Assembly (NCBI GenBank): GCA_019912395.1 | Contig: JAIOIH010000042.1 | Location: 62,001-126,000 of the forward strand | Direction: 5' to 3' | Length of the DNA: 64,000 nt | From: Flavobacteriales bacterium | Lineage (GTDB): Bacteria; Bacteroidota; Bacteroidia; Flavobacteriales_F; PHOS-HE28 | Shown here: positions 1 to 64,000 of the stretch, one piece after another | Layout: each line of letters starts with the position of its first letter | Numbering within the stretch: position 1 is the first letter of the stretch | The notes under the pieces: generated by a model | Told to the model about the DNA's origin: nothing | Database searches by the model: none | What the model saw: the letters and a program-made list of their open reading frames with translations, nothing else | Program-made: the position numbers and the translations under genes

Positions 1-174
1 CGCCCCGAAGCAAAGACGCGCGCCCTGAACATGGTGGAGCAAATGGACACCGAAGGCTTTGGCAACTGCACAAACATCGGTGCGTGCGAGATCGAGTGCC
101 CGAAGGACATCTCGCTGGAGAACATCGCACGGTTGAACCGGGAGTACTTGGGGGCGGAGTTGTCGAAGGAGTGA
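1..174 (+). CDS. sdhB: Succinate dehydrogenase/fumarate reductase iron-sulfur subunit, C-terminal end (partial)
   Basis: Open from the first base in frame 1 to TGA at 172-174, giving the last 57 residues of a protein that begins outside the window. The segment reads [20 protein letters not shown], then [20 protein letters not shown]. This is the conserved C-terminal cluster-binding region of Bacteroidota SdhB, with Cys in [12 protein letters not shown] ligating the [3Fe-4S]/[4Fe-4S] centres. The family passes electrons from the flavoprotein SdhA to the membrane quinone site in the TCA cycle and respiratory chain. sdhC and sdhA would be expected upstream, outside the window. The 131-bp gap to the next gene and a separate -7 motif suggest the operon ends here. 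Confidence 0.88.
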
Positions 175-293
175 TCCGATCTGCTGATGTTTCGAGCAGC
201 AACCGGAACTACTGAGGAGCCAACCTCCTATTCACGCCCGCTTTGGCCACCAACCCCTCGATCGGTTACCATGCTCATGCACCGTTCGCTTCA

Positions 294-301
294 TAGCTTC
301 G
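294..301 (+). promoter_or_regulatory. -7 promoter element (TAGCTTCG) of the methionine aminotransferase gene
   Basis: TAGCTTCG fits the Bacteroidota -7 consensus TAnnTTTG with one change and lies only 4 nt before the ATG at 306, so the transcript would be nearly leaderless. No clear TTG is seen about 20 bp upstream. The same TAnnTT(C/T)G box recurs before many genes in this window, which supports it. Confidence 0.45.
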
Positions 302-305
302 GCCC

Positions 306-1454
306 ATGCCCATGGAACTCCACAGCAAGCTCCCGCAAGTAGGTACCACGATCTTTTCCGTGATGAGCAAGCTGGCGCAGGAGTGTGGCGCCATCAACCT
401 CAGCCAAGGTTTTCCGGATTTCCCGATCGATGAGACGCTGGGCGAGTTGGTGCATACCGCCATCAAAGCGGGGCACAACCAGTATGCTCCGATGCCCGGT
501 ATCATGCCCTTGCGCGAGGCCATCGCGGCGAAGGCGGAAGCGCTCTACGGCTTTGCCTATGATCCGGAGCAAGAGGTGACCGTGACCGCTGGTGCCACCC
601 AAGGCATCTTCACCATTGTGGCGGCAGTGGTGCGGCCGGGCGATGAGGTGATCATCATCGATCCCGCATACGACTGCTATGCGCCGAGCGTCGAACTCTT
701 CGGGGGAACTCCGGTGCATGTGCCGCTCGATGCCAATATGCGCTTCGATGCTGAAGCGGTGAAAAATGCCATTACGCCGCGCACACGATTACTCATGATC
801 AACACGCCGCACAACCCCAGTGGCGGGATCCTGCGGGATGCGGACATGCGCGCCATCGCGGACCTGCTGCGCGGCACGGACATTCTTTTGCTGAGCGATG
901 AGGTCTACGAGCATATCGTGTTCGACGGTGAGAAACATGCTTCTTCCATCCGCTATCCGGAATTGCGTGAACGCGCGTTCATCGTGTTGAGCTTCGGGAA
1001 GGTGTTCCACATCACCGGCTGGAAAACGGGCTATGTGCTGGCCCCGAAGGCGCTGATGACCGAGTTCCGAAAAGTGCATCAGTTCAACGTGTTCAGTGTA
1101 AACACCCCGGCGCAATATGCGTTGGCGGAATACCTGAAGGACCCATTACACTACGAACAACTTCCCACATTCTTTCAAGCCAAGCGAGACCGTTTCCTCA
1201 TCGGTCTTCGGGCTTCGCTATTCGAGCCATTGCCGTGCGAGGGCAGCTATTTCCAACTGGCGGACTACAGCAAGGTCAGCGATGAGCCCGACCTCGCTTT
1301 CGCGAAGCGTTTGGCCACTGAGCACGGCGTGGCTGCGATACCTTTAAGCCCCTTCTACAAGGATCCGCCTTCGGGCCAGCGCCTGCTCCGGTTCTGCTTC
1401 GCGAAGCAGGACGAAACATTGGACAACGCCATTGAAAAACTATGCGCGATCTAA
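306..1454 (+). CDS. ybdL: Methionine (glutamine-dependent) aminotransferase, YbdL-like, PLP-dependent
   Basis: A 382-residue fold-type I aminotransferase. The PLP-binding lysine is K232 in SFGKVFHITGWKTGY. Asn and Asp cofactor contacts are seen in NTPHNPSGG (from N166) and SDEVYEH (from S197), and the substrate-loop motif is NLSQGFPDFP. The family transfers the amino group between methionine or aromatic amino acids and 2-oxo acids, commonly regenerating methionine from 4-methylthio-2-oxobutanoate in the cytoplasm. The ATG at 306 is preferred because a -7 box lies just upstream and the length matches the family (about 385). The stop overlaps the following omega-amidase gene by 13 bp, which indicates translational coupling. 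Confidence 0.9.
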   Translation: MPMELHSKLPQVGTTIFSVMSKLAQECGAINLSQGFPDFPIDETLGELVHTAIKAGHNQYAPMPGIMPLREAIAAKAEALYGFAYDPEQEVTVTAGATQGIFTIVAAVVRPGDEVIIIDPAYDCYAPSVELFGGTPVHVPLDANMRFDAEAVKNAITPRTRLLMINTPHNPSGGILRDADMRAIADLLRGTDILLLSDEVYEHIVFDGEKHASSIRYPELRERAFIVLSFGKVFHITGWKTGYVLAPKALMTEFRKVHQFNVFSVNTPAQYALAEYLKDPLHYEQLPTFFQAKRDRFLIGLRASLFEPLPCEGSYFQLADYSKVSDEPDLAFAKRLATEHGVAAIPLSPFYKDPPSGQRLLRFCFAKQDETLDNAIEKLCAI

Positions 1455-2218
1455 GGACGACATTGGTGCAGAGCATGCTCCATTGGGAGGATGCAGCGGC
1501 CAACCGCACACTGTTTTCCGGGAAGCTCGACGGATTGAGAGGCAAAACGGACCTGATCGTTCTACCCGAGATGTTCACAACCGGCTTCACGATGAACACC
1601 GCCTTGGCCGAGACGATGGACGGCCCGACAGTGCACTGGATGAAGGTGCAAGCAGCGAGTACGGATGCCGCGATCTATGGCAGTGTGATCATCTCGGAAG
1701 GCGGCAATGTCTTCAATCGCGGCCTCTTCATCACACCTGGCGGCAACGTGACGCACTATGACAAGCGACACCTGTTCCGCTTCGCGAACGAGACGGACCA
1801 CTTCACCGCCGGCAAGGAACGCGTAGTGGTGGAATGGCGCGGATGGCGCGTGCTGTTGCAGATCTGCTTTGACCTGCGCTTCCCCGTTTTTGCCCGCAAC
1901 CGTGGGGATTATGACGCTGTACTCTACGTGGCCAACTGGCCCGAAGCACGGAGCTTTGCGTGGAGCCAACTGCTGATCGCACGTGCCATCGAGAACCAGT
2001 GCCATGTGGTGGGCGTGAACCGGGTGGGCATGGACGGCAAAGGCATCCACTACACCGGTGACAGCATGGCGGTCGATCCGAAGGGGCAGGTGATGGCATC
2101 GTGCAAACCGGCAACAGACTGCATCGCACATGCAATGTTCGATGCCGCAGCATTGCAGGACTTCCGTATAAAATTCCCGGTGGGGATGGAAACGGACGAC
2201 TTCGAGCTGAAGGTCTGA
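1442..2218 (+). CDS. yafV: Omega-amidase (nitrilase superfamily, YafV-like)
   Basis: A 258-residue nitrilase-fold hydrolase with the complete catalytic triad: E43 in LPEMF, K108 in YDKRHLF and C142 in ICFDLRFP. YafV/Nit2-type enzymes hydrolyse alpha-ketoglutaramate or alpha-ketosuccinamate, the products formed when glutamine or asparagine donates nitrogen in a transaminase reaction. The gene overlaps the ybdL-like aminotransferase by 13 bp, so the two probably form the glutaminase II type pair: the amidase removes the keto-amide and makes transamination irreversible, which would support methionine salvage. It ends with zero spacing against the convergent large surface-protein gene. Confidence 0.88.
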   Translation: MRDLRTTLVQSMLHWEDAAANRTLFSGKLDGLRGKTDLIVLPEMFTTGFTMNTALAETMDGPTVHWMKVQAASTDAAIYGSVIISEGGNVFNRGLFITPGGNVTHYDKRHLFRFANETDHFTAGKERVVVEWRGWRVLLQICFDLRFPVFARNRGDYDAVLYVANWPEARSFAWSQLLIARAIENQCHVVGVNRVGMDGKGIHYTGDSMAVDPKGQVMASCKPATDCIAHAMFDAAALQDFRIKFPVGMETDDFELKV

Positions 2219-5200
2219 TCAGCGGAGCACTTGCACGTGGCCCAGCTTGGTCTGCTCGAATCCGAGGTGGCCGTCAGTGCTTTCCACAAGGCGGTACACC
2301 ACCCGGAAAGCATAGATGTCATTCGGCATCTGTTGTCCGCCCACCGTACCATCCCAACCCGTATTCACGTCCATGGAATGGAAGATCACCCCGCCCCAGC
2401 GGTCGAAGACGTACATCTCATACTCGCCGATGTTGTTTCCCACGGGAAGCCAGATATCGTTACGCCCATCACCGTTCGGGGTGAAGGTATTGGGGATGAA
2501 GATCGTCGGTCGGCAAAACTCGTTCACCAGCGCACTGTCCGCCAGGGAGCAGCCGAAAGCATTGGTGATGGCTACACTTCTCCAGCCGTAGGTAGTGGCC
2601 CGGATCATTTGCGAGGCCTGACCATCATCCCACACGAACGTGCTGCCCGGATTGCCTGCATCGATCTCCACGAAATGCGGGTCCTCATCCAGGCAGGTGA
2701 AATACTGGTGCGTTGGGATGCGGTCGGGGGTCGGGTTGAAGATCACCCTCACCTCGTCCGACGTGGTGCAATGCCCATTGTTCACCTCGACCATGTACTC
2801 CCCCGTGCTGCCCGCAACGATCGTGCGCGTCGTGGCCCCGGTGCTCCAGGCATAGGTATTGCCGGGATTACCGGCATCCAGCGTGATCCACTCGCCTGCG
2901 CACAGTACCGTGTCCGGTCCGAGGTCCACGGAAGGCGGGTCCACGAAGGTGGCCGTTGCATCGAAGGCGGCCTCACAGCCAAAGGCATTCGTAACGGTGA
3001 CGTTGTACTGGCCCTGCGTACTTACCGTGATCGCCTGTGCGCTTTGGCCGTTGCTCCACGCATACGTCGCCCCTGGATTGCCCGCATCAAAGGTGATGGG
3101 CTGCCCGGTGCAGGCCGTGATATCGTTCAGATCGTCCACCGGCCCGGGATGGAAGATCACCACAACGGTATCGGAGGCCGTGCAATACCCGTTCGTGACC
3201 GTCGCGATATAGGTGCCGCTTGTATCGATGTCCAATAGTGCCGTGGTATGGCCCGTATTCCATGCATAGTCCAGGGGAGCTGTTCCGGCGTTCAACTGGA
3301 CCGGGGTGCCCTCGCAATGTTCCTGGTCCGGTCCCAAGGCCACCAGCACGCGTGGCATCAGGGTGACCTCCGCATCGAAGGTTTCACTGCAGTTCTGTGA
3401 CGTGGTCACGGTTACTGAATAGGTCCCGCTTGCGCTGGGATGGATGCTTTGTGTGGTCTCGCCCGTACTCCACAGATAGGTGCTTCCTGGATTGCCGGCA
3501 TCCAGCGTGGGCTGTGACTCCTCGCAGACCGTCACATCCTGCAACATGTCCAGCGGTGCAGGGTTGAGCGCGATCAGCACCTCATCCGCGGCCTGGCAGC
3601 CTTGTGGTGTGGTCACCGTTACGCCGTACGTCCCCGTGGCGTTCACCGTGATCTGGGAAGTGGTGGCACCCGTGCTCCAAAGCACGCTGTTGCCTGCATT
3701 GCCCGCATCAAGCACGTGGTTCATCTGGCCGCATACCGCGAGATCGGGGCCGAGGTCCACAACCGGGAGCGGGTTGAAGCTGGCGTAAAAAGTCTTGATC
3801 GCTTGGCAGGCCTGGCTATCGGTAATGGTAACGGTGTACTGGCCTGGCTGGTTCACGGTGATGGCCTGGGTGGTGGCATTGGTGTTCCACTCGTAGGAGG
3901 AGCCCGGGAAGCCCGCATCAAGTACCAGCTGCTGCCCCGCACAGGTGCTCATGTTCACCGGCGTGATCAGATTGTCGAAGGCCACGCTAATGGTAGTGGA
4001 GTCCATGATACTGCACCCGTTCTGGTCGGTTAGGGTGACTACATAAGTGGTGGTGGTATCCACCAGGATGGTGGGCGCCAGGATGTTATCCGCATTCAAG
4101 TGTCCCGCTGGGGTCCACGCCACTTGGTAGGGAGGAGCGAGATTATGGTTCGCTTGCAATTGCATGCCGAGCGCGGAGCACACGGTAGTGTCGGAGGTCA
4201 GGGCCACGGTATAGGCCGGGTTCACGTTCACCGTAGTGCTGGATGTGCGCAAACAACCGGTCTGGGTATCGGTGACCGTGCAGATGAAGTCGGTGGTGTC
4301 CGTAGGCGTGGCCAGTGTGGTGGCCGCGGAAGGGTTGGCGACCACGCTGGAAGGCGACCAGGCTAGGGTGTACGGTCCCGTGGAGTTCACCGCTGCGGAA
4401 AGCTCCACCGTTCCGTCATGGCAAATGGTGGCATCGCTGGAGGAGGTGGTTACGGAGCTCAACTGGTTCACGCCCACCGAGACCTGTTCGGTGGCCGTGC
4501 AACCCCATGAATTCGTGGCGTGTACCGTGTAGGTAGTGGTGGCTGATGGGGAGGCGACCGGGTCGGCGATGGTGGTGGAACTGAGTCCGGTGACCGGTGC
4601 CCACGACCAGGCGATCCCCGAGCCGGAAGTGGCTTGTGCATGCAACTGGATACCCGCTGCATCACAGCGCACCGTATCGTTGATCGGTTGGATGCTGAAG
4701 GAAGGGGCCACCTGCACCAGCACGGAGTCCGTATACGTGCAGCCGGAAGCATTGACCACTTCAGCCAGGTACCAAGTATCACTCGTGGGTGTCGCGATGG
4801 GCATGGCGATGCCGGCATTGCTCAAGGTGGCGGCCGGTGTCCAGGTCAACTGTCCCACGGGGTCCTCATAGCGTGTGATGAGCACGTTGTCCATGGACCA
4901 ATTGTCCTGACCGGCACCGGAATGCGCCAGTTGCCTCCACCGCAACCGCACGGCATTCCCGCCGACACCCAGTGCGGGAATGGCGACATCCAATGAAGTG
5001 AAGGCGGGATAGGCATTCTCGTGCAAGGTTTCCAGGATGTTCCATGCAAGCCCGTCCGTACTGTACTCCAGCACCACGTCCTCCCCGGGGTCGGCATCAT
5101 CGCAGGGAGCTGCGCCGGAAGCGATCTTCAGGGTGAAATGAGCGACACCTCCATTGCTGAGGTCGATGGGAGGCGCGATCGCGCTGCGCGTGCCATTTCC

Positions 5201-7213
5201 GTTGAAGTACAAGGCCTCACCGGTCACCGAGCCACAGGCATCGCTGATGCTTGCCCCCTGAATGCTCTCCCACCACGGGGCCCACGCTCCTTCGAAGGCA
5301 TCGGCGAAGAGCACGCGCTCCACCTCGGCATGCAGGGTGGTGGTGTTCCCGGCACAGATGGAATCATCCGATGCGGAAGTACGGATGGCGAAGATGTTAC
5401 TGGGGTGGACCTGCACGAGGACGCTGTCCACCGCGCTACCGCAACCCACGGGGCTTGTCACCTGCAGCTTGTACCATGTATCCTGGCTCGGGTATGCGAC
5501 CGGGTCGGGAATGGAGGGATCGGACAACTGCGCCGAAGGGCTCCAGTTCAGGTCGAACCATTGCGCATCGGGGATGGCCCCCGTACCAAGCTGCACGGAG
5601 GTGAACTGGCAGACCGTAGTGGTGGTGGAACCGTTCACGTTGAGGTCCAATTGGGGCTCCACGGGCAGGCCCACTTGGAATTCGAAATGTTTTGTGCAGC
5701 CACTTGGCGAGAGTTCCCCGTCAACACGGTAAACATCGTTGTGGTCCGGAGTGAACGTGTAACTGTTGCCCGTGGCCAGGACGGTTCCGGGATCACTGGC
5801 CATGGTCCATTGGGCATTGGTCAGCACGATCGGTGCGCTCAATGTGATCGGTCCGGAGGAGCAGATCACCGAATCCTGCGCAACGGGTTCCTCCATGTTG
5901 TTGGAGATCCCGTACATGTAGCTTTCTCCCGTGGCCATGCCATAGGCGTACGCCAGGAATCCCGCTGGTGATGAAAGCCGGTGGGTGCCCGCCGCGATGA
6001 ACACGCTGGCGTAGGAGAGGCCCGGACAGGCGGAATAGGTGGTGAACAAGGCCGGGGCAACAGGGCTTCCGTCCAACTGGAGTTGAGGGATGGCCCCCGT
6101 GGGCGTGACCACGCTGACGAAATGGCCCATTACGGCCTGGGTGGAGAAGAGCGTGGTGAACTGTGCGGAATTGCTCATCCGGTCGTCCGGTGTAAGCAAA
6201 AGCAGCGAAGGGTCACCACTGCCCGAGCAAGTGGCTCCTTGCATCATTTGGGTCACACTGACCGGCTTGTCACTGGTGACGCAAACGGCCTGGGTCGTAT
6301 TGAGCACCTGATGGGTCTCCCCCGCGTTCAGTTGTACCGGCGCCCCACTATCGATGGTTACCCACGTATTGTCCTCGTGCGCCAGAACGCGATAGCCCCA
6401 AGCGGACAAATTGCCCAATGGCACGGTGTGGAAGGAGGTTCCCCACGTATTCACCGGGGTCATCTGTTCGTTCACGTGGTCACAGGCCGCGCAGCTCACC
6501 ACGGCGCACATGCTTCCCCCGAAAACGGCGAACGGCCTGCAGGGTCCGCTCTGCGCGGTGCCGGTGATCACAGTCCCGGTGAGGTCCGAAAGGCCACTGA
6601 GCGCCTGTACCTGGAAGACCTGCCCCGCGTTCAGGTCCACGGTGAACGGAACGCCCGGTGCATGCCCCCCCGTAGTGGTGGTGGTTGGCGTGATGCTGAT
6701 GGTGGTTCCGTCCTGGGTGGCCACCACCATGAATTCACTGCGGAAGATGTAGGTGCCATTGGGAAATGAGGTTGACGTTCCCGGCAGTGCATCCACCCGG
6801 TAGGACGTGCCCAAGCCGGAAACCGGGAGCACCTGGGCCGCATCAGTGGTCTGGTTCTGATAGTTGACCGCCGTTACGGTGATGGGTTCCACCGAGGTGA
6901 TGTGGACACCGCGGTCCAGCACCGTTTCCGATCCGGTAACCTCGTAAATGTTGGGAATGGCCACGGAAGTAACGCCGTTCGCCGACACGGCGAAGGATGT
7001 GCTCCAGCCGGCCAGGGGCACGCTCACGGTACCCGTGGTCGCCTGTGCCGAGGTGATCTTTACCGAAAGCTGTTGAGTGCCCGATGCGTTCTGCATGAAG
7101 CCCAGCCAGAACTCCCGTCCGCGTGTGTCCAAGTGTTCCGACTGTGCCGATACGGCAGTCGCAACGAACAGCAGGAAAGCACTGAGCAGTGGACGCATGC
7201 GGGGATGATTCAC
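2219..7213 (-). CDS. Large T9SS type B surface protein with IgGFc-binding-like N-terminus and tandem repeats
   Basis: A 1664-residue secreted protein. Residues 1-24 are a signal peptide ending VSAQ; a start at the second Met (7198) is also possible. The next 400 or so residues, beginning HLDTRGREFWLGFMQN, resemble the IgGFc-binding-protein domain common in Bacteroidota adhesins. PKD-like modules follow, then a reelin/laminin-like region (EALYFNGNGTRSAIAPPIDL). Seven tandem repeats of about 70 residues carry the signature LDAGNPGSTYxWSTGxTT. The C-terminus starts FIPNTFTPNGDGRNDIW and contains MYVFDRWGGVIF, the gliding-motility-associated type B sorting domain (CHU_C class), so export by T9SS to the outer surface is expected. 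An adhesin or gliding role is inference. It has its own strong promoter. Confidence 0.87.
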   Translation of the reverse strand: MNHPRMRPLLSAFLLFVATAVSAQSEHLDTRGREFWLGFMQNASGTQQLSVKITSAQATTGTVSVPLAGWSTSFAVSANGVTSVAIPNIYEVTGSETVLDRGVHITSVEPITVTAVNYQNQTTDAAQVLPVSGLGTSYRVDALPGTSTSFPNGTYIFRSEFMVVATQDGTTISITPTTTTTGGHAPGVPFTVDLNAGQVFQVQALSGLSDLTGTVITGTAQSGPCRPFAVFGGSMCAVVSCAACDHVNEQMTPVNTWGTSFHTVPLGNLSAWGYRVLAHEDNTWVTIDSGAPVQLNAGETHQVLNTTQAVCVTSDKPVSVTQMMQGATCSGSGDPSLLLLTPDDRMSNSAQFTTLFSTQAVMGHFVSVVTPTGAIPQLQLDGSPVAPALFTTYSACPGLSYASVFIAAGTHRLSSPAGFLAYAYGMATGESYMYGISNNMEEPVAQDSVICSSGPITLSAPIVLTNAQWTMASDPGTVLATGNSYTFTPDHNDVYRVDGELSPSGCTKHFEFQVGLPVEPQLDLNVNGSTTTTVCQFTSVQLGTGAIPDAQWFDLNWSPSAQLSDPSIPDPVAYPSQDTWYKLQVTSPVGCGSAVDSVLVQVHPSNIFAIRTSASDDSICAGNTTTLHAEVERVLFADAFEGAWAPWWESIQGASISDACGSVTGEALYFNGNGTRSAIAPPIDLSNGGVAHFTLKIASGAAPCDDADPGEDVVLEYSTDGLAWNILETLHENAYPAFTSLDVAIPALGVGGNAVRLRWRQLAHSGAGQDNWSMDNVLITRYEDPVGQLTWTPAATLSNAGIAMPIATPTSDTWYLAEVVNASGCTYTDSVLVQVAPSFSIQPINDTVRCDAAGIQLHAQATSGSGIAWSWAPVTGLSSTTIADPVASPSATTTYTVHATNSWGCTATEQVSVGVNQLSSVTTSSSDATICHDGTVELSAAVNSTGPYTLAWSPSSVVANPSAATTLATPTDTTDFICTVTDTQTGCLRTSSTTVNVNPAYTVALTSDTTVCSALGMQLQANHNLAPPYQVAWTPAGHLNADNILAPTILVDTTTTYVVTLTDQNGCSIMDSTTISVAFDNLITPVNMSTCAGQQLVLDAGFPGSSYEWNTNATTQAITVNQPGQYTVTITDSQACQAIKTFYASFNPLPVVDLGPDLAVCGQMNHVLDAGNAGNSVLWSTGATTSQITVNATGTYGVTVTTPQGCQAADEVLIALNPAPLDMLQDVTVCEESQPTLDAGNPGSTYLWSTGETTQSIHPSASGTYSVTVTTSQNCSETFDAEVTLMPRVLVALGPDQEHCEGTPVQLNAGTAPLDYAWNTGHTTALLDIDTSGTYIATVTNGYCTASDTVVVIFHPGPVDDLNDITACTGQPITFDAGNPGATYAWSNGQSAQAITVSTQGQYNVTVTNAFGCEAAFDATATFVDPPSVDLGPDTVLCAGEWITLDAGNPGNTYAWSTGATTRTIVAGSTGEYMVEVNNGHCTTSDEVRVIFNPTPDRIPTHQYFTCLDEDPHFVEIDAGNPGSTFVWDDGQASQMIRATTYGWRSVAITNAFGCSLADSALVNEFCRPTIFIPNTFTPNGDGRNDIWLPVGNNIGEYEMYVFDRWGGVIFHSMDVNTGWDGTVGGQQMPNDIYAFRVVYRLVESTDGHLGFEQTKLGHVQVLR
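2630..3990 (-). repeat. Seven tandem ~210-bp coding repeats in the surface protein
   Basis: Copies of the LDAGNPGS-type motif are encoded near 2650, 2862, 3072, 3282, 3490, 3698 and 3913, a regular spacing of about 210 bp (70 residues). Each module ends in a GxYxVTVTNxxGC-type strand, as in PKD-like beta-sandwich repeats. The copies have diverged in DNA, so this is old protein-level duplication rather than a recent array. Confidence 0.8.
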
Positions 7214-7285
7214 GGTCGGGTCGGCTTATCTTTTTCGATGCCTTGTTACGGGCGCAACGCCAGAAGGTTCGATTCGACGAACACG

Positions 7286-7315
7286 CAAATTTAGTCGACG
7301 AAATTTATCCGTCAA
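7286..7315 (-). promoter_or_regulatory. Promoter of the large surface-protein gene
   Basis: On the minus strand TTG (7315-7313) is followed after 19 nt by TAAATTTG (7293-7286), a full match to the Bacteroidota -33/-7 consensus TTG-N19-21-TAnnTTTG. The region is markedly AT-rich compared with its surroundings. It leaves a leader of about 65 nt before the start at 7213. Confidence 0.72.
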
Positions 7316-7440
7316 CTATTTTATTATTGCCGCATGTGAGAGCAAAAGCCTTGCCAATAAAGATAATTCAGCAATTATCAGGCTGTTTCGGCCCACTTCC
7401 TCGATCTAACGAGGGACCCCAATTCCTTCGACGAACCGAT

Positions 7441-9039
7441 TCAAGGTCGATCCATCACCTCCCACGATCTCTCCACGGCCCATCCCGCACGGATCACCAC
7501 GGGATCGGGATCCAGGAATACACGCTCCGGTTGTTGCCGGGCGGTGTATGATCCCGTTGTCCAGCGCCCATCTCCATTCCGGTCCTGGATCAGTTTCAGC
7601 CCGTAGCTGCCCGGGAGCAGGTCCGTCCAGTGTACTCCCGCAGGAAGGGAGTCCAGCCGGACCTCCCGCGCCGTTCGGCCCTGCGGCATGGATAATTGGA
7701 GCACCAACGGGCCTGGCAGGGTGATACCGCTATCGACGGCGAGCTCCACCTTCAACTTTCCCAAAGAGCGTGGATCACGAGCCCCGAGGCTCAGCCGCGT
7801 TGTATCGTTCGTTCCGCCCATCACCCCCTTGATGGCCTTGGGATACAGCACCAGCGATGCGGACTTCCCGTCGGGAAGCTGGAGATCAACCCCGATGGTA
7901 CGTCGCCTGTTGCTATCCAAGATCGCCATGAACGGGGTGAGTACGGTATCCACGCGCAACTCCAGATGTGCCGTGTCCACCTTGGCCACGGGACGCGTGG
8001 TCCGGAGCCATACGGCCCCCGAGACCGGATCACGGCCGGCCGTTACCGTCAAATTGAACGGCATGGTGCCGACGGCGCGGTAGGTCAAGGTGTCCAGCAC
8101 CACACCGCCCTCGCTGAGGATGAACCGCTGCCCATTGAGCAGGGTGGTGTCCGAAGGCCAGAACACCACCGTGTCCCGTTCCGAACTGTATTCCGGCCAC
8201 CAAGCAAGCTCCCCTCCTTGGCGGTCGATGGAACTGAGCGCGAGTTCTCCGGCACGGCGTGCCATCACCATGCGCCACCCCCTGTCATCCAGCACGTTCG
8301 CTCCGGTGACGAACTGGCTGGCGGACACCGGCAGGAACAGGAAGAGCTCCTGCTCCGTGGTATCCTTCGGATCGATCACACTATCGAGAAAGGCGATCTC
8401 CTCATTGGGTAGGTCGAAGCGATAATTGGCGTTGCGATCCCTCAAGGCGCTTAGGTGCTTGAGGCCACTGCGGAGGTGGGCCAGCTTGAAGCTTCCATCC
8501 GCCGAGGTACGGGTGAAATAGGCCGGTGGTGCCGTGCGCACATTCCCCGTATCGCTCGCATCGTGGAGAAGGACCAGCACCTCCGCTGCAGGCAGCCCGC
8601 TGAAGGCATCCAACACCTTGCCGGCAACGGACAGGCTATCCACGTAATCTCCGGTTGACACTACAAATGACAGGCCCGCCGCCGCGTTCCCCTCGCTCAG
8701 GTCCTTCACGGCCTCCCCGATGTTGAAGGTGTAGGTAGTGTTCTCCGCCAAGGGTGCGTTCAAGGTGATCACCACGTCGGAGCCTCCGCTCACCGTTACG
8801 TCCGGGGCCTTGGGCAATGGTGGTGAAACCAAGAGTCGCTCCCGCACGCGGTCCAGCTTCACCCGTTCATCGAAGTGCAGTATGATCCGCTTACCCGTGA
8901 ACCGGATGCTGCCATCAGCGGGCTCGGCTCCGATCAGGCGTGGGGGCTCCGTGTCCTTGGGACCTCCTTGGGGCTCCCTCACCTGCGCACAGGCAGCCAT
9001 CAGCAGAACGGCAAATGCTCCCCAAACCTTCCTTTTCAT
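7441..9039 (-). CDS. Ig-like (SbsA-type) domain lipoprotein
   Basis: A 532-residue lipoprotein. The signal peptide ends in the lipobox LLMAAC, with acylated Cys16. Residues around 30-130 (GAEPADGSIRFTGKRIILHF ... TYTFNIGEAVKDLSEGN) match the Big_5/SbsA Ig-like domain found in many Bacteroidota lipoproteins. Residues 135-240 look like a carboxypeptidase-regulatory-like beta-sandwich (VAGKVLDAFSGLPAAEVLVL). The remainder is beta-rich with no recognised catalytic motif. The gene overlaps the upstream methionine-sulfoxide reductase gene by 4 bp (ATGA), so they are cotranslated. Attachment to the outer membrane is inferred; the function is unknown. Confidence 0.82.
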   Translation of the reverse strand: MKRKVWGAFAVLLMAACAQVREPQGGPKDTEPPRLIGAEPADGSIRFTGKRIILHFDERVKLDRVRERLLVSPPLPKAPDVTVSGGSDVVITLNAPLAENTTYTFNIGEAVKDLSEGNAAAGLSFVVSTGDYVDSLSVAGKVLDAFSGLPAAEVLVLLHDASDTGNVRTAPPAYFTRTSADGSFKLAHLRSGLKHLSALRDRNANYRFDLPNEEIAFLDSVIDPKDTTEQELFLFLPVSASQFVTGANVLDDRGWRMVMARRAGELALSSIDRQGGELAWWPEYSSERDTVVFWPSDTTLLNGQRFILSEGGVVLDTLTYRAVGTMPFNLTVTAGRDPVSGAVWLRTTRPVAKVDTAHLELRVDTVLTPFMAILDSNRRRTIGVDLQLPDGKSASLVLYPKAIKGVMGGTNDTTRLSLGARDPRSLGKLKVELAVDSGITLPGPLVLQLSMPQGRTAREVRLDSLPAGVHWTDLLPGSYGLKLIQDRNGDGRWTTGSYTARQQPERVFLDPDPVVIRAGWAVERSWEVMDRP

Positions 9040-9524
9040 GGCAGTATGGCCTCGATCAAGCTGCAGAGCTGTGCCAGTCCCCGTTCATCCGCAGGCCTGA
9101 AGTCGTTGAGCACTGCACTGTCCACATCGAACACGGCGGACACCACACCGCCTCGGCCGTGCAAGGGGAGCACGATCTCGCTGCGGCTGGCGGCGCTGCA
9201 TGCGATATGCCCCGGGAACGCATCCACGTCCGGCACGTTGATGATGCGGGCCTCCTTCCATGCGACGCCGCAAACGCCCTTGCCGTGGCCGATCGGGCTG
9301 CAGGCGATCGGGCCTTGGAACGGACCCACCACCAACTGACCTTCCTGAACGCGATAGAACCCCACCCAATGCCAATGGAAGACGTGGTGTACCGCTGCGC
9401 AGAAGTTGGCCATCGCCGCAATGGGGTCGTTCTCACCGGCCAACAGCGCCTTCACCTGCGGGAACAGTGCCGTGTACAAGGTTGCACGGTCCGTGGTCTC
9501 GGAGATCACAAGCTGCTCGGCCAT
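9036..9524 (-). CDS. msrC: Free L-methionine (R)-S-oxide reductase, GAF-domain type
   Basis: A 162-residue single GAF-domain protein. Cysteines C75, C85 and C109 have exactly the 10- and 24-residue spacing of the redox cysteines of E. coli fRMsr (YebR, Cys84/94/118). The enzyme reduces free methionine-R-sulfoxide in the cytoplasm using thioredoxin. Much longer in-frame extensions exist upstream, but they run antisense through the peptidase gene and are not coding. The start at 9524 follows a TATCTTCG box by 16 nt and gives the family length. Its stop overlaps the Ig-like lipoprotein start (ATGA). Confidence 0.88.
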   Translation of the reverse strand: MAEQLVISETTDRATLYTALFPQVKALLAGENDPIAAMANFCAAVHHVFHWHWVGFYRVQEGQLVVGPFQGPIACSPIGHGKGVCGVAWKEARIINVPDVDAFPGHIACSAASRSEIVLPLHGRGGVVSAVFDVDSAVLNDFRPADERGLAQLCSLIEAILP

Positions 9525-9540
9525 GGGGTTCGGGTCGGCG

Positions 9541-9548
9541 CGAAGATA
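9541..9548 (-). promoter_or_regulatory. -7 promoter element (TATCTTCG) of msrC
   Basis: Reading the minus strand, TATCTTCG lies 16 nt upstream of the msrC start and fits the TAnnTT(C/T)G form used repeatedly in this window. A convincing -33 TTG was not found. Confidence 0.4.
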
Positions 9549-9653
9549 CCGGAGCCGCCGTGCAGGCATGGCCGCCTTGGACCCCGCCCGTTCGCCCGTG
9601 GCGGAATTTCCACGCGGAACTGCGGCAGCCAAGTCCCACCTTTGCGCCGTACC

Positions 9654-10559
9654 ATGACCGAGCCCCGGAATTCCGACAGCCAGCGACGCAAGGCCAAGCG
9701 CAAGCAGTTGATGCGCAAGCTGCGGAACAAGTACCGCGCGGTGCTCATCAATGAATCCACGTACGAGGAGCGCTTCAGCTTCCGGCTTTCGCGGATCAAT
9801 GTGATCCTCCTGGCGGTGGCGCTTTTCATCGTGAACGCGCTGTTCGTTTCCGCCCTTATCGTCTTCACGCCACTGAAGGAGTACATCCCCGGATACTCCG
9901 ATCAGAAAGTCAAGTTCAATGCCTATCGCGCCATGGTCACCGCCGATTCGCTGGACCAGGCCATGGCGATCCGGGATGCCTACATCGATAACCTGCGGAA
10001 CGTGCTGAGCGGGAATTTGCCCGCCGATAGCATCACCCTCACCGTGCCCACGATAAAGGCACCCGCCCCAGCGGACCTTCAGCCCTCCACGGCGGACAGT
10101 CTGATGCGGGAGAAGGTTCGCGCCGAAGAGGCCTTCAGCGTACATGCCACGGGTACGGCAGCCACCTTGGAGCGTCTCGGCCTGCCGGGCCTGCTGTTCT
10201 TCCCACCGATCCGTGGCGTGGTCACCAGCACCTTCAATGCCAGCGAGGGGCATTTCGGCATCGATATCGTCACCAAGGCCGATGAGGCCGTGAAAGCCTG
10301 CCTCGATGGTACGGTGATCCTCGCCAGTTGGACCAGCGATGCCGGCTATGTGATCCAGGTGCAGCACAGCCTCGATCTGGTGAGCGTGTACAAGCACAAC
10401 GCCGTGCTGCTGAGGAAGACAGGCGACCCTGTAAAGGCGGGCGAGGCCATCGCCATCGTGGGTAACAGTGGCGAGTTCACCAGCGGGCCGCACCTCCACT
10501 TCGAACTTTGGTCCGGCGGAAAGGCCGTGGACCCGCAGACATACATCGGCTTCAAGTGA
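9654..10559 (+). CDS. M23 family membrane-anchored metallopeptidase (LytM/gamma-clan)
   Basis: A 301-residue protein. The N-terminus is rich in Arg/Lys, a single membrane segment lies near residues 49-72, and a periplasmic linker leads to a C-terminal M23 domain. Zinc and catalytic motifs are present: GHFGIDI and HLHFELW (280-286). The family cleaves peptidoglycan cross-bridges or regulates amidases in the periplasm. The ATG at 9654 is chosen because the upstream in-frame sequence is antisense to msrC and CACCTTTG (a near -7 box) sits 9 nt before it. The stop TGA overlaps the ATG of the GH3-like gene. Confidence 0.87.
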   Translation: MTEPRNSDSQRRKAKRKQLMRKLRNKYRAVLINESTYEERFSFRLSRINVILLAVALFIVNALFVSALIVFTPLKEYIPGYSDQKVKFNAYRAMVTADSLDQAMAIRDAYIDNLRNVLSGNLPADSITLTVPTIKAPAPADLQPSTADSLMREKVRAEEAFSVHATGTAATLERLGLPGLLFFPPIRGVVTSTFNASEGHFGIDIVTKADEAVKACLDGTVILASWTSDAGYVIQVQHSLDLVSVYKHNAVLLRKTGDPVKAGEAIAIVGNSGEFTSGPHLHFELWSGGKAVDPQTYIGFK

Positions 10560-12070
10560 TGTCGCTGAAAGCGTTCGCAGCAAAGGTCCTGGCGCGGCGT
10601 GCCACGGCCCGTGCGATGCGTGCCGCGATGCAACCCGTGGCCACCCAGCAGGCGGTACTGCAAAAGCTCGTCGCATCCGGAAAGCACACCGCCTTCGGAC
10701 AGGAGCACGGATTGGGGAAGGTGACGGACCACGCCAGCTTGGTTCAGGCCGTGCCGCTCCGCGATTACGAGGCCCTGCGTCCCTGGATCGACCGCGTCGT
10801 GAAAGGGGAAAGGGGCGTGCTTTGGCCCGGTCTGCCGCTTTACTTGTGCAAGACCAGCGGCACCACCAGCGGCGCGAAATACATTCCGATCACCAAGGAA
10901 AGTCTGCCCAACCATATTGATAGCGCCCGCCGTGCGCTCTTCGCCTACATCGACCGCACGGGCAACGCCAGCTTCACGGACGGCAAGATGATCTTTCTGC
11001 AAGGCAGCCCGGTGCTGGACCGCAAGGGTGCCGTGCCCAGCGGAAGGCTCAGCGGCATCGTGGCCAACCATGTGCCCCGCTACTTGTTGAAGAACCGCAT
11101 GCCCAGCTTTGCCACCAACAGCATTCCGGACTGGGAGACCAAGGTGGAAGCCATCGTGGATGAAACCAAGTCCGCCGACCTGCGCTTGATCAGTGGTATC
11201 CCTGCCTGGGTGCAGATGTACTTTGAGCGCCTGCTGGCCCGCACCGGCAAGTCCAGTGTAAAGGAGGTATTCCCCAACTTCTCTCTTTTCGTGTACGGAG
11301 GTGTGAACTACGAACCCTATCGCAGTCGCATGGAAGCGCTCATCGGCGGTGCCGTGGACAGCGTGGAGCTCTTCCCCGCCAGCGAAGGCTTCATTGCCTA
11401 CCAGGACCAACGTCCCGGCGAAGGAATGCTGCTGGTGCTGGACAACGGCATCTACTATGAGTTCATCCCGCAAGTGCAGTTGTCAGGCGGCAGTGGCCAG
11501 CTGGGGCGTTCCGATGCACCTCAACGCCTTTCCATCGGTGAAGTTGAACTGGGCGTGAACTACGCACTTGTACTGCACACCAATGCGGGCCTCTGGGGCT
11601 ATGAGATCGGCGACACGGTGAAGTTCGTTTCGCTGAAACCACCACGCATTGTGGTCACCGGCCGCACCAAGCATTTCACCAGTGCCTTCGGCGAACATGT
11701 GATCGCGGAGGAAGTGGAGGGCGCACTGCAAAGAGCCGTGGCCGCACATCCGTGTGAAGTGTCCGAGTTCACCGTGGCACCGCAGCCCGCACCTGCGGCC
11801 GGACTACCCTACCACGAATGGTTCATCGAGTTCGCCGCCCCGCCTGCGGACCTGTCCGGCTTCGCACTTGCGATCGATTCCGCGTTGCAGCAGAAGAACC
11901 CTTACTACAAGGACCTCATCACCGGTAAAGTGTTGCAACCGTTGGTGATCACGATCGTACCTCGCGGTGGCTTCGCCGCATGGATGAAGGCACGCGGCAT
12001 GAACGACGCGCAAAGCAAGGTACCAAGGTTAGCGAACGACCGGAAGTACGTGGAAGGATTGGTGCGATAG
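10559..12070 (+). CDS. GH3 auxin-responsive-promoter family protein (acyl-adenylate/amide synthetase fold)
   Basis: A 503-residue member of the GH3 family, in the ANL-like adenylating superfamily. The nucleotide-binding signature KTSGTTSGAKYIPIT lies at 98-112, and the conserved LFPASEGFIAYQ and YEIGDTVKF segments follow. Plant GH3 enzymes conjugate amino acids to acyl acids through an acyl-AMP. Bacterial members are widespread in Bacteroidota, but their substrates are mostly unknown. The start at 10559 overlaps the M23 stop (TGATG), indicating coupling. A longer start at 10508 is less likely, since it lies inside the peptidase catalytic region. Confidence 0.82.
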   Translation: MSLKAFAAKVLARRATARAMRAAMQPVATQQAVLQKLVASGKHTAFGQEHGLGKVTDHASLVQAVPLRDYEALRPWIDRVVKGERGVLWPGLPLYLCKTSGTTSGAKYIPITKESLPNHIDSARRALFAYIDRTGNASFTDGKMIFLQGSPVLDRKGAVPSGRLSGIVANHVPRYLLKNRMPSFATNSIPDWETKVEAIVDETKSADLRLISGIPAWVQMYFERLLARTGKSSVKEVFPNFSLFVYGGVNYEPYRSRMEALIGGAVDSVELFPASEGFIAYQDQRPGEGMLLVLDNGIYYEFIPQVQLSGGSGQLGRSDAPQRLSIGEVELGVNYALVLHTNAGLWGYEIGDTVKFVSLKPPRIVVTGRTKHFTSAFGEHVIAEEVEGALQRAVAAHPCEVSEFTVAPQPAPAAGLPYHEWFIEFAAPPADLSGFALAIDSALQQKNPYYKDLITGKVLQPLVITIVPRGGFAAWMKARGMNDAQSKVPRLANDRKYVEGLVR

Positions 12071-12089
12071 GCGATCTAAACCCAACCTC

Positions 12090-12833
12090 CTACAGCTGTG
12101 CAACCACCCGCTCCTTACCGATATAGCCGGTGTTCTGCCAGGTGAGTTGCTTGTTCTTGTACACATGCAGAACCGGCAGTGCATCCACACCCATCGCTTT
12201 GCAGAGCTCGGAGTTGGCATCTGCATCAATGCGCACCACGACCACTCTGTCTGCCATATCCTTGCTGATCTCGTCGAGGTATGGCTTCATCCGCTTGCAG
12301 GGCGCGCACCAATCCGCGTAGAAGTCCACAAGCACCACTTTGTCATTAGCGGTAAGGGCATCAAACTCGGCCTTGGTCATGCCGCTTGTTGCCGTGGCGG
12401 TCCCGGTGGTTTCCGGTAGTCCGGCACTCCGCCATTTCATGATCCCTCCTTTCAGCTCATACACTTCCTGGAAACCGTTCCTTTCGAGCGCCTTCATCGC
12501 AGCACCACTACGTCCCCCGCTCAAGCAGTACACCAGGAGCGGCTCGGTCTTGTCCAATTGTGCGACCTGCTTCTTGAACTCTCTGTTGTTCCAATCCCAG
12601 TTCAGCGCATGTGCCAAGTGGCCATTGGCGAACTCCTGCGGTGTGCGCACATCCAACAAGGTCGCCTTGGGCAGTTCCTTGATCTTTTGCTGGAACTCCT
12701 GTGCGTTCAATTGCTTGCTGATCACAAGGCTGCCACCGCTGGCCTTGCCATGGCCAACATCTTGGGTTTGCCCCGAGGAGCAACCGAACAGCAACAACGA
12801 TGGTGCGAGGAGGAATGCAAGGAGTTTGGTCAT
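12090..12833 (-). CDS. Rhodanese-thioredoxin fusion lipoprotein
   Basis: A 247-residue lipoprotein with signal peptide and lipobox LLLFGC (Cys18). Residues about 45-140 form a rhodanese domain with active-site loop CLSGGRS. After a Thr/Ala-rich linker, residues 155-247 form a thioredoxin domain with CAPC (in YADWCAPCK). The fusion suggests periplasmic sulfur or disulfide chemistry, for example oxidative repair of cell-envelope thiols. The substrate is unknown. No operon partner is visible: it is convergent with the GH3-like gene and divergent from the tsaC-like gene. Confidence 0.85.
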   Translation of the reverse strand: MTKLLAFLLAPSLLLFGCSSGQTQDVGHGKASGGSLVISKQLNAQEFQQKIKELPKATLLDVRTPQEFANGHLAHALNWDWNNREFKKQVAQLDKTEPLLVYCLSGGRSGAAMKALERNGFQEVYELKGGIMKWRSAGLPETTGTATATSGMTKAEFDALTANDKVVLVDFYADWCAPCKRMKPYLDEISKDMADRVVVVRIDADANSELCKAMGVDALPVLHVYKNKQLTWQNTGYIGKERVVAQL

Positions 12834-13019
12834 GCTGTGATGAGGCTATGGCGGGTAATGGGGTTGCTGATCACACGGGCATGGAGAACCCTGCGGATGC
12901 TGCATCGGCCCGCAAAATTATCCGGGCCACAAGAGAAGCCTGTGACCTCTGTCACCGAACGGATGGCGATCGTGCCACGGCCATGTCGGGAAGTGGTGGC
13001 GATTGTGGACTTTTGCGGC

Positions 13020-14078
13020 GTGAAAGCCACCATCGGAACGGATATTGGGCGTGCGGCTGAACTGCTTCGCGCAGGCGAAGTGGTGGCCATACCCACGGAA
13101 ACAGTGTACGGCTTAGCGGCGAACGCTTATGATGGATCGGCCGTGCTGAAGATCTTCCAAGCGAAACAGCGCCCTGCATTCGATCCATTGATCGTGCATG
13201 TGCATAGCATGGAACAGATGCGGGAAGTGGTGTCGTTTCTCGACTGCGCTCGAAATGACACCGCTCGAAATGACACCGGAAAGGAGGCTGAAGCGTTGAT
13301 GAAAGAATTCTGGCCCGGCCCGTTGACGCTGGTGCTGCCGAAGTCCGATCGCGTGCCGGACCTTGTGACCAGCGGACTGGACACCGTTGCAGTGCGCATG
13401 CCCGCGCATCCCATTGCGCTGGAACTGCTGCGTTCACTGGAGTTCCCGTTGGCCGCACCCAGTGCCAACCCCTTCGGCTACGTAAGCCCCACCACGGCGC
13501 AGCATGTAGCCGACCAGCTCGGTGGCAAGATCAAGTACATCCTCGACGGTGGCCCGTGTACCATTGGTGTGGAAAGCACCATCATCGGCTGGGAAGCCCA
13601 TTTGTCCCGTCTCGACTTCTCACACGCTCCGCGTGCTGCGAAGTCCCGCTACGCTAACGCTCGACATGACAAATGGGTGCTCTACCGCCCCGGGGGCACG
13701 CCGGTCGGGGACATTGAAGCGGTGATCGGGCAAGTGGGCGTGGCGCGAAAGCAGGTGCTGCCCGCATCGCCCGGCATGCTGGAAAGCCACTACGCGCCGC
13801 GCAAGCCCGTGTACATCGGCGACGTGCAAGCGCTGCTGAAGGAGCACGCAGGAAAGCGCGTCGCAGTGATCGCGTTCACCGAAAAGCATGACGCTTGGCG
13901 CACCGAAGTACTCTCCCCCACCGGTGATCCCGCGGAAGCCGCTCGCCACCTTTTCGCAGCACTCCGCAGTCTCGATGCCAGCGATGCCGAAGTGATCCTT
14001 GCAGAGGTCTTCCCACAGGAAGGATTGGGCACCGCGATCAATGACCGGTTGCGAAGAGCATCCGCAAAGCGGGCGTGA
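13020..14078 (+). CDS. L-threonylcarbamoyladenylate synthase (Sua5/TsaC family) with palindromic insertions
   Basis: The enzyme makes threonylcarbamoyl-AMP from threonine, bicarbonate and ATP for t6A37 modification of ANN-decoding tRNAs. Family motifs are IPTETVYGLAANA, APSANPFGYVSPTTAQHV, STIIGW and YRPGG, followed by a C-terminal Sua5 domain. GTG at 13020 gives VKATIGTDIGRAAELL, the expected N-terminus, and directly follows GACTTTTG at 13008-13015; ATG at 12963 is the alternative. Two segments absent from normal family members, around 13229-13280 and 13600-13675, are palindromic elements read in frame, adding CARNDTARNDT-type and RLDFSHAPRAAKSRY-type peptides. Both appear to sit in loops, so activity may be kept. 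Confidence 0.83.
   Translation: MKATIGTDIGRAAELLRAGEVVAIPTETVYGLAANAYDGSAVLKIFQAKQRPAFDPLIVHVHSMEQMREVVSFLDCARNDTARNDTGKEAEALMKEFWPGPLTLVLPKSDRVPDLVTSGLDTVAVRMPAHPIALELLRSLEFPLAAPSANPFGYVSPTTAQHVADQLGGKIKYILDGGPCTIGVESTIIGWEAHLSRLDFSHAPRAAKSRYANARHDKWVLYRPGGTPVGDIEAVIGQVGVARKQVLPASPGMLESHYAPRKPVYIGDVQALLKEHAGKRVAVIAFTEKHDAWRTEVLSPTGDPAEAARHLFAALRSLDASDAEVILAEVFPQEGLGTAINDRLRRASAKRA
13229..13280 (+). repeat. In-frame palindromic element with 15-bp tandem duplication, inside the tsaC-like gene
   Basis: GGTGTCGTTTC at 13229 pairs with GAAATGACACC ending at 13262 (one G-T wobble). The loop contains CTCGACTGCGCTCG, the core of a repeat widespread in Bacteroidota genomes. The right half (GCTCGAAATGACACC) is then duplicated with a 15-bp period, which keeps the frame and encodes ARNDT twice. 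Confidence 0.75.
13600..13675 (+). repeat. In-frame palindromic element (second), inside the tsaC-like gene
   Basis: Perfect 8-bp outer arms CATTTGTC (13600-13607) and GACAAATG (13668-13675) enclose TCTCGACTTC and GCTCGACATGAC, with an inner GACTTC/GAAGTC pair and ACGC/GCGT hairpin. It lies between the conserved STIIGW and YRPGG motifs of the enzyme and is translated in frame. Confidence 0.75.
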
Positions 14079-14276
14079 AGATCCACGTTCGATCAATAGG
14101 TCCAAATCAGCGGAAATTCGCTAAATCAGCGTAATCAGCGTTCCAATACCAAGATCGCGTCTGTAGTGCCAAAGGCACGCATCAGTATTCCATGCTTAGA
14201 TCCGCGTTGATCCGCTAGATCTGCGTCATCCGCGTTCCATTCGGAACCCCGAACTTCGCACTCCAATCCAACGTCC
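14079..14276 (+). repeat. Intergenic region with imperfect 27-bp direct repeat
   Basis: No gene is seen here. Two related copies, around 14124-14150 (CGCTAAATCAGCGTAATCAG then CGTTCCA) and 14212-14238 (CGCTAGATCTGCGTCATCCG then CGTTCCA), match at about 22 of 27 positions. GAACTTCG at 14251-14258 resembles the -7 boxes used elsewhere and may drive dxr. Confidence 0.5.
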
Positions 14277-15461
14277 GTGGCCACAGAGATCGAACCCAAG
14301 CGCATCGCCATCCTCGGCAGTACCGGCTCCATCGGCACGCAGGCGCTGGACATGATCCGCGACCAGTCCGCGCATTTCACGGTGGAGCTGCTCACCGCCG
14401 GGAAGAACGCCGAACTGCTGATCGCACAGGCGAAGGAATTCAACCCCAACGCGGTGGTGATCGGTGACGAAAGCCGCTATGCCGAAGTGCGCGATGCCCT
14501 GTTCCCGCTCGGGGTGAAGGTCTTCGCAGGTGCCGCAGCCATTGAGCAGGCGGTGCAAATGGACGGCATCGATACGGTGCTCACCGCCATGGTGGGCTAT
14601 GCCGGCATGCGCCCTACGATGGCCGCGATCGAGGCGGGCAAGTTGATCGCCCTGGCCAACAAGGAAACGCTCGTCGTGGCGGGAGAATTGGTGACGAAAC
14701 GGGCACGTGAAAAAGCGGTGAACATCTATCCGGTGGACAGCGAGCACAGTGCCATCTTTCAATGCCTGGCCGGAGAGTGGGACAACCCCATCGAGAAGAT
14801 CGTGCTGACGGCCAGTGGCGGCCCGTTCCGAGGATGGACAAGGGAAAAGCTCGCCACCGTGACAAAGACGCAAGCCTTGAAGCATCCCAACTGGGACATG
14901 GGCGCGAAGATCACCATCGACAGCGCGAGTTTGATGAACAAGGGCCTGGAGGCGATCGAGGCCAAGTGGCTTTTCAACCTGAAGCCGGAGCAGGTGGAGA
15001 TCATCGTGCATCCGCAGAGCATCATCCACAGTCTGGTGCAGTTCCGTGACGGCAGCATGAAGGCCCAGCTCGGCCTGCCGGACATGAAATTACCGATCCA
15101 GTACGCATTGGCCTACCCGCAGCGGTTGGCGACGAATTGGCCACGCTTCGATTTCACCAAATACCCCAGCTTCACCTTCGAGCCACCGGACTTGGAAGCC
15201 TTTCCTAACCTCGGCCTCGCGCTGGAGGCGATGAAACGCGGCGGCAACGCCCCCTGCGTGCTCAACGCGGCGAACGAGGTGGCGGTGGAGGCCTTTCTGC
15301 AAGAGCGCATCGGTTTTCATGAAATGAGCGACATGGTGGCCGATCGCCTCGCAAAGGCGACCTTTGTGGCCTCACCCACGCTCGATGAACTCGAGGCCAG
15401 CGACACGGAGACCCGCCGCGCGGCGCACGAGACGATGAATTCACCGCAATGGAGATCCTGA
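14277..15461 (+). CDS. dxr: 1-deoxy-D-xylulose-5-phosphate reductoisomerase
   Basis: A 394-residue enzyme of the MEP isoprenoid pathway that converts DXP to 2-C-methyl-D-erythritol 4-phosphate with NADPH and a divalent metal. The NADPH loop GSTGSIGTQALDM starts near residue 15. NKET, VDSEHSAIFQ (metal and substrate ligands), TASGGPFR, HPNWDMGAKITIDSASLMNKG and the C-terminal NAANEVAVEAFL segment are all present. The start is GTG; no better ATG precedes the NADPH motif. The stop overlaps the rseP ATG by 13 bp, and dxr-rseP linkage is common in bacteria. Confidence 0.95.
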   Translation: MATEIEPKRIAILGSTGSIGTQALDMIRDQSAHFTVELLTAGKNAELLIAQAKEFNPNAVVIGDESRYAEVRDALFPLGVKVFAGAAAIEQAVQMDGIDTVLTAMVGYAGMRPTMAAIEAGKLIALANKETLVVAGELVTKRAREKAVNIYPVDSEHSAIFQCLAGEWDNPIEKIVLTASGGPFRGWTREKLATVTKTQALKHPNWDMGAKITIDSASLMNKGLEAIEAKWLFNLKPEQVEIIVHPQSIIHSLVQFRDGSMKAQLGLPDMKLPIQYALAYPQRLATNWPRFDFTKYPSFTFEPPDLEAFPNLGLALEAMKRGGNAPCVLNAANEVAVEAFLQERIGFHEMSDMVADRLAKATFVASPTLDELEASDTETRRAAHETMNSPQWRS

Positions 15462-16801
15462 TCTACGCTGGACAACTGATCCTCGGCCTGTCCATTCTGG
15501 TGGCCCTGCACGAGTTCGGTCACTTCCTCCCCGCCAAGCTCTTCGGCATGCGCGTGGAGAAGTTCTTCCTCTTTTTCGATGCTCCATACGCCTTGGTAAA
15601 GAAGAAGATCGGTGATACCGTTTACGGCATTGGCTGCCTGCCCTTTGGCGGATATGTGAAGATCGCCGGCATGGTGGACGAGAGCATGGACACCGAGCAG
15701 AAGGAGCGGATGAAGAAGCCGCCCGAGCCATGGGAGTTCCGCGCCAAACCCGTGTGGCAACGCTTGATCGTGATGGTGGGCGGGGTTACCGTGAACCTCC
15801 TGCTGGGCTTTGCGATCTACGCCATGGTGCTCTTTGTGTGGGGCCGGGAATACCTGCCCGTGGAGAACCTCACCTACGGCGTTTCGCCCAGCCAGCTGAT
15901 GAAGAGCGAGGGCTTTCAGGACGGCGATCGGATCGTGGACGTGGAAGGCCGCGATCCCAAGACCCTCGGCGACGTTTCCTTGGCCATCCTCATTGACGGG
16001 GCACGCCACGTGACCGTGGAACGCCAGGACTCCACCGGGGAATTGGAGAAGAAGACGATCGACCTGAGCGCCAACATTCAAGAGCAGATCCTTGAAAGCA
16101 ATGACAAGGTGCTCTTCAGCCCACGCTTCCCGTTCTATGTGGATTCGGTACTGGCGGACAACAATGCGGAGAAGACCGGCAGCTTCCGCAAGGGTGACCG
16201 CATCGTGGGCGTGGATGGCCAACCGGCGCGCTACTTCCAGGATTTCGTGGAAGCGGTGAAGGACAGGAAAGGAGACCGGGTGCACGTGACCCTGCTTCGG
16301 GAAGGACATACCGTGGAGGTGCCCGTGGACGTGGATGCCAATGGCATCGTGGGCCTGCAACCGCGCTCCCCTTCGGAGTATTTCACGTTCTCCACGGAGG
16401 AATTCAGCTTTCTGGGCAGCATCCCCGCAGGGATCAAATACGGCTGGCAGCGGCTGAAGGACAATGTCTCCTCATTCAAGCTGCTTGGGAGCAGCGCTGG
16501 CATGAAGCAGATGGGTGGCTTGATCGCCATGAGCAAGGCATACGGCCCCAAATGGGAATGGCAGCGCTTTTGGGAAATGACGGCATTCCTCTCCTTGGCC
16601 CTGGCCGTGCTGAACATCCTTCCCATCCCCGCGTTGGACGGCGGCCATGTGGTGTTCCTGCTGTACGAGGCCGTGGCGCGCAGGCCGGCCAACCAGAAGG
16701 TGCTGGAGTATGCACAGATGGCGGGGATGGTATTCCTGCTCACGGTGATCATTGCCGTGAACGGGCATGACATCGTGAAGTTGGTGACCGGTAGATTGTA
16801 G
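15449..16801 (+). CDS. rseP: RIP site-2 metalloprotease RseP
   Basis: A 450-residue polytopic zinc protease. The HEFGH active-site motif is at residues 21-25 in the first membrane segment, two PDZ-like regions lie in the middle (including GDRIVDVEGRDPKTL and GDRIVGVDGQPARYF), and the third zinc ligand motif NILPIPALDGGHVVF is near the C-terminus. RseP cleaves transmembrane anti-sigma factors and signal-peptide remnants within the membrane. It overlaps dxr by 13 bp, so it is translated from the same message. The 207-bp stretch after it holds GTGA-type short repeats and no gene I can support. Confidence 0.94.
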   Translation: MEILIYAGQLILGLSILVALHEFGHFLPAKLFGMRVEKFFLFFDAPYALVKKKIGDTVYGIGCLPFGGYVKIAGMVDESMDTEQKERMKKPPEPWEFRAKPVWQRLIVMVGGVTVNLLLGFAIYAMVLFVWGREYLPVENLTYGVSPSQLMKSEGFQDGDRIVDVEGRDPKTLGDVSLAILIDGARHVTVERQDSTGELEKKTIDLSANIQEQILESNDKVLFSPRFPFYVDSVLADNNAEKTGSFRKGDRIVGVDGQPARYFQDFVEAVKDRKGDRVHVTLLREGHTVEVPVDVDANGIVGLQPRSPSEYFTFSTEEFSFLGSIPAGIKYGWQRLKDNVSSFKLLGSSAGMKQMGGLIAMSKAYGPKWEWQRFWEMTAFLSLALAVLNILPIPALDGGHVVFLLYEAVARRPANQKVLEYAQMAGMVFLLTVIIAVNGHDIVKLVTGRL

Positions 16802-17008
16802 AGGGTGAGTGAGTGAGAGTGTGCGTGAGTAGCCATGGAGGCGCAGGGAATGTGATTTCCTGAACGCCGTGTGAGCATGCTGGTGGGCATGCGTCGGATG
16901 TGTACTACCGATTGTTCTATTTGACTTGTTCTTTATCAGCGCCTCGGCGGCCGGTTCAAGCGAACCTCCCCGCCCCTGCATCCGTAGGAACGGGCAAACC
17001 CACGTGCC

Positions 17009-17368
17009 ATGCCACATGTCATGCTAGTCGAGGACGATGCGATGGTCCGTACGCTTATCGCACATCGCGCCATGGAGTCGGATTGGCGCGTGACCACCTT
17101 GAAGGACGGACGGGAACTCCAGCGCATGATGCTGGACGAACCCGTGGACCTGCTGCTGATCGACCTCGGCCTGCCCCATTTGGACGGACTTTCGCTGGTG
17201 GAGGACCTGCGCGCGGCGGGCATCACCACGCCCGTGCTCATCATCACTGCATACGAGCTGCCGCACCTGCGGACCACGATCACGGGTGCCGGTGCGAACG
17301 ACCTGTTGCAGAAGCCCTTCGACCCGGACGACCTGATGGACCGTATGGAGCGCTTACTGGCGGCTTGA
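17009..17368 (+). CDS. Single-domain response regulator (CheY-like receiver)
   Basis: A 119-residue receiver with no output domain. The acidic pocket is at E8/D9/D10, the phosphoacceptor is D52 in LLLIDLGLP, the switch Thr is T79 in IITAYE and the conserved Lys is K101 in LLQKPF. Such proteins relay phosphate or act by protein contact. No kinase gene is adjacent, so the partner is unknown. It is convergent with the large secreted P-domain protein gene. Confidence 0.82.
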   Translation: MPHVMLVEDDAMVRTLIAHRAMESDWRVTTLKDGRELQRMMLDEPVDLLLIDLGLPHLDGLSLVEDLRAAGITTPVLIITAYELPHLRTTITGAGANDLLQKPFDPDDLMDRMERLLAA

Positions 17369-17398
17369 GCGGTCGCACCACACCCTCTGCAAGCGGAA

Positions 17399-20300
17399 CT
17401 ATGGCAATTGCTCGTTGCGAATGGCGTTCGGCGAGGAGCCGCCGATGTTCACCAGGATCACATCGCGGTCATTGGCACCTCCCGTATAGCTCACGATGCC
17501 GTTCATGTTCGTGTCCTCGATGAAATAGCCGCTGACCGTGGCACTTGGCGAGATATTCGCAATGCGCGTAAGGATGGGGTCCCGGTCGTTTCCTGCACCC
17601 GTATAGGCGATCTTGTGGTTGAAATTGGCATCTCCCGTCCACATGATATATGTGCTTCCCACTTGTAGCTGGGCCTGCGTCCCATAAGTGGGAGTTGCGG
17701 AAGTGGTGAAATCCACAGGGACCGCCGCGCTGGAGAGCGCCACCGTTGAAGCGGTCATCATGCCCAAATGGTTCCGGTGGCGGACGGCCACATAATAGCT
17801 GCCCGGAGCTGCGACAAAGCTTACGGGCGAAGTACCGTCCAAGGCCACCACATCGCCATCACGTTGCACAAGCGCAGCACAACTGGCATCCACGTTTGAA
17901 GGTGTCGCGGCATTGCGCAGCTCCACAACGACCCAATCCACGATGGCATTGTTCCCGGTAACGCTCAGCACACCGGCGCCCAATGTGCCACCGGCGCCCG
18001 GCATTCCGACATACGTGTACGGATTGTCCAATGCCGTGTAGGGCTCGGTGGTCGGAATGAGGGAAGCCGAGCGGAGCGCGTCGCTCATGAGCCCGGTACC
18101 ACTGTTGTAGGGGCCCTCCAGGAAGACCTTGGACGAAACGGAGATGTTCGGCGAGGAAAGCGAAGGGATCAAGCACCAGCTATTGATGGTGCCCACATCC
18201 AGCCCCGCCACGTCCTGCACGCTCAAGGTCCACGTTCCTTCGAACGGTTGCCCGTTGAAGGCGCTCAAGGCTTCCGCGGGGATCACGAAATAATCGTGGA
18301 TCGGGCAGGTGACCGACCCGACGGGCCCGTCCACGCCCGAATCATCGAACTCCGCCCGGATATCATTGTTGCCTCCGCACAGTCCGGAACTGATCAGGCG
18401 AACAGTGGTTGAGGCCGGGCTGGTCAGTGAGATCCTGAGATCGGCGGAATAGGTGTGCGCGATGTCCACGTACACATTCAGGTCGCTGAGCGTTGCACCT
18501 CCTTGTGAAGGCACCGCAATGGGGCTTGTCGTGGTCCCAACATCGGCGATCGGCGTTGCCGTATTCATGGAGAACGCTCCACAGCCCGCACCGGGCGAAT
18601 TGCAGTTCTTCACGAGATCATCCACTTCCACCGAGCATTGGGGGAACAGGTTGTGTACGAGGATCACGTTCACCGGTGAACCACTGGCGTAATTCCCGAA
18701 AGGACCATAGTTGCCGGGTGCTGTTACGGTTTGCACGGTCACGGGCAGGCTGGGTCCGGAGGCATCGGGATCGATCCGGATGGCGATGGAGGTCGCACTG
18801 CCCATGGAGGAGAGGTCCACGCCCACGTTGTAGTTGGTGAGGCCCGCACAGGTGGCAGTGACCGTGGCCGTGGGGGCCGTACAGCAGGAAGAGCCGATGG
18901 AGGATACCGCACCGAGGATTTGGTCACAAGCGCTGTTGCCATTGTGCCGCACTTGGATCACGACGCTTGTGCCGAAAGCATAGGTGCCAACGACATGGGT
19001 GCCCGGTACGCGGGTACTGTTAAAGGTCTGCCCGGCACCATCGACCGAGGTGTATACGTCATAGTCGGTTGCATCCCCGTCCGACCCGATGATGACACTT
19101 ATGGTGAAGTTCCCCGCACCGCAATTGTCCACGAAGCTTGTCGAGACGGTCGGTGGTATGCACCCGACAACGGGAAACGAGAACTTGAACATGCGTGTTC
19201 CCCAGGATGATGCGGGGTTGTACATGGCCGTACCATAGAACGACTTACCGTCCACGGGATCGACAGCCAGCGAATTATAGTCGCCGTAGCGGTTGCCGCT
19301 GTTGCTGGCGGTGCCGGCCACGATCGAGGTTTCCGCGAAGGTCATTTGGTTCAACGGGTCGTTGCGGAAGCGTCCGGTATAGCGGATGCCGGGATAAACA
19401 TTGCCACCGGTGGTACCTGCGATGTTGTAGGCGAGCCCGATGTCGCCGTTGTCATTAATGGAGATCGTCGACATCCAACGATCGTTCGCATCCGGTGAAT
19501 AACTGCCTTGTTGATGGATGCCCCAAGCACCTCCACTTCCGCCAGTGCGGTGCAGTTCATACCAACGTGGGCAGGCCCTGTCCGTGTTGTTCAGGTCCAC
19601 GGCATGGGTACAGACCAGGGCCTCATATCCCAAGCTTTGCAGGTTCCGGTAGCAGATCTGGTTCATGAGCACCTCGCGTATCGGGTCCATGGTCTGCGAG
19701 CCTGGTTGGTTGATGCAATTGAGCGTGGTATATCCGCAGAGGTCGGAATCGAACGCGTCCGTGGGGATCGAGGTTGGACCGGTGATCGTTGAGCTCGATG
19801 GTGATGAGGCGTTGTAATTGATGTCCCAGAGCTCCAGGCGGTCCACGTCGGCCGCAGCGGTCCACGCATCATCCACCATGCGCATGAACATGGCCGGGGC
19901 TCCGGTGGGTGGCGGGGCACCACCGCCGAATCCTACAGGCGTTGCGGCTTGGAACCCGATGGAGGCGAGTGAACTTATCGTGAAGCGCACGGCCGTTCCA
20001 CCTGTTCCGGCCAACATATTGGCGCGAGGGAGGGCGTAGATCGCCGGGGAGTTCTCGTTCGTCGTCACCACATAGCAATTGTTCCAGACCCCGTACTTCG
20101 GATAATCCGGGAAATTGGTGGCCGTATAGCTGTACGCATACCAGGACCCGGTCGGATCGGCTCCCGTTGAAATGGCCACGATCAATCGGTTCCCACTGCT
20201 GGAAAACTCGGACATCAACCATCGGTCCGCCATGGCATCATACACGATGATCGGATCGCCAAGGCCCGAATAGGAAGAGATGCCCCCGATCGAATTCACG

Positions 20301-20833
20301 AAATTGTCCATGTAGGTCTGCGAACCCGGGTTAGCCAAATTCTTGTCATAGATCCGGAAGTAGGCGCCCGAGGAGCCGTTGATCATTTGGATCACATGGT
20401 TCGACCCCACGGCCAAACAGGGGTCGGCCGGGCTCACGGAGGTATACCCCATTCCGTTGACACTGAGGTCCACGGCACGGTCGAACCCATGGCTCGGCGG
20501 TTCGGTCTGCCATGCCGGGTCCGTGCCGTGCGGCAGGGGGTTGGGGTCCAACCGGGGATGGCCACGACGACCTTCGGACTCTTCTTCCGTCTCCGTATTC
20601 TCCCTGATCACGCCATTCTCATCACGCACCTGCTCATTCGTGAACTGCCTTGTGCTATCCCAAAGCGTAAAAGGCTGGATGACACCGAGAAATTCCACCG
20701 GGATCGTCCGTTCCACGGAGATCTTGAACTTCCCGTCCGGCAGGCGTTCGGTCAACGGGTCGGAATTCGTTTGGGCCTGCGCCATACTTGCGACGATCAG
20801 GAGCGACGGAAACAGGGCGGAGCGAGCGTTCAT
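17399..20833 (-). CDS. Large secreted protein with proprotein-convertase P domain and duplicated YTGxxNDRD C-terminal module
   Basis: An approximately 1144-residue exported protein. The start at 20833 gives MNARSALFPSLLIVASMAQA as signal peptide; an ATG 18 nt upstream is also open. Residues about 115-560 form a beta-propeller-like region (GMGYTSVSPADPCLAVGSNH, DPIIVYDAMADRWLMSEFS). Around 760-900 there is a P/Homo B domain (SDLNVYVDIAHTYSADLRIS ... GTWTLSVQDVAGLDVGTINS WC). The C-terminus lacks a classic T9SS domain. It has two Asx-rich modules, DANFNHKIAYTGAGNDRDPI and DTNMNGIVSYTGGANDRDVI, ending in RNEQLP. These may bind calcium or act as a sorting or anchoring tail (inference). No catalytic protease triad was recognised. 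Confidence 0.8.
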   Translation of the reverse strand: MNARSALFPSLLIVASMAQAQTNSDPLTERLPDGKFKISVERTIPVEFLGVIQPFTLWDSTRQFTNEQVRDENGVIRENTETEEESEGRRGHPRLDPNPLPHGTDPAWQTEPPSHGFDRAVDLSVNGMGYTSVSPADPCLAVGSNHVIQMINGSSGAYFRIYDKNLANPGSQTYMDNFVNSIGGISSYSGLGDPIIVYDAMADRWLMSEFSSSGNRLIVAISTGADPTGSWYAYSYTATNFPDYPKYGVWNNCYVVTTNENSPAIYALPRANMLAGTGGTAVRFTISSLASIGFQAATPVGFGGGAPPPTGAPAMFMRMVDDAWTAAADVDRLELWDINYNASSPSSSTITGPTSIPTDAFDSDLCGYTTLNCINQPGSQTMDPIREVLMNQICYRNLQSLGYEALVCTHAVDLNNTDRACPRWYELHRTGGSGGAWGIHQQGSYSPDANDRWMSTISINDNGDIGLAYNIAGTTGGNVYPGIRYTGRFRNDPLNQMTFAETSIVAGTASNSGNRYGDYNSLAVDPVDGKSFYGTAMYNPASSWGTRMFKFSFPVVGCIPPTVSTSFVDNCGAGNFTISVIIGSDGDATDYDVYTSVDGAGQTFNSTRVPGTHVVGTYAFGTSVVIQVRHNGNSACDQILGAVSSIGSSCCTAPTATVTATCAGLTNYNVGVDLSSMGSATSIAIRIDPDASGPSLPVTVQTVTAPGNYGPFGNYASGSPVNVILVHNLFPQCSVEVDDLVKNCNSPGAGCGAFSMNTATPIADVGTTTSPIAVPSQGGATLSDLNVYVDIAHTYSADLRISLTSPASTTVRLISSGLCGGNNDIRAEFDDSGVDGPVGSVTCPIHDYFVIPAEALSAFNGQPFEGTWTLSVQDVAGLDVGTINSWCLIPSLSSPNISVSSKVFLEGPYNSGTGLMSDALRSASLIPTTEPYTALDNPYTYVGMPGAGGTLGAGVLSVTGNNAIVDWVVVELRNAATPSNVDASCAALVQRDGDVVALDGTSPVSFVAAPGSYYVAVRHRNHLGMMTASTVALSSAAVPVDFTTSATPTYGTQAQLQVGSTYIMWTGDANFNHKIAYTGAGNDRDPILTRIANISPSATVSGYFIEDTNMNGIVSYTGGANDRDVILVNIGGSSPNAIRNEQLP

Positions 20834-21077
20834 GGTGTACTGGTGGATCAAGGGTTGAAGGAAGCGCGGAAAATTATGGAAATGGCGACCATTTGATGCT
20901 CACGCTTCGATGTAGAGGCCGGTGGAATCGGTGTATCGGCCAATACAATGGGGAAAAGCCCTGCTTACCGGCAAAGGCCGCGGGAAGAACGATCATGGCA
21001 CTGGAGCACTTGGAATGCAAGGATGAAGTTCAACGATCCGGATCGGATGCGTACGATCGGCCCGAACTTCGCGCACC

Positions 21078-22106
21078 ATGGCGACTGAAACGGACATTCT
21101 CATTCTTGGTCGCGGCCTCGCCGGTGCAGCGCTGGCCGAAAGCTGCCGTTTGCGCGGTTTGTCCGTTCATGTGTTCGATCATAAGCGCGATGGCAATGCC
21201 TCGATGGCGGCCGGTGGTGCCGTGAACCCCGTGGTGCTGCGCCGTGATGTACCAAGTTGGCGAGCTGCGGAACTGATGTCCTTGACACGCGCGTTCTACG
21301 GCAATTGGGAGAAGCATCTGGGGGTCCATTGCTGGTACTCGAGGCCCTTGGTGAAGATCTTCCCGACGCCGAACGAGGTGAAGCAGTGGGAACGCGCCAT
21401 GGCGGAGCCGGGAACCGCACCCTTCATTGCCAGCAGGCCGGAGACCGAGATCGACAAGGCTCCGCTGAATGCGCCACATGGCTACGGCACGGTAACCGGT
21501 GCCGGATGGCTCGATATCCCCGTGCTGCTCGATGCGCAGCGAGCGGATCTGCTTTCCAGCAGGGCGCTCACCGAACGCGATGTGGACGAAAAAGAGATCA
21601 TGACCGTACCGGATGGCGTGCGCATCGGCGAAGTGAAGGGCCGCTGGCTGGTCCGTTGCACAGGCCCCTTCGCCACCGATCCCGGGCTGGTCCCGGTGAA
21701 GGGCGAAACACTGACCGTCAGGATACCGAACATGCACCTCACCCGGATGGTACACGGCAGTGCCGGTCTGCTGCCCTTGGGCGAAGAACTGTTCCGGGTC
21801 GGGGCCACCTTCAAATGGACGGACGTTTGGGAAGGTCCGACGGAAGAGGCCCGCACTTGGCTCCTGGGAAAACTGGCGACGCTGGTGGAAGGTCCGATCG
21901 AGGTGGTCGGGCAGAATGCCGGTGTGCGTCCAACAGCACGCGATCGCCGCCCGATCTTGGGCAGGACCGGGCCGGTCACGGCCGTGATCAATGGCCTCGG
22001 CGCACGCGGCGTGATGCTGGCCCCATGGTGCGCGGAGCACTTGTTGGCGCACCTGTTCGACGGAAAGGAGTTGGCCCCGGAGGTGGATCACGCACGCTTC
22101 GACTAA
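21078..22106 (+). CDS. FAD-dependent oxidoreductase, DAO family
   Basis: A 342-residue flavoprotein. The N-terminal dinucleotide-binding motif is DILILGRGLAGAALAES, and the C-terminal DAO-type FAD segment is NAGVRPTARDRRPILGRTGP followed by GLGARGVMLAPW. The fold resembles glycine oxidase, D-amino-acid oxidase and the MnmC C-terminal domain. Substrate residues cannot be assigned and no substrate-specific neighbour is present. GAACTTCG at 21064-21071 sits 6 nt before the ATG and resembles the -7 boxes of this genome. Confidence 0.8.
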   Translation: MATETDILILGRGLAGAALAESCRLRGLSVHVFDHKRDGNASMAAGGAVNPVVLRRDVPSWRAAELMSLTRAFYGNWEKHLGVHCWYSRPLVKIFPTPNEVKQWERAMAEPGTAPFIASRPETEIDKAPLNAPHGYGTVTGAGWLDIPVLLDAQRADLLSSRALTERDVDEKEIMTVPDGVRIGEVKGRWLVRCTGPFATDPGLVPVKGETLTVRIPNMHLTRMVHGSAGLLPLGEELFRVGATFKWTDVWEGPTEEARTWLLGKLATLVEGPIEVVGQNAGVRPTARDRRPILGRTGPVTAVINGLGARGVMLAPWCAEHLLAHLFDGKELAPEVDHARFD

Positions 22107-22121
22107 GATCCTGAACAGGTT

Positions 22122-22619
22122 CTACGGCCTCTTCGACGTTGAGGAGCGTTCCATCCCGATCACGGATGCGAGCGAGCGCCGGTGGAACTTCACACTGAAA
22201 CCCTCAAATCGGAGGCGTACATCGGCATTGACAGGCTTGGCCAATGCACTCAGGTCCCAACCAAGCCTCGGATACCGCTGCGTGAACGCCAGCAGATCCT
22301 CGCGTACCACGAATTCGGCATGCTCAAAGCCTTCGGGATAGGGACTTCCGGACTTTGGTGCAGGCAGTTCCAGCACATCGATGCTTCGTCCATCATACCG
22401 GAACGGAACGTGCAGGCGATAGCACGCAATCGGCCTTCCGCCGATGTTGTTTTCCGAGAGCAGCGTACCGTCCTCATCAAGCTGCTTCCGCAATGAGTTG
22501 TAGCGCCCAAGATCTTCCACGCGGTAGCAGAGATGATCCAGTTCAAGGCTGGAAACATCCACCCAGCATTCCGCCAACGCCGCAAATAGTTTCCGCAGGA
22601 AAGGAGTTGGGGCCGTCAT
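22122..22619 (-). CDS. YecM-like VOC-fold protein
   Basis: A 165-residue protein carrying the YecM family signature: LDHLCYRVED near residue 28, then IGGRPIACYRLHVPFRY, DVLELPAPKSG and GFEHAEFVV. YecM proteins adopt a vicinal-oxygen-chelate fold with a probable metal site from His and Glu residues. Their substrate is unknown. The gene is convergent with the FAD oxidoreductase, 15 bp apart. Upstream on its strand CAAATAAA at 22685-22692 (minus TTTATTTG) is a weak candidate -7 box. Confidence 0.75.
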   Translation of the reverse strand: MTAPTPFLRKLFAALAECWVDVSSLELDHLCYRVEDLGRYNSLRKQLDEDGTLLSENNIGGRPIACYRLHVPFRYDGRSIDVLELPAPKSGSPYPEGFEHAEFVVREDLLAFTQRYPRLGWDLSALAKPVNADVRLRFEGFSVKFHRRSLASVIGMERSSTSKRP

Positions 22620-22701
22620 TGATGTCCTTCAGTCGTGAGCCGTTAAGTCTTGAGTCCGTTAGTCACGGATCGATCCGGTAGTCGCAAATAAATTCTGCTG
22701 G

Positions 22702-22774
22702 GGTGATCGGTGGTCGGTGATAAGCGACTGGGAAAAGCACGGAGCTTCGTGGCCGGGTCCAGTCACCGATCACC
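22702..22774 (+). repeat. Hairpin-forming intergenic repeat, copy A
   Basis: Perfect 11-bp inverted arms GGTGATCGGTG (22702-22712) and CACCGATCACC (22764-22774) enclose AGCACGGAGCTTCGTGGCC. Read from the other strand, it aligns with the sequence near 30795-30850 (copy B), including the shared GGCCACGAAGC core. The whole gap 22620-22835 carries such repeats, including CTCTGTGTCTCTGTGACC, and no gene. Confidence 0.65.
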
Positions 22775-22835
22775 TCCCTGTGTTTCTCTGTGTCTCTGTG
22801 ACCCTGTGGTGTAAAGCCCTCTCCCTCTCTCACCC

Positions 22836-24368
22836 TCATCGCCCTCCCCCCGGCGAAGCATACATCACTTTGTTCAAGCCGTCAGGGAAATAGCGGTCCG
22901 CCAACTTCACGAACTCATCGCCTCGCATGAAGTGGCTCATGTTCACATCATCCACGTTGTCCAGCCCACAGGCGGCCAACAGTTCCATCAACGAAAGCAG
23001 CGTGTTGCGGTGGAAGTTGAAGACGCGCTCGCATTTCTCGCTCACCACGATGCCGCGTACCAATGCGGGGTCCTGCGTGGTGATGCCCGTGGGGCAGTCG
23101 TTGGTATTGCACCGCAGCGCCTGGATGCATCCGAGCGAGAACATGAATCCGCGTGCGCTGTTGCAGAGGTCGGCACCGAGGGCGAGCATCTTCATCAGGC
23201 TGGCGGCCGTGAGCACCTTGCCGCTGGCGATGATCTTGATCTCCCCGTGCAGGCCGAAGCGCTCCAAAGTGCGTCGCACGAACATCAGGGCGGGCTCGAT
23301 CGGCATGCCGACGGAATCGGTGAACTCCAAGGGTGAAGCGCCTGTACCTCCCTCGGCGCCGTCCACGGTGATGAAGTCCGGGCGCATGCCCGTCCCGACC
23401 ATTTTTTCGCAGAGTTCAGTGAACTCTTCCGTCCGTCCGATACAGAGCTTGAAGCCCACCGGCAGGCCACCGCTGAGTTCGCGCAGCTGGCCGATGAAGC
23501 GCAGCAGGCCCTCGCCATCGGTGAAAGCACTGTGGCCCGGCGGCGAAAGCACGGTGGTGTGCGGCACGATGTGACGGATGCGTGCGATCTCCTCGGAATT
23601 CTTCACCGCCGGCAGCACGCCTCCATGGCCGGGCTTCGCGCCTTGGGAGAGCTTCAGCTCGATCATGCGCACTTGGTGATGTTCGGCCACCTTGCTACGG
23701 AAGAGTTCCGGATCGAAATCGCCGTCCTTGGTACGGCAGCCGAAGTATCCGGTCCCGATCTGCCACACCAGGTCGCCGCCCGGCTTGAGGTGGTGCTCGC
23801 TGAGGCCACCCTCACCGGTATTGTGATAGAAGCCCCCCTTGCGGGCACCGGTGTTCAGTGCCAGCACGGCCCTGTCGCTCAACGCTCCGAAGCTCATCGC
23901 GGAGATGTTGAGCAACGAGGCCATGTAGGGCTTCGTGCAGAACTCGCCACCGATCTTTACACGAGGCGGATCGGCAGGCACCTCCTTCGGGTAGATGGAG
24001 TGCCGGATGCCCTCGTAGTTCGCCGCGTTGATGTCCAGCTGGGTGCCGAACGGGACCGTGTCCCCCACGTTCTTCGCCCGTTGGTACACCAGCGATCGCT
24101 GCTGGCGGCTGAAGGGCCTACCGTCGGTATGGCGCTCGATGAAGTACTGCTGGATCTCCGGGGCGATGAACTCGAACATGTAGCGTGCATAGCCCAGCAC
24201 CGGGAAATTGCGCAGGATCGTGTGCCGGGGCTGCACCATGTTGTAGATGCCCAATGCGATCAAGGGCAGCACCACGGCGTAGGCCCAGAAGGCCCGATGA
24301 TCAATGATGCCCAGCACACCGATGAGAACAAGGAGAATGAAGGCGATGATGATGAAGAGCTTGCGCAT
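22836..24368 (-). CDS. FMN-binding glutamate synthase-like protein, membrane anchored
   Basis: A 510-residue protein. Two hydrophobic segments (about 3-20 and 28-45) are followed by a GltS FMN-binding domain: SAMSFGALS, NTGEGGLSEHH, KLSQGAKPGHGG and the FMN phosphate motif VDGAEGGTGA. The [3Fe-4S] cysteines are in CIQALRCNTNDCPTG (C-x5-C-x4-C). It lacks the amidotransferase and C-terminal GXGXG domains of GltB, so it is a stand-alone FMN oxidoreductase domain of a type common in Bacteroidota. The physiological reaction is uncertain. TAATTTCA on the minus strand (24380-24373), just before the start, may be its -7 box. Confidence 0.86.
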   Translation of the reverse strand: MRKLFIIIAFILLVLIGVLGIIDHRAFWAYAVVLPLIALGIYNMVQPRHTILRNFPVLGYARYMFEFIAPEIQQYFIERHTDGRPFSRQQRSLVYQRAKNVGDTVPFGTQLDINAANYEGIRHSIYPKEVPADPPRVKIGGEFCTKPYMASLLNISAMSFGALSDRAVLALNTGARKGGFYHNTGEGGLSEHHLKPGGDLVWQIGTGYFGCRTKDGDFDPELFRSKVAEHHQVRMIELKLSQGAKPGHGGVLPAVKNSEEIARIRHIVPHTTVLSPPGHSAFTDGEGLLRFIGQLRELSGGLPVGFKLCIGRTEEFTELCEKMVGTGMRPDFITVDGAEGGTGASPLEFTDSVGMPIEPALMFVRRTLERFGLHGEIKIIASGKVLTAASLMKMLALGADLCNSARGFMFSLGCIQALRCNTNDCPTGITTQDPALVRGIVVSEKCERVFNFHRNTLLSLMELLAACGLDNVDDVNMSHFMRGDEFVKLADRYFPDGLNKVMYASPGGGR

Positions 24369-24558
24369 GGGGTGAAATTAGCGATCGTGAAAAGCCGGAG
24401 GGAGCGACCCGCGCCAATTTGCGTCAATGAGGGAACACCGGTGGGGTGTGAACGTGCGCGATGGATCGAACGGAACGCCTTCCTGCGTGTACCGCTTCCC
24501 GATGATGCCCGTACTTTGTGGCAACGCCCGGTCCTTTCAGGGATGGTGGCGACGGACC

Positions 24559-27500
24559 ATGCAACATGCCCGCAAGATCCTCATCGCAACCGGCCTCACG
24601 CTCGCTGCGGTGCTCGGCTGTTCCACTGTGAAGAAGACGACCCCCATGCCGAACCCCGCACCGGACCCGCGTTGGGCGCAGATCGATTCGCTGAGCGACA
24701 TGGGCCAGTACGCCGGCGCGCTCACCGCCACGGAAGCGATCCTGAACGAGGCGAACGCGACGCAGGATTGGCGTACCGCGTTCCGCGCATACATGTACCG
24801 AAGCCGCTTTCAACGCAACACCGGCATCGATCGGAAGGTGACCATCGCACAGTTGGATTCCGCCGCTTCCACAAGCCAAACACCGCTGAAGCAACTCTTG
24901 CAAAGCGTGGTGGCGGAGCAGTGGTGGAGCTACTACCAAAGCCAACGCTGGCGCGTGCTGGACCGCACGAACATGGCCGAAGCGACGGACGACCCCGACA
25001 CCTGGGACCAAGCGACCTTCATGCGGAAGGTGATCGAAGGGTACACCGCATCGCTGGAACCGGCAACGGAGCTGGAAAAGCTCCCGGTCGGAGAGCTGGG
25101 CCCCTTGCTGGAGAACGCCGAAGCCGATACTTCGTTACGGCCGACGATCTTCGATGTGCTCGCGCATCGCGCACTGGAGGTCTTCCGCAATAGCGAAACA
25201 CGGCTCGCTGAACCGGCTTGGCGTTTCCAATTGGATGATGCGGGCATCTTTTCCCCCGCACCGGAATTCGCTTCAGCCAACTTCGCGCACCGCGACAGCA
25301 CGGCATGGCAGTGGCAGTCCCTGCGGCTGTACCAGCGGCTCACGCAATTGCACTTGCATGATGCCACGCCCGATGCGTTGACCGACCTCACGCTGGAACG
25401 CTTGGCCTTCGCCAAGGAGAACAGCACGCTTCCCGGCAAGGACAGCCTCTACCTGCAAGCGCTCACCGCCCAAAGCACCGCGCTGTTCATGGGCGAAGCG
25501 AAGAGCGCCGTACAGCTTGCCATCGCGCAGTGGCACGCGGAACAGGCCGCGCAATACCAACGCCTCGCACCGGACAGCGCTTGGAAATGGGAGAAGAAGA
25601 CCGCCGCCGACATCTGTCGTGAGATCGCCTCGCATCAGGAGGAGCCCTTCGCATCGAGAAGAGCAAAGGCATTGCTGGCCCAGTTATCGCAGCCCGTCTT
25701 GCGGGTACAACTGGAAGAGGCCGTGACGCCCGATGTGCCCTTCAAGCTCGCGCTTTCCTACGCGAACATGAGGCAGGTATGGCTACGCGTAGTGAAGGAC
25801 GATGATCGCGAAGGCAACCGTCGCGGCTACCGGAGCCAAGAGACCTTGAAGCGATTGTTGCGCACGCCTCCCGTCCGTGAATGGGCCGCAATGCTTCCCG
25901 ATGACGGCGACCTGAACACGCACCTCACGGAGTTACCGGTGGAGCCGCTCCCACTGGGAAGCTACCTCGTGCTCGTGATGGATTCACCCGATCCCACGGA
26001 GAATTCGATGATGGTGGTGACGCCTGTGCAAGTGACCCGGCTTGCATTGGCGCTGCGACAAACTTCCACCGGTGCCGCAAGCGTGCTGGTGATGGATCGC
26101 GAAACGGGCGCTCCCGTGGCCAATGCGGAGGCGGAACTGTCCGCGCAGGTGTACATGAGCGGCACCTCGCGCAATGTGCATATCGGGGCGACGAGGACGG
26201 ACAACGCCGGCATGGCGGAACTTGCGGTGACCAAGCAACTGCATGGCCAACAGCGCTGGACCATCACCAACGGCCCCGACAAGCTCGTCTCACCCGGCAA
26301 CTATTACTACTGGCGCGGCAACGAAAGGATGCTCACGGACAGCCTGCGCACCTTCCTCTTCACCGATCGCGCCATCTACCGGCCCGGGCAGCCCGTGCTG
26401 TTCAAGGGTATCGTAACGGTAAAGCGCGGCAAGGAAACAACGGTGAAAGCAGGCTATGCCACCGAAGTGAAATTCTTCGACGTGAACCATGAGTTGATCG
26501 ATTCCATGGCCGTCACCACAGACGCGTTCGGTTCGTTCCACGGCCAGTTCACCGCTCCCTCGGGAACGCTCACCGGCCGCATGACCCTGGAAGAGAAGAA
26601 CGGCAGCCACGGTATCCAAGTGGAGGAATACAAGCGGCCCACCTTCGAGGTGCTCTTTCCCCCCGCCCTGTCACTTCGAGCGCAGTCGAGACGCGACACG
26701 GTGGGGGGAAAGAACGCAGCCGCGCCAAAGTTGAACGCCATGGCCACGGTACACGGCCTCGCGAAGAGCTACGCGGGCGTGCCGTTGGACGGCGCACAGG
26801 TACAGTGGACCGTTACCCGGACGGCGCGCATGCCGTGGTGGTGCGGGTCCTTTTGGCGCTCGTTCATCCCGTGGGGAAGGTCCACGGAAATAGCCAGCGG
26901 CGTTGCGGAAACGGATGCCTCCGGGAACTTCGCCGTTCAGTTCCTGGCATCCGCCGATCAAGCCATTTCCCCGAAGGCCGATCCGACGTTCACCTTCACG
27001 GTGGTTGCCAGCATCACGGATATGAACGGTGAAACGCAAAGCGGCAACACGAGCATTTCCGTGGGGTACCGCAGCATCAACATCGCGTTGGATGTGGGCG
27101 ATGGCCTCGATCGCTCCACCACGGACAGCCTGAAGGTGGGCGTGCAGGATCTGGACGGCAACCCACTGAACGTGCCGATGGACGTGCGCATCACACGCTT
27201 GCAGATGCCGAAGTTGCCGCTGCGCGATCGCTTGTGGGAACGGCCGGATGTCCACGTGATCTCGCGCGAGGATCATGCAGCACGTTTTCCGCAGGATGTT
27301 TACGCCGACGAGAACGATCCGCTGAATTGGCCGAAGGAAGCCGTGGTGCTGGAGCGGAAGAACTGGGCGGCCAACGGCAGGGAGCTGGTACTGCCGGGCA
27401 TCGCAGAATGGGACGTGGGCACCTATCTGGTCGAGGTGAGCGCCATGGACGCCGACAGTGCGGAAGTGACCGCGAAGAGGACAGTGGTGATCTACGATCC

Positions 27501-30500
27501 CGCCGTGCAGCACACCGGTTTCGAGAGCGATGCCTTTCATGTGGAAGCGGTAAAGTCAAAAGCCGAGCCCGGTGGGAAGGCGGTACTGCTGGTGAGCAGC
27601 GCACTGCCGGAAGCGCACATCCTGATGGAGGTGGAGCGCGAAGGCGTGATCGCCGTACGCCGCTGGTTCACGTTGAAGGATGGACAACAGCGCGTGGAGT
27701 TGTCCGTCCAAGAAGCGGATCGCGGAGGCTTCAGCGTGCATTTCATCAGTGTGGAGCGCGGTCGTTCGCACAATGAAAATGTCAACATTGATGTGCCGTG
27801 GAGCAACAAGGAGTTGCAGGTGGAATGGATCACCTTCCGTGATAAGCTCTTGCCCGGCGCGAAGGAGCAATGGCGGCTGAAGATCACGGGGCCGAAGGGC
27901 GGGAAGGTGGCCGCCCAACTGCTCGCCGGCATGTACGATGCTTCACTGGACCACTTCGTGCCACATGCGTGGGACATGTCCGTTTGGCCTACGAACAGTT
28001 CCGGCCTCGGCTGGGGCCAGCTCGCGCCGTTCAACATCAGCAACGGCCAAGTGTTTGGGGGAAACCGCGCCTTTCCCGATGACACGGCGCATGTATATCC
28101 GCAACTGAGCACCTACGGTTTCGCCATGTATTACAGCCATTACAGGCGCGGAATGCACAATGCTCAGTTCGCCCGAAACGGAGGAGGGATGAAGGACCTG
28201 GAAATGTCAGCTCAAGCCGGGATCGCCGAGGAAGATAGTGGAGGTGAGCTGAACAGAATTCCCACTTCCCCGGCCCAAACTGGCGAAGTTCCTTCAGCCT
28301 CTTCCACCCGGCCAGCCGATGCCCCACCTCCCGCCACGCGCACCGACTTCCGCGAAACGGCCTTCTTCCTTCCGGACCTGCTCACCGACAAGGATGGAAG
28401 CGTGGTCCTGAAGTTCACCATGCCCGATGCGCTGACGCGTTGGAAACTGCTGGGCCTCGCGCACACCACGGACCTCAAGACGGCACAGTTCACCAAGGAA
28501 GTGATCACGCAAAAGCCGTTGATGGTCGTGCCGAACCTGCCGCGCTTTTTGCGCGAAGGGGACAAGATCACGTTGACCAGCAAGGTGAATGTGGTCGGCA
28601 CCTCTGTCAGTTCGAGCGCAGTCGAGAACGACAGAGGAGTGCCTGTCGCCGCAGGGTCCTCTTCGAGTGACCCTGCTGGGACGACAGGCACGGCCACGCT
28701 GGAGCTTTTCGACCCGTTCACCAATGCGCCGGTGAACGGCAAATTCGGGATCCAGGAGAACACGCGTTCCTTTACAGCAGGCCCCGGCGCGAGCGCGGTG
28801 GTGGCATGGGACATCACCGTGCCGGAAGGCATCAGCGCGGTGAGCGTGCGCATCAGCGCCAAGGCCGGTGCCTTCACCGATGCCGAGGAAAGGCCGCTGC
28901 CCATCCTCACCGATCGTGTGCTGGTGACCGAGAGCCTTCCACTGCCGATCAGCAAGGCGGGAACGAAGACCTTCACGCTGGAAAAGCTGAAGAACAACAC
29001 CAGTTCAACGTTGCGGAACCAAAGTCTGAAACTGGAATTCACGCCGAACCCCGCGTGGTATGCCGTGCAAGCGCTGCCGTACTTGATGGAATTCCCGCAC
29101 CAATGCTCGGAGCAGGTGTTCAGTCGGTTCTATGCGAACAGCCTGGCCGCGCACATCGTGGATGAACGTCCGGCGATCAAGCAAGTATTCGCGCAATGGA
29201 GCGCAAAGGGACCCGGGAACGAGGAGGCCTTCCTGAGCAACCTGGAGAAGAACAGCGAGCTGAAGAACATCGTGCTCGCGGAAACGCCGTGGGTGCTGAA
29301 CGCCCGCAACGAAACGGAAAGCAAGCAACGCATCGCGCTGCTGTTCGACATGCAGCGCATGGCCGCCGAGCAAGGCAAAGCAATGAAGCAATTGCGCGAT
29401 GCACAGCTCGGCAACGGCGCGTGGCCTTGGTTCAGCGGGATGCGACCCTCGCGCTGGGTCACGCAGAAGATCGTCTCGGGCTTCGGGCATTTGGAGCATC
29501 TCGGTGCAGCGGACCTTCGCCCCGATGGACAAACACAAGTGATGCTGAAACGCGCGGTGGCGTGGTTGGACAGCGATGTGGACACGGACTACAAAGACTT
29601 GCTGAAACACACCACGAAAGCGCAGCGCGACGAGTACACGCCAAGCCATTCCACGGTGCAATACCTCTACGCCCGCAGCTATTTTTCGCGCTGGCCCATC
29701 AACGGCACCACCAACACCGCCGTGGAATTCTACAAGGCCCGCTTGGCTAAAACGTGGCTTGGTTTCGGCTTGCAGGAACAAGCGATGATAGCGCTCGCCA
29801 TGGACCGTCTCGGCGATCACACCACTGCGCAGCTCATCATGAAGTCGCTCGGCGAACGCGCCACGCGCAGCGAGGCGCTCGGCATGTACTGGAAGAACTT
29901 CAACGCGGGCTGGTACTGGTGGGATTTCCCCACGGAAACACATGCGGTGATGATCGAGGCCTTCCACGAAGTGGCCAAGAATGAGAACGCGGTGAACGAG
30001 TTGCGCCTCTACCTGCTGAAGTTGAAACAGACCACCGATTGGAAGACCACCACCGCCACCGCAGAGGCCTGCTACGCGCTATTGCTCACCGGCGACGACT
30101 GGTTGGAACCCACCGACATGCCGGTGATCACCGTGGGCGGCTCAACGGTCGCGAACGTGAAACAGGAAGCCGGCACGGGCTACTTCCAAAAAACCTGGGC
30201 CGCCGATAAGATCACCCCCGCCATGGGCGATGTCACCGTTACCACCAGCGCGGACCGTGCCGCCTGGGGCGCGCTCTACTGGCAGTACTTCGAGCAGATG
30301 GACAAGGTGACCTCCGCCGAAAGCCCGTTCAGCATCAAGAAGCAGGTGATGTTGAACGAGCCGGGCGATGCCGGTCCGAAGCTCATCGCCTTGGACAAGG
30401 CCCGTGCGCTGAAGCCCGGCGACAAGCTCACCATTCGCATCGAGCTGCGCACCGACCGCGCCATGGACCATGTACATCTGAAGGACCTGCGGGCTGCCGG

Positions 30501-30747
30501 ACTGGAACCGACCGAGGCACTGAGCGGCTACAGATACCAAGGCGGTCTCGGCTACTACCAGAGCACCCGCGATGCCGCCACGGACTTCTTCTTCGACCAC
30601 ATCCGGCCCGGCACCTATGTGTTCCAATACGACCTGCGCGTCTCCCATGCCGGCGACTGCAGCAACGGCATCACCACGGCAATGTGCATGTATGCGCCGG
30701 AGTTTGCTTCACATAGTGAAGGGGTGCGAGTGGTGGTGGGGAAGTGA
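24559..30747 (+). CDS. Bacterial alpha-2-macroglobulin lipoprotein with in-frame palindromic insertions
   Basis: A 2062-residue protein. The start at 24559 gives MQHARKILIATGLTLAAVLG then Cys21, a lipoprotein signal; upstream in-frame ATGs lack one. MG1-MG4-like domains occupy the N-terminal half, including the bait-region-proximal FTDRAIYRPGQPVLFKG motif. The thioester motif CSEQ is at C1516 inside EFPHQCSEQVFSRF, followed by an alpha-alpha toroid and a C-terminal receptor-like domain. These proteins trap proteases that attack the cell envelope by covalent thioester capture. Residues near 699-718 and 1347-1378 are encoded by palindromic repeat elements, giving low-complexity Ser/Ala/Arg loops. 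The usual PBP1C partner is not adjacent. Confidence 0.87.
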   Translation: MQHARKILIATGLTLAAVLGCSTVKKTTPMPNPAPDPRWAQIDSLSDMGQYAGALTATEAILNEANATQDWRTAFRAYMYRSRFQRNTGIDRKVTIAQLDSAASTSQTPLKQLLQSVVAEQWWSYYQSQRWRVLDRTNMAEATDDPDTWDQATFMRKVIEGYTASLEPATELEKLPVGELGPLLENAEADTSLRPTIFDVLAHRALEVFRNSETRLAEPAWRFQLDDAGIFSPAPEFASANFAHRDSTAWQWQSLRLYQRLTQLHLHDATPDALTDLTLERLAFAKENSTLPGKDSLYLQALTAQSTALFMGEAKSAVQLAIAQWHAEQAAQYQRLAPDSAWKWEKKTAADICREIASHQEEPFASRRAKALLAQLSQPVLRVQLEEAVTPDVPFKLALSYANMRQVWLRVVKDDDREGNRRGYRSQETLKRLLRTPPVREWAAMLPDDGDLNTHLTELPVEPLPLGSYLVLVMDSPDPTENSMMVVTPVQVTRLALALRQTSTGAASVLVMDRETGAPVANAEAELSAQVYMSGTSRNVHIGATRTDNAGMAELAVTKQLHGQQRWTITNGPDKLVSPGNYYYWRGNERMLTDSLRTFLFTDRAIYRPGQPVLFKGIVTVKRGKETTVKAGYATEVKFFDVNHELIDSMAVTTDAFGSFHGQFTAPSGTLTGRMTLEEKNGSHGIQVEEYKRPTFEVLFPPALSLRAQSRRDTVGGKNAAAPKLNAMATVHGLAKSYAGVPLDGAQVQWTVTRTARMPWWCGSFWRSFIPWGRSTEIASGVAETDASGNFAVQFLASADQAISPKADPTFTFTVVASITDMNGETQSGNTSISVGYRSINIALDVGDGLDRSTTDSLKVGVQDLDGNPLNVPMDVRITRLQMPKLPLRDRLWERPDVHVISREDHAARFPQDVYADENDPLNWPKEAVVLERKNWAANGRELVLPGIAEWDVGTYLVEVSAMDADSAEVTAKRTVVIYDPAVQHTGFESDAFHVEAVKSKAEPGGKAVLLVSSALPEAHILMEVEREGVIAVRRWFTLKDGQQRVELSVQEADRGGFSVHFISVERGRSHNENVNIDVPWSNKELQVEWITFRDKLLPGAKEQWRLKITGPKGGKVAAQLLAGMYDASLDHFVPHAWDMSVWPTNSSGLGWGQLAPFNISNGQVFGGNRAFPDDTAHVYPQLSTYGFAMYYSHYRRGMHNAQFARNGGGMKDLEMSAQAGIAEEDSGGELNRIPTSPAQTGEVPSASSTRPADAPPPATRTDFRETAFFLPDLLTDKDGSVVLKFTMPDALTRWKLLGLAHTTDLKTAQFTKEVITQKPLMVVPNLPRFLREGDKITLTSKVNVVGTSVSSSAVENDRGVPVAAGSSSSDPAGTTGTATLELFDPFTNAPVNGKFGIQENTRSFTAGPGASAVVAWDITVPEGISAVSVRISAKAGAFTDAEERPLPILTDRVLVTESLPLPISKAGTKTFTLEKLKNNTSSTLRNQSLKLEFTPNPAWYAVQALPYLMEFPHQCSEQVFSRFYANSLAAHIVDERPAIKQVFAQWSAKGPGNEEAFLSNLEKNSELKNIVLAETPWVLNARNETESKQRIALLFDMQRMAAEQGKAMKQLRDAQLGNGAWPWFSGMRPSRWVTQKIVSGFGHLEHLGAADLRPDGQTQVMLKRAVAWLDSDVDTDYKDLLKHTTKAQRDEYTPSHSTVQYLYARSYFSRWPINGTTNTAVEFYKARLAKTWLGFGLQEQAMIALAMDRLGDHTTAQLIMKSLGERATRSEALGMYWKNFNAGWYWWDFPTETHAVMIEAFHEVAKNENAVNELRLYLLKLKQTTDWKTTTATAEACYALLLTGDDWLEPTDMPVITVGGSTVANVKQEAGTGYFQKTWAADKITPAMGDVTVTTSADRAAWGALYWQYFEQMDKVTSAESPFSIKKQVMLNEPGDAGPKLIALDKARALKPGDKLTIRIELRTDRAMDHVHLKDLRAAGLEPTEALSGYRYQGGLGYYQSTRDAATDFFFDHIRPGTYVFQYDLRVSHAGDCSNGITTAMCMYAPEFASHSEGVRVVVGK
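26655..26712 (+). repeat. In-frame palindromic element inside the alpha-2-macroglobulin gene
   Basis: Perfect 10-bp outer arms CTTTCCCCCC (26655-26664) and GGGGGGAAAG (26703-26712) enclose TGTCACTTCGAGCGCAGTCG, then AGACGCGACA. The core TTCGAGCGCAGTCGAGA is the reverse complement of the core in the tsaC-like gene element. It is translated as PPALSLRAQSRRDTVGGK. Confidence 0.78.
28601..28691 (+). repeat. Two adjacent in-frame palindromic elements inside the alpha-2-macroglobulin gene
   Basis: The first runs 28601-28637 with arms CCTCTGTC/GACAGAGG around AGTTCGAGCGCAGTCGAGA. The second runs 28639-28691 with arms GTGCCTGTCG/CGACAGGCAC and a nested GCAGGGTC/GACCCTGC stem around CTCTTCGAGT. Both are translated in frame as a Ser/Gly/Ala-rich segment. 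Confidence 0.78.
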
Positions 30748-30788
30748 GGTTTGTTTTTTCACCGCGGAGGCACGGAGAATTGCGATCG

Positions 30789-30851
30789 GTAAATGGTGAT
30801 TGGTGATCGGACGGGCCACGAAGCACCCTGCGTTTCCAAATCACCATTCAC
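30789..30851 (+). repeat. Hairpin-forming intergenic repeat, copy B
   Basis: GTAAATGGTGATTGG (30789-30803) pairs with CCAAATCACCATTCAC (30836-30851) with one mismatch and one extra base. The internal CGGGCCACGAAGCACC aligns with copy A near 22.7 kb in the opposite orientation. A CACCGCGGAGGCACGGAG segment just upstream (30764-30781) recurs before sufB. Confidence 0.65.
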
Positions 30852-30958
30852 TATCCACCAAGCACCCAAGCAGGAACGTAACCGGCTTGATCAGCGACAA
30901 ACTGACCCACGACTCCTACACTGAAGCTCCCTGCTTTTACATCACTGAACTTGGAACC

Positions 30959-31195
30959 ATGGGCACTGAAGCAATGAAGTTGGAATTGATCGAATGGTTA
31001 GCTCAGTTGAAAGACCCTGGTATGGTGACCTCATTGTTCAACTTGAAAAAGGCGAACGAGGCGAAAGATTGGTATGTGGAATTGAACCCGGAACAGAAAG
31101 CATCCATCGACCGTGGTTTGGCGGATGCGGCCGCAGGTCGGGTAGTGACTTCTGAAGAGATGGGGAAGCACTACGGCCACGTCAAAAAGGGTTGA
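30959..31195 (+). CDS. Small antitoxin-like protein upstream of a broken toxin gene
   Basis: A 78-residue acidic/helical protein: MGTEAMKLELIEWLAQLKDP at the N-terminus and SIDRGLADAAAGRVVTSEEM near the C-terminus. This matches the general form of Bacteroidota antitoxins of RelE/ParE modules (the segment usually reads Gly-leu-xx-ala-x-x-Gly-arg-x-x-thr/ser-x-glu-glu). ATG at 30974 is an alternative start. The toxin reading frame begins within its last codons and is frameshifted. The antitoxin assignment rests on this context and on general form, not on a diagnostic motif. Confidence 0.6.
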   Translation: MGTEAMKLELIEWLAQLKDPGMVTSLFNLKKANEAKDWYVELNPEQKASIDRGLADAAAGRVVTSEEMGKHYGHVKKG

Positions 31196-31471
31196 TCGGA
31201 CGGCTGAAGCGCTGGATGGCCTTGCCAACATCCACTATTCCACGGAACAAAGATGGTCTGTTCACATTGCTGATCGCTTCTTGGACTTGGTGGGTGAGCT
31301 TGAAGATCTCGTGGCTCCGTATCCCAGTGGATTTTGAGCTTCCCCATGCGTCCAGAACTTCATTCGGGCCTCATTCATCGAACCGTGATGAGGGTGTATC
31401 GTGTCGACCCTGATGGGGTTTTGATCGTCTCCCTGATCTATTCGCGACCTGACAACGGCCGATTTCTTTAG
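31173..31471 (+). pseudogene. Frameshifted RelE/ParE-type toxin relic
   Basis: Frame 0 encodes TATSKRVDRTAEALDGLANI, then HYSTEQRWSVHIADRFLDLV and GELEDLVAPYPSGF, and stops at 31335. The neighbouring frame from about 31331 continues with MRPELHSGLIHRTVMRVYRV, DPDGVLIVSLIYSRPDNGRF and ends at TAG 31469-31471. Together they have the order and length (about 97 residues) of a RelE/ParE toxin, so a single-base loss near 31330 best explains the break. The expected start position shows ACG (31173) instead of ATG, a second lesion. A sequencing or assembly error at the frameshift is the main alternative. Confidence 0.6.
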
Positions 31472-31619
31472 TGATCCAAGGTTGTAAAGGGGACCAGGTA
31501 TTGACGCGTGACCTATTAGCGCTTCGAGCAGCATCAACAGCTGAGGGGATAAGCCGTCGGTCCCGGCCCCTCGCATGAACAGAACGAGGAACGGTAGCGC
31601 CCGTCGCAAGCACATTCGT

Positions 31620-31627
31620 TAGTTTCG
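31620..31627 (+). promoter_or_regulatory. Candidate -7 element (TAGTTTCG)
   Basis: TAGTTTCG lies 19 nt before the ATG at 31647 and is identical to the box before the HAD phosphatase gene. No clear -33 TTG is found at the expected distance. Confidence 0.35.
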
Positions 31628-31646
31628 GGCTGTAAAAGCCACGATC

Positions 31647-32627
31647 ATGAGGTTCTCGATATTCATCTTGGTATTGTTCGGTTTTCACTGGGCCTCTTTT
31701 GCGCAGGATTATCCCTGCGAAGCACCGGACTCCATATTGACGATGTACCAGGACGACGCCGACCGAATGGCGATCGCTCGGACCTTTCAGAACGGGAGCA
31801 CTTGGATGGATTCCGTGGGTATCAACCCGGAATTTTCACAAACAGCCATGAGCGCTTTGGTGGCCGTGTACAATTCAACCTCCCCGCAGCGTGACACCGT
31901 AGTGGACCTGCTGAATATCCACATCTACCCCATCATGCCATTGCGTTCATTGACGGTCTCTGCCGATTCATCCTTGGCGTGGGTTCAGCAGCTTCAAGCG
32001 GGCAACGTCCCTACCGGAGAGCCGATTTTGGACGGGCTAATGCAGCAGTACGACGTGGTGGATTTTAATCTCTGGGGTTGGCCTTCCAATTCACACAAAG
32101 TGATCGCCTTCAACATGGGCACGAATTGGAATCTTCTTCCATTGCTGGACCTGTTTGAGCAGATCCCCGGAGTACACTATTCCTCGGTCAATGGCTCCGG
32201 AGGAGATGGAAGCCGGATAACCGATTCGGTGTACACCGACCATATTGAGCTCACATATTCATTTGGTTGGGGGGATTGCCCCGCAGGGTGCAGCGCATTT
32301 TACCATTGGGTCTTCTCCGTTCAACCGGATTGTTCCGTGGAGTTCATTGGCAGCTACGGGCTGTCACCATTCTTCAACACTCAAGTGGCGGAGGTTCCAC
32401 GTACTTCTTTGCTTGCGTGGCCCAACCCGGTAAGCGATGTGCTCCACTTGGGCCGTTCAGTGGCGGGCGAGGCACTGACTCTTTATTCCATTGATGGGCG
32501 GCATGTGGGATCCCCGGTCCTACAAGGCGATGGCATCGATGTGCGCGGCCTGCCGCCGGGCATCTATTTCCTGCGGCGGTCCGATCGTCCGTGGGAGGCG
32601 CCATTGCGTTTCGAGGTGGTGCATTGA
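31647..32627 (+). CDS. Secreted protein with T9SS type A sorting domain
   Basis: A 326-residue protein. The signal peptide is about residues 1-19 (IFILVLFGFHWASFAQ), followed by a unique region without a recognised domain. The C-terminus (VPRTSLLAWPNPVSDVLHLG ... TLYSIDGRHVG ... GLPPGIYFLR) is a type A (Por secretion tail) sorting domain. The protein should cross the outer membrane by T9SS and be anchored or released there. A pair of cysteines in GWGDCPAGC is notable, but the function is unknown. Confidence 0.82.
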   Translation: MRFSIFILVLFGFHWASFAQDYPCEAPDSILTMYQDDADRMAIARTFQNGSTWMDSVGINPEFSQTAMSALVAVYNSTSPQRDTVVDLLNIHIYPIMPLRSLTVSADSSLAWVQQLQAGNVPTGEPILDGLMQQYDVVDFNLWGWPSNSHKVIAFNMGTNWNLLPLLDLFEQIPGVHYSSVNGSGGDGSRITDSVYTDHIELTYSFGWGDCPAGCSAFYHWVFSVQPDCSVEFIGSYGLSPFFNTQVAEVPRTSLLAWPNPVSDVLHLGRSVAGEALTLYSIDGRHVGSPVLQGDGIDVRGLPPGIYFLRRSDRPWEAPLRFEVVH

Positions 32628-32661
32628 GCAAGTCTTGAACTTCGTAGAGGGCTGGCACGTA

Positions 32662-32669
32662 TACTTTCG
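32662..32669 (+). promoter_or_regulatory. Candidate -7 element (TACTTTCG)
   Basis: TACTTTCG is 4 nt before the ATG at 32674, the same near-leaderless geometry as at 294. An upstream TTG exists, but its 24-nt spacing is longer than usual. Confidence 0.4.
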
Positions 32670-32673
32670 CCAC

Positions 32674-33201
32674 ATGAAAGCATACCTTTCCGTCATTAGC
32701 CTCTCGTTTGTTCTGTTGTTGAGCGCCTGCGGCGACGGCAAGTCCGATGCCGCCAAGCAGATGGCCGCAGCTGCCGATAGTGCCCGCATGGCTTCACAGG
32801 TGGACCTCTCCGAATACCACCTACCCTTGATGTTGGAAATGCCAGTTGGCATGCCGCAACCAACCCTGCTATGGAAGGATGAGATCGGCAAGTTGGCGGT
32901 TCGTGCAGGAGACCGATTTGCGATCGAGGTCTCCGAAACCCCCGCCGACCGGGACCGGCTCAAGGCCGATCTGGAACGGGACCTGTTGAAAAGGAACACG
33001 ATCGTGGAGGAGACCCCCGAACTGCTCATCTACCGCTCCGAATTCCCGGACGATACGGCCTTGGTCTTCCATCATTTCGAGCGTTGGGTCACGGCGGACG
33101 GGCGTTCCTTCCGGGTAGAGGACACCAAGGACGGTACCGTTTTCAGCTTGGAGGACATCCGGAGGATGGCATCCGCGGTCCACACCAAAAAACCGGCCTG
33201 A
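32674..33201 (+). CDS. Lipoprotein of unknown function
   Basis: A 175-residue lipoprotein with lipobox LLLSAC (Cys19) followed by a short Ala/Ser-rich linker. The mature part alternates short beta strands (LPLMLEMPVGMPQPTLLWKD, LLIYRSEF, RSFRVEDTKDGTVFS) and ends in helix-forming residues. No family was recognised. The ATG at 32674 is chosen for the signal peptide and the adjacent -7 box. It lies 86 bp before the next exported protein gene. Confidence 0.72.
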   Translation: MKAYLSVISLSFVLLLSACGDGKSDAAKQMAAAADSARMASQVDLSEYHLPLMLEMPVGMPQPTLLWKDEIGKLAVRAGDRFAIEVSETPADRDRLKADLERDLLKRNTIVEETPELLIYRSEFPDDTALVFHHFERWVTADGRSFRVEDTKDGTVFSLEDIRRMASAVHTKKPA

Positions 33202-33287
33202 CACACGCTCTTTCCCTGTTCACGGGAAAACCCAACAGCAGCTCCCGCCGGTTCTTGTTATATTTCGACCCTTCATACCCGACCGTC

Positions 33288-34085
33288 ATGTTGAAGTTCC
33301 GACATCTGTTCCTTCTTGGCACCCTTCTCACAGGCTTGTTCGCACAGGCGGGAACCATTGTGCTGGACGGTAATTACCAAGGCAAGAACATCTTCGTCCA
33401 GAACCCGTTCTCCGAGGCTGGCGTGGGGTTTTGCGTATTTCAAGTGACGGTGAACGACAAGATCTCCACCGACGAGATCAATTCCAGCGCGTTCGAGGTG
33501 GACCTTTCCGTTTACAACTTGAAGGTGGGAGACAAGGTGACGATCAAGATCATGCACAAGGACGGTTGCACGCCCAAGGTGCTCAACCCGGAAGTGCTGA
33601 AGCCGAAGAGCACCTTCGATATCGTGAAGCAATCGATCTCGCCGGACGGCACCTACACGTGGGTGACCACGAACGAGACCGGGGAACTGCCCTTCGTGGT
33701 GCAGCAAAAGCGCTGGAACAAATGGATACGCGTGGGCGAGGTGATGGGGATCGGCACTCCGGGGGAGCATGAATACTCCTTCAAGGTGGTACCCCACAGC
33801 GGCGAGAACATTTTCCGCGTGAAGCAGACGGACATGAGCAAGCGCGCACGCTTCAGCGAAAGCATCTCCTACACGGACCCATCGGTACCGGTGGTCACTT
33901 GGACCTATGACAAAAGCAACAAGGTCGTGCACATGAGCAGTGGAAGTCTTTACGAGATCTATGACCAGTTCGGCAACATCGTGAAGCGCGGCTATTCCAC
34001 GGACATCGACGTGAGCGACCTGAAAAAGGGGCTTTACTACCTGAACTTCGACAACAAGATGGGGGACACGTTCCTCAAGCGTTGA
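33288..34085 (+). CDS. Secreted protein with short T9SS-like tail
   Basis: A 265-residue protein with signal peptide (FLLGTLLTGLFAQAG). The N-terminal beta-rich part begins TIVLDGNYQGKNIFVQNPFS and has conserved-looking Cys in GVGFCVFQV and KDGCTPKV. The last 60 residues (VTWTYDKSNKVVHMSSGSLY ... YDQFGNIVKRGYS ... LKKGLYYLNFDNK) resemble a type A sorting domain. A TATATTTC element at 33259-33266 may be the -7 box. Transcription should end at the strong hairpin just after the stop. The function is unknown. Confidence 0.75.
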   Translation: MLKFRHLFLLGTLLTGLFAQAGTIVLDGNYQGKNIFVQNPFSEAGVGFCVFQVTVNDKISTDEINSSAFEVDLSVYNLKVGDKVTIKIMHKDGCTPKVLNPEVLKPKSTFDIVKQSISPDGTYTWVTTNETGELPFVVQQKRWNKWIRVGEVMGIGTPGEHEYSFKVVPHSGENIFRVKQTDMSKRARFSESISYTDPSVPVVTWTYDKSNKVVHMSSGSLYEIYDQFGNIVKRGYSTDIDVSDLKKGLYYLNFDNKMGDTFLKR

Positions 34086-34103
34086 ACTCGCATCGGCACA
34101 TTG

Positions 34104-34131
34104 AAAGGCCTCGCTTCGGCGGGGCTTTTTG
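34104..34131 (+). terminator. Rho-independent terminator
   Basis: AAAGGCCTCGC and GCGGGGCTTTT pair over 11 bp (two G-U wobbles) around a TTCG tetraloop, followed by a short T run. It sits 18 nt after the stop at 34085. Confidence 0.85.
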
Positions 34132-34161
34132 CTGAACGGACGTTGCGTTCCGGTAACTTTC
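34129..34161 (+). promoter_or_regulatory. Candidate promoter of the mce-tfoX-like pair
   Basis: TTG (34129-34131) is followed after 22 nt by TAACTTTC (34154-34161), close to the Bacteroidota form, 4 nt before the ATG at 34166. It overlaps the end of the preceding terminator. Confidence 0.45.
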
Positions 34162-34165
34162 CCCC

Positions 34166-34573
34166 ATGATCCGAATTGAACACATCGGCATTGCCGTGCG
34201 GGACCTTGAAAAAGCGGAGGCCCTGTATGAAAAGCTATTGGGCGGCCCGTCGTACAAGCGGGAAGAGGTGGCCAGTGAAGGCGTGATCACCTCCTTCTTC
34301 CAAGTGGGGCCGAACAAGATCGAGCTTTTGGAAAGCACCCGTCCGGACGGTCCCATCGCCAAGGCGATCGAGAAGCGCGGGGAGGGGATCCACCACATCG
34401 CCTTCGAGGTGGCGGACATCCGGGCGGAAATGGCGCGGTTGAAGGCCGAGGGCTTCAGCCTGCTGAACGAGGAGCCCAAGCCGGGGGCCGACAACAAGCT
34501 GGTCTGCTTCATCCATCCGAAGAGCGCGAACGGGGCGCTGGTGGAATTGTGCCAGGAAATACGCCCGGAGTAA
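34166..34573 (+). CDS. mce: Methylmalonyl-CoA epimerase
   Basis: A 135-residue VOC-fold protein starting IRIEHIGIAVRDLEKAEALY, with the metal-binding and catalytic pattern His (IEHIGIAV), Glu (NKIELLE), His (GIHHIAFEV) and Glu (GALVELCQ). The enzyme interconverts (2R)- and (2S)-methylmalonyl-CoA in propionate and branched-chain amino-acid metabolism. Its stop codon overlaps the next start (TAATG). Mutase genes are not in this window. Confidence 0.88.
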   Translation: MIRIEHIGIAVRDLEKAEALYEKLLGGPSYKREEVASEGVITSFFQVGPNKIELLESTRPDGPIAKAIEKRGEGIHHIAFEVADIRAEMARLKAEGFSLLNEEPKPGADNKLVCFIHPKSANGALVELCQEIRPE

Positions 34574-34908
34574 TGGCCACGAGCAAGGAAACCGCCGCTT
34601 TCATCCTGGACCAACTGGGCCGCCCCGAGCGCTTCAGCGTAAAGCCCATGTTCGGCGAGTTCGCCATCTACGCGGACGGCAAGACCGTAGGCTTCATTTG
34701 CGACGACCAGCTTTTGGTGAAGATCATGCCCGAAAGCGCCGCGCTTGAAGATCGCTGCGAGCGGGCACCCGCCTATCCCGGCTCGAAGGACTACTACCTG
34801 GTGCCCGAGGAACTGATCACCGGCGACCACCACTTGCCGGGCTTACTGTTGGGCATGGCCGAGGCATTGCCGATGCCCAAGGCCAGGAAGCGAAAAGGGC
34901 GACCCTGA
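34573..34908 (+). CDS. TfoX N-terminal domain protein
   Basis: A 111-residue protein with the TfoX/Sxy N-terminal signature KPMFGEFAIYADGKTVGFIC, then DDQLLVKIMP and YYLVPEELI. In gamma-proteobacteria Sxy/TfoX activates competence genes, but stand-alone N-domain proteins are widespread and of unknown role. It is translationally coupled to mce by TAATG overlap; an in-frame ATG 24 nt upstream inside mce is less likely. The basic tail KARKRKGRP may contact nucleic acid (inference). Confidence 0.78.
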   Translation: MATSKETAAFILDQLGRPERFSVKPMFGEFAIYADGKTVGFICDDQLLVKIMPESAALEDRCERAPAYPGSKDYYLVPEELITGDHHLPGLLLGMAEALPMPKARKRKGRP

Positions 34909-34971
34909 GCCCGTTCGGCACATGGGCTTGTTGAATGTTGGGGGCACCTATCTTCACCTCGCCAAAACGGC

Positions 34972-35292
34972 ATGGGGATGTTCAAGAAAGCGGTCCGGTT
35001 CGCCACAAACGAGGTCACCTTGTGGACCCTTGGCCTGATCGCATTGTTCCTTGCCGGGGATATGCCGGGGCCATCGATCTGCCTGTTCAAGTGGATGGGG
35101 ATCGAACGCTGCTGGGGATGCGGATTGGGCCATGCCGTCCACGATGCCCTGCATTTGGACCTGGCGGGGTCCTTCGCCCATCACCCGCTCGGCATTCCCG
35201 TGCTCGCCGTCATCCTCGGAAGGGTGATCGGTCTTGCGCGTAGATCGATCCAACCACCAATACCACCAACATGGACCAGAAAGACTTGCTGA
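34972..35292 (+). CDS. DUF2752 membrane protein
   Basis: A 106-residue protein with two to three membrane segments and the DUF2752 hallmark C-x2-G: ICLFKWMGIERCWGCGLGHA. The family is typically encoded next to TM2-domain genes, as here, where its 3' end overlaps the next gene by 22 bp. The role is unknown. The C-terminal tail (RRSIQPPIPPTWTRKTC) is probably shaped by the overlap rather than by function. Confidence 0.78.
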   Translation: MGMFKKAVRFATNEVTLWTLGLIALFLAGDMPGPSICLFKWMGIERCWGCGLGHAVHDALHLDLAGSFAHHPLGIPVLAVILGRVIGLARRSIQPPIPPTWTRKTC

Positions 35293-35633
35293 TGATGCTG
35301 CCCAGGCTGAGTCCTGAGGAATTGATGATGATCCAGAATTCAATGGCCGGTCTCTCCGATGCGCAAGCCCGGCAGTTCGTGACCATGTACTCCACCAATC
35401 GGAAGGACGGTCAGACCATGCTGTTGCTCGCGCTGATCGGATTGCTGGGCGTTGCGGGCATCCAACGCTTCGTCATCGGCCAAACAGCAATGGGCGTGGT
35501 TTTCCTGTTGACGGTAGGCTTCTGCGGGATCGGCACGATCATCGACGCGGTGAACGCGAACAAGTTGGCCATGGAATACAACCAGTCCGAGGCCATGCGC
35601 GTGCTGAGCATGTTGAAGATGATGGGCAACTGA
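35271..35633 (+). CDS. TM2 domain protein
   Basis: A 120-residue protein. The soluble N-terminus (LSPEELMMIQNSMAGLSDAQ) is followed by a TM2 domain, with two membrane helices linked by a short turn containing the aromatic/glycine pattern LLGVAGIQRFVIGQTAMGVV and a CGIGTIIDAV segment. It overlaps the DUF2752 gene, and the two probably form an operon. Their joint function is not known. A hairpin shared with the convergent HAD gene follows. Confidence 0.8.
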   Translation: MDQKDLLMMLPRLSPEELMMIQNSMAGLSDAQARQFVTMYSTNRKDGQTMLLLALIGLLGVAGIQRFVIGQTAMGVVFLLTVGFCGIGTIIDAVNANKLAMEYNQSEAMRVLSMLKMMGN

Positions 35634-35682
35634 GCCGCCTTCCCGCAGTAGCCTCATGCAGGGGTAACATGAGGAAGGCCGC
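35634..35682. terminator. Stem-loop between convergent genes
   Basis: Inner perfect arms CCTCATG (35652-35658) and CATGAGG (35668-35674) lie inside nearly perfect outer arms GCCGCCTTCC and GGAAGGCCGC. There is no T run, but its position between the TM2 and HAD stop codons suits a bidirectional terminator or mRNA end. Confidence 0.5.
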
Positions 35683-35684
35683 GA

Positions 35685-36329
35685 TCAGGCCAGCAGTTCC
35701 AGGCGCTTGATCAGCGCTACCACGTCCTCATTGCCCAGCTCAAGGTGCTCCGCGTGCAGGCCCGCCTTCCGCGCACCTTCCACATGCTGGATGCTGTCGT
35801 CGATGAACAAGGTCCGATCGGCTGCGGCGCCATGCGCTGCCAGTACGAACCGGAAGATCCCGGGGTCCGGTTTGCGCATGCCCAGTTCACAACTGTAGTA
35901 GGCACCATCGAACAGTGCCTTGAAATCACGGATGCCGTTCTCCCGCGCCACGATGGCCTCGAACGCCGGCACATGGATGGCGTTGGTGTTGCTGAGCAGC
36001 AGCACCTGATGGTGTTCCCTCAGGCGCTTCACCAGGGCGATACGCTCCTGCGGGATGCCGCCCAGCATGGCGTTCCAGCAGTGGTCGATCTGCTCATCGG
36101 AAATGGGGTTGCCGTATAGCGCCCTGATCTTCATCCTGAATTCCGCAGGAGTAATGGCACCCGTTTCGAAGCCATCGAACAGGTGGTCCTGCTTGGCCTT
36201 GCTGTACAGCGCATTGAACTCGCCGAAGCCGAGTTGGGCAAAGGCGCGTGCCGCCGCGTGGTAGTCCACATCAATGAGCACCCCGCCCAGGTCGAGCAGG
36301 ATTGTGTCGTATTGCACCGATCGTTCCAT
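35685..36329 (-). CDS. HAD superfamily (subfamily IA) phosphatase, YihX-like
   Basis: A 214-residue hydrolase with all four HAD motifs: the nucleophile D13 in LLDLGGVLID, Ser/Thr in LLLSNTNAIH, Lys in GMRKPDPGIF and the acidic pair in LFIDDSIQHV. The DxGGV form and helical cap resemble YihX-type sugar-phosphate phosphatases; the substrate is unknown. The start at 36329 is preferred over upstream Met codons because minus-strand TAGTTTCG lies only 6 nt before it and the protein then begins at the family position. Confidence 0.82.
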   Translation of the reverse strand: MERSVQYDTILLDLGGVLIDVDYHAAARAFAQLGFGEFNALYSKAKQDHLFDGFETGAITPAEFRMKIRALYGNPISDEQIDHCWNAMLGGIPQERIALVKRLREHHQVLLLSNTNAIHVPAFEAIVARENGIRDFKALFDGAYYSCELGMRKPDPGIFRFVLAAHGAAADRTLFIDDSIQHVEGARKAGLHAEHLELGNEDVVALIKRLELLA

Positions 36330-36335
36330 GGGGCG

Positions 36336-36343
36336 CGAAACTA
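36336..36343 (-). promoter_or_regulatory. -7 promoter element (TAGTTTCG) of the HAD phosphatase gene
   Basis: On the minus strand TAGTTTCG is 6 nt upstream of the start codon, and it is divergent from the tRNA -7 box 29 bp away. Confidence 0.45.
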
Positions 36344-36371
36344 GCCGCATCGCCGGTCCATTGCCAACGGC

Positions 36372-36379
36372 TACTTTCG
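36372..36379 (+). promoter_or_regulatory. -7 promoter element (TACTTTCG) of the tRNA gene
   Basis: TACTTTCG lies 12 nt before the first base of the tRNA, a suitable distance for a start just upstream of the mature 5' end. The same octamer occurs at 32662. Confidence 0.45.
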
Positions 36380-36391
36380 CGGCCAATTACC

Positions 36392-36467
36392 GGGCCTATA
36401 GCTCAGCGGTCAGAGCAGCGGACTCATAATCCGTTGGTCGCAGGTTCAAATCCTGCTGGGCCCACCA
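36392..36467 (+). tRNA. tRNA-Ile(CAU), lysidine-modified type
   Basis: A complete cloverleaf of 76 nt with CCA encoded. The acceptor GGGCCTA pairs with TGGGCCC (one G-U), followed by discriminator A and CCA. The anticodon is CAT at 36425-36427 in loop CTCATAA, and the T arm contains GGTTCAAATCC. The body resembles E. coli ileX (GGACTCATAATCCGTTGGTCG region), and the C4-G69 and C5-G68 pairs favoured by TilS are present, so Ile(k2C) is more likely than elongator Met. Both read CAU as DNA, so the call is not certain. Confidence 0.88.
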
Positions 36468-36483
36468 CCTCATTTCCCGGCGG

Positions 36484-38265
36484 TCAATACGGACGTGCGG
36501 CCATCACGGTCATGTCCAGGTCGTCCGCCATGAAGCGGCCTTGTCCGTCCTGGTTCCAGAAGTAGAACTTCACCTTCTCGCCCGGTGCCAAAGGCTGCAG
36601 CGAGACGCGGTATTCGATGTGCTCCCAGAGGCTGTCCCCGGCCGGTGGCATCGGCTCCATGCGGAAGGATTCGTACTGCTTGATATCACCATTGGCATTC
36701 TCGGAGCTGGCCACCACGGTGATGCCACGGGTATCACCTGCCCGGAACACATAGCGTTCAAAGCCCAGCGCGAAATAAAGGGCGCGCCCCGCAGGCAGGT
36801 CCTTCGCGGGCATCTCGAAGCTCGGGCCGAATTCGTCCGTGGTATCACAGGCCACTACATGCCATGGGCTGAAGGCCCGTTCAAAAAGGATGCGTCGCCC
36901 GTTCCAATAGGGTACGTGGTGTTCCACTTCCCAGCGGACATGGGCGAGGGTGTCCAAACCGTTGGGGGCGAACGGTGCGATCACGTAGCGCCCGCCCAGC
37001 CTGCCTTGGTGTTCCTTGTCGAAGCGCAGGAAGCTGTACACGTACTTCCTCCGGTCCATGCATTCGCGGTCCAGGAAGTCGTGGTTGTACTGGTAGAACT
37101 GGGCCAGGTGGAGGGCCGTGGCGGCCAGGAGGAAGGCCAACACCGCTTTTAAGCGCCAGCCCGTCCAGCGGTCCAACATCACGGCCAACGGGAGGATCAG
37201 CACCGTATAGTGTTCCACGTACACCCGCGATCCGAAGCCGCTTCCGTAGTACCAGATCCACCAGCTACTGATCACATAGGTGATCACCATCCAGTACACC
37301 GCTGCGGCCATTGCGCGATAGCGATCATGTTTCCACAGCAGGAGCACGCTCAGCGCAGCGGGGATCAGCACCGGGGTCCACAGGAACAAACCACGCCTGA
37401 CGCCAAGGAGCACTTGGAACAGGGCCGGCCTCCCCCACGTGAAGCCTTCGCCCTTGTAACCGTATGCCACGAAACTACCCACTTGGGCGTACCACAGTGC
37501 CGGCTGGATGGCCACCACGCAGAGCCCGGCCAACGCGGTGAGCGCCATGGCTCCGGGGCGCTGGATGAAGCTGCGCAGGAACAAGGGCGTGCCCTTCCCC
37601 AGCAGCACGGGAATGGCCAGCAGCACCAAGCCGTTCACGGGTCGCACCAGCACGATCAGGCCCAGCACCGCACCCCACGCGATCATCACCGGGGTGCGCG
37701 GGCTGTCCGCAATGCGCTGGGTGAGCAGGAGGAAAATGGAGAACAAACAGAAGGAGTACACGTGGGACCAGCCGGGCTGGATGGCGGTGTATTGCGCGAA
37801 CTGGGTACCGAAGCCGAGCACCAACAGCAGTATGGCCGCACTGCGGTCCGTAACGCCCATGCGAAGGAGCACCGCCCGCAGGGCAAGCAAGCCCAGCAGG
37901 GCATAGACCAAGGCCGCAATGGCGATGGCATGCTCGTAGGGCGGGGAGTAGCCATCGGCCACGCCGCCCGTCGCCTTCACGACGGCGTGCGCGGACAGGA
38001 AGAACGGGGTGAGCAGGACCGCCTCCCCGGCGAAATACTTGTTGAGCGTACCGTTGGGCGTCACGTTCACGTACTCCGCCCGCACGCGTTCATTCCCCAG
38101 GTCATGGCCGATGAAGATGGCGTGCAGGTAGCCGTAATAGCCGTGTACATCGCTGGTGATGATGCCCCCGGCGCTGTCCCGGACGGAACGCTCGGAGACG
38201 ATGGCGAAGAAGAGCATCACCAGGAGGATGGACAACAGCGACGCCCTGTTTCGTCCCGGTAACAT
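36484..38265 (-). CDS. Polytopic membrane protein, GT-C glycosyltransferase-like
   Basis: A 593-residue protein with about 10-12 hydrophobic helices through residue ~410 and a soluble C-terminal beta-rich domain (residues ~440-593). Early acidic residues in IITSDVHGYYGYL and the aromatic-rich loop ISSWWIWYYGSGFGSRVYVE (followed by HY) match the general form of GT-C transferases or protein mannosyltransferase-like proteins. The motif is not diagnostic. It would use a lipid-linked sugar at the periplasmic face (inference). It ends just after the tRNA and is divergent from galE. Confidence 0.68.
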   Translation of the reverse strand: MLPGRNRASLLSILLVMLFFAIVSERSVRDSAGGIITSDVHGYYGYLHAIFIGHDLGNERVRAEYVNVTPNGTLNKYFAGEAVLLTPFFLSAHAVVKATGGVADGYSPPYEHAIAIAALVYALLGLLALRAVLLRMGVTDRSAAILLLVLGFGTQFAQYTAIQPGWSHVYSFCLFSIFLLLTQRIADSPRTPVMIAWGAVLGLIVLVRPVNGLVLLAIPVLLGKGTPLFLRSFIQRPGAMALTALAGLCVVAIQPALWYAQVGSFVAYGYKGEGFTWGRPALFQVLLGVRRGLFLWTPVLIPAALSVLLLWKHDRYRAMAAAVYWMVITYVISSWWIWYYGSGFGSRVYVEHYTVLILPLAVMLDRWTGWRLKAVLAFLLAATALHLAQFYQYNHDFLDRECMDRRKYVYSFLRFDKEHQGRLGGRYVIAPFAPNGLDTLAHVRWEVEHHVPYWNGRRILFERAFSPWHVVACDTTDEFGPSFEMPAKDLPAGRALYFALGFERYVFRAGDTRGITVVASSENANGDIKQYESFRMEPMPPAGDSLWEHIEYRVSLQPLAPGEKVKFYFWNQDGQGRFMADDLDMTVMAARPY

Positions 38266-38305
38266 GGCCGCTAAAATGCGAAGTCCGTGGCAACCGGGAC
38301 TGTCC

Positions 38306-38313
38306 TATTTTCG
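38306..38313 (+). promoter_or_regulatory. -7 promoter element (TATTTTCG) of galE
   Basis: TATTTTCG is 6 nt before the galE ATG at 38320. This supports that start over the in-frame ATG at 38287. Confidence 0.45.
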
Positions 38314-38319
38314 CGGACC

Positions 38320-39345
38320 ATGGAAAAAGTGATCGTTACGGGTGGTGCGGGCTTCATCGGCTCGCACACGTGCGTGGAGTTGCTGGAGGCCGGTTTTGAA
38401 CCTGTTATCGTGGATGACCTTCGCAACAGTGAGGAGCGGGTGCTAAAGGGCCTGGAGAAGATCGTCAGCCGGGAATTGCCGATCCATCGCATCGATTGCG
38501 GGGATGCGGTGGCCCTGAACAAGGTGTTCGAGGCGGAAAAGCCTTCCAGCGTGATCCACTTTGCCGCCGACAAGGCCGTGGGCGAAAGCGTACGCGAACC
38601 CTTGAAGTACTATTCCAACAACATCGGTTCCCTCTTCACCCTGCTCCGTGTGATGGAACAGCACAGGGTGAAGGACCTCGTCTTCTCCTCGTCCTGCACC
38701 GTGTACGGGGATACGGACCAGCTACCCGTGACGGAGAATTCACCTACCGGTGCCGCTGCATCGCCCTATGGCTACACCAAGGTGGTGTGCGAGCGGATGC
38801 TCCGCGATGCATCGGCCGCGGACCCCTTGCTGCGCGCCGTGCTCCTGCGCTATTTCAACCCCATCGGTGCGCACCCGTCGGGGATCATCGGTGAACTGCC
38901 CATCGGCGTCCCGAACAACCTCATCCCCTTCATCACCCAGGCAGCGGCGGGCATTCGCGAGAAGCTCACCGTTTTCGGGGATGATTACCCCACGCGCGAT
39001 GGCTCGTGCATCCGGGACTACATCCACGTGGTGGACCTGGCCAAGGCACACGTGCTGGCCTTGCGATGGATCGCGAAGCAAAAGGCTCCGGTCTGTGATG
39101 TGTTCAACCTCGGAACCGGCACCGGCAACACGGTGCTGGAGGCCGTACACACCTTCGAGGCGGAGAACGGCGTGAAGGTGCCTTACGTGATCGGGCCGCG
39201 CAGGGCGGGCGACGTAGTGGCGATGTACGCGGACACCACCAAGAGCAGCGAAGTACTGGGCTGGCGTACCGAGCTCACCTTGGGGGACGCGCTCCGCGAT
39301 GCATGGCGTTGGCAACAGACCCTCGGCAAGGCTGCGGTTCAGTAG
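38320..39345 (+). CDS. galE: UDP-glucose 4-epimerase
   Basis: A 341-residue extended SDR. The NAD motif GGAGFIGSHTCVELLEAG starts near residue 7, the catalytic Ser region is SSSCTVYG and Tyr/Lys are in SPYGYTKVVCE. The substrate motif RYFNPIGAHPSG and the GTGTGNTVLE segment are typical of GalE. It interconverts UDP-glucose and UDP-galactose, supplying sugars for envelope polysaccharides. Neighbouring genes are a GT-C-like membrane protein (divergent) and a PAP2-like phosphatase (convergent, 7-bp overlap). Confidence 0.93.
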   Translation: MEKVIVTGGAGFIGSHTCVELLEAGFEPVIVDDLRNSEERVLKGLEKIVSRELPIHRIDCGDAVALNKVFEAEKPSSVIHFAADKAVGESVREPLKYYSNNIGSLFTLLRVMEQHRVKDLVFSSSCTVYGDTDQLPVTENSPTGAAASPYGYTKVVCERMLRDASAADPLLRAVLLRYFNPIGAHPSGIIGELPIGVPNNLIPFITQAAAGIREKLTVFGDDYPTRDGSCIRDYIHVVDLAKAHVLALRWIAKQKAPVCDVFNLGTGTGNTVLEAVHTFEAENGVKVPYVIGPRRAGDVVAMYADTTKSSEVLGWRTELTLGDALRDAWRWQQTLGKAAVQ

Positions 39346-39956
39346 TAGATCCCGAACATCAGGCAGAGGAAGGTGCCCGCAAAACCGACCAGCGCGCCCG
39401 CGTAGACCTGTGCGGGGGTATGGTCCGTCACGAGAAGGCGTGCGGTGCCCAATGCCCCGGCCACGATGAACATCAGCGGGAGGAACCAAGCGTGGGCGCC
39501 GTGCAGGAACATCAGGCCGAGAAGCATGCCGAGGATGCCCCCGATGCCCGTGGTATGCATGCTGATCTTCCACCGCAGGGTGATGACGAGGTCCGCCACC
39601 AACGACAGGATGATGCCGGCAAAGAGCGCCAACGTAACCGGGGAGTTCGGCGTTCTGCGAAGCAGGTAGTAGGCCATGCAGAAATAGATCAGCGTAAGCA
39701 GGAAAGGCACGATGCGCTCCAGGCGTCCGGGCATGGCCAGCTCCGTAACCGCGCCGCTCCGCCACAGCATGAACATGCTCATCACGGGGAACAACGCGGT
39801 CATCACGAAGACCATCCCCACGATCACCCACTGGCCATTGCGCGTGAACGTGAAGGTGAGGTGCGGGTCGATGCCGAACGCGATGATCAGCGCGAGCGTG
39901 GGCATCCACACCGGATGGAGCAGGAGGGAAAGAAGGTGGGCCGCCCTGTGCATCAA
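39339..39956 (-). CDS. PAP2-superfamily membrane phosphatase-like protein
   Basis: A 205-residue protein with about six membrane helices. The PAP2-like active-site elements KISMHTTGIGG and GTARLLVTDHTPAQVYAG are present, with the catalytic histidines in SMHTTG and DHTPAQ. The family dephosphorylates lipid phosphates such as undecaprenyl or phosphatidyl species at the membrane. Its start overlaps the rpoN stop by 4 bp (ATGA), so it is translated from the rpoN message. Confidence 0.78.
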   Translation of the reverse strand: MMHRAAHLLSLLLHPVWMPTLALIIAFGIDPHLTFTFTRNGQWVIVGMVFVMTALFPVMSMFMLWRSGAVTELAMPGRLERIVPFLLTLIYFCMAYYLLRRTPNSPVTLALFAGIILSLVADLVITLRWKISMHTTGIGGILGMLLGLMFLHGAHAWFLPLMFIVAGALGTARLLVTDHTPAQVYAGALVGFAGTFLCLMFGIYY

Positions 39957-41407
39957 AGCTCCTTGCGCAAGCGCGCCACCGGCATGTTCAATTGCTCGCG
40001 GTACTTGGCCACGGTGCGGCGGGCGATGTTGTAGCCCTTGCCGCGCAACAGCTTCGTCAGTTCGTCGTCCGTCAGCGGGTTCTGCTTGTTCTCCGCTTGG
40101 ATCGCTTCCTCCAGGATCTTCTTCACCTCACGCGTGCTCACCTCCTCGCCACTGTCCGTCATCAGGCTCTCGCTGAAGAAGAACTTCAACAGGTAGGTGC
40201 CGTGGTCCGTCTGCACATACTTGCTGTTCGCCACGCGGCTCACCGTGCTGATGTCCATGCCCACCTTCTCGGCGATGTCCTTGAGGATCATCGGCTTCAT
40301 CTTCGTCTCGTCGCCGGTGAGGAAGAACTCGCGCTGGTGCTCCATGATGGCCTCCATGGTGATCAGCAACGTGTTCTGGCGCTGCTTGATCGCATCGATG
40401 AACCACTTGGCGGAATCGAGCTTCTGCTTGATGAAGACCAGCGCGTCCTTGGCCTTGGGGTCCTTCTTGTTGCGCTGGTACTCCTTGATCATGTCGCGGT
40501 ACTGGCGGCTCACGCGCAGCTCCGGGGCATTGCGCCCGTTCAGGGAAAGCTCCAATTGGCCGTCCACCGCGTTGATGGCGAAATCGGGCACGATCGCTTG
40601 CGCGGACTTGGTGGTGTCGCGGCCGGTATTGCCGGGCTTGGGGTTCAGGCGCACGATCACGTCGATGGCATCGCGCAACGCGTCCTCGTCGATCTCCAAG
40701 CGCTCCATGATGCGGTCGTAGTGCTTCTTGGTGAACGCGTCGAAATGCTTGTCCACGATGGCCTTGGCCGTGAGCACGTCCACGGCATTGTGCATCCGGT
40801 TCAGCTGCAGGAGGAGGCATTCACGCAGGTCGCGTGCGGCCACCCCGGCCGGATCGAGCGTTTGCACCTCATGGAGCGCCTTGCCCAGCTCCGCCTCATC
40901 GGTCATGATGTTCGCGGTGAAGGCCAGGTCGTTCACGATCTGGTCCAGGCTTCTTCGCAGGTAGCCGTCCTCGTCCAAATTGCCGATGAGGTGTTCGCCC
41001 AGGAGCTCGGTGCGCTCATCGACATTGCGCAGGGAAAGTTGCGTGCGCATGGCATCCTGGAACGTGGTCCCGCCCGTGAGCGGCATTTCGTACTCCTCGT
41101 CGTCCGCGCTCTGGTTCTTGGCGCTCAGCTTGTAGTCCGGGGTGTCGTCGTCCTGGAAATAATCGCTGAGGTCGAACTCCTCGTTGCTCGTTTCCGGTTC
41201 GTCCTCCGTATCGCTTGCCGCTTGTTCCGCGGCGAGCACCTCCTCCTCTTCCTGGTCGTCCCCCTCCTCCAGGGCGGGATTCTCCTCCAACTCCTGCTTG
41301 ATGCGCTGTTCCAGCTCAAGTGTGGGCACCTGCAACAGCTTCATCAGCTGGATCTGCTGCGGGCTGAGCTTCTGTTGGAGCTTCTGGGAGAGGTATTGTT
41401 TGAGCAT
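39953..41407 (-). CDS. rpoN: RNA polymerase sigma-54 factor
   Basis: A 484-residue sigma-54. The N-terminal activator-interaction region is Gln/Leu-rich (LKQYLSQKLQQKLSPQQIQL), followed by a very acidic linker (about residues 45-115). The core-binding domain contains TLDPAGVAARDLRECLLLQL, the helix-turn-helix region is IAEKVGMDISTVSRVANSKY, and the RpoN box is ARRTVAKYRE (462-471). The start at 41407 matches the family N-terminus and follows a good promoter. No -12/-24 promoter was recognised with confidence elsewhere in the window. Confidence 0.93.
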   Translation of the reverse strand: MLKQYLSQKLQQKLSPQQIQLMKLLQVPTLELEQRIKQELEENPALEEGDDQEEEEVLAAEQAASDTEDEPETSNEEFDLSDYFQDDDTPDYKLSAKNQSADDEEYEMPLTGGTTFQDAMRTQLSLRNVDERTELLGEHLIGNLDEDGYLRRSLDQIVNDLAFTANIMTDEAELGKALHEVQTLDPAGVAARDLRECLLLQLNRMHNAVDVLTAKAIVDKHFDAFTKKHYDRIMERLEIDEDALRDAIDVIVRLNPKPGNTGRDTTKSAQAIVPDFAINAVDGQLELSLNGRNAPELRVSRQYRDMIKEYQRNKKDPKAKDALVFIKQKLDSAKWFIDAIKQRQNTLLITMEAIMEHQREFFLTGDETKMKPMILKDIAEKVGMDISTVSRVANSKYVQTDHGTYLLKFFFSESLMTDSGEEVSTREVKKILEEAIQAENKQNPLTDDELTKLLRGKGYNIARRTVAKYREQLNMPVARLRKEL

Positions 41408-41453
41408 GGCGACGTGGCGGAGGGCTTTCCGTCCGAAGGTTTTCTTGTGTGTG

Positions 41454-41486
41454 CGAAGGTACCGCTGCGAGGTCTTGGACCGGCAA
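41454..41486 (-). promoter_or_regulatory. Promoter of rpoN
   Basis: On the minus strand TTG (41486-41484) precedes TACCTTCG (41461-41454) by 22 nt, with a leader of about 45 nt to the rpoN start. Confidence 0.5.
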
Positions 41487-41592
41487 GTGAACGGGTGGCC
41501 CTCTGTGATCGATCCGCATCGGCCCCCATGACGCTCGCGCCGCCCGGCGTTCCATCCTTCGCTGGTACTCATCGCGTGGCGGCGACGCGGGT

Positions 41593-41600
41593 TACATTTC
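41593..41600 (+). promoter_or_regulatory. Candidate -7 element (TACATTTC)
   Basis: TACATTTC(GG) ends 4 nt before the ATG at 41605, matching the near-leaderless arrangement seen elsewhere. Confidence 0.35.
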
Positions 41601-41604
41601 GGCG

Positions 41605-42726
41605 ATGATCCACCGCACGCTGAAGGCCACCGCACTGCTCGTTGCTTGCCTGCTGCTCGGCAGTTGCAAGGTGGGCCGCTTCTTCATCTACAATTTTGCC
41701 GATACCAACGATCACCGCAAGTTCCCCTCACGGCCCCTGCCGACCTCACCGGAGCCGTTCCATTACGCGGAGGCCGCCACGGAAAAGGCACCGCGCACGA
41801 TCACTGCGGATGGAAAGGAGCTCGCATTCGATGCGTTCCTGGAGAAGTACAGGTCGGTGGCTTTTCTGGTGATCCAGCGGGACACCATCCTGTACGAGCG
41901 CTACTTCAAGGGCCATGACCCGGCGCATGTGCACACGTCCTTCTCCATGGCCAAGTCGGTGATGAGCATGCTGATCGGCTGCGCCATCGCGGACGGGATG
42001 ATCGCGGACGTGGACCAACCGGTCACGGACCTCATTCCGGAACTACGCGAGAACGGCTTCGGCAAGGTGACCGTGGAACACCTGCTGCAAATGACCAGCG
42101 GGCTGAAGTTCAATGAGAGCTATTCGAACCCTTTCGGCGATGCCGCCACCTTCTACTATGGGCGTCGCCTGTACCAAAGCATGGCGAGGATGAAGTTGAA
42201 GGGTCCGCCGGGAGAGCACTTTGAATACCAGAGCGGGAGCAGCCAGTTGCTCGGCTGGGTGCTGGAGCGCGCATTGCAAAAGGCCGGTGACCCCCGCACC
42301 ATCACGGCATACGCCAACGACAAGCTCTGGGCGCCCTTGGGCATGGAATTCCCGGCCTCCTGGAGCATCGACCGCAAGGAGGGCGGCATCGAGAAGACCT
42401 TCTGCTGCATCAACGCACCGGCCCGGGACTTCGCGAAGCTCGGTTCGCTCTATCTGCACGCGGGTGAATGGCGGGGAAAGCAGCTGGTCCCGAAGGAATG
42501 GGTGGCCCGGAGCACGCGCGTGGACACCGCCAACGGCAGTGCCTGGTACTACCAATACCAATGGTGGCTGCCCTCGCGGGAAGGGGACTTCCAGGCCAAG
42601 GGGATCCTTGGGCAATACATCTACGTGGACCCGGCGCGGGAGCTGGTGATGGTGCGGCTGGGCACCAACCACGGCAAGGTGGACTGGACCTCCGTGCTGC
42701 GCAGCTTGGCCAAGGCCTACCCCTGA
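41605..42726 (+). CDS. Serine hydrolase (beta-lactamase/PBP-like) lipoprotein
   Basis: A 373-residue lipoprotein with lipobox LLLGSC (Cys21). The SxxK catalytic motif is S114-M-A-K117, the second motif is YQS in HFEYQSGSSQLLGW, and YYQYQWWLPS lies near the C-terminus, where the third element is usually found. The family (class C beta-lactamase/esterase EstB type) includes carboxylesterases and peptidases. A lipid-anchored periplasmic or surface location is inferred; the substrate is unknown. It appears to be a single-gene unit before the suf promoter. Confidence 0.83.
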   Translation: MIHRTLKATALLVACLLLGSCKVGRFFIYNFADTNDHRKFPSRPLPTSPEPFHYAEAATEKAPRTITADGKELAFDAFLEKYRSVAFLVIQRDTILYERYFKGHDPAHVHTSFSMAKSVMSMLIGCAIADGMIADVDQPVTDLIPELRENGFGKVTVEHLLQMTSGLKFNESYSNPFGDAATFYYGRRLYQSMARMKLKGPPGEHFEYQSGSSQLLGWVLERALQKAGDPRTITAYANDKLWAPLGMEFPASWSIDRKEGGIEKTFCCINAPARDFAKLGSLYLHAGEWRGKQLVPKEWVARSTRVDTANGSAWYYQYQWWLPSREGDFQAKGILGQYIYVDPARELVMVRLGTNHGKVDWTSVLRSLAKAYP

Positions 42727-42783
42727 AGGGCCGGGCCGGAACCCCGGGGCGATGTGCCACTTGCCGGGGAAGATCTCGGGGCA

Positions 42784-42814
42784 TTGTCCGACCTTTCAAT
42801 GCTTCGTACCTTTG
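42784..42814 (+). promoter_or_regulatory. Promoter of sufAB
   Basis: TTG (42784-42786), 20 nt, then TACCTTTG (42807-42814): a complete match to the Bacteroidota -33/-7 consensus and one of the two best promoters in the window. Confidence 0.72.
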
Positions 42815-42821
42815 TGGCCAT

Positions 42822-42842
42822 TATTTAGACGACTTCTAAATA
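42822..42842 (+). promoter_or_regulatory. Perfect palindromic operator in the sufAB leader
   Basis: TATTTAGA-N5-TCTAAATA is a perfect 8-bp inverted repeat lying at about +1 to +22 relative to the predicted start, immediately downstream of the -7 box. A repressor bound here would block initiation. Its AT-rich form and place before Fe-S assembly genes suggest an iron- or Fe-S-responsive regulator (Fur or Rrf2/IscR family), which is inference. Confidence 0.6.
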
Positions 42843-42853
42843 GCAGGGAGAAC

Positions 42854-43180
42854 ATGATCAAGGTGAGCAACGAGGCAAAACAGGAATTCACCAAGCTGCT
42901 CGGCACGGAGGGCCGGGGGCCGCAGCACTTCGTGCGCGTGGGCGTAAAGGGCGGCGGCTGCAGCGGCCTCTCCTACGACCTGGTCTTCGACGACACCATG
43001 AAGGACGGCGACAAGGTGTTCGAGGACAACGGCGTGAAGGTGGTGGTGGACAAGAAGAGCCTGCTCTACCTGCTCGGCACCACGCTGGACTTCAGTGGCG
43101 GCCTCAACGGCAAGGGCTTTCAGTTCGTGAACCCCAATGCAAGCCGGACCTGCGGCTGCGGGGAGAGCTTCAGTATCTGA
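42854..43180 (+). CDS. sufA: Fe-S cluster assembly scaffold/A-type carrier SufA
   Basis: A 108-residue HesB/IscA-family protein with the three conserved cysteines: C36 in GGGCSG, and C100 and C102 in TCGCGESF. A-type carriers receive [2Fe-2S] or [4Fe-4S] clusters from SufBCD and deliver them to apoproteins. AGGGAG is a good ribosome-binding site 5 nt before the ATG. A promoter and palindromic operator precede it, and sufB follows after a 126-bp hairpin-containing gap. Confidence 0.9.
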   Translation: MIKVSNEAKQEFTKLLGTEGRGPQHFVRVGVKGGGCSGLSYDLVFDDTMKDGDKVFEDNGVKVVVDKKSLLYLLGTTLDFSGGLNGKGFQFVNPNASRTCGCGESFSI

Positions 43181-43184
43181 TTTC

Positions 43185-43300
43185 ACCACGGAGGCACGGA
43201 GAAATCCCGAATGAAAACCGCCAAGACGCTAAGCACGCCAAGAAATCCATCTTGTCTGCCTTCAGACTTTGCGCTCTTTGCGTCTTTGCGGTAAAGAATT
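43185..43300 (+). repeat. Intergenic hairpin repeat between sufA and sufB
   Basis: ACCGCCAAGACGCTAAG (43217-43233) pairs with CTTTGCGTCTTTGCGGT (43276-43292) at 15 of 17 positions. The preceding CACCACGGAGGCACGGAG (43186-43203) matches a segment near 30764 at all but one position. The element could attenuate readthrough or stabilise the sufA transcript. Confidence 0.65.
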
Positions 43301-43306
43301 GAGCTT

Positions 43307-44755
43307 ATGGCACAGGACAGCAACGAGATCCTCCACGAAGTAGCCAACAAGGAATACGAGTTCGGCTTCGTCACGGACATTGAGAGCGAGATGGCCCCCA
43401 AGGGGCTCTCCGAGGACACCGTGCGCTTTATCAGCGCGAAGAAGAACGAGCCGGAATGGCTGCTGGAGTGGCGCTTGGCCGCGTACCGGAACTGGCTGAA
43501 AATGGTGGAGCCCACCTGGGCCTTGGTGAACTATCCCGCCGTGGACTTCCAGGATGCCTACTACTACAGCGCGCCCAAGAAGAAGCCCACGCTCAACAGC
43601 CTGGACGAGGCCGATCCCGAGCTGATCAAGACCTTTGAGAAGCTGGGCATTTCGCTCCAGGAGCAAAAGCGATTGGCCGGCGTGGCCGTGGACGTGGTGT
43701 TCGACAGCGTGAGCGTGAAGACCACGTTCCAGTCGGCGCTCAAGGAGAAGGGCATCATCTTCAGCAGCTTCAGCGACGCGGTGCAGAACCACCCGGACCT
43801 GGTGCGCAAATACCTGGGCACCGTGGTGCCTCCGGGAGACAATTTCTACGCGGCGCTCAACAGCGCGGTGTTCAGCGACGGCAGCTTCTGCTACATCCCG
43901 CCGGGCGTGCGCTGCCCCATGGAACTGAGCACCTACTTCCGCATCAATTCCGCCAACACGGGCCAGTTCGAGCGCACGCTGTTGATCGCCGACGAAGGTG
44001 CCTACGTGAGCTACCTCGAAGGCTGCACGGCCCCCATGCGCGACGAGAACCAGATGCACGCCGCAGTGGTGGAGCTGATCGCCATGAAGGACGCCGAGAT
44101 CAAGTACAGCACCGTGCAGAACTGGTACCCCGGGGACGCGGACGGCGTGGGCGGCGTGTACAATTTCGTCACCAAGCGCGGGATCTGTCTCGGGGACCGC
44201 AGCAAGATCAGCTGGACGCAGGTGGAGACCGGCAGCGCGATCACGTGGAAGTACCCCAGCTGTGTGCTGAAGGGCGACAACAGCGTGGGCGAGTTCTACA
44301 GCGTGGCCCTCACCAAGTTCAGGCAGCAGGCCGATACGGGCACCAAGATGACCCACATCGGCAAGGGCACCAAGAGCACCATCATCAGCAAGGGCATCAG
44401 TGCCGGCCGGAGCAACAACAGCTATCGCGGCCTGGTGAAGATCGGCAAGGGCGCCAAGGGTGCGCGCAACTTCAGCCAGTGCGATTCACTCCTGCTCGGC
44501 GACCGCTGCGGCGCACACACCTTCCCCTACATCGAAAGCGAGAACCCGAGCGCCATGGTGGAGCACGAAGCCACCACCAGCAAGATCGGCGAGGACCAGT
44601 TGTTCTACCTCAACCAGCGCGGCATCCCGCCGGAGAAGGCGGTCTCCCTGATCGTGAACGGCTACTGCAAGGACGTGCTGAACCAGCTGCCGATGGAATT
44701 CGCGGTGGAGGCGCAGAAGTTGCTTGCGGTGAGCTTGGAGGGGAGCGTGGGGTAG
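43307..44755 (+). CDS. sufB: Fe-S cluster assembly protein SufB
   Basis: A 482-residue SufB with the typical N-terminus ([20 protein letters not shown]), the beta-helix core ([20 protein letters not shown], then [20 protein letters not shown]) and C-terminal [20 protein letters not shown]. SufB with SufC and SufD forms the scaffold that builds Fe-S clusters from SufS-derived sulfur. Unusually, the next genes are a two-component system: sufC, sufD and sufS do not follow and are not in the window. Confidence 0.95.
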
Positions 44756-44818
44756 GACCATGTTGGTCGTTCCGATGTGCTGCAACGGATAAGATCATTA
44801 GGGGCACTCTCTTCTCTC

Positions 44819-44853
44819 TTCAGGATCCGAACAGGATCACCGACATAGCTTGC
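44819..44853 (+). promoter_or_regulatory. Response-regulator operator/promoter a (own gene)
   Basis: Half-sites TTCAGGATC (44819-44827) and AACAGGATC (44830-44838) are direct repeats spaced 11 bp. TAGCTTGC (44846-44853), a degenerate -7 box, follows 7 nt later and 4 nt before the regulator ATG. The geometry places the repeats over the -33 region, as for activation by an OmpR-type dimer. Confidence 0.68.
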
Positions 44854-44857
44854 AGCC

Positions 44858-45538
44858 ATGAAAGTGCTGCTCATCGAGGACGAAGCGGAGTTACGGCGCT
44901 CCATTCGCGGCTACTTGCAGGACGAAGGCCACTTGGTGGAATCGGCGAATGACTTTCCCTCCGCCATGGAGAAAGCGCAGCTGCATGCATACGATGCCGT
45001 GCTAGTGGACATCACGCTTCCGAAGGGGAACGGGCTGGACATCGTGCGCGCGATGCGCAAGGCGAACAACGCGAGCGGCATCATCATCATTTCCGCGAAG
45101 GGCTCGCTGGACGACAAGGTGCTCGGCCTGGACCTCGGTGCCGATGATTACCTGCCCAAGCCGTTCCACCTGCCGGAACTCGTGGCGCGGCTGCGGGCAC
45201 TGGTGCGCCGCAAGCAGGCCGCAGGAAGCGCGGCGATCACCGTCGGGAAATTGCGAATGGTCCCTGAAGACAAACTAGTGGAAGTGGATGGAGTGCCCGT
45301 GGACTTGACCGTCACGGAATTCGACCTGTTGCTTTTCCTTGTGGTGAACAAGGACCGCGTGCTTTCGCGCAGCGCCATTTTGGAACATGTTTGGGGTGAC
45401 CTTGCTGAACGCTTGGATCGGGATGACTTTCTCTATGCGCACATCAAGAACCTGCGGAAGAAGCTGGCGGACCATGGTGGTGCGGAGTTGATCAAGACCG
45501 TTTACGGCATCGGTTATCGCCTAAGTGATCGCGCATGA
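44858..45538 (+). CDS. OmpR-family two-component response regulator
   Basis: A 226-residue regulator. The receiver has acidic residues E7/D8/E9, phosphoacceptor D51 in AVLVDITLP, switch residue S79 and K101 in YLPKPF. The winged-helix DNA-binding domain spans about 125-225 (VDLTVTEFDLLLFLVVNKDR, SAILEHVWGD, VYGIGYRLSD). It overlaps the kinase gene by 4 bp (ATGA). Its promoter carries the same 11-bp-spaced direct repeat found before four other transcription units downstream, so autoregulation and control of the neighbourhood are likely. OmpR-family dimers bind just such direct repeats. Confidence 0.92.
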   Translation: MKVLLIEDEAELRRSIRGYLQDEGHLVESANDFPSAMEKAQLHAYDAVLVDITLPKGNGLDIVRAMRKANNASGIIIISAKGSLDDKVLGLDLGADDYLPKPFHLPELVARLRALVRRKQAAGSAAITVGKLRMVPEDKLVEVDGVPVDLTVTEFDLLLFLVVNKDRVLSRSAILEHVWGDLAERLDRDDFLYAHIKNLRKKLADHGGAELIKTVYGIGYRLSDRA

Positions 45539-46782
45539 AACTGCTGCAACGCACCGCGCTGTACCAAGCCCTGTTGGCCATCCCCATGGTGGTGCTGGGC
45601 ACGGGCATCGGCTATGGCCTGGTGCGCCATACGGTGACGCAGGAGGTGGAGGAGCAGTTGGAGAACCATGCGGAGCTGTTGCAAAAGCAGTTGCGTGCAG
45701 GTGGAACAATAGCGGCTTTTTCCGCGCCTGACGTGCTGGTGCACATCACGCCCGGGTCCGTCGCGGAAGTGCAGTTCTCCGATACCGTGATCTACAATAT
45801 ACTGGAGGCAGAGGACATCCCGTGGCGGGTGGGCCGCTTTCGCGCAACGATGCCGGACGGCAGCACGGCGACCATCACCATAGGCCGCTCGCAATTGGAA
45901 ACGGACGAGCTCGTGTTCGGCATCGCCCTCAGCATCGCCGCCGTGCTGGTGCTGTTCACGCTGTGTACCCTGGTGCTCTTCCGCTGGCTCTCCGCGCGCT
46001 TGTGGCGGCCGTTTTATGCGAACCTGCTGGTCATGGAGTACTTCCGCCCGGACGGCCCTTCGCCCCCGTTGGCTGGTTCCAACGTGGATGAATTCCGCGG
46101 CATGACGCGTGCGCTGGACGACATGATGGCCAACATGCGCCGGGACTTCACCGCGCAAAAGCGCTTTACCGAACAGGCCGCGCACGAGCTGCGCACGCCG
46201 CTCGCGATCCTGCGTGGAAGGCTGGACCAACTGATCCAATCACCCGCGATGGGCGAACGCGAGGCCGACGCGATCCAAGGCATGTACACGGCCGCGGAAC
46301 GGATGGGCCGCACCATCACCGACATGCTGCTCTTGGCCAAGATCGGTGAAGGCGGAACTCCTGCGGAGGACGTGGACTGGAAGCGCAGCATCCGTGAGGA
46401 ACTGGAATTGCTGAAGGACCTGATCATGCAGCAAGGTCTCTCTGTGAAGATCACCGAAGAGGAGCGCTGCGGGATCCAGCTACCGCCCATGCAAGCGCAG
46501 ATTCTCATGTCCAACCTGCTGCGCAATGCGGTGCAGCATAATGTGCAGGACGGGTCGATCACCATCACCACCAAGCGCGATGCGATCACCGTTAGCAACA
46601 GCGGCGACGCGCTTCCCGTGGACCCCGCCACGCTGTTCGAGCGCTTCGCCAAGGGCGATCCGTCCAGCGCTTCCGCAGGTCTCGGCCTTTCCATGGTGAA
46701 GGAGATCGCGGAGCGGAACGGGCTTGTTGCGGCGTACACTTTTGAGAATGGGATGCATGTGCTTTCCGTCCATAAGGGCTGA
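45535..46782 (+). CDS. Sensor histidine kinase
   Basis: A 415-residue kinase. Membrane segments near 10-30 and 128-150 flank a periplasmic sensor of about 95 residues (VHITPGSVAEVQFSDTVIYN). Then come a HAMP-like linker, the phosphoacceptor H217 in EQAAHELRTPLAILRGRLD, and an HATPase domain with N box NLLRNAVQHN, a short G1 region and G2 box SAGLGLSMVKEI. It is coupled to the response regulator by ATGA. The signal is unknown; the associated genes suggest envelope or outer-membrane stress. Confidence 0.9.
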   Translation: MKLLQRTALYQALLAIPMVVLGTGIGYGLVRHTVTQEVEEQLENHAELLQKQLRAGGTIAAFSAPDVLVHITPGSVAEVQFSDTVIYNILEAEDIPWRVGRFRATMPDGSTATITIGRSQLETDELVFGIALSIAAVLVLFTLCTLVLFRWLSARLWRPFYANLLVMEYFRPDGPSPPLAGSNVDEFRGMTRALDDMMANMRRDFTAQKRFTEQAAHELRTPLAILRGRLDQLIQSPAMGEREADAIQGMYTAAERMGRTITDMLLLAKIGEGGTPAEDVDWKRSIREELELLKDLIMQQGLSVKITEEERCGIQLPPMQAQILMSNLLRNAVQHNVQDGSITITTKRDAITVSNSGDALPVDPATLFERFAKGDPSSASAGLGLSMVKEIAERNGLVAAYTFENGMHVLSVHKG

Positions 46783-46797
46783 CCACTTTCGTCCAAG

Positions 46798-46831
46798 TTC
46801 AGGATCTCGACAGGATCAAGAAGTTGCTTTG
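46798..46831 (+). promoter_or_regulatory. Response-regulator operator/promoter b (COG4705-like gene)
   Basis: Half-sites TTCAGGATC (46798-46806) and GACAGGATC (46809-46817), 11 bp apart, then after 6 nt TTGCTTTG (46824-46831) as -7 box. The start codon of the membrane protein is 46 nt further on. Confidence 0.68.
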
Positions 46832-46877
46832 TCCTACCTCGGTCGAGCCGATTGGCCCGATCCAAAAAGGGATCAAC

Positions 46878-47645
46878 ATGAACAAGGAACTATTAAACAG
46901 GGTCGCTAGTCTTGGCATCCTGTTCTGGGTCGTCAAAATAGTTTCGACAACGGTTGGCGAAACGGCGGCGGATTATGTTTCGGTCAACCTGAATCTTGGC
47001 TTATCATATACAATGGTCCTCATGGGTGTGATCACCCTTTTGGTCGTCATTTGGAACTTTAGGCAGAAGCGATATTTCCCACCTTCTTACTGGTCATTGA
47101 TCGTAATGATGAGCATTGAAGGAACGTTGATCACGGATCTCCTTGTGGAAAGCACGGGCGTCTCCTTGCTGGTCCTGGATGTGGTCTTCGCCCTCGCCAT
47201 GGTGCTGGTATTCGTCCTTTGGCACAGGAAGGAGCACAGCCTCTCCATTCATGAAATAAACAATGACAGCAGGGAAAAATTCTATTGGATCATCGTCCTT
47301 ACCACATTTGCATTGGGTACCGGTGTCGGCGATACCGTGTCCGAATTCTTGAGCGTGGGCTATCTGTACTCGCTGATCATCTTTGGCGCGATCTTCATAC
47401 TGGCCGGTGTGCTGTACTACTTCAAGACCATCAGTTCCGTTCTGGCATTCTGGATCGCGTTCATCGTTACCCGGCCCATTGGCGCTTCACTGGGCGATCT
47501 GCTCATACAAGACCCGAAAGATGGTGGACTTGGCATTTCCACAGCCGTAGTAAATGTTGTCTTCTTCGTTGTGATCATTGCATCCGTGGCTTATCTGACG
47601 GTAAGGCAGTCGCAAGAGGGTTCGACAGAGCTGGCGGGGTCGTAG
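46878..47645 (+). CDS. COG4705-like polytopic membrane protein
   Basis: A 255-residue protein with about seven membrane helices and internal duplication: WVVKIVSTTVGETAADYVSV near the N-terminus, LGTGVGDTVSEFLSVGYLYS in the second half and RPIGASLGDLLIQDPKDGGL near the end. Repeated Gly-Glu/Asp pairs inside membrane segments are characteristic of this uncharacterised family, often found next to two-component systems. A transport or sensing role is inference. ATG at 46878 is chosen over 46824, because the latter lies in the promoter. Confidence 0.75.
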   Translation: MNKELLNRVASLGILFWVVKIVSTTVGETAADYVSVNLNLGLSYTMVLMGVITLLVVIWNFRQKRYFPPSYWSLIVMMSIEGTLITDLLVESTGVSLLVLDVVFALAMVLVFVLWHRKEHSLSIHEINNDSREKFYWIIVLTTFALGTGVGDTVSEFLSVGYLYSLIIFGAIFILAGVLYYFKTISSVLAFWIAFIVTRPIGASLGDLLIQDPKDGGLGISTAVVNVVFFVVIIASVAYLTVRQSQEGSTELAGS

Positions 47646-47667
47646 TATGGGCCAACAGGAGGATCCG

Positions 47668-47701
47668 TGCAAGATCCACACGGGATCACGTTGTACTCTT
47701 G
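47668..47701 (+). promoter_or_regulatory. Response-regulator operator/promoter c (PagL-like gene)
   Basis: Half-sites TGCAAGATC (47668-47676) and CACGGGATC (47679-47687), 11 bp apart, then after 6 nt TACTCTTG (47694-47701), 5 nt before the ATG at 47707. This is the weakest match of the five in sequence, but its spacing is exact. Confidence 0.58.
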
Positions 47702-47706
47702 GGCCA

Positions 47707-48909
47707 ATGTTCTATTGTCCAACGACAGCTCGTCTCTTTGTCGCCATTGCATTTTTCGTGCAATTCGATCAGTTCGCCATAGCACAGACAAGTGGGGCGG
47801 ACACGACGGACTACATCAACCACTGGTTCATTGAACCTTCAGCCCGATCGGGGTATGTCTTCCCGACGAACTCCTTCCTTCGCGGAAGCAATCTGGAGGG
47901 TGAATCCATTGGCTCGTACAATAGCATCAGCATAAAGGCCGGTGTGCAGACCTTGGATGATCGGCCTTGGGTGCTTCATTTCGCACACCCGACGATCGGG
48001 TTCGGGGTGAATGTGGTGCAATTCAATGAATCCGATGAATTGGGCACCCCCATCGCCTTGTTCGGCTTTCTGAATGGTCCGTTCAAGCGTTGGCGAAGGG
48101 TCTCCCTTGATTACGAGATCGCACTCGGTTTCGCGTTCAACTGGAAACCGTTCGACCCGGTGAACAACCCCGATAACGTATCCATCGGTGCGAAGGAAAG
48201 CGCTTATGTGGACCTTGGTGTGCAAGCATCCTTTGCCGTGACCGATCGCCTGTACGCGAACGCCGGGTTCAACGTCACCCATTATTCCAACGGTGCGCTA
48301 AGAAAGCCGAACCAAGGGGTGAACATGATAGCACCTGAGATCGGCCTGCGCTATGACCTGTACAAGGACGGGCCCGTATCTCCATCCACCGGCCATCGGT
48401 CTGTATTCCACCCGTCCACGGACCTGGACATCGCGGTATTCGGTGGTTCCCAGAATGTGATCTACGACAGTTTGAACGTGGAACTGATCGAGAAATACGA
48501 AGGCGTGAATTACTTGGCGGTGGGGATCCAGGCCACGGTCTCGCGCCATTTCGCTTTCAAGAGCAAATTGGGTGTCGGATTTTCAGCGGATTACAATGGA
48601 GCGCATGATGCCCAGGTCAGCGTGGCGAACGGCGAGGTCGAAACAGTGCGAAGTCCGTTCCATGAGAAATTGCAGCTCAGCATTTATCCATCCTATGAGT
48701 TTGTGATCAATAAGACCTCGATCTTGGTCCAGCCATCCTTCTATGTGGCCCGGACCAATGCAAGCGGGCAAACCCCGGTGTTCTACCAACGGCTGGGGAT
48801 CCGCCAAACCATTAGGCCTTGGCTCTTCGTCGGAATGAACTTGCGCGCATACCAGTTGCATGTCTCCGAATTCTTGGAATGGAACATTGGATACAGGTTC
48901 CATCGGTAA
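47707..48909 (+). CDS. PagL-like acyloxyacyl hydrolase/lipid A deacylase family outer-membrane protein
   Basis: A 400-residue protein with signal peptide (about 1-27, ending AIAQ) and beta-barrel-like alternation to a C-terminal aromatic end (WNIGYRFHR). The central motif FNVTHYSNGALRKPNQGVNM carries H192 and S194, matching the His-x-Ser of PagL-type lipid A 3-O-deacylases, with E211 a possible third residue. The barrel is larger than PagL (about 170), as in Bacteroidota acyloxyacyl hydrolase family members. It probably modifies LPS lipid A in the outer membrane. The start at 47707 is preferred; the upstream extension would translate the operator. Confidence 0.77.
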   Translation: MFYCPTTARLFVAIAFFVQFDQFAIAQTSGADTTDYINHWFIEPSARSGYVFPTNSFLRGSNLEGESIGSYNSISIKAGVQTLDDRPWVLHFAHPTIGFGVNVVQFNESDELGTPIALFGFLNGPFKRWRRVSLDYEIALGFAFNWKPFDPVNNPDNVSIGAKESAYVDLGVQASFAVTDRLYANAGFNVTHYSNGALRKPNQGVNMIAPEIGLRYDLYKDGPVSPSTGHRSVFHPSTDLDIAVFGGSQNVIYDSLNVELIEKYEGVNYLAVGIQATVSRHFAFKSKLGVGFSADYNGAHDAQVSVANGEVETVRSPFHEKLQLSIYPSYEFVINKTSILVQPSFYVARTNASGQTPVFYQRLGIRQTIRPWLFVGMNLRAYQLHVSEFLEWNIGYRFHR

Positions 48910-48938
48910 GGGGATAAGCGAGGGTAGAGGAGGTCAAG

Positions 48939-48972
48939 TTCAAGATCCGCACAGGATCGATGCATTGGTTCG
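48939..48972 (+). promoter_or_regulatory. Response-regulator operator/promoter d (tiny ORF)
   Basis: Half-sites TTCAAGATC (48939-48947) and CACAGGATC (48950-48958), 11 bp apart, then after 6 nt TTGGTTCG (48965-48972). An alternative -7 box, TGCCTTTG (48976-48983), lies 6 nt before the small ORF at 48990. Confidence 0.6.
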
Positions 48973-48989
48973 GGCTGCCTTTGCGCCCA

Positions 48990-49091
48990 ATGCGGATCCA
49001 TCAGTGCTGGAATGCAGAGTCCGAACTATACGAGGCCGTAGAAAAAACCGTACTCGCGAAACACGCGAGCGCCAGGGGGGCAACTGAATAG
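48990..49091 (+). CDS. Possible 33-residue small protein in the regulon
   Basis: ATG at 48990 to TAG at 49089-49091 encodes MRIHQCWNAESELYEAVEKT followed by 13 residues. There is no visible ribosome-binding site and no recognised family. It is listed only because an operator/promoter of the regulon lies directly upstream and no other gene uses it. A regulatory RNA, or an operator left over from a lost gene, are equal alternatives. The surrounding gap 48910-49250 otherwise holds operators d and e and a duplicated GCTGGAATGCAGA (49006-49018 and 49128-49140). Confidence 0.25.
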   Translation: MRIHQCWNAESELYEAVEKTVLAKHASARGATE

Positions 49092-49193
49092 GTCTTGTTC
49101 CCTGTAATTCCAACAATGACCATGCACGCTGGAATGCAGAACCAAGCCGACGGGCGGACCAGGTGGTATGAGAGGCCGCTACCCCCGCACAAC

Positions 49194-49227
49194 TTCAGGA
49201 TCTCGACAGGATCAAGAGGTTGCTTTG
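49194..49227 (+). promoter_or_regulatory. Response-regulator operator/promoter e (PepSY-like gene and efflux operon)
   Basis: Half-sites TTCAGGATC (49194-49202) and GACAGGATC (49205-49213), 11 bp apart, then after 6 nt TTGCTTTG (49220-49227). It is nearly identical to site b over more than 30 bp. The PepSY-like start is 23 nt downstream. Confidence 0.68.
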
Positions 49228-49250
49228 CATTGAACCAACGCGAACGACCC

Positions 49251-49718
49251 ATGAAAATCCCATTGATGATCCTGTCCATTCTGGCCCTCAGCGCCAGTGC
49301 CTGCGGCCAAAAAGTGAGCGAGGCCGATGTGCCGCAACCGGTGAAGGCCGCGTTCACAAAGCAGTTCCCGAAGGCCGAACATGCCAAGTGGGAAATGGAG
49401 ACGAAGACCGAGTACGAGGTGAACTTCAAGCAAGGTGCTGAATCGATGAGCGCCACTTACGGCAACACCGGCGAATGGATGGAGACCGAGAAGGACCTGA
49501 AGTTGGCCGCCCTGCCCGGACCCGTACGTGCTTCCATTGCCCAGAATTACGCGGATCAGAAGCTCGGCGATATCTCCCACGTGGACAGCCCCAAGGGACA
49601 GACCTACGAAGTGGACATGGAGAAGGGTGAAAGATCCATGGAGGTCGTCTTCTCCGCCGATGGCAAAGTGCTGAAGGAAAAGATGGAGGAAGGTGACAAA
49701 GACAACGACAACGACTGA
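49251..49718 (+). CDS. PepSY-like periplasmic lipoprotein
   Basis: A 155-residue exported protein with signal MKIPLMILSILALSASAC (lipobox-like, Cys18). The mature part has two similar PepSY-like halves: PQPVKAAFTKQFPKAEHAKW ... YEVNF, and LPGPVRASIAQNYADQKLGD ... YEVDM ... VVFSADGKVL. Proteins of this type occur beside two-component systems in Bacteroidota and may sense or buffer envelope stress. The Asp/Asn-rich tail is DKDNDND. It is transcribed from operator/promoter e, and only 24 bp separate it from the TolC-like gene. Confidence 0.8.
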   Translation: MKIPLMILSILALSASACGQKVSEADVPQPVKAAFTKQFPKAEHAKWEMETKTEYEVNFKQGAESMSATYGNTGEWMETEKDLKLAALPGPVRASIAQNYADQKLGDISHVDSPKGQTYEVDMEKGERSMEVVFSADGKVLKEKMEEGDKDNDND

Positions 49719-49742
49719 GCTCCGCGCCAGTGAATTGAACAG

Positions 49743-51032
49743 ATGGACATGACGCTGGCGAACCCCGCCCCGAACATCGCACGATGTCTCGGGGCGGGTG
49801 CGTTCAGGTCCGCCCTGGTCGCATTGCTTTTTGCAAGTACGCCATTGCTCCATGCGCAGTCGCGTAGCCTGGACTTCTACCTGCAACTGGCGGAGACGAA
49901 CAGCCCTGTGCTGAAAGACCAGGCCTACCGACGCGCAGCGTTGACCTTGGACAGTTCCGAAGTGCGCGCGGCTTATGGGCCGCAAGTAGGCGGCAACGGG
50001 CAGTTCCTCTACGCGCCGAACGGAGCGCATTGGGGCTATGATCCCGCGATCACCAATGGTGGACTGTATTCCGCTGTCGTCGGTGCGTCCGTTCCGCTCT
50101 TCACCGGTGGTCGGAAGCAAACGGCCTTGGACTCGGTGGCGTTACGCGGGAACGCCATTCAACTGGGCACCGAAACGGCCTTGCTGGACTTGCGACAACG
50201 TATCACCGACCAGTACATCACCACCTTCGCGGACCAGCGCTCATTGGCCGCGGCTGAGCAGCGCAGTCGCCTGTTGGATGAGGAAGAGTCCGTGCTATCC
50301 CGTTTGGCCGGGCAGGGGATCTACCAGGAGGTCGATGTGATGAACCTGCGGGTGAACGCGCAGGCGCAACGCATCGCGGCGAGCAAGGCGAAGGCGCTTC
50401 TGCGGAACGACCTGCTGGTGTTGAACACGCTTTGCGGCAGTGCGGACACTACGTTGGTGGCGCTTGCCCCGTTGGAGATGGCCCCGCCCGTCGCCTTCGA
50501 TCCTACAGCCTCGCCCAACCTCAAACAGTTCGCCGTGGACAGCCTCGCGAATGACATCGCCGACCGCCAAGTGGACCAGAACTATCGCGCTCGGCTCAGT
50601 GCCGTGGGCGATGCCGGACTGAATGCCGTCGCCATCAGCGCTGTGCCGAACCGCTTCGGCGCCAGTGCGGGCCTCAACCTCAGCGTGCCGATCTACGATG
50701 GCAACAAACGCCGTTCGCAACACGCCCGCATCGCCCTGCGTGAAAAGAGCCGAACGGCCTATCAGGATTTTTACGCCGACCAGCTCGCCTTACGCCATGC
50801 ACAACTTGCCCGGGCCTTGGTCAACGCCGACTCCCTGCTCGCCGGAACGCAACACCAATCCGCCGACGAGGAGAAACTCATCGACCTTTACCGCGTGGAA
50901 CTGGAACATGGGCTCGTGCGCCTCACGGACCTTTTCCTCGCGTTGGAAAACCACGCGCGCACCACCACCGACTTGATACAAGCGGAAGCCGACCGTTCCC
51001 GCATCATCAACGCGCTCATCCATCTGCAATGA
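49743..51032 (+). CDS. TolC-family outer-membrane efflux protein
   Basis: A 429-residue outer-membrane factor. The signal peptide is FRSALVALLFASTPLLHAQ after a variable N-terminus, followed by two TolC-like repeats rich in coiled-coil helices (LDFYLQLAETNSPVLKDQAY; GLNLSVPIYDGNKRRSQHAR). It would form the channel of the following RND pump. The first 20 codons contain a near-perfect 16-bp hairpin (49764-49798), which is odd for a signal-peptide region. No better in-frame start exists downstream. It probably belongs to the operon started at promoter e. Confidence 0.85.
   Translation: MDMTLANPAPNIARCLGAGAFRSALVALLFASTPLLHAQSRSLDFYLQLAETNSPVLKDQAYRRAALTLDSSEVRAAYGPQVGGNGQFLYAPNGAHWGYDPAITNGGLYSAVVGASVPLFTGGRKQTALDSVALRGNAIQLGTETALLDLRQRITDQYITTFADQRSLAAAEQRSRLLDEEESVLSRLAGQGIYQEVDVMNLRVNAQAQRIAASKAKALLRNDLLVLNTLCGSADTTLVALAPLEMAPPVAFDPTASPNLKQFAVDSLANDIADRQVDQNYRARLSAVGDAGLNAVAISAVPNRFGASAGLNLSVPIYDGNKRRSQHARIALREKSRTAYQDFYADQLALRHAQLARALVNADSLLAGTQHQSADEEKLIDLYRVELEHGLVRLTDLFLALENHARTTTDLIQAEADRSRIINALIHLQ
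49764..49798 (+). terminator. Strong GC-rich stem-loop at the start of the TolC-like gene
   Basis: CCCGCCCCGA (49764-49773) pairs with TCGGGGCGGG (49789-49798), and ACATCG with CGATGT inside, leaving a two-base loop and one bulged C. There is no T tract. It may end or attenuate the upstream PepSY-like transcript or limit translation of the efflux genes. Confidence 0.5.
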
Positions 51033-51122
51033 TGAATGCCATCCAACGATCCACAGAAAATGCAAATGCTAAAACCACAGACTGTGTGCGGCCATAGCGC
51101 TTCGCGACGGCGCGTTACGCAG

Positions 51123-52076
51123 ATGGACGCACATAGAACACATGGCATGTGCATTCCGTCAGTTGTGGCATTGATGGCCGCATTGCTGGTGGGAAGCCTT
51201 CCGCTTGCGGGATGCGGCGCGGGAAACAACGCGACCGGCACCGGCCAGTCCGAAGGCCGCACGCCGGTCACCATTACGCATGTGGTGAACGGCCCGATCG
51301 AAAGCACCGTGGTGCTGAATGCCACGGCGCGTTTCCTGCGGAAGAACGCCGTGCGGTCCACCATCACCGGAAGAGTGGAGCGAAGCTTCATCGCCTTGGG
51401 CGATCACGTCTCGGCGGGACATCCCTTGTATGTGTTGCGCACCAAGGAGGCCGAAGCGCTCGGCGCGATGGCCGCGCGCGACAGCAGCTTCCGCATCGGC
51501 GGGTCCATCACCATCCATGCACCCGCCAGCGGCATCGTGACGCAGATAGACAAGCAGCAGAACGACTACGTGAGCGATGGCGACCAACTCGCCGTGATCG
51601 CCGACGCAAGCAGTTCCGTCTTCGTGATGGACGTGCCCTATGAGCGGGACGCCAACGCACGCATCGGTAGCGCATGCACGATCCTGCTGCCCGATTCCAG
51701 CACCGTGCAAGGCGTGATCACCACACGGCTTTCCATGATGGACGGCGCTTCGCAAACGCAAGGCTTTGTGGTGAAACCAGCTGGTTCGCGCGTGTTTCCC
51801 GAAGGCCTCGCAGGCACCGTGCGTCTCACCGTGGACCGCCATGCCGACGCGCAGATACTCCCCGCGAACGCCGTGCTTGGCAACGAGGAGATGACCCACT
51901 TCTGGGTGATGCGCCTGGCGAATGACAGCACAGCGGTGAAGGTGCCAGTGAAGCGCGGCATCGTAACGCAGGACAGTGTGGAAGTGCTGAAACCGCGCTT
52001 CGACCCCGGCGACCGCTTCCTGCTCACCGGCGGCTACGGACTTTCGGACACCGCCAATGTGGTCGTTACACATTGA
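51123..52076 (+). CDS. RND efflux periplasmic adaptor (membrane fusion protein)
   Basis: A lipoprotein adaptor of about 317 residues. The start at 51123 (MDAHRTHGMC) or 51147 gives a signal ending LPLAGC; the frame is open from 51036. The barrel-sandwich/lipoyl halves are seen in RSTITGRVERSFIALGDHVS and ITIHAPASGIVTQIDKQQND. A beta-barrel domain and a membrane-proximal domain follow (ILPANAVLGNEEMTHFWVMR). The helical hairpin is very short, which is unusual among HlyD/CusB-type adaptors. It links the TolC-like channel to the RND pump, whose start lies 3 bp after the stop. Confidence 0.85.
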   Translation: MDAHRTHGMCIPSVVALMAALLVGSLPLAGCGAGNNATGTGQSEGRTPVTITHVVNGPIESTVVLNATARFLRKNAVRSTITGRVERSFIALGDHVSAGHPLYVLRTKEAEALGAMAARDSSFRIGGSITIHAPASGIVTQIDKQQNDYVSDGDQLAVIADASSSVFVMDVPYERDANARIGSACTILLPDSSTVQGVITTRLSMMDGASQTQGFVVKPAGSRVFPEGLAGTVRLTVDRHADAQILPANAVLGNEEMTHFWVMRLANDSTAVKVPVKRGIVTQDSVEVLKPRFDPGDRFLLTGGYGLSDTANVVVTH

Positions 52077-52079
52077 CCG

Positions 52080-55000
52080 ATGAAGGACTTCTTCGTCCGC
52101 TACAAGAACCCGGTGACCATGGTGTTGGCCGTGGTGCTGATGGGCGGCCTTTTCACCTACACCCGGTTGCAGTCGTCGCTTTTCCCGGAAGTCACCTTTC
52201 CGAAGGTGAAGGTGATCGCCGACAGCGGTCTGCAACCGGTGGGCAAGATGATGGTGACGGTGACGCGCCCGCTGGAGTCCGCGATCAAACGGGTGCCGGG
52301 CCTGATGACCGTGCGAAGCGTCACCGGTCGCGGCAGTTGCGAGATCAGCGCCTTCCTGGACTGGAACGCGGACATCGATCTCGCCAAACAGCAGATCATC
52401 TCCGCCACCGGCGCTGTGCGCAACGAGCTTCCGCCGGGCACCACCATCACCGTGGAGAAGATGGACCCGTCGATCCTGCCGGTGATGGGCTATGTGATCG
52501 GCGGCGGCGGCAAGAGCGCGATCGCGCTCAACCTCATCGCCGAGTACACCGTGCGCCCCTACCTCGCGCAGGTGGTGGGCGTAAGCGATGTGCGCACCAT
52601 CGGCGGGCGGAGGAAGGAGTACCGCATCACGCTGCGTCCCGAGGTGATGAGCGCCCTGCACATTGTGCCGGATACCATCAGCGCCGCACTCGCCCGCACC
52701 AATTTCCTCGGCAGCGATGGCTGGCTCTTCACCAACCATCGCATGTACCTCACGGTGACGGACGCGACGGTGGGCGCCTTGGACGAGCTGCGGGACCTGG
52801 TGATCGCCAACGATGGGAAGCGCATCGTCCGGCTGGGCGACATCAGCGAGGTTAGCGTGGAGGAGGAGCCGGCCTACACGCGGGTCAATGCCAATGGCAC
52901 CTCAGCGGTACTGGTGGCAGTGGTGAAGCAGCCCAATGCGAACCTCATCGACATCACGGACGGTGTGCAACAGCGCGTGAAGGAGCTGAACAACGGCCTG
53001 CTGCCCACAGGCGTGAAGCTCACCCCGTATTACGTGCAGGCCGATTTCGTGCGCGATTCCATCCGCAGTGTGCAGGACAGTCTGTGGATCGGACTGCTGC
53101 TGGCCATCGTGGTGGCGATGATCTTCCTGCGTTCATGGGGCTCCAGCTTGGTGCTGCTCGTCACCATACCGGTCACGCTTGCACTGTCGCTCGTCGTGAT
53201 GCACGTGATGGGGCACACGCTCAACATCATGACGCTCGGCGCGCTGGCGGCGGCCATCGCGCTCGTCATTGACGATGCCATCGTGGTGACCGAGCAGGTC
53301 CACCGCACGCACGAGGAATATCCGGGACGCTCCACCGGCGATCTCATCGGCGGATCCGTGCACTTTCTGCTGCCCGCGATGGTGGCTTCCTCGCTCAGCA
53401 CCATTGTCATCTTCCTCCCCTTCGTGCTGTTGAGCGGCGTGGCCGGCGCCTATTTCAAGGTGCTCGCGGACACGATGATCATCACCTTGACCTGTTCCTT
53501 CCTTGTTACCTGGATCGGCCTTCCGGTGGTCTACTTGCTGTTGTCAAAACGAACAACAGGGACCAAGGACGGGGCCGGACCGGCCGCTCCATCGCCGGAA
53601 CGGAAAAAGGAAACGAGCGGCAACTGGGTGCGCTGGTCCATACGCCGGCCCGTGCTGAGTTTCTGCTTCCTGGCGTTGATCGCCGTCCCCGCGTGGTTGG
53701 CCGCGCGACATCTGGCGACGGGCTTCCTGCCGGAGATGGACGAAGGCTCCATCGTGCTGGACTACAGCTCGCCGCCGGGCACCTCGCTGGAAGAGACGGA
53801 CCGCATGTTGCGCGAAGCCGAGAAGACTTTCGGGCAAGTGCCGGAGATCGCGAGCTACAGCCGCCGCACCGGTACGCAGATGGGCTTCTTCATCACCGAG
53901 CCGAACTACGGCGACTACCTCATCCAGCTGAAGAAGGGCCGAAAGCGCAGCAGCACCGAGGTGATCGACGATATCCGTCAGCGCTTCGAGGCCTCACAAC
54001 CGGCACTGCGCATCGACTTCGGGCAGGTGATCGGCGACATGCTCGGCGACCTGATGAGCAGCACACAGCCCATCGAGATCAAGGTCTTCGGCAACGACCA
54101 GCACCAACTGCAGGAGCTGGCGCGCCAAGTAGCGCATGTGGTGGAAGGCGTGCAAGGCACCGCGGACGTGTTCGACGGCATCGTGATCGCCGGGCCTGCG
54201 GTGGATGTGCGCGCGGACGACCAGGCCTTGGCGCGTCGGGGCCTTTCACCGCAGGACCTCGACGGGCAGTTGAGCCTGCAATTGCAAGGCATTGCCGCCG
54301 GGAATGTCTTCGAGCGCGAACTGGTGACGCCCGTGCGCATGGTGTACCCGAACGCCGCCAGCACCTCGCTCAACGACCTTGATCACGCGCGCATCTTCCT
54401 TCCGGGCGGACGCTTGGTCGCCGTGTCGCAGGTGGCCTCCATCCAGGTGAAGCCGGGCGAGGCGGAGATCGAGCGGGAGGACCTGCAGCCCATGGTGCCG
54501 GTGACGGCGCGCCTCAACGGTCGCGACCTGGGCAGCGTAATGAAGGACATCCAAGCGGGCATCCGGAAGAACATCGCGCTTCCGCAGGGCTACCACATCA
54601 CCTACGGCGGTGCCTTCCAGGAACAGCAGCGCAGCTTCCATGAACTGTTGATGATCCTCGGTTCCGCGAGCCTGCTCGTCTTCCTCGTGCTCCTCTTCTT
54701 CTTCCGCGACCTGCGGGCAGCACTGGTGATGCTGGGCATCGCGCTGTTCGGCGTCTGCGGCTGCATCCTCGCGCTTTTCATCACGGGCACACCGCTCAAC
54801 GTGGGCAGTTACACCGGCATCATCATGATCATCGGCATCATCGGTGAGAACGCCATCTTCACCTACCTACAATACGCGCACGACCGCAAGGAGCAGGGCG
54901 TGGACGATTCGCTCACGAACGCCATCGGCATACGCCTGCGCCCGAACCTGATGACCGCCCTCGGTGCCATTGCCGCGCTTTCGCCCATCGCCTTGGGCAT

Positions 55001-55145
55001 CGGCGCGGGCGCACAACTGCATCGGCCATTGGCCATCGCCGTCATCGGCGGATTCATCCTTGCGTTGCCGCTGCTGCTGATCGTATTGCCCAGCATGCTG
55101 CGGCTGGTGCATCGCTCAAAGCTGTCAGCGGAAATACCAACCTGA
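52080..55145 (+). CDS. RND-family efflux transporter permease
   Basis: A 1021-residue inner-membrane pump. The N-terminal TM1 begins VTMVLAVVLMGGLFTYTRLQ, followed by a periplasmic porter domain. TM4 contains the proton-relay pair in LVIDDAIVVTEQVHRTHEEY. A second half repeats the layout, beginning near residue 525 (RRPVLSFCFLALIAVPAWLA, FLPEMDEGSIVLDYSSPPGT) with GIIGENAIFTYLQYAHDRKE in TM10. GEAEIEREDLQPMVPVTARL resembles heavy-metal (CusA) pumps, but methionine relay residues were not traced, so metal versus hydrophobic substrate is open. It is the last gene of the PepSY-TolC-adaptor-pump operon. Confidence 0.9.
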   Translation: MKDFFVRYKNPVTMVLAVVLMGGLFTYTRLQSSLFPEVTFPKVKVIADSGLQPVGKMMVTVTRPLESAIKRVPGLMTVRSVTGRGSCEISAFLDWNADIDLAKQQIISATGAVRNELPPGTTITVEKMDPSILPVMGYVIGGGGKSAIALNLIAEYTVRPYLAQVVGVSDVRTIGGRRKEYRITLRPEVMSALHIVPDTISAALARTNFLGSDGWLFTNHRMYLTVTDATVGALDELRDLVIANDGKRIVRLGDISEVSVEEEPAYTRVNANGTSAVLVAVVKQPNANLIDITDGVQQRVKELNNGLLPTGVKLTPYYVQADFVRDSIRSVQDSLWIGLLLAIVVAMIFLRSWGSSLVLLVTIPVTLALSLVVMHVMGHTLNIMTLGALAAAIALVIDDAIVVTEQVHRTHEEYPGRSTGDLIGGSVHFLLPAMVASSLSTIVIFLPFVLLSGVAGAYFKVLADTMIITLTCSFLVTWIGLPVVYLLLSKRTTGTKDGAGPAAPSPERKKETSGNWVRWSIRRPVLSFCFLALIAVPAWLAARHLATGFLPEMDEGSIVLDYSSPPGTSLEETDRMLREAEKTFGQVPEIASYSRRTGTQMGFFITEPNYGDYLIQLKKGRKRSSTEVIDDIRQRFEASQPALRIDFGQVIGDMLGDLMSSTQPIEIKVFGNDQHQLQELARQVAHVVEGVQGTADVFDGIVIAGPAVDVRADDQALARRGLSPQDLDGQLSLQLQGIAAGNVFERELVTPVRMVYPNAASTSLNDLDHARIFLPGGRLVAVSQVASIQVKPGEAEIEREDLQPMVPVTARLNGRDLGSVMKDIQAGIRKNIALPQGYHITYGGAFQEQQRSFHELLMILGSASLLVFLVLLFFFRDLRAALVMLGIALFGVCGCILALFITGTPLNVGSYTGIIMIIGIIGENAIFTYLQYAHDRKEQGVDDSLTNAIGIRLRPNLMTALGAIAALSPIALGIGAGAQLHRPLAIAVIGGFILALPLLLIVLPSMLRLVHRSKLSAEIPT

Positions 55146-55232
55146 AAACTCCCAACGGCCAAAGCCGGGTCCGATGGAGAACTGTACCTTGTCGATCGAC
55201 GCGATCCCTTAAACCCATAAACGAAAAAGCAG

Positions 55233-55574
55233 ATGGCAACCTTCGAACTGTACACCGACAAGGCCGATCAATTCCGCTTTCGCCTGAAAGCCGGGAACGG
55301 CGAGATCATTCTGGCCAGCCAAGGCTACACCGCCAAGGATTCGGCATTGAACGGCATCGAGAGCGTGAAGACCAATGCATCCGACGATGCCAACTACGAG
55401 TGCAAGACCACGGATGCCGGTGCATCGTTCAACCTGTTGGCCGGCAACGGGCAAGTGGTGGGCACGAGCCAGGTGTACACCACGGAAGCCTCGCGTGACG
55501 GCGGCATCGAGAGCGTGAAGAAGAACGCCCCGATCGCCAATACCGTGGAGATACAGGCCAAGGAGGTCTCCTGA
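55233..55574 (+). CDS. YegP family (DUF1508) protein
   Basis: A 113-residue protein made of two DUF1508 repeats: FELYTDKADQFRFRLKAGNG EII...YTAKDSALNGIESVK and YECKTTDAGASFNLLAGNGQ VVG...YTTEASRDGGIESVK. The domain forms a small beta-rich dimer; its role is unknown. TACCTTG at 55185-55191 is a candidate -7 box about 40 nt upstream, so it is probably separate from the efflux operon. Confidence 0.85.
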   Translation: MATFELYTDKADQFRFRLKAGNGEIILASQGYTAKDSALNGIESVKTNASDDANYECKTTDAGASFNLLAGNGQVVGTSQVYTTEASRDGGIESVKKNAPIANTVEIQAKEVS

Positions 55575-55598
55575 GCCGGAGCATCATCGGGGCCTTCC

Positions 55599-56210
55599 TC
55601 AGCGCTTCGCGAAGCGCCCGCTGAACGAGCGGCCCGCCACGGTGCTTACCCGATAGGTGTACAGCCCCGCCGGGAGTTGCCGCACGGGCACGTCCACGGT
55701 GGGCCCGTTCACTCCGGTCAAGCGTACCACCAGCCTCCCCGACCCATCGAACACCGATAGGTCCAGCGGGGTGTTCGGTTTGGCATCCACCACCAGGGTG
55801 GCCACGTTGGAAGCGGGGTTCGGGAAGAAGCGTTGCTCGCTTGCGTTCAATTGCGCGAAGAACACGGATTTCACCGAGCTGTATCCATCGAAGCCCAACT
55901 TCAACCGGTAGAATGCCCTGCTGAGCTCCGGCGGCGAGGGATCGAACCAGGTGTAGGGCGTGGAGGCATCCGGGCTTCCGCAGATGCCCTGGATGGTGTG
56001 GACCACCGAGAAGTGGAGGCTGTCCGTGGAACGCTGCACTTCCTGGCCGTCGCAGGTGCTTCCGCCATGGATGGTCCAATTGACCAGGACGCCGTCCGGC
56101 AGTTCCGTCAACGCGTACGCGGAGAGGAACGGATGTTCCTGTGCGCACGCTTCCACCGGGCCGCTGATCGCGGCAAGCGAAAGGAGGAGGGTCGTGGTCC
56201 AATTGCGCAT
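55599..56210 (-). CDS. Small secreted protein with T9SS type A sorting domain
   Basis: A 203-residue protein. The start at 56210 gives the signal peptide MRNWTTTLLLSLAAISGPVE and AQ cleavage; longer upstream frames lack one. A short fibronectin-like domain follows (DGVLVNWTIHGGSTCDGQEV QRSTDSLHF ... AFYRLKLGFDGYS). Then comes a type A sorting domain (FFPNPASNVATLVVD ... LSVFDGSGRLV ... LPAGLYTYRVS) ending KR. Two Cys pairs probably form disulfides. The function is unknown. Confidence 0.8.
   Translation of the reverse strand: MRNWTTTLLLSLAAISGPVEACAQEHPFLSAYALTELPDGVLVNWTIHGGSTCDGQEVQRSTDSLHFSVVHTIQGICGSPDASTPYTWFDPSPPELSRAFYRLKLGFDGYSSVKSVFFAQLNASEQRFFPNPASNVATLVVDAKPNTPLDLSVFDGSGRLVVRLTGVNGPTVDVPVRQLPAGLYTYRVSTVAGRSFSGRFAKR
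55602..55617. terminator. Perfect palindrome at the end of the T9SS protein gene
   Basis: GCGCTTCGCGAAGCGC is a 16-bp perfect palindrome covering the last codons of the minus-strand gene and lying 28 bp after the YegP-like stop, so it may end both convergent transcripts. Confidence 0.4.
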
Positions 56211-56386
56211 CGTGCTTCGCACGGCTTGTCGGTCGTGTTTGGTTTTCCTGACGATCGGCCGCGCCGAAGGGGGGAGCACCAGCCGCCCGGGCCAGCGCGA
56301 GGCGAGGCGTGTTGTCAGGTACATTGCACGGGTTGCGACAGCCAAAAAGGAACGCTTCGTCGCCGCACAAATTTCGCACATCGGGC

Positions 56387-57688
56387 ATGAGCATGGAAAA
56401 GGTCGTCATCATCGGCAACGGCATCAGCGGCATCACGGCGGCACGGCACGTCCGCAAACGCAGCGATGCGCGGATCACGGTGATCGGCAAGGAAAGCGCG
56501 CACTTCTTCAGCCGCACGGCGCTGATGTACGTGTACATGGGGCACATGCGCTACCGCGACATCAAGCCCTACGAGGACGGCTTTTGGGCGAAGAACCGGA
56601 TCGATCTGGAGCACGCCACGGTGGCGCGGATCGACACCGAAATAAAGTCCGTGATGTTGAGCAATGGCAGTGCGGTCGCCTACGACAAACTCATCATCGC
56701 CACCGGCAGCGAGAGCAATAAGTTCGGCTGGCCCGGACAGGACCTGCCCGGCGTGCAGGGCCTGTACAGCTTGCAGGACGTGGAGGCGATGGAGGAGAAC
56801 ACCAAGGGCCTTTCGCGCGCGGTGATCGTGGGCGGCGGATTGATCGGCGTGGAGATGGCGGAGATGCTGCGCACGCGGAACATCGCGGTGACCGTGCTGG
56901 TGCGCGAGGACCGTTTCTGGGGCGGGATCCTTCCCCGGCCCGAGGCGGACCTGATCACGCGGCACATGCGCGAGCACGGCGTGGAGCTGCGTTTCAACAC
57001 GGAACTGGGGGAAGTGCTGGCCGGTGCCGATGGGCGTGTGCGCGGCATTCGCACGACGAACGGCGATGCCATCGAGTGCGGCTTTGTCGGGCTTGCCGTG
57101 GGCGTCCACCCGAACATCAACTGGCTGAAGGAAAGCCCGGGCATCAGGACGCGGAAGGGCGTACTCGTGAACGCGTTCCTGGAAACGAGCGCAGCGGATG
57201 TATTCGCCATCGGCGACTGCGTGGAATTCCACACCCATCCCGACCCGCAGCGCAAGAACATCGAACAAGTGTGGTACACCGGGCGATTGATGGGCGAGAC
57301 CGTGGCCCGCACGCTCACCGGCGAGCGCACCGCGTACGATCCCGGCATCTGGTTCAACAGCGCGAAGTTCTTCGACATTGAATACCAGACCTACGGCTGG
57401 GTGCGCAACGAACTGCAGGATGGCGAGGCCGAGCATTACTGGGAACACCCCGCCGGCCGGTCCGCGCTGCACCTGGTGTGGAACGCGGAAAGCCGCGTGC
57501 TGCACGGCGTGAACAGCTTCGGCTTCCGCTTGCGGCATGACGTGTTCGATCGCTGGCTGCGCGAAAAGGCCACCGTGGACCACGTGGTGGAGCAGCTGCA
57601 CGAGGCCGCATTCGTCCCCGAACTCCACCACCGTTTTGAACCCGCCATCCGTAGGTCGTTCAGCCAAGGCAGTACCGCGACCGCATGA
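56387..57688 (+). CDS. NAD(P)H/FAD-dependent oxidoreductase (rubredoxin/nitrite reductase-type)
   Basis: A 433-residue pyridine-nucleotide-disulfide-type flavoprotein without the redox disulfide. The FAD motif is KVVIIGNGISGITAARH, the NAD(P) motif is AVIVGGGLIGVEMAE, and the C-terminal FAD motif is ADVFAIGDCVEF. The last 110 residues form an unusual C-terminal extension (EYQTYGWVRNELQDGEAEHY) that may dock a partner. The stop overlaps the polyferredoxin start by 4 bp (ATGA), so the two probably form one NAD(P)H-to-ferredoxin or membrane electron-transfer unit. The physiological acceptor is unknown. Confidence 0.83.
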   Translation: MSMEKVVIIGNGISGITAARHVRKRSDARITVIGKESAHFFSRTALMYVYMGHMRYRDIKPYEDGFWAKNRIDLEHATVARIDTEIKSVMLSNGSAVAYDKLIIATGSESNKFGWPGQDLPGVQGLYSLQDVEAMEENTKGLSRAVIVGGGLIGVEMAEMLRTRNIAVTVLVREDRFWGGILPRPEADLITRHMREHGVELRFNTELGEVLAGADGRVRGIRTTNGDAIECGFVGLAVGVHPNINWLKESPGIRTRKGVLVNAFLETSAADVFAIGDCVEFHTHPDPQRKNIEQVWYTGRLMGETVARTLTGERTAYDPGIWFNSAKFFDIEYQTYGWVRNELQDGEAEHYWEHPAGRSALHLVWNAESRVLHGVNSFGFRLRHDVFDRWLREKATVDHVVEQLHEAAFVPELHHRFEPAIRRSFSQGSTATA

Positions 57689-59259
57689 GCCATCCGGATC
57701 ACAGCCTCTCGCTCGCAGCGCCCCACAGCGGCAGCTTGGACGGCTTGCAAAAAGCCGCCTTGGCGGTGGCGGCCTTGGGTGTGCTCGCCTTGCTGATGAG
57801 CCTGCCGATGGAGCAGGTTCCGCATGCCGGCCTTTGGCTTGCTTCGGCCCTGCTCGCGATCACCCTTGGTGCGTTGGGCTACGCGTGGCGCTCCTATGCG
57901 CACCGCCCGGCGGGCATCAGGAACGACGGCGTTTGGCAGACCGCCCTCACCTCGCGCGGCGCGGCGGCATGGGTCGTCGGCGTACTGCTCACCGGCTTCT
58001 ACGTGGTGCTCTATTTCTATCCGCAATACCTCGGCCTCGCCGGGGAAGGCAAGGCCAACACCGGCATCATCGCGCTCTTCGACCCGCTCAGCAGGTTGCT
58101 CAGCGGCAACCCCGCCTCGCAGTGGTTCGTGTACGGCGCGATCTACACGGTCGCCATCCTTTCCATGGGCGTCAAGTTCATCCTGAAATACCGGCACAAC
58201 ACGTATCAAGTGGTGCGCACCGGCTCGGTGATGTTCTTCCAGCTCGGCTTCGCCTTCCTCATCCCCGAGCTGTTGGCGCGGCTCAGCCTGCCCTACAACG
58301 ACTTCAAGAACATGTGGCCGCTGAACTACTACTTCTTCGATGATTGGAACGTGAAGGGCATGATCGACGCGGGCGGCTTCGGCCTGTTCATGCTGCTCTT
58401 CGGGGTGGCGATGATCTTCATCATCTCCCCCATCCTCACCTACTTCCATGGCAAGCGCTGGTACTGTTCCTGGGTGTGCGGTTGCGGCGGTCTCGCGGAA
58501 ACGGCCGGCGATCCCTTCCGGCACCTCAGCGACAAGAGCGTGAAGGCGTGGAGGATCGAGCGTTGGGTGATCCATGCGGTGCTCGTGTTCGCGGTGGTGA
58601 TGACGGCCGCACTGATCTACAGCTACCTCGGTGGCGACAGCGCGAAGGGCTTCTGGGTGACGCGCGGCATGTTGCTCGGCATCATCGTGATCGTGCTCGG
58701 TGCGGTGGCCGCCGTGCTGCTGATCCGGCCCGGCATGGTGAAGGAGATCGACCGGACCGCCCGCTTCGTCGGCATCGGCGTCGCGGTGCTGCTCATCGGT
58801 TTCACGGCGTGGGCCTACTTCACGGGTCGCGGCGACATCTTCTTCGTGCAGAGCTATCCGCTGCGGAAAACCTACGGCTTCGCGATCGGCTCCATCTTCA
58901 GCGGCGTGATCGGCGTGGGCTTTTATCCGTTGATGGGCAGCCGCGTATGGTGCCGCTTCGGTTGCCCCATGGCGGCGATCCTCGGCATGCAGCAGCGCTT
59001 CTTCTCGCGCTTCCGCATCACCACCAACGGCGGGCAGTGCATCAGCTGCGGCAACTGCAGCACCTACTGCGAAATGGGCATCGACGTGCGCAGCTACGCG
59101 CAACGCGGCGAGAACATCGTCCGCTCCAGCTGCGTGGGCTGCGGCATCTGCGCGGCGGTGTGCCCCCGGGGCGTGCTGAAGTTGGAGAACGGCAAGGTCT
59201 CCGGCCGGGTGAGCAGCGATCCGATCGCGATCGGAAGGACCGGCGCTACCTTGCGCTGA
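57685..59259 (+). CDS. Membrane polyferredoxin, NapH/RdxA-like 4Fe-4S protein
   Basis: A 524-residue protein with about eight to nine membrane helices. Two cytoplasmic cysteine motifs, YCSWVCGCGG and VWCRFGCPM, match the NapH/CcoG type. Two C-terminal [4Fe-4S] motifs are CISCGNCSTYCEMG and CVGCGICAAVCPRG. The family shuttles electrons between the quinone pool or NAD(P)H enzymes and periplasmic or cytoplasmic reductases. It is coupled upstream to the FAD reductase and directly abuts the RraB-like gene. No terminal reductase is nearby. Confidence 0.85.
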   Translation: MSHPDHSLSLAAPHSGSLDGLQKAALAVAALGVLALLMSLPMEQVPHAGLWLASALLAITLGALGYAWRSYAHRPAGIRNDGVWQTALTSRGAAAWVVGVLLTGFYVVLYFYPQYLGLAGEGKANTGIIALFDPLSRLLSGNPASQWFVYGAIYTVAILSMGVKFILKYRHNTYQVVRTGSVMFFQLGFAFLIPELLARLSLPYNDFKNMWPLNYYFFDDWNVKGMIDAGGFGLFMLLFGVAMIFIISPILTYFHGKRWYCSWVCGCGGLAETAGDPFRHLSDKSVKAWRIERWVIHAVLVFAVVMTAALIYSYLGGDSAKGFWVTRGMLLGIIVIVLGAVAAVLLIRPGMVKEIDRTARFVGIGVAVLLIGFTAWAYFTGRGDIFFVQSYPLRKTYGFAIGSIFSGVIGVGFYPLMGSRVWCRFGCPMAAILGMQQRFFSRFRITTNGGQCISCGNCSTYCEMGIDVRSYAQRGENIVRSSCVGCGICAAVCPRGVLKLENGKVSGRVSSDPIAIGRTGATLR

Positions 59260-59577
59260 ATGGACGATAAGGAGCGCGCCCTGGATCGATCGCGCAATGA
59301 CGACCCCGACCGGGAGCGCATCGTGACCCACTGGTTCTACTTCAAGAACAAGGAGGACATGGACCGCCTCATTCTTGCCGCGCTCGATATGGACTACGAT
59401 GTCCAGAACTCGTGGAGGCCCGCTGCAGACGGGGAAAAGTGGGGGTTGATCCTGTCCGCTACCCACGTGGTGGATACGGACACCCTCTTGGCGCGATACG
59501 ATCTGCTATCCCGATTTGCCGAACGCTTTGGTGGTGAGTACGACGGCTATGAGTATGAGGTGCTTGATGACCAATGA
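59260..59577 (+). CDS. RraB-like (ribonuclease E inhibitor B) domain protein
   Basis: A 105-residue protein with the RraB-type core HWFYFKNKEDMDRLILAALD ... WGLILSATHVVDTDTL ... FGGEYDGYEYEVL. E. coli RraB binds RNase E and modulates RNA decay; in Bacteroidota the role is not established. The ATG directly follows the polyferredoxin TGA with no gap, so it is in the same operon. The 447-bp region after it (59578-60024) holds REP-like repeats and no supported gene. Confidence 0.75.
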   Translation: MDDKERALDRSRNDDPDRERIVTHWFYFKNKEDMDRLILAALDMDYDVQNSWRPAADGEKWGLILSATHVVDTDTLLARYDLLSRFAERFGGEYDGYEYEVLDDQ

Positions 59578-59815
59578 TCGCTGGACCACGCTTCAATCCT
59601 TGGTCGGCAAGCAGGCACTATGCGGACCCCGCGAGGTATGGTAATTCATGATTCCGTGACCACCGGTGTCCGGGGAATGGTAATGGTGTAGCCGGATCAA
59701 ACCGTCCACACTGTTGAAATTGAGGTTCAATGAAATGAGACCTTGCTTTTCGGAACTGGAGATCAACTCCGGCTGTGGCCCCTTCGGAGTCGAAACCCAA
59801 CAGCCACAAGGCTAA

Positions 59816-59880
59816 TGACCCCGGAGGGGGCACAGCATGTTGCACTTGAACATGAATGCTCAACGACCCAGAAGGGGTCG
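59816..59880 (+). repeat. Pair of REP-like GACCC..GGGTC repeats in the intergenic region
   Basis: GACCCCGGAGGGGGCACAGC near 59818 and GACCCAGAAGGGGTCGCAGC near 59865 are related copies. The second forms a perfect CGACCC/GGGTCG stem (59864-59880) with a T run about 15 nt later. They are short and palindromic, like repetitive extragenic elements. Confidence 0.5.
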
Positions 59881-59985
59881 CAGCAGTTGTTTGCTTTTTT
59901 CCCGGACACCAATGATCCCGTGACCGTCAGTTCCATCCAGCTCCAGCGACGATCCCGCACGTGCGCCCGTGCCGCGGTGATCGAT

Positions 59986-59993
59986 TATCCTTG
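59986..59993 (+). promoter_or_regulatory. Candidate -7 element (TATCCTTG) of the glycosyltransferase operon
   Basis: TATCCTTG lies 31 nt before the ATG at 60025, one mismatch from TAnnTTTG. The -33 region is unclear. Confidence 0.35.
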
Positions 59994-60024
59994 ACCCCCG
60001 GCCGCACTCCCGGTAATCCCTCGA

Positions 60025-60717
60025 ATGTCCGCCCCGATCATCGACGTCATCATCCCCGCCTTCAACGAGCAGGAGGCCGTGGGCCTGGTGGTGGGCGACA
60101 TCCCGAAGGGATTGGTGCGACACATCGTGGTGGTGAACAACGCCAGCAGCGACAAGACCAGCGAGATGGCGCGGGCGGCAGGGGCCATCGTGGTGGACCA
60201 GCCGATGCGCGGCTACGGCAATGCCTGCCTGAAGGGCATCGCGCAGGTGGCCTCGCACGAGCCGCCGCCGGACATCGTGGCGTTCATCGACGCGGACAAC
60301 AGCGACAACCCGGAGCAAATGACGGAAGTGGTCGCACCGATCGTGGAAGGCCGTGCCGACTTCGTGATCGGCTCCCGTGCGTTGGGCCACCGCGATGCGG
60401 GCAGCATGATGCCCCAGCAGATCTTCGGGAACTGGATAGCGACGCGCTTGCTCAAGCTGTTCTACGGTGTGAAGTACACCGACCTCGGCCCCTTCCGCGC
60501 CGTGCGTTGGGAAGCGCTGCAGGCCATGGGCATGCGCGACCGTACCTTCGGATGGACGGTGGAGATGCAACTGAAGGCCGCCAAGCAGGGCCTACGGATC
60601 GTGGAAGTGCCCGTGGACTATCGCAAGCGGATCGGGTTCTCGAAGATCAGCGGCACGGTGAAAGGCTCGGTGCTGGCGGGCTGGAAGATCATAACCACCA
60701 TCATCAAATACCGCTGA
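60025..60717 (+). CDS. Family 2 glycosyltransferase, polyprenyl-phosphate hexose synthase-like
   Basis: A 230-residue GT-A fold enzyme. Motifs are DVIIPAFNEQEAVGLVV, the nucleotide Asp region VNNASSDKT, the metal motif AFIDADNSDN (DAD), and RVPVDYRKRIGFSKIS-like C-terminal VEVPVDYRKRIGFSKISGTV. Its small size without membrane helices fits a DPM1-like synthase that loads a sugar onto a lipid phosphate at the cytoplasmic face. The stop overlaps the next start (TGATG). The three genes 60025-63490 are coupled by overlaps. Confidence 0.85.
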   Translation: MSAPIIDVIIPAFNEQEAVGLVVGDIPKGLVRHIVVVNNASSDKTSEMARAAGAIVVDQPMRGYGNACLKGIAQVASHEPPPDIVAFIDADNSDNPEQMTEVVAPIVEGRADFVIGSRALGHRDAGSMMPQQIFGNWIATRLLKLFYGVKYTDLGPFRAVRWEALQAMGMRDRTFGWTVEMQLKAAKQGLRIVEVPVDYRKRIGFSKISGTVKGSVLAGWKIITTIIKYR

Positions 60718-62189
60718 TGGCCATCGCCCTGCTCATTGTTTACGGCCTGCTGCTGAGCTTCATCCTGCTCTTCAGCGTGGTGCAGTTGCAGCTCACTTGG
60801 GCCTATCTGCGCAAGCGACATCACGTACGAATGATGCCTCCACCGATCTTCGGCAAGCGGCCGTTGGTGACGGTGCAATTGCCCCTGTACAACGAGCGGC
60901 ACGTGGTGGAGCGGCTGATCGACCAGGTGGCGCAAATGGATTGGCCGCGCGATCGGTTCGAGGTGCAGGTGCTGGACGACAGCACGGACGAGACCACCCG
61001 GTTGGCTGCGGAGCGCGTGGCCCATTGGCAAGCGCAGGGCATCGACATCACGCATGTGCGCAGGCCGGACCGCACGGGCTTCAAGGCCGGTGCGTTGGCC
61101 TACGGAACGGAACGCGCCAAGGGCGAACTGATCGCCGTGTTCGATGCCGATTTCCTTCCGCCTGCGGACCTGCTGCAAGCGGTGGCCCCGTGGTTCAACG
61201 ACCCGCGGATCGGCATGGTACAGACCTGCTGGGGCCACATCAACCGCGACAGCAATCTGCTCACGCGCCTGCAAGCCTTCGGGCTGGACGCGCACTTTTC
61301 CGTGGAACAGGTGGGGCGGAACACCATGGGCCGCTTCATCAACTTCAACGGCACTGCGGGCGTTTGGCGCAAGGCATGCATCACGGATGCGGGCGGATGG
61401 CGACCCGACACGCTCACCGAGGACCTCGACCTGAGCTACCGCGCACAGTTGAAGGGTTGGCAGTTCCACTACCTGGAGTCCGTGGTCTCACCGGCCGAAC
61501 TTCCCGCCGCCATGAACGCGCTGAAAACCCAGCAATACCGCTGGAACAAGGGCGCTGCGGAGTGCGTGGTGAAGAACCTGCCAAGCGTGCTCCGCGATCC
61601 CTCGCTGTCCGTTCCCACCAAGGTACACGCGCTCTTCCACCTGATGAACAGCACGGTATTCGTCTGTATCCTCGGCACGGCCTTGCTGAGCGTACCGGTG
61701 TTGTTGGTGAAGCAGAGCCACCCCGAGCTGCACATGCTGTTCAACCTCGCCATACTCTTCACCTTCGCCTTGCTCGTGCTGGTGGTCTTTTATTGGATCG
61801 CCCACCGCAAGGACATGCCCGGTTGGCGCGGCACGCTGCGCTTCCTGTGGACCTTCCCGTTGTTCCTCTCCGTGAGCATGGGCCTTTCGCTGCACAACGC
61901 CATTGCCGTGCTCGAGGGCTACGCGGGACGTCGCACCCCTTTCTTGCGCACGCCCAAGCTCGGTGGCAGCGGCGGTGGCCAGGCGATCCGCCATGACGGG
62001 TATTGGAAGAGCGCGATCAGTCCCGTCACCGTGCTGGAAGGCGCGATCGCGGCGTATGCCGTGTGGGGCATCGCGATCGGCTTCCGCACCGGCGACCTCG
62101 GGCTGTTGCCCTACCACATCATGTTGGCGCTCGGCTTCGGGCTGGTGTGCTGGTACTCCGTGGCGCACTCGCTGCGCACCGCTGCATGA
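60717..62189 (+). CDS. Processive-type family 2 glycosyltransferase (cellulose synthase-like)
   Basis: A 490-residue membrane enzyme. An N-terminal helix is followed by a GT-A domain with VTVQLPLYNERHVVERLIDQ, VLDDSTDETTR, DADFLPP, TEDLDLSYRAQLKGW and the acceptor motif QQYRWNKG. Four or so C-terminal helices follow. The D, DxD, TED, QxxRW set is complete. Such enzymes make glucosylceramide-like lipids or polysaccharides. An in-frame upstream extension to 59961 is antisense or overlapping and not coding. It overlaps the first GT gene by one base and the third gene by 4 bp. Confidence 0.87.
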   Translation: MAIALLIVYGLLLSFILLFSVVQLQLTWAYLRKRHHVRMMPPPIFGKRPLVTVQLPLYNERHVVERLIDQVAQMDWPRDRFEVQVLDDSTDETTRLAAERVAHWQAQGIDITHVRRPDRTGFKAGALAYGTERAKGELIAVFDADFLPPADLLQAVAPWFNDPRIGMVQTCWGHINRDSNLLTRLQAFGLDAHFSVEQVGRNTMGRFINFNGTAGVWRKACITDAGGWRPDTLTEDLDLSYRAQLKGWQFHYLESVVSPAELPAAMNALKTQQYRWNKGAAECVVKNLPSVLRDPSLSVPTKVHALFHLMNSTVFVCILGTALLSVPVLLVKQSHPELHMLFNLAILFTFALLVLVVFYWIAHRKDMPGWRGTLRFLWTFPLFLSVSMGLSLHNAIAVLEGYAGRRTPFLRTPKLGGSGGGQAIRHDGYWKSAISPVTVLEGAIAAYAVWGIAIGFRTGDLGLLPYHIMLALGFGLVCWYSVAHSLRTAA

Positions 62190-63490
62190 TGGGCACGCGA
62201 GCCGTTCAACGCATCGCCCCGCTCCTGCTGCTTGCTGCCGCCGTGCTTTTCCTGGGCCATGGTCCGTCGCGCTCGCAGAGCTTGCAACTCCTGCTCGGCT
62301 TCAGCACCGCATTCACCGCCTATTTGTGGGCGGACCGCAAGTCGAAGCTATCGTGGAAGCAGCTCATGGTCGCGGCGATCATGCTGCGGGTACTGCTGTT
62401 CCTCGCACCGATCACTTGGACCGACGATCAGTTCCGCTACATCTGGGACGGCCTGTGCTCCGTGCATGGCATTTCCCCGTTCGCTTTCACTCCGGCAGAA
62501 TTGCTGGCCCTGCATCCGCAGGTCTTCACGCCGGCGCTCTTCGCGAAGCTGAATTCACCGCACTTCCATTCCGTGTACCCGCCGGTAGCGCAGTTGGTGT
62601 TCATGATAGCGGCGGGGCTGGGCCAAGGTGATGCATGGCACGCCACGCTCGTACTGCGCATCGTGGCGGTCGCCTTCGATCTGGCGACGATCGGTGCATT
62701 GGGCGTGCTCCTGAAGGACGCGCCGGACCGTGTGCGGAAGGTGGGCCTCTACGCGCTGAACCCGTTGGTGCTGATGGAATTCACCGTGAACCTGCACAGC
62801 GAAGTGTTGATGATCGCACCTTGTTTATGGGCGGTCCATCTGTTCCGCAACAAGCGGTACGCTGCGGCGGCTGTGCTCATCGCCATCGCCGCAGCGGCCA
62901 AGCTGTGGCCCCTGATCTTTCTCGCATGGATCCCCTCGCAGCTCGGGTGGCGGCGCTCCATCCGCTTCCTCACCATCACGCTCCTTGTCTTCGTGGCCTC
63001 CTGGATCCCATTCTACACACCGGAGTTCTTTGCGCATTTCGGCAGCAGTCTGAAGCTCTATGTGAGCTGGCTCGAATTCAACGGCGCATTGTTCGAAGGC
63101 CTCCGCCGCCTGCTCGGTGACGCCCTGGTGAAGGGCACCGGCCTGCTGAGCGCGATCACGCTCATCGGGCTTGCGGCGTACACCCTCCGGCTGTGGCGAA
63201 CGCGCCGGACGGTGTGGCCGGAGGCGATGCTGTGGCTCTTGGCGATCTACCTCTTCGGTGCACAGGCCGTGCAGCCGTGGTACATCCTGCCGCTGGTGCC
63301 CCTCGCCGCGCTCACCGGTTGGCGCTGGCCCCTGCTGTGGACGCTGTTGATCGTGCCCACCTACCTCACCTACGGAACCGTTCCGTATGAACAACCCTAT
63401 TGGTGGATCCCCGTGGAATACCTGCTGCTGCTCGCATTCATGGCCTGGGAAATGTGGCGGCGCAACAAGCAAATGGCCTTCCGGACCTGA
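62186..63490 (+). CDS. GT-C (GT87-like) membrane glycosyltransferase
   Basis: A 434-residue protein with about 11 hydrophobic helices. The GT-C catalytic acidic motif is ITWTDDQFRYIWDG in the first loop, with conserved HSVYPPVAQL and NPLVLMEFTVNLHSEVLM later. GT-C enzymes use polyprenyl-phosphate sugars at the outer face of the membrane. With the upstream polyprenyl-phosphate synthase-like and processive-type enzymes this suggests a short pathway building an envelope glycolipid or glycan. The start at 62186 overlaps the previous stop (ATGA). Confidence 0.82.
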   Translation: MMGTRAVQRIAPLLLLAAAVLFLGHGPSRSQSLQLLLGFSTAFTAYLWADRKSKLSWKQLMVAAIMLRVLLFLAPITWTDDQFRYIWDGLCSVHGISPFAFTPAELLALHPQVFTPALFAKLNSPHFHSVYPPVAQLVFMIAAGLGQGDAWHATLVLRIVAVAFDLATIGALGVLLKDAPDRVRKVGLYALNPLVLMEFTVNLHSEVLMIAPCLWAVHLFRNKRYAAAAVLIAIAAAAKLWPLIFLAWIPSQLGWRRSIRFLTITLLVFVASWIPFYTPEFFAHFGSSLKLYVSWLEFNGALFEGLRRLLGDALVKGTGLLSAITLIGLAAYTLRLWRTRRTVWPEAMLWLLAIYLFGAQAVQPWYILPLVPLAALTGWRWPLLWTLLIVPTYLTYGTVPYEQPYWWIPVEYLLLLAFMAWEMWRRNKQMAFRT

Positions 63491-63498
63491 TCGCAGCC

Positions 63499-64000
63499 TC
63501 ACTCCGGGGCGTTCACGATCCGTTCCTTCTTCCGCAATTTGCGAAGCGCACAGGCCCTCGCTTGCATCGATGCGTTGCCATGCAGCACCAATTGCGATCC
63601 GGCTTGGATATCCAGCTTTGCTTTCCGGTCCAACACCAGCTCGGCACCGGGCATCAGGTGCATCACCGAGTTGTTCAACAACTGGAGCTTCGCATTGGCC
63701 TCCAGCACCATCCGTGCACCGGCTGCCACGGTGAACTGCGTGGGCGGGCTGAACCAGAACGTCCCGTCCTCCTTCTCACCTTGTTGCGCCAAGCGGGTGG
63801 GCGTTCCGGATCGGTCCACCTGCAACGTTCTTCCCCCCGCCAACGTGAGCGCGGTGCCTTTGTACCCCTTGAGCGCGGGCAGCACGATGCTGTCCGCGCA
63901 CCAGCGCACATCCTCCGTGAGGCGCGTATCACCGCTGCGCACATGGAGCACGATGGCCCCATCGGCACGCTGCTCCAACAGCTCCACACTGATGCCGTTC
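63499..64000 (-). CDS. C-terminal part of a secreted beta-rich protein (runs off the window)
   Basis: The minus-strand frame is open from the window edge to the stop at 63499-63501, giving at least 166 residues. The end is built of repeating hydrophobic beta-strand motifs (TFWFSPPTQFTVAAGARMVL; LLNNSVMHLMPGAELVLDRK; LDIQAGSQLVLHGNASM) that resemble a right-handed beta-helix or stacked beta-strand region of surface proteins. It ends in a basic KLRKKERIVNAPE tail. No sorting domain of the usual type is visible, and the start lies outside the window. Confidence 0.65.
   Translation of the reverse strand, partial: NGISVELLEQRADGAIVLHVRSGDTRLTEDVRWCADSIVLPALKGYKGTALTLAGGRTLQVDRSGTPTRLAQQGEKEDGTFWFSPPTQFTVAAGARMVLEANAKLQLLNNSVMHLMPGAELVLDRKAKLDIQAGSQLVLHGNASMQARACALRKLRKKERIVNAPE

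Follow-up and report, generated by a model that had tools for sequence, protein, structure and literature searches.

Described systems and the layout of the locus

In the pho box, head-to-tail half-sites at an 11-bp step replace the upstream promoter element. PorX of Porphyromonas gingivalis is not an OmpR-type regulator, and the PorXY system controls type IX secretion. In the AdeRS-AdeABC system of Acinetobacter, AdeR binds a direct repeat between the regulator and pump genes; this 10-bp repeat (AAGTGTGGAG, 11 bp start to start) occurs in a single intercistronic region (PMC11892822, PMC10052836). The arrangement of a regulator, a repeat and an RND pump is thus already known from AdeRS. The literature that we searched has little on OmpR-type operators in Bacteroidota.

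The window analysed here is a 64,000-nt stretch from a Flavobacteriales bacterium (GTDB lineage Bacteria; Bacteroidota; Bacteroidia; Flavobacteriales_F; PHOS-HE28), corresponding to positions 62,001-126,000 of the forward strand of contig JAIOIH010000042.1 in assembly GCA_019912395.1. The locus runs in the order SufB, site 1, response regulator (RR), kinase, site 2, DUF347, site 3, PagL-like, site 4, site 5, PepSY-like, TolC, adaptor and RND permease; all of the window genes and sites whose coordinates follow lie on the plus strand. The RR (44858-45538) consists of a receiver (Response_reg PF00072, 1.7e-25) and a winged helix (Trans_reg_C PF00486, 3.7e-21), which, together with promoter-adjacent direct repeats about one helical turn apart, identify it as OmpR/PhoB-type. 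The sensor histidine kinase (45535-46782) scores 337.8 bits over its whole length against the PorY model NF052314; because this is under the curated cut-off of 350 bits, we call it PorY-like and not PorY. It is followed by a DUF347/COG4705-like membrane protein (46878-47645; PF03988, E 3e-46) and by a PagL-like outer-membrane protein (47707-48909; PF09411, E 2e-7). The latter exceeds the PF09411 cut-off of 23 with 31.6 bits, with only model positions 75-135 of 136 matched, and by this domain match its product is a predicted member of the lipid A 3-O-deacylase family. Farther on lie a PepSY-like protein with an N-terminal signal-like stretch (49251-49718; PF11396, E 2e-17) and then, in tandem, a TolC-family outer-membrane channel (49746-51032; PF02321), a periplasmic adaptor (51036-52076; HlyD/RND_mfp family match) and an RND efflux permease (52080-55145; PF00873, E 2e-192), the makeup of an RND tripartite efflux operon.

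The locus shares with PhoB/OmpR operators such as the pho box its head-to-tail half-sites at 11 bp and, by Pfam, a winged-helix RR, but it has a -7 box instead of a -10 box, another half-site and a predicted leaderless regulator start. As in AdeRS-AdeABC, a two-component system adjoins an RND pump; unlike in AdeRS, there are five promoters, the presumed targets include PepSY-like, DUF347 and PagL-like genes, and the kinase is PorY-like. The likeness to PorXY lies in the kinase, whose closest family model is PorY, though its score is just below the cut-off. An OmpR-type partner and efflux-gene neighbours set the locus apart from PorXY, to which we do not assign it, and Pfam annotation revealed no T9SS genes after any of the five sites.

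We propose, with considerable confidence, that the locus is a local autoregulated OmpR/PhoB-type regulon with a PorY-like kinase, driving the PepSY-like, DUF347, PagL-like and TolC-RND genes. The sites, their spacing and boxes, their uniqueness in the genome, their conservation and their recurrence across the class can be read directly in the DNA. In the mechanism that we envisage, the phosphorylated RR would bind two CAGGATC half-sites 11 bp (one helical turn) apart as a head-to-tail dimer. These sites would stand in for the -33 element, with 6-7 nt between them and a downstream -7 box of the Bacteroidota type, and the bound dimer would most likely recruit RNA polymerase in the manner of a PhoB-like activator complex. 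Site 1 would drive the RR and kinase genes in positive autoregulation, probably via a leaderless transcript, and the other sites would drive the DUF347, PagL-like and PepSY-TolC-MFP-RND genes. Binding by this RR and a role in efflux or envelope stress are what we infer from the sequence, and activation, as opposed to repression, is suggested by the geometry. Given the RND pump, the PagL-like protein and DUF347, for which a metal-transport function in Frankia has been proposed (PMC4531530), our guess is that the signal is envelope or toxic-compound stress.

Five sites and their -7 boxes

The preliminary description had placed five CAGGATC pairs with 11-bp spacing at 44819, 46798, 47668, 48939 and 49194, each with a -7 box 6 nt further on (7 nt in the case of the first), and a motif scan confirmed these positions and gaps on the plus strand. 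The shared half-site requires one qualification, as the pair at 47668 is degenerate (CAAGATC/CGGGATC). Site 1 (TTCAGGATC-CG-AACAGGATC; 44819-44838) is the predicted operator of the RR promoter, which agrees with the claim, also borne out by the domain matches, of an OmpR-type regulator with a site before its own gene. Its box (TAGCTTGC; 44846-44853), of the TAnnTTGY form, begins 7 nt after the site, with the ATG 4 nt on. Site 2 (TTCAGGATC-TC-GACAGGATC; 46798-46817), upstream of DUF347, and site 5 (again TTCAGGATC-TC-GACAGGATC; 49194-49213), the candidate promoter of PepSY-TolC-MFP-RND, are both followed after 6 nt by TTGCTTTG (46824-46831 and 49220-49227, respectively). Site 3 (47657-47687) contains GAGGATC, CAAGATC and CGGGATC at 11-bp steps, the core pair occupying 47668-47687 and the third half-site, GAGGATC at 47659, standing 11 bp upstream of the pair; its box (TACTCTTG; 47694-47701) comes 6 nt after the site and 5 nt before the ATG, and the PagL-like mRNA is predicted to have a leader of about 1 nt. 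Site 4 (TTCAAGATC-CG-CACAGGATC; 48939-48958) has a weak box (TTGGTTCG; 48965-48972), likewise after 6 nt.

Each box is 8 nt long and resembles TAnnTTTG, the -7 box of Bacteroidota sigma-A promoters, an assignment that agrees with its class-wide enrichment at a fixed offset; all are degenerate in the window. The RR box, TAGCTTGC in the window and in the congeners G042 and G020, fits TAnnTTGY, which is motif SM5, assigned to a probable alternative sigma factor (PMC9723704). The boxes of the other sites look like TAnnTTTG, so a different sigma factor may serve the first promoter.

A search of the 64-kb window for TTCAGGATCNNNACAGGATC, with as many as three mismatches allowed, returned the five sites and no others (shuffles: mean 0.10, maximum 2). 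Across the 4.13-Mb genome, CARGATCNNNNCRGGATC has five matches at zero mismatches, all of them here, on the plus strand only and within 4.4 kb, and its reversed control has 0; when one mismatch is allowed the count rises to 22 vs 1 for the control, and TTCARGATCNNNACRGGATC with up to three mismatches gives 64. Nearly all of the weaker matches outside the locus (about 25 loci whose context was inspected) fall within long ORFs, and at none of these inspected matches was a -7 box seen at the right spacing. Genome-wide, the motif is not as frequent away from promoters as at them, and the earlier claim of a regulon survives this check. The confinement of the exact sites to one locus argues for a local promoter set or regulon and not a dispersed one.

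The promoters of sites 2 and 5 are identical at 36 of 38 positions (95% over 38 bp) and so look like copies of each other, not like independent sites. Such similarity would also be expected if the 38-bp element were a repeat of the dispersed or mobile kind that had been copied inside the locus and was devoid of regulatory meaning. This idea is scarcely credible, as the element is absent elsewhere in the genome and always precedes a -7 box, the conserved block stops at the end of that box, and unrelated families show the design again, with other half-sites.

The targets that had been named behind the sites were recovered for DUF347 (COG4705), the PagL-like gene and the PepSY-like gene leading into TolC-MFP-RND, but the tiny ORF said to follow site 4 found no support, there being no conserved ORF or RNA between sites 4 and 5. 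We rejected both a tiny ORF and a small RNA at this position because 45 congeners hold no conserved DNA there except a short dispersed hairpin repeat, and a small RNA also because folding was no better than that of shuffles (z 0.88). Rfam gave no match in window positions 42000-56000, and no conserved or recognisable target gene was identified between the two sites. The hairpin repeat is a short palindromic element, CTCGCG..CGCGAG (window 49052-49083), that comes after AAAAAACC and has several further copies in the same genome and in congeners. The gap after site 4 also holds an imperfect repeat, GCTGGAATGCAGA (window 48999-49020 and 49127-49147), which recombination may have left behind.

Class-wide promoter geometry

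A scan of related genomes found the core of the locus kept in congeners and its promoter geometry across the class. To test for direct repeats at spacings 6 to 27, we took the DNA upstream of 77 RR homologues with about 38-100% identity. Spacing 11 was enriched with a z of 13.0 (23 sequences at 7/8 or better vs 2.0 expected), whereas none of the other spacings rose above z 2.3; once the own genus and homologues of less than 45% identity were left out, the z for spacing 11 was 9.8. All of these z-scores are inflated by the relatedness of the sequences. The class-wide half-site is approximately TTCAGAATT, and the window's CAGGATC is a G+C-rich form of it; 26 of the 77 upstream regions reach at least 13/18 to two copies vs 0.44 expected. 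The repeat is absent or unclear in several RR homologues, including the one beside DUF347 in G151.

Scores for the -7 box peak precisely 6 nt past the repeat, a position at which 14 of these 26 have at least a 5/6 match against a background of 1.2%. This distance bears on how the sites would act. They overlap the -33 region beside the -7 box, and a good -33 element is absent. Activators and repressors can both act in that region, and this RR might bind the sites mainly as repressor operators, with a dimer over -33 that blocks polymerase until the kinase signal relieves it. We consider such a role unlikely, since the fixed 6-nt gap and the poor -33 element match PhoB/OmpR activator geometry and the preference for exactly 6 nt holds class-wide. 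Activation by the bound dimer is accordingly the reading that we favour.

In 15 of the 26 RR homologues, 18-20 nt separate the end of the repeat from the ATG, and among all 77 the box starts at -12 from the ATG in 31% and at -13 in 20%, compared with 3.3% and 3.5% of 429 control ORFs. In Flavobacterium psychrophilum, the -7 box occupies -12 to -5 from the transcription start (PMC9723704). Taken together, these positions predict an RR transcript that starts on the ATG or right beside it. The RR mRNA is predicted to be leaderless at site 1 of the window, whose box lies so close to the ATG, and usually also across the class. A leaderless regulator mRNA would be a simple, testable oddity: for Flavobacterium psychrophilum, only 5.5% of the examined mRNAs are leaderless (PMC9723704).

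When 390 genomes of the class were scanned for a composite 34-bp pattern, TTCAGAATT-N2-TTCAGAATT-N6-TAnnTTTG, at a tolerance of three mismatches, 59 matches appeared vs 1 for the reversed control, and 19 of the 59 lie within 5 kb of a homologous RR vs 0.05 expected. The class consensus was itself drawn from the DNA upstream of RR genes, which makes matches in that DNA partly circular; this does not apply to the 12 of the 19 that are not at the RR's own start. The RR is also enriched among genomes with a composite match (29/45, p about 1e-9). Genes downstream of the inspected matches encode PepSY-like proteins (3), DUF347 (1) and TonB-type outer-membrane barrels (2), and some matches fall within apparent secA reading frames or before unrelated genes. 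The sites in G151 lie ahead of DUF347 (one) and of a divergent outer-membrane barrel gene (another), not ahead of the RR. Tested as a set for the lag of 11, PepSY promoters outside the genus are not significant (z 1.4); single cases are clear.

RR, kinase and DUF347 genes, mostly with PepSY and RND genes, occur together in G064, G045, G096 and G151, and the RR promoter repeat is present in the first three. These loci resemble the window in uniting the same gene families, some members being missing in some, but differ in their AT-rich half-sites of the TTCAGAATT or TTCCAAATT type. Based on these comparisons, we think it fairly probable that a promoter code holds across the class Bacteroidia, by which OmpR-type RRs with PorY-like kinases would regulate their own gene. 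The promoter would be leaderless and follow a fixed layout, in which a pair of half-sites 11 bp apart is succeeded by a 6-nt gap, the -7 box, 4-5 nt and the ATG. The same element would serve PepSY-like, DUF347, outer-membrane-barrel and RND genes, and the half-sites and recognition helices of paralogues would diverge together.

The preliminary description knew of no account of this combination, and none was found in the literature searched, which covers subscription papers to a limited extent; the gene combination itself recurs in other families. Within that same literature and its limited subscription coverage, both the promoter code of the class and the leaderless start of the RR seem undescribed. 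If the code is true, the operators and targets of this regulator family could be read from sequence alone in many genomes, and paralogous regulator/half-site pairs would be available for learning a recognition code. It would also place PepSY-like and DUF347 proteins, families of obscure role, in a defined efflux/envelope response.

Conservation in congeners and divergence of paralogues

In the genus sample of 45 genomes, an orthologous RR (84-85% identity) occurs in two congeners besides the own genome, G042 and G020, whose loci were found via the RR search. Before the RR, both have a degenerate site (3 mismatches) with TAGCTTGC 7 nt downstream; before PepSY-TolC-MFP they have a nearly perfect counterpart of site 5. 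In the alignment of the PepSY promoters, the conserved block runs from the start of the site to the end of the box, and the flanks are variable. PepSY directly follows the kinase in G042; in G020 a cation-efflux-family gene lies between them (L156, G020:C27, 10820-11383, minus strand), in the place of the window's DUF347 and PagL-like genes. The RR-kinase-site-PepSY-TolC-MFP-RND core is ancestral to the three congeneric loci. As DUF347 and the PagL-like gene stand between two near-identical promoter copies, they are probably later additions that came with a duplicated promoter.

Across the class, a kinase search returned only the window's own kinase at better than 1e-80. Against NF052314, the orthologous kinases score 311-319 and the paralogue and other-family homologues 416-458. 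The paralogue belongs to a second RR-kinase-PepSY cluster in the same genome (L159, G000:C6, about 7430-9940), which has the same geometry with TTCCC half-sites, as do its relatives in a dozen congeners.

With some 35-38 loose first-look candidates for RR homologues in the genome, the CAGGATC sites might belong to a different regulator, for example an OmpR-type paralogue, their adjacency to this RR being coincidental. That is very improbable, given that the closest paralogue found has a TTCCC-type site of its own, and that the exact CAGGATC sites occur at this locus only, once before the RR itself. The sites are also kept in the two congeners with an orthologous RR, and class-wide they are strongly tied to RRs of this family. 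The predicted recognition helix has Gln in RRs of the TTCCC cluster vs His in the CAGGATC and most CAGAATT types. Because the Gln-type RRs fall mostly in one clade, and three from other genera have an AGNAT-type site, co-evolution of recognition helix and half-site is only suggestive.

Close relatives of the window's DUF347 protein in G174 (78%) and G081 (67%) have neither the motif nearby nor an adjacent orthologous two-component system. In two other families, DUF347 lies beside or near an RND permease that is 56-58% identical to the window's (L235 in G151, 6766-11974, and L242 in G163), which suggests that DUF347 and pumps of this type are functionally connected.
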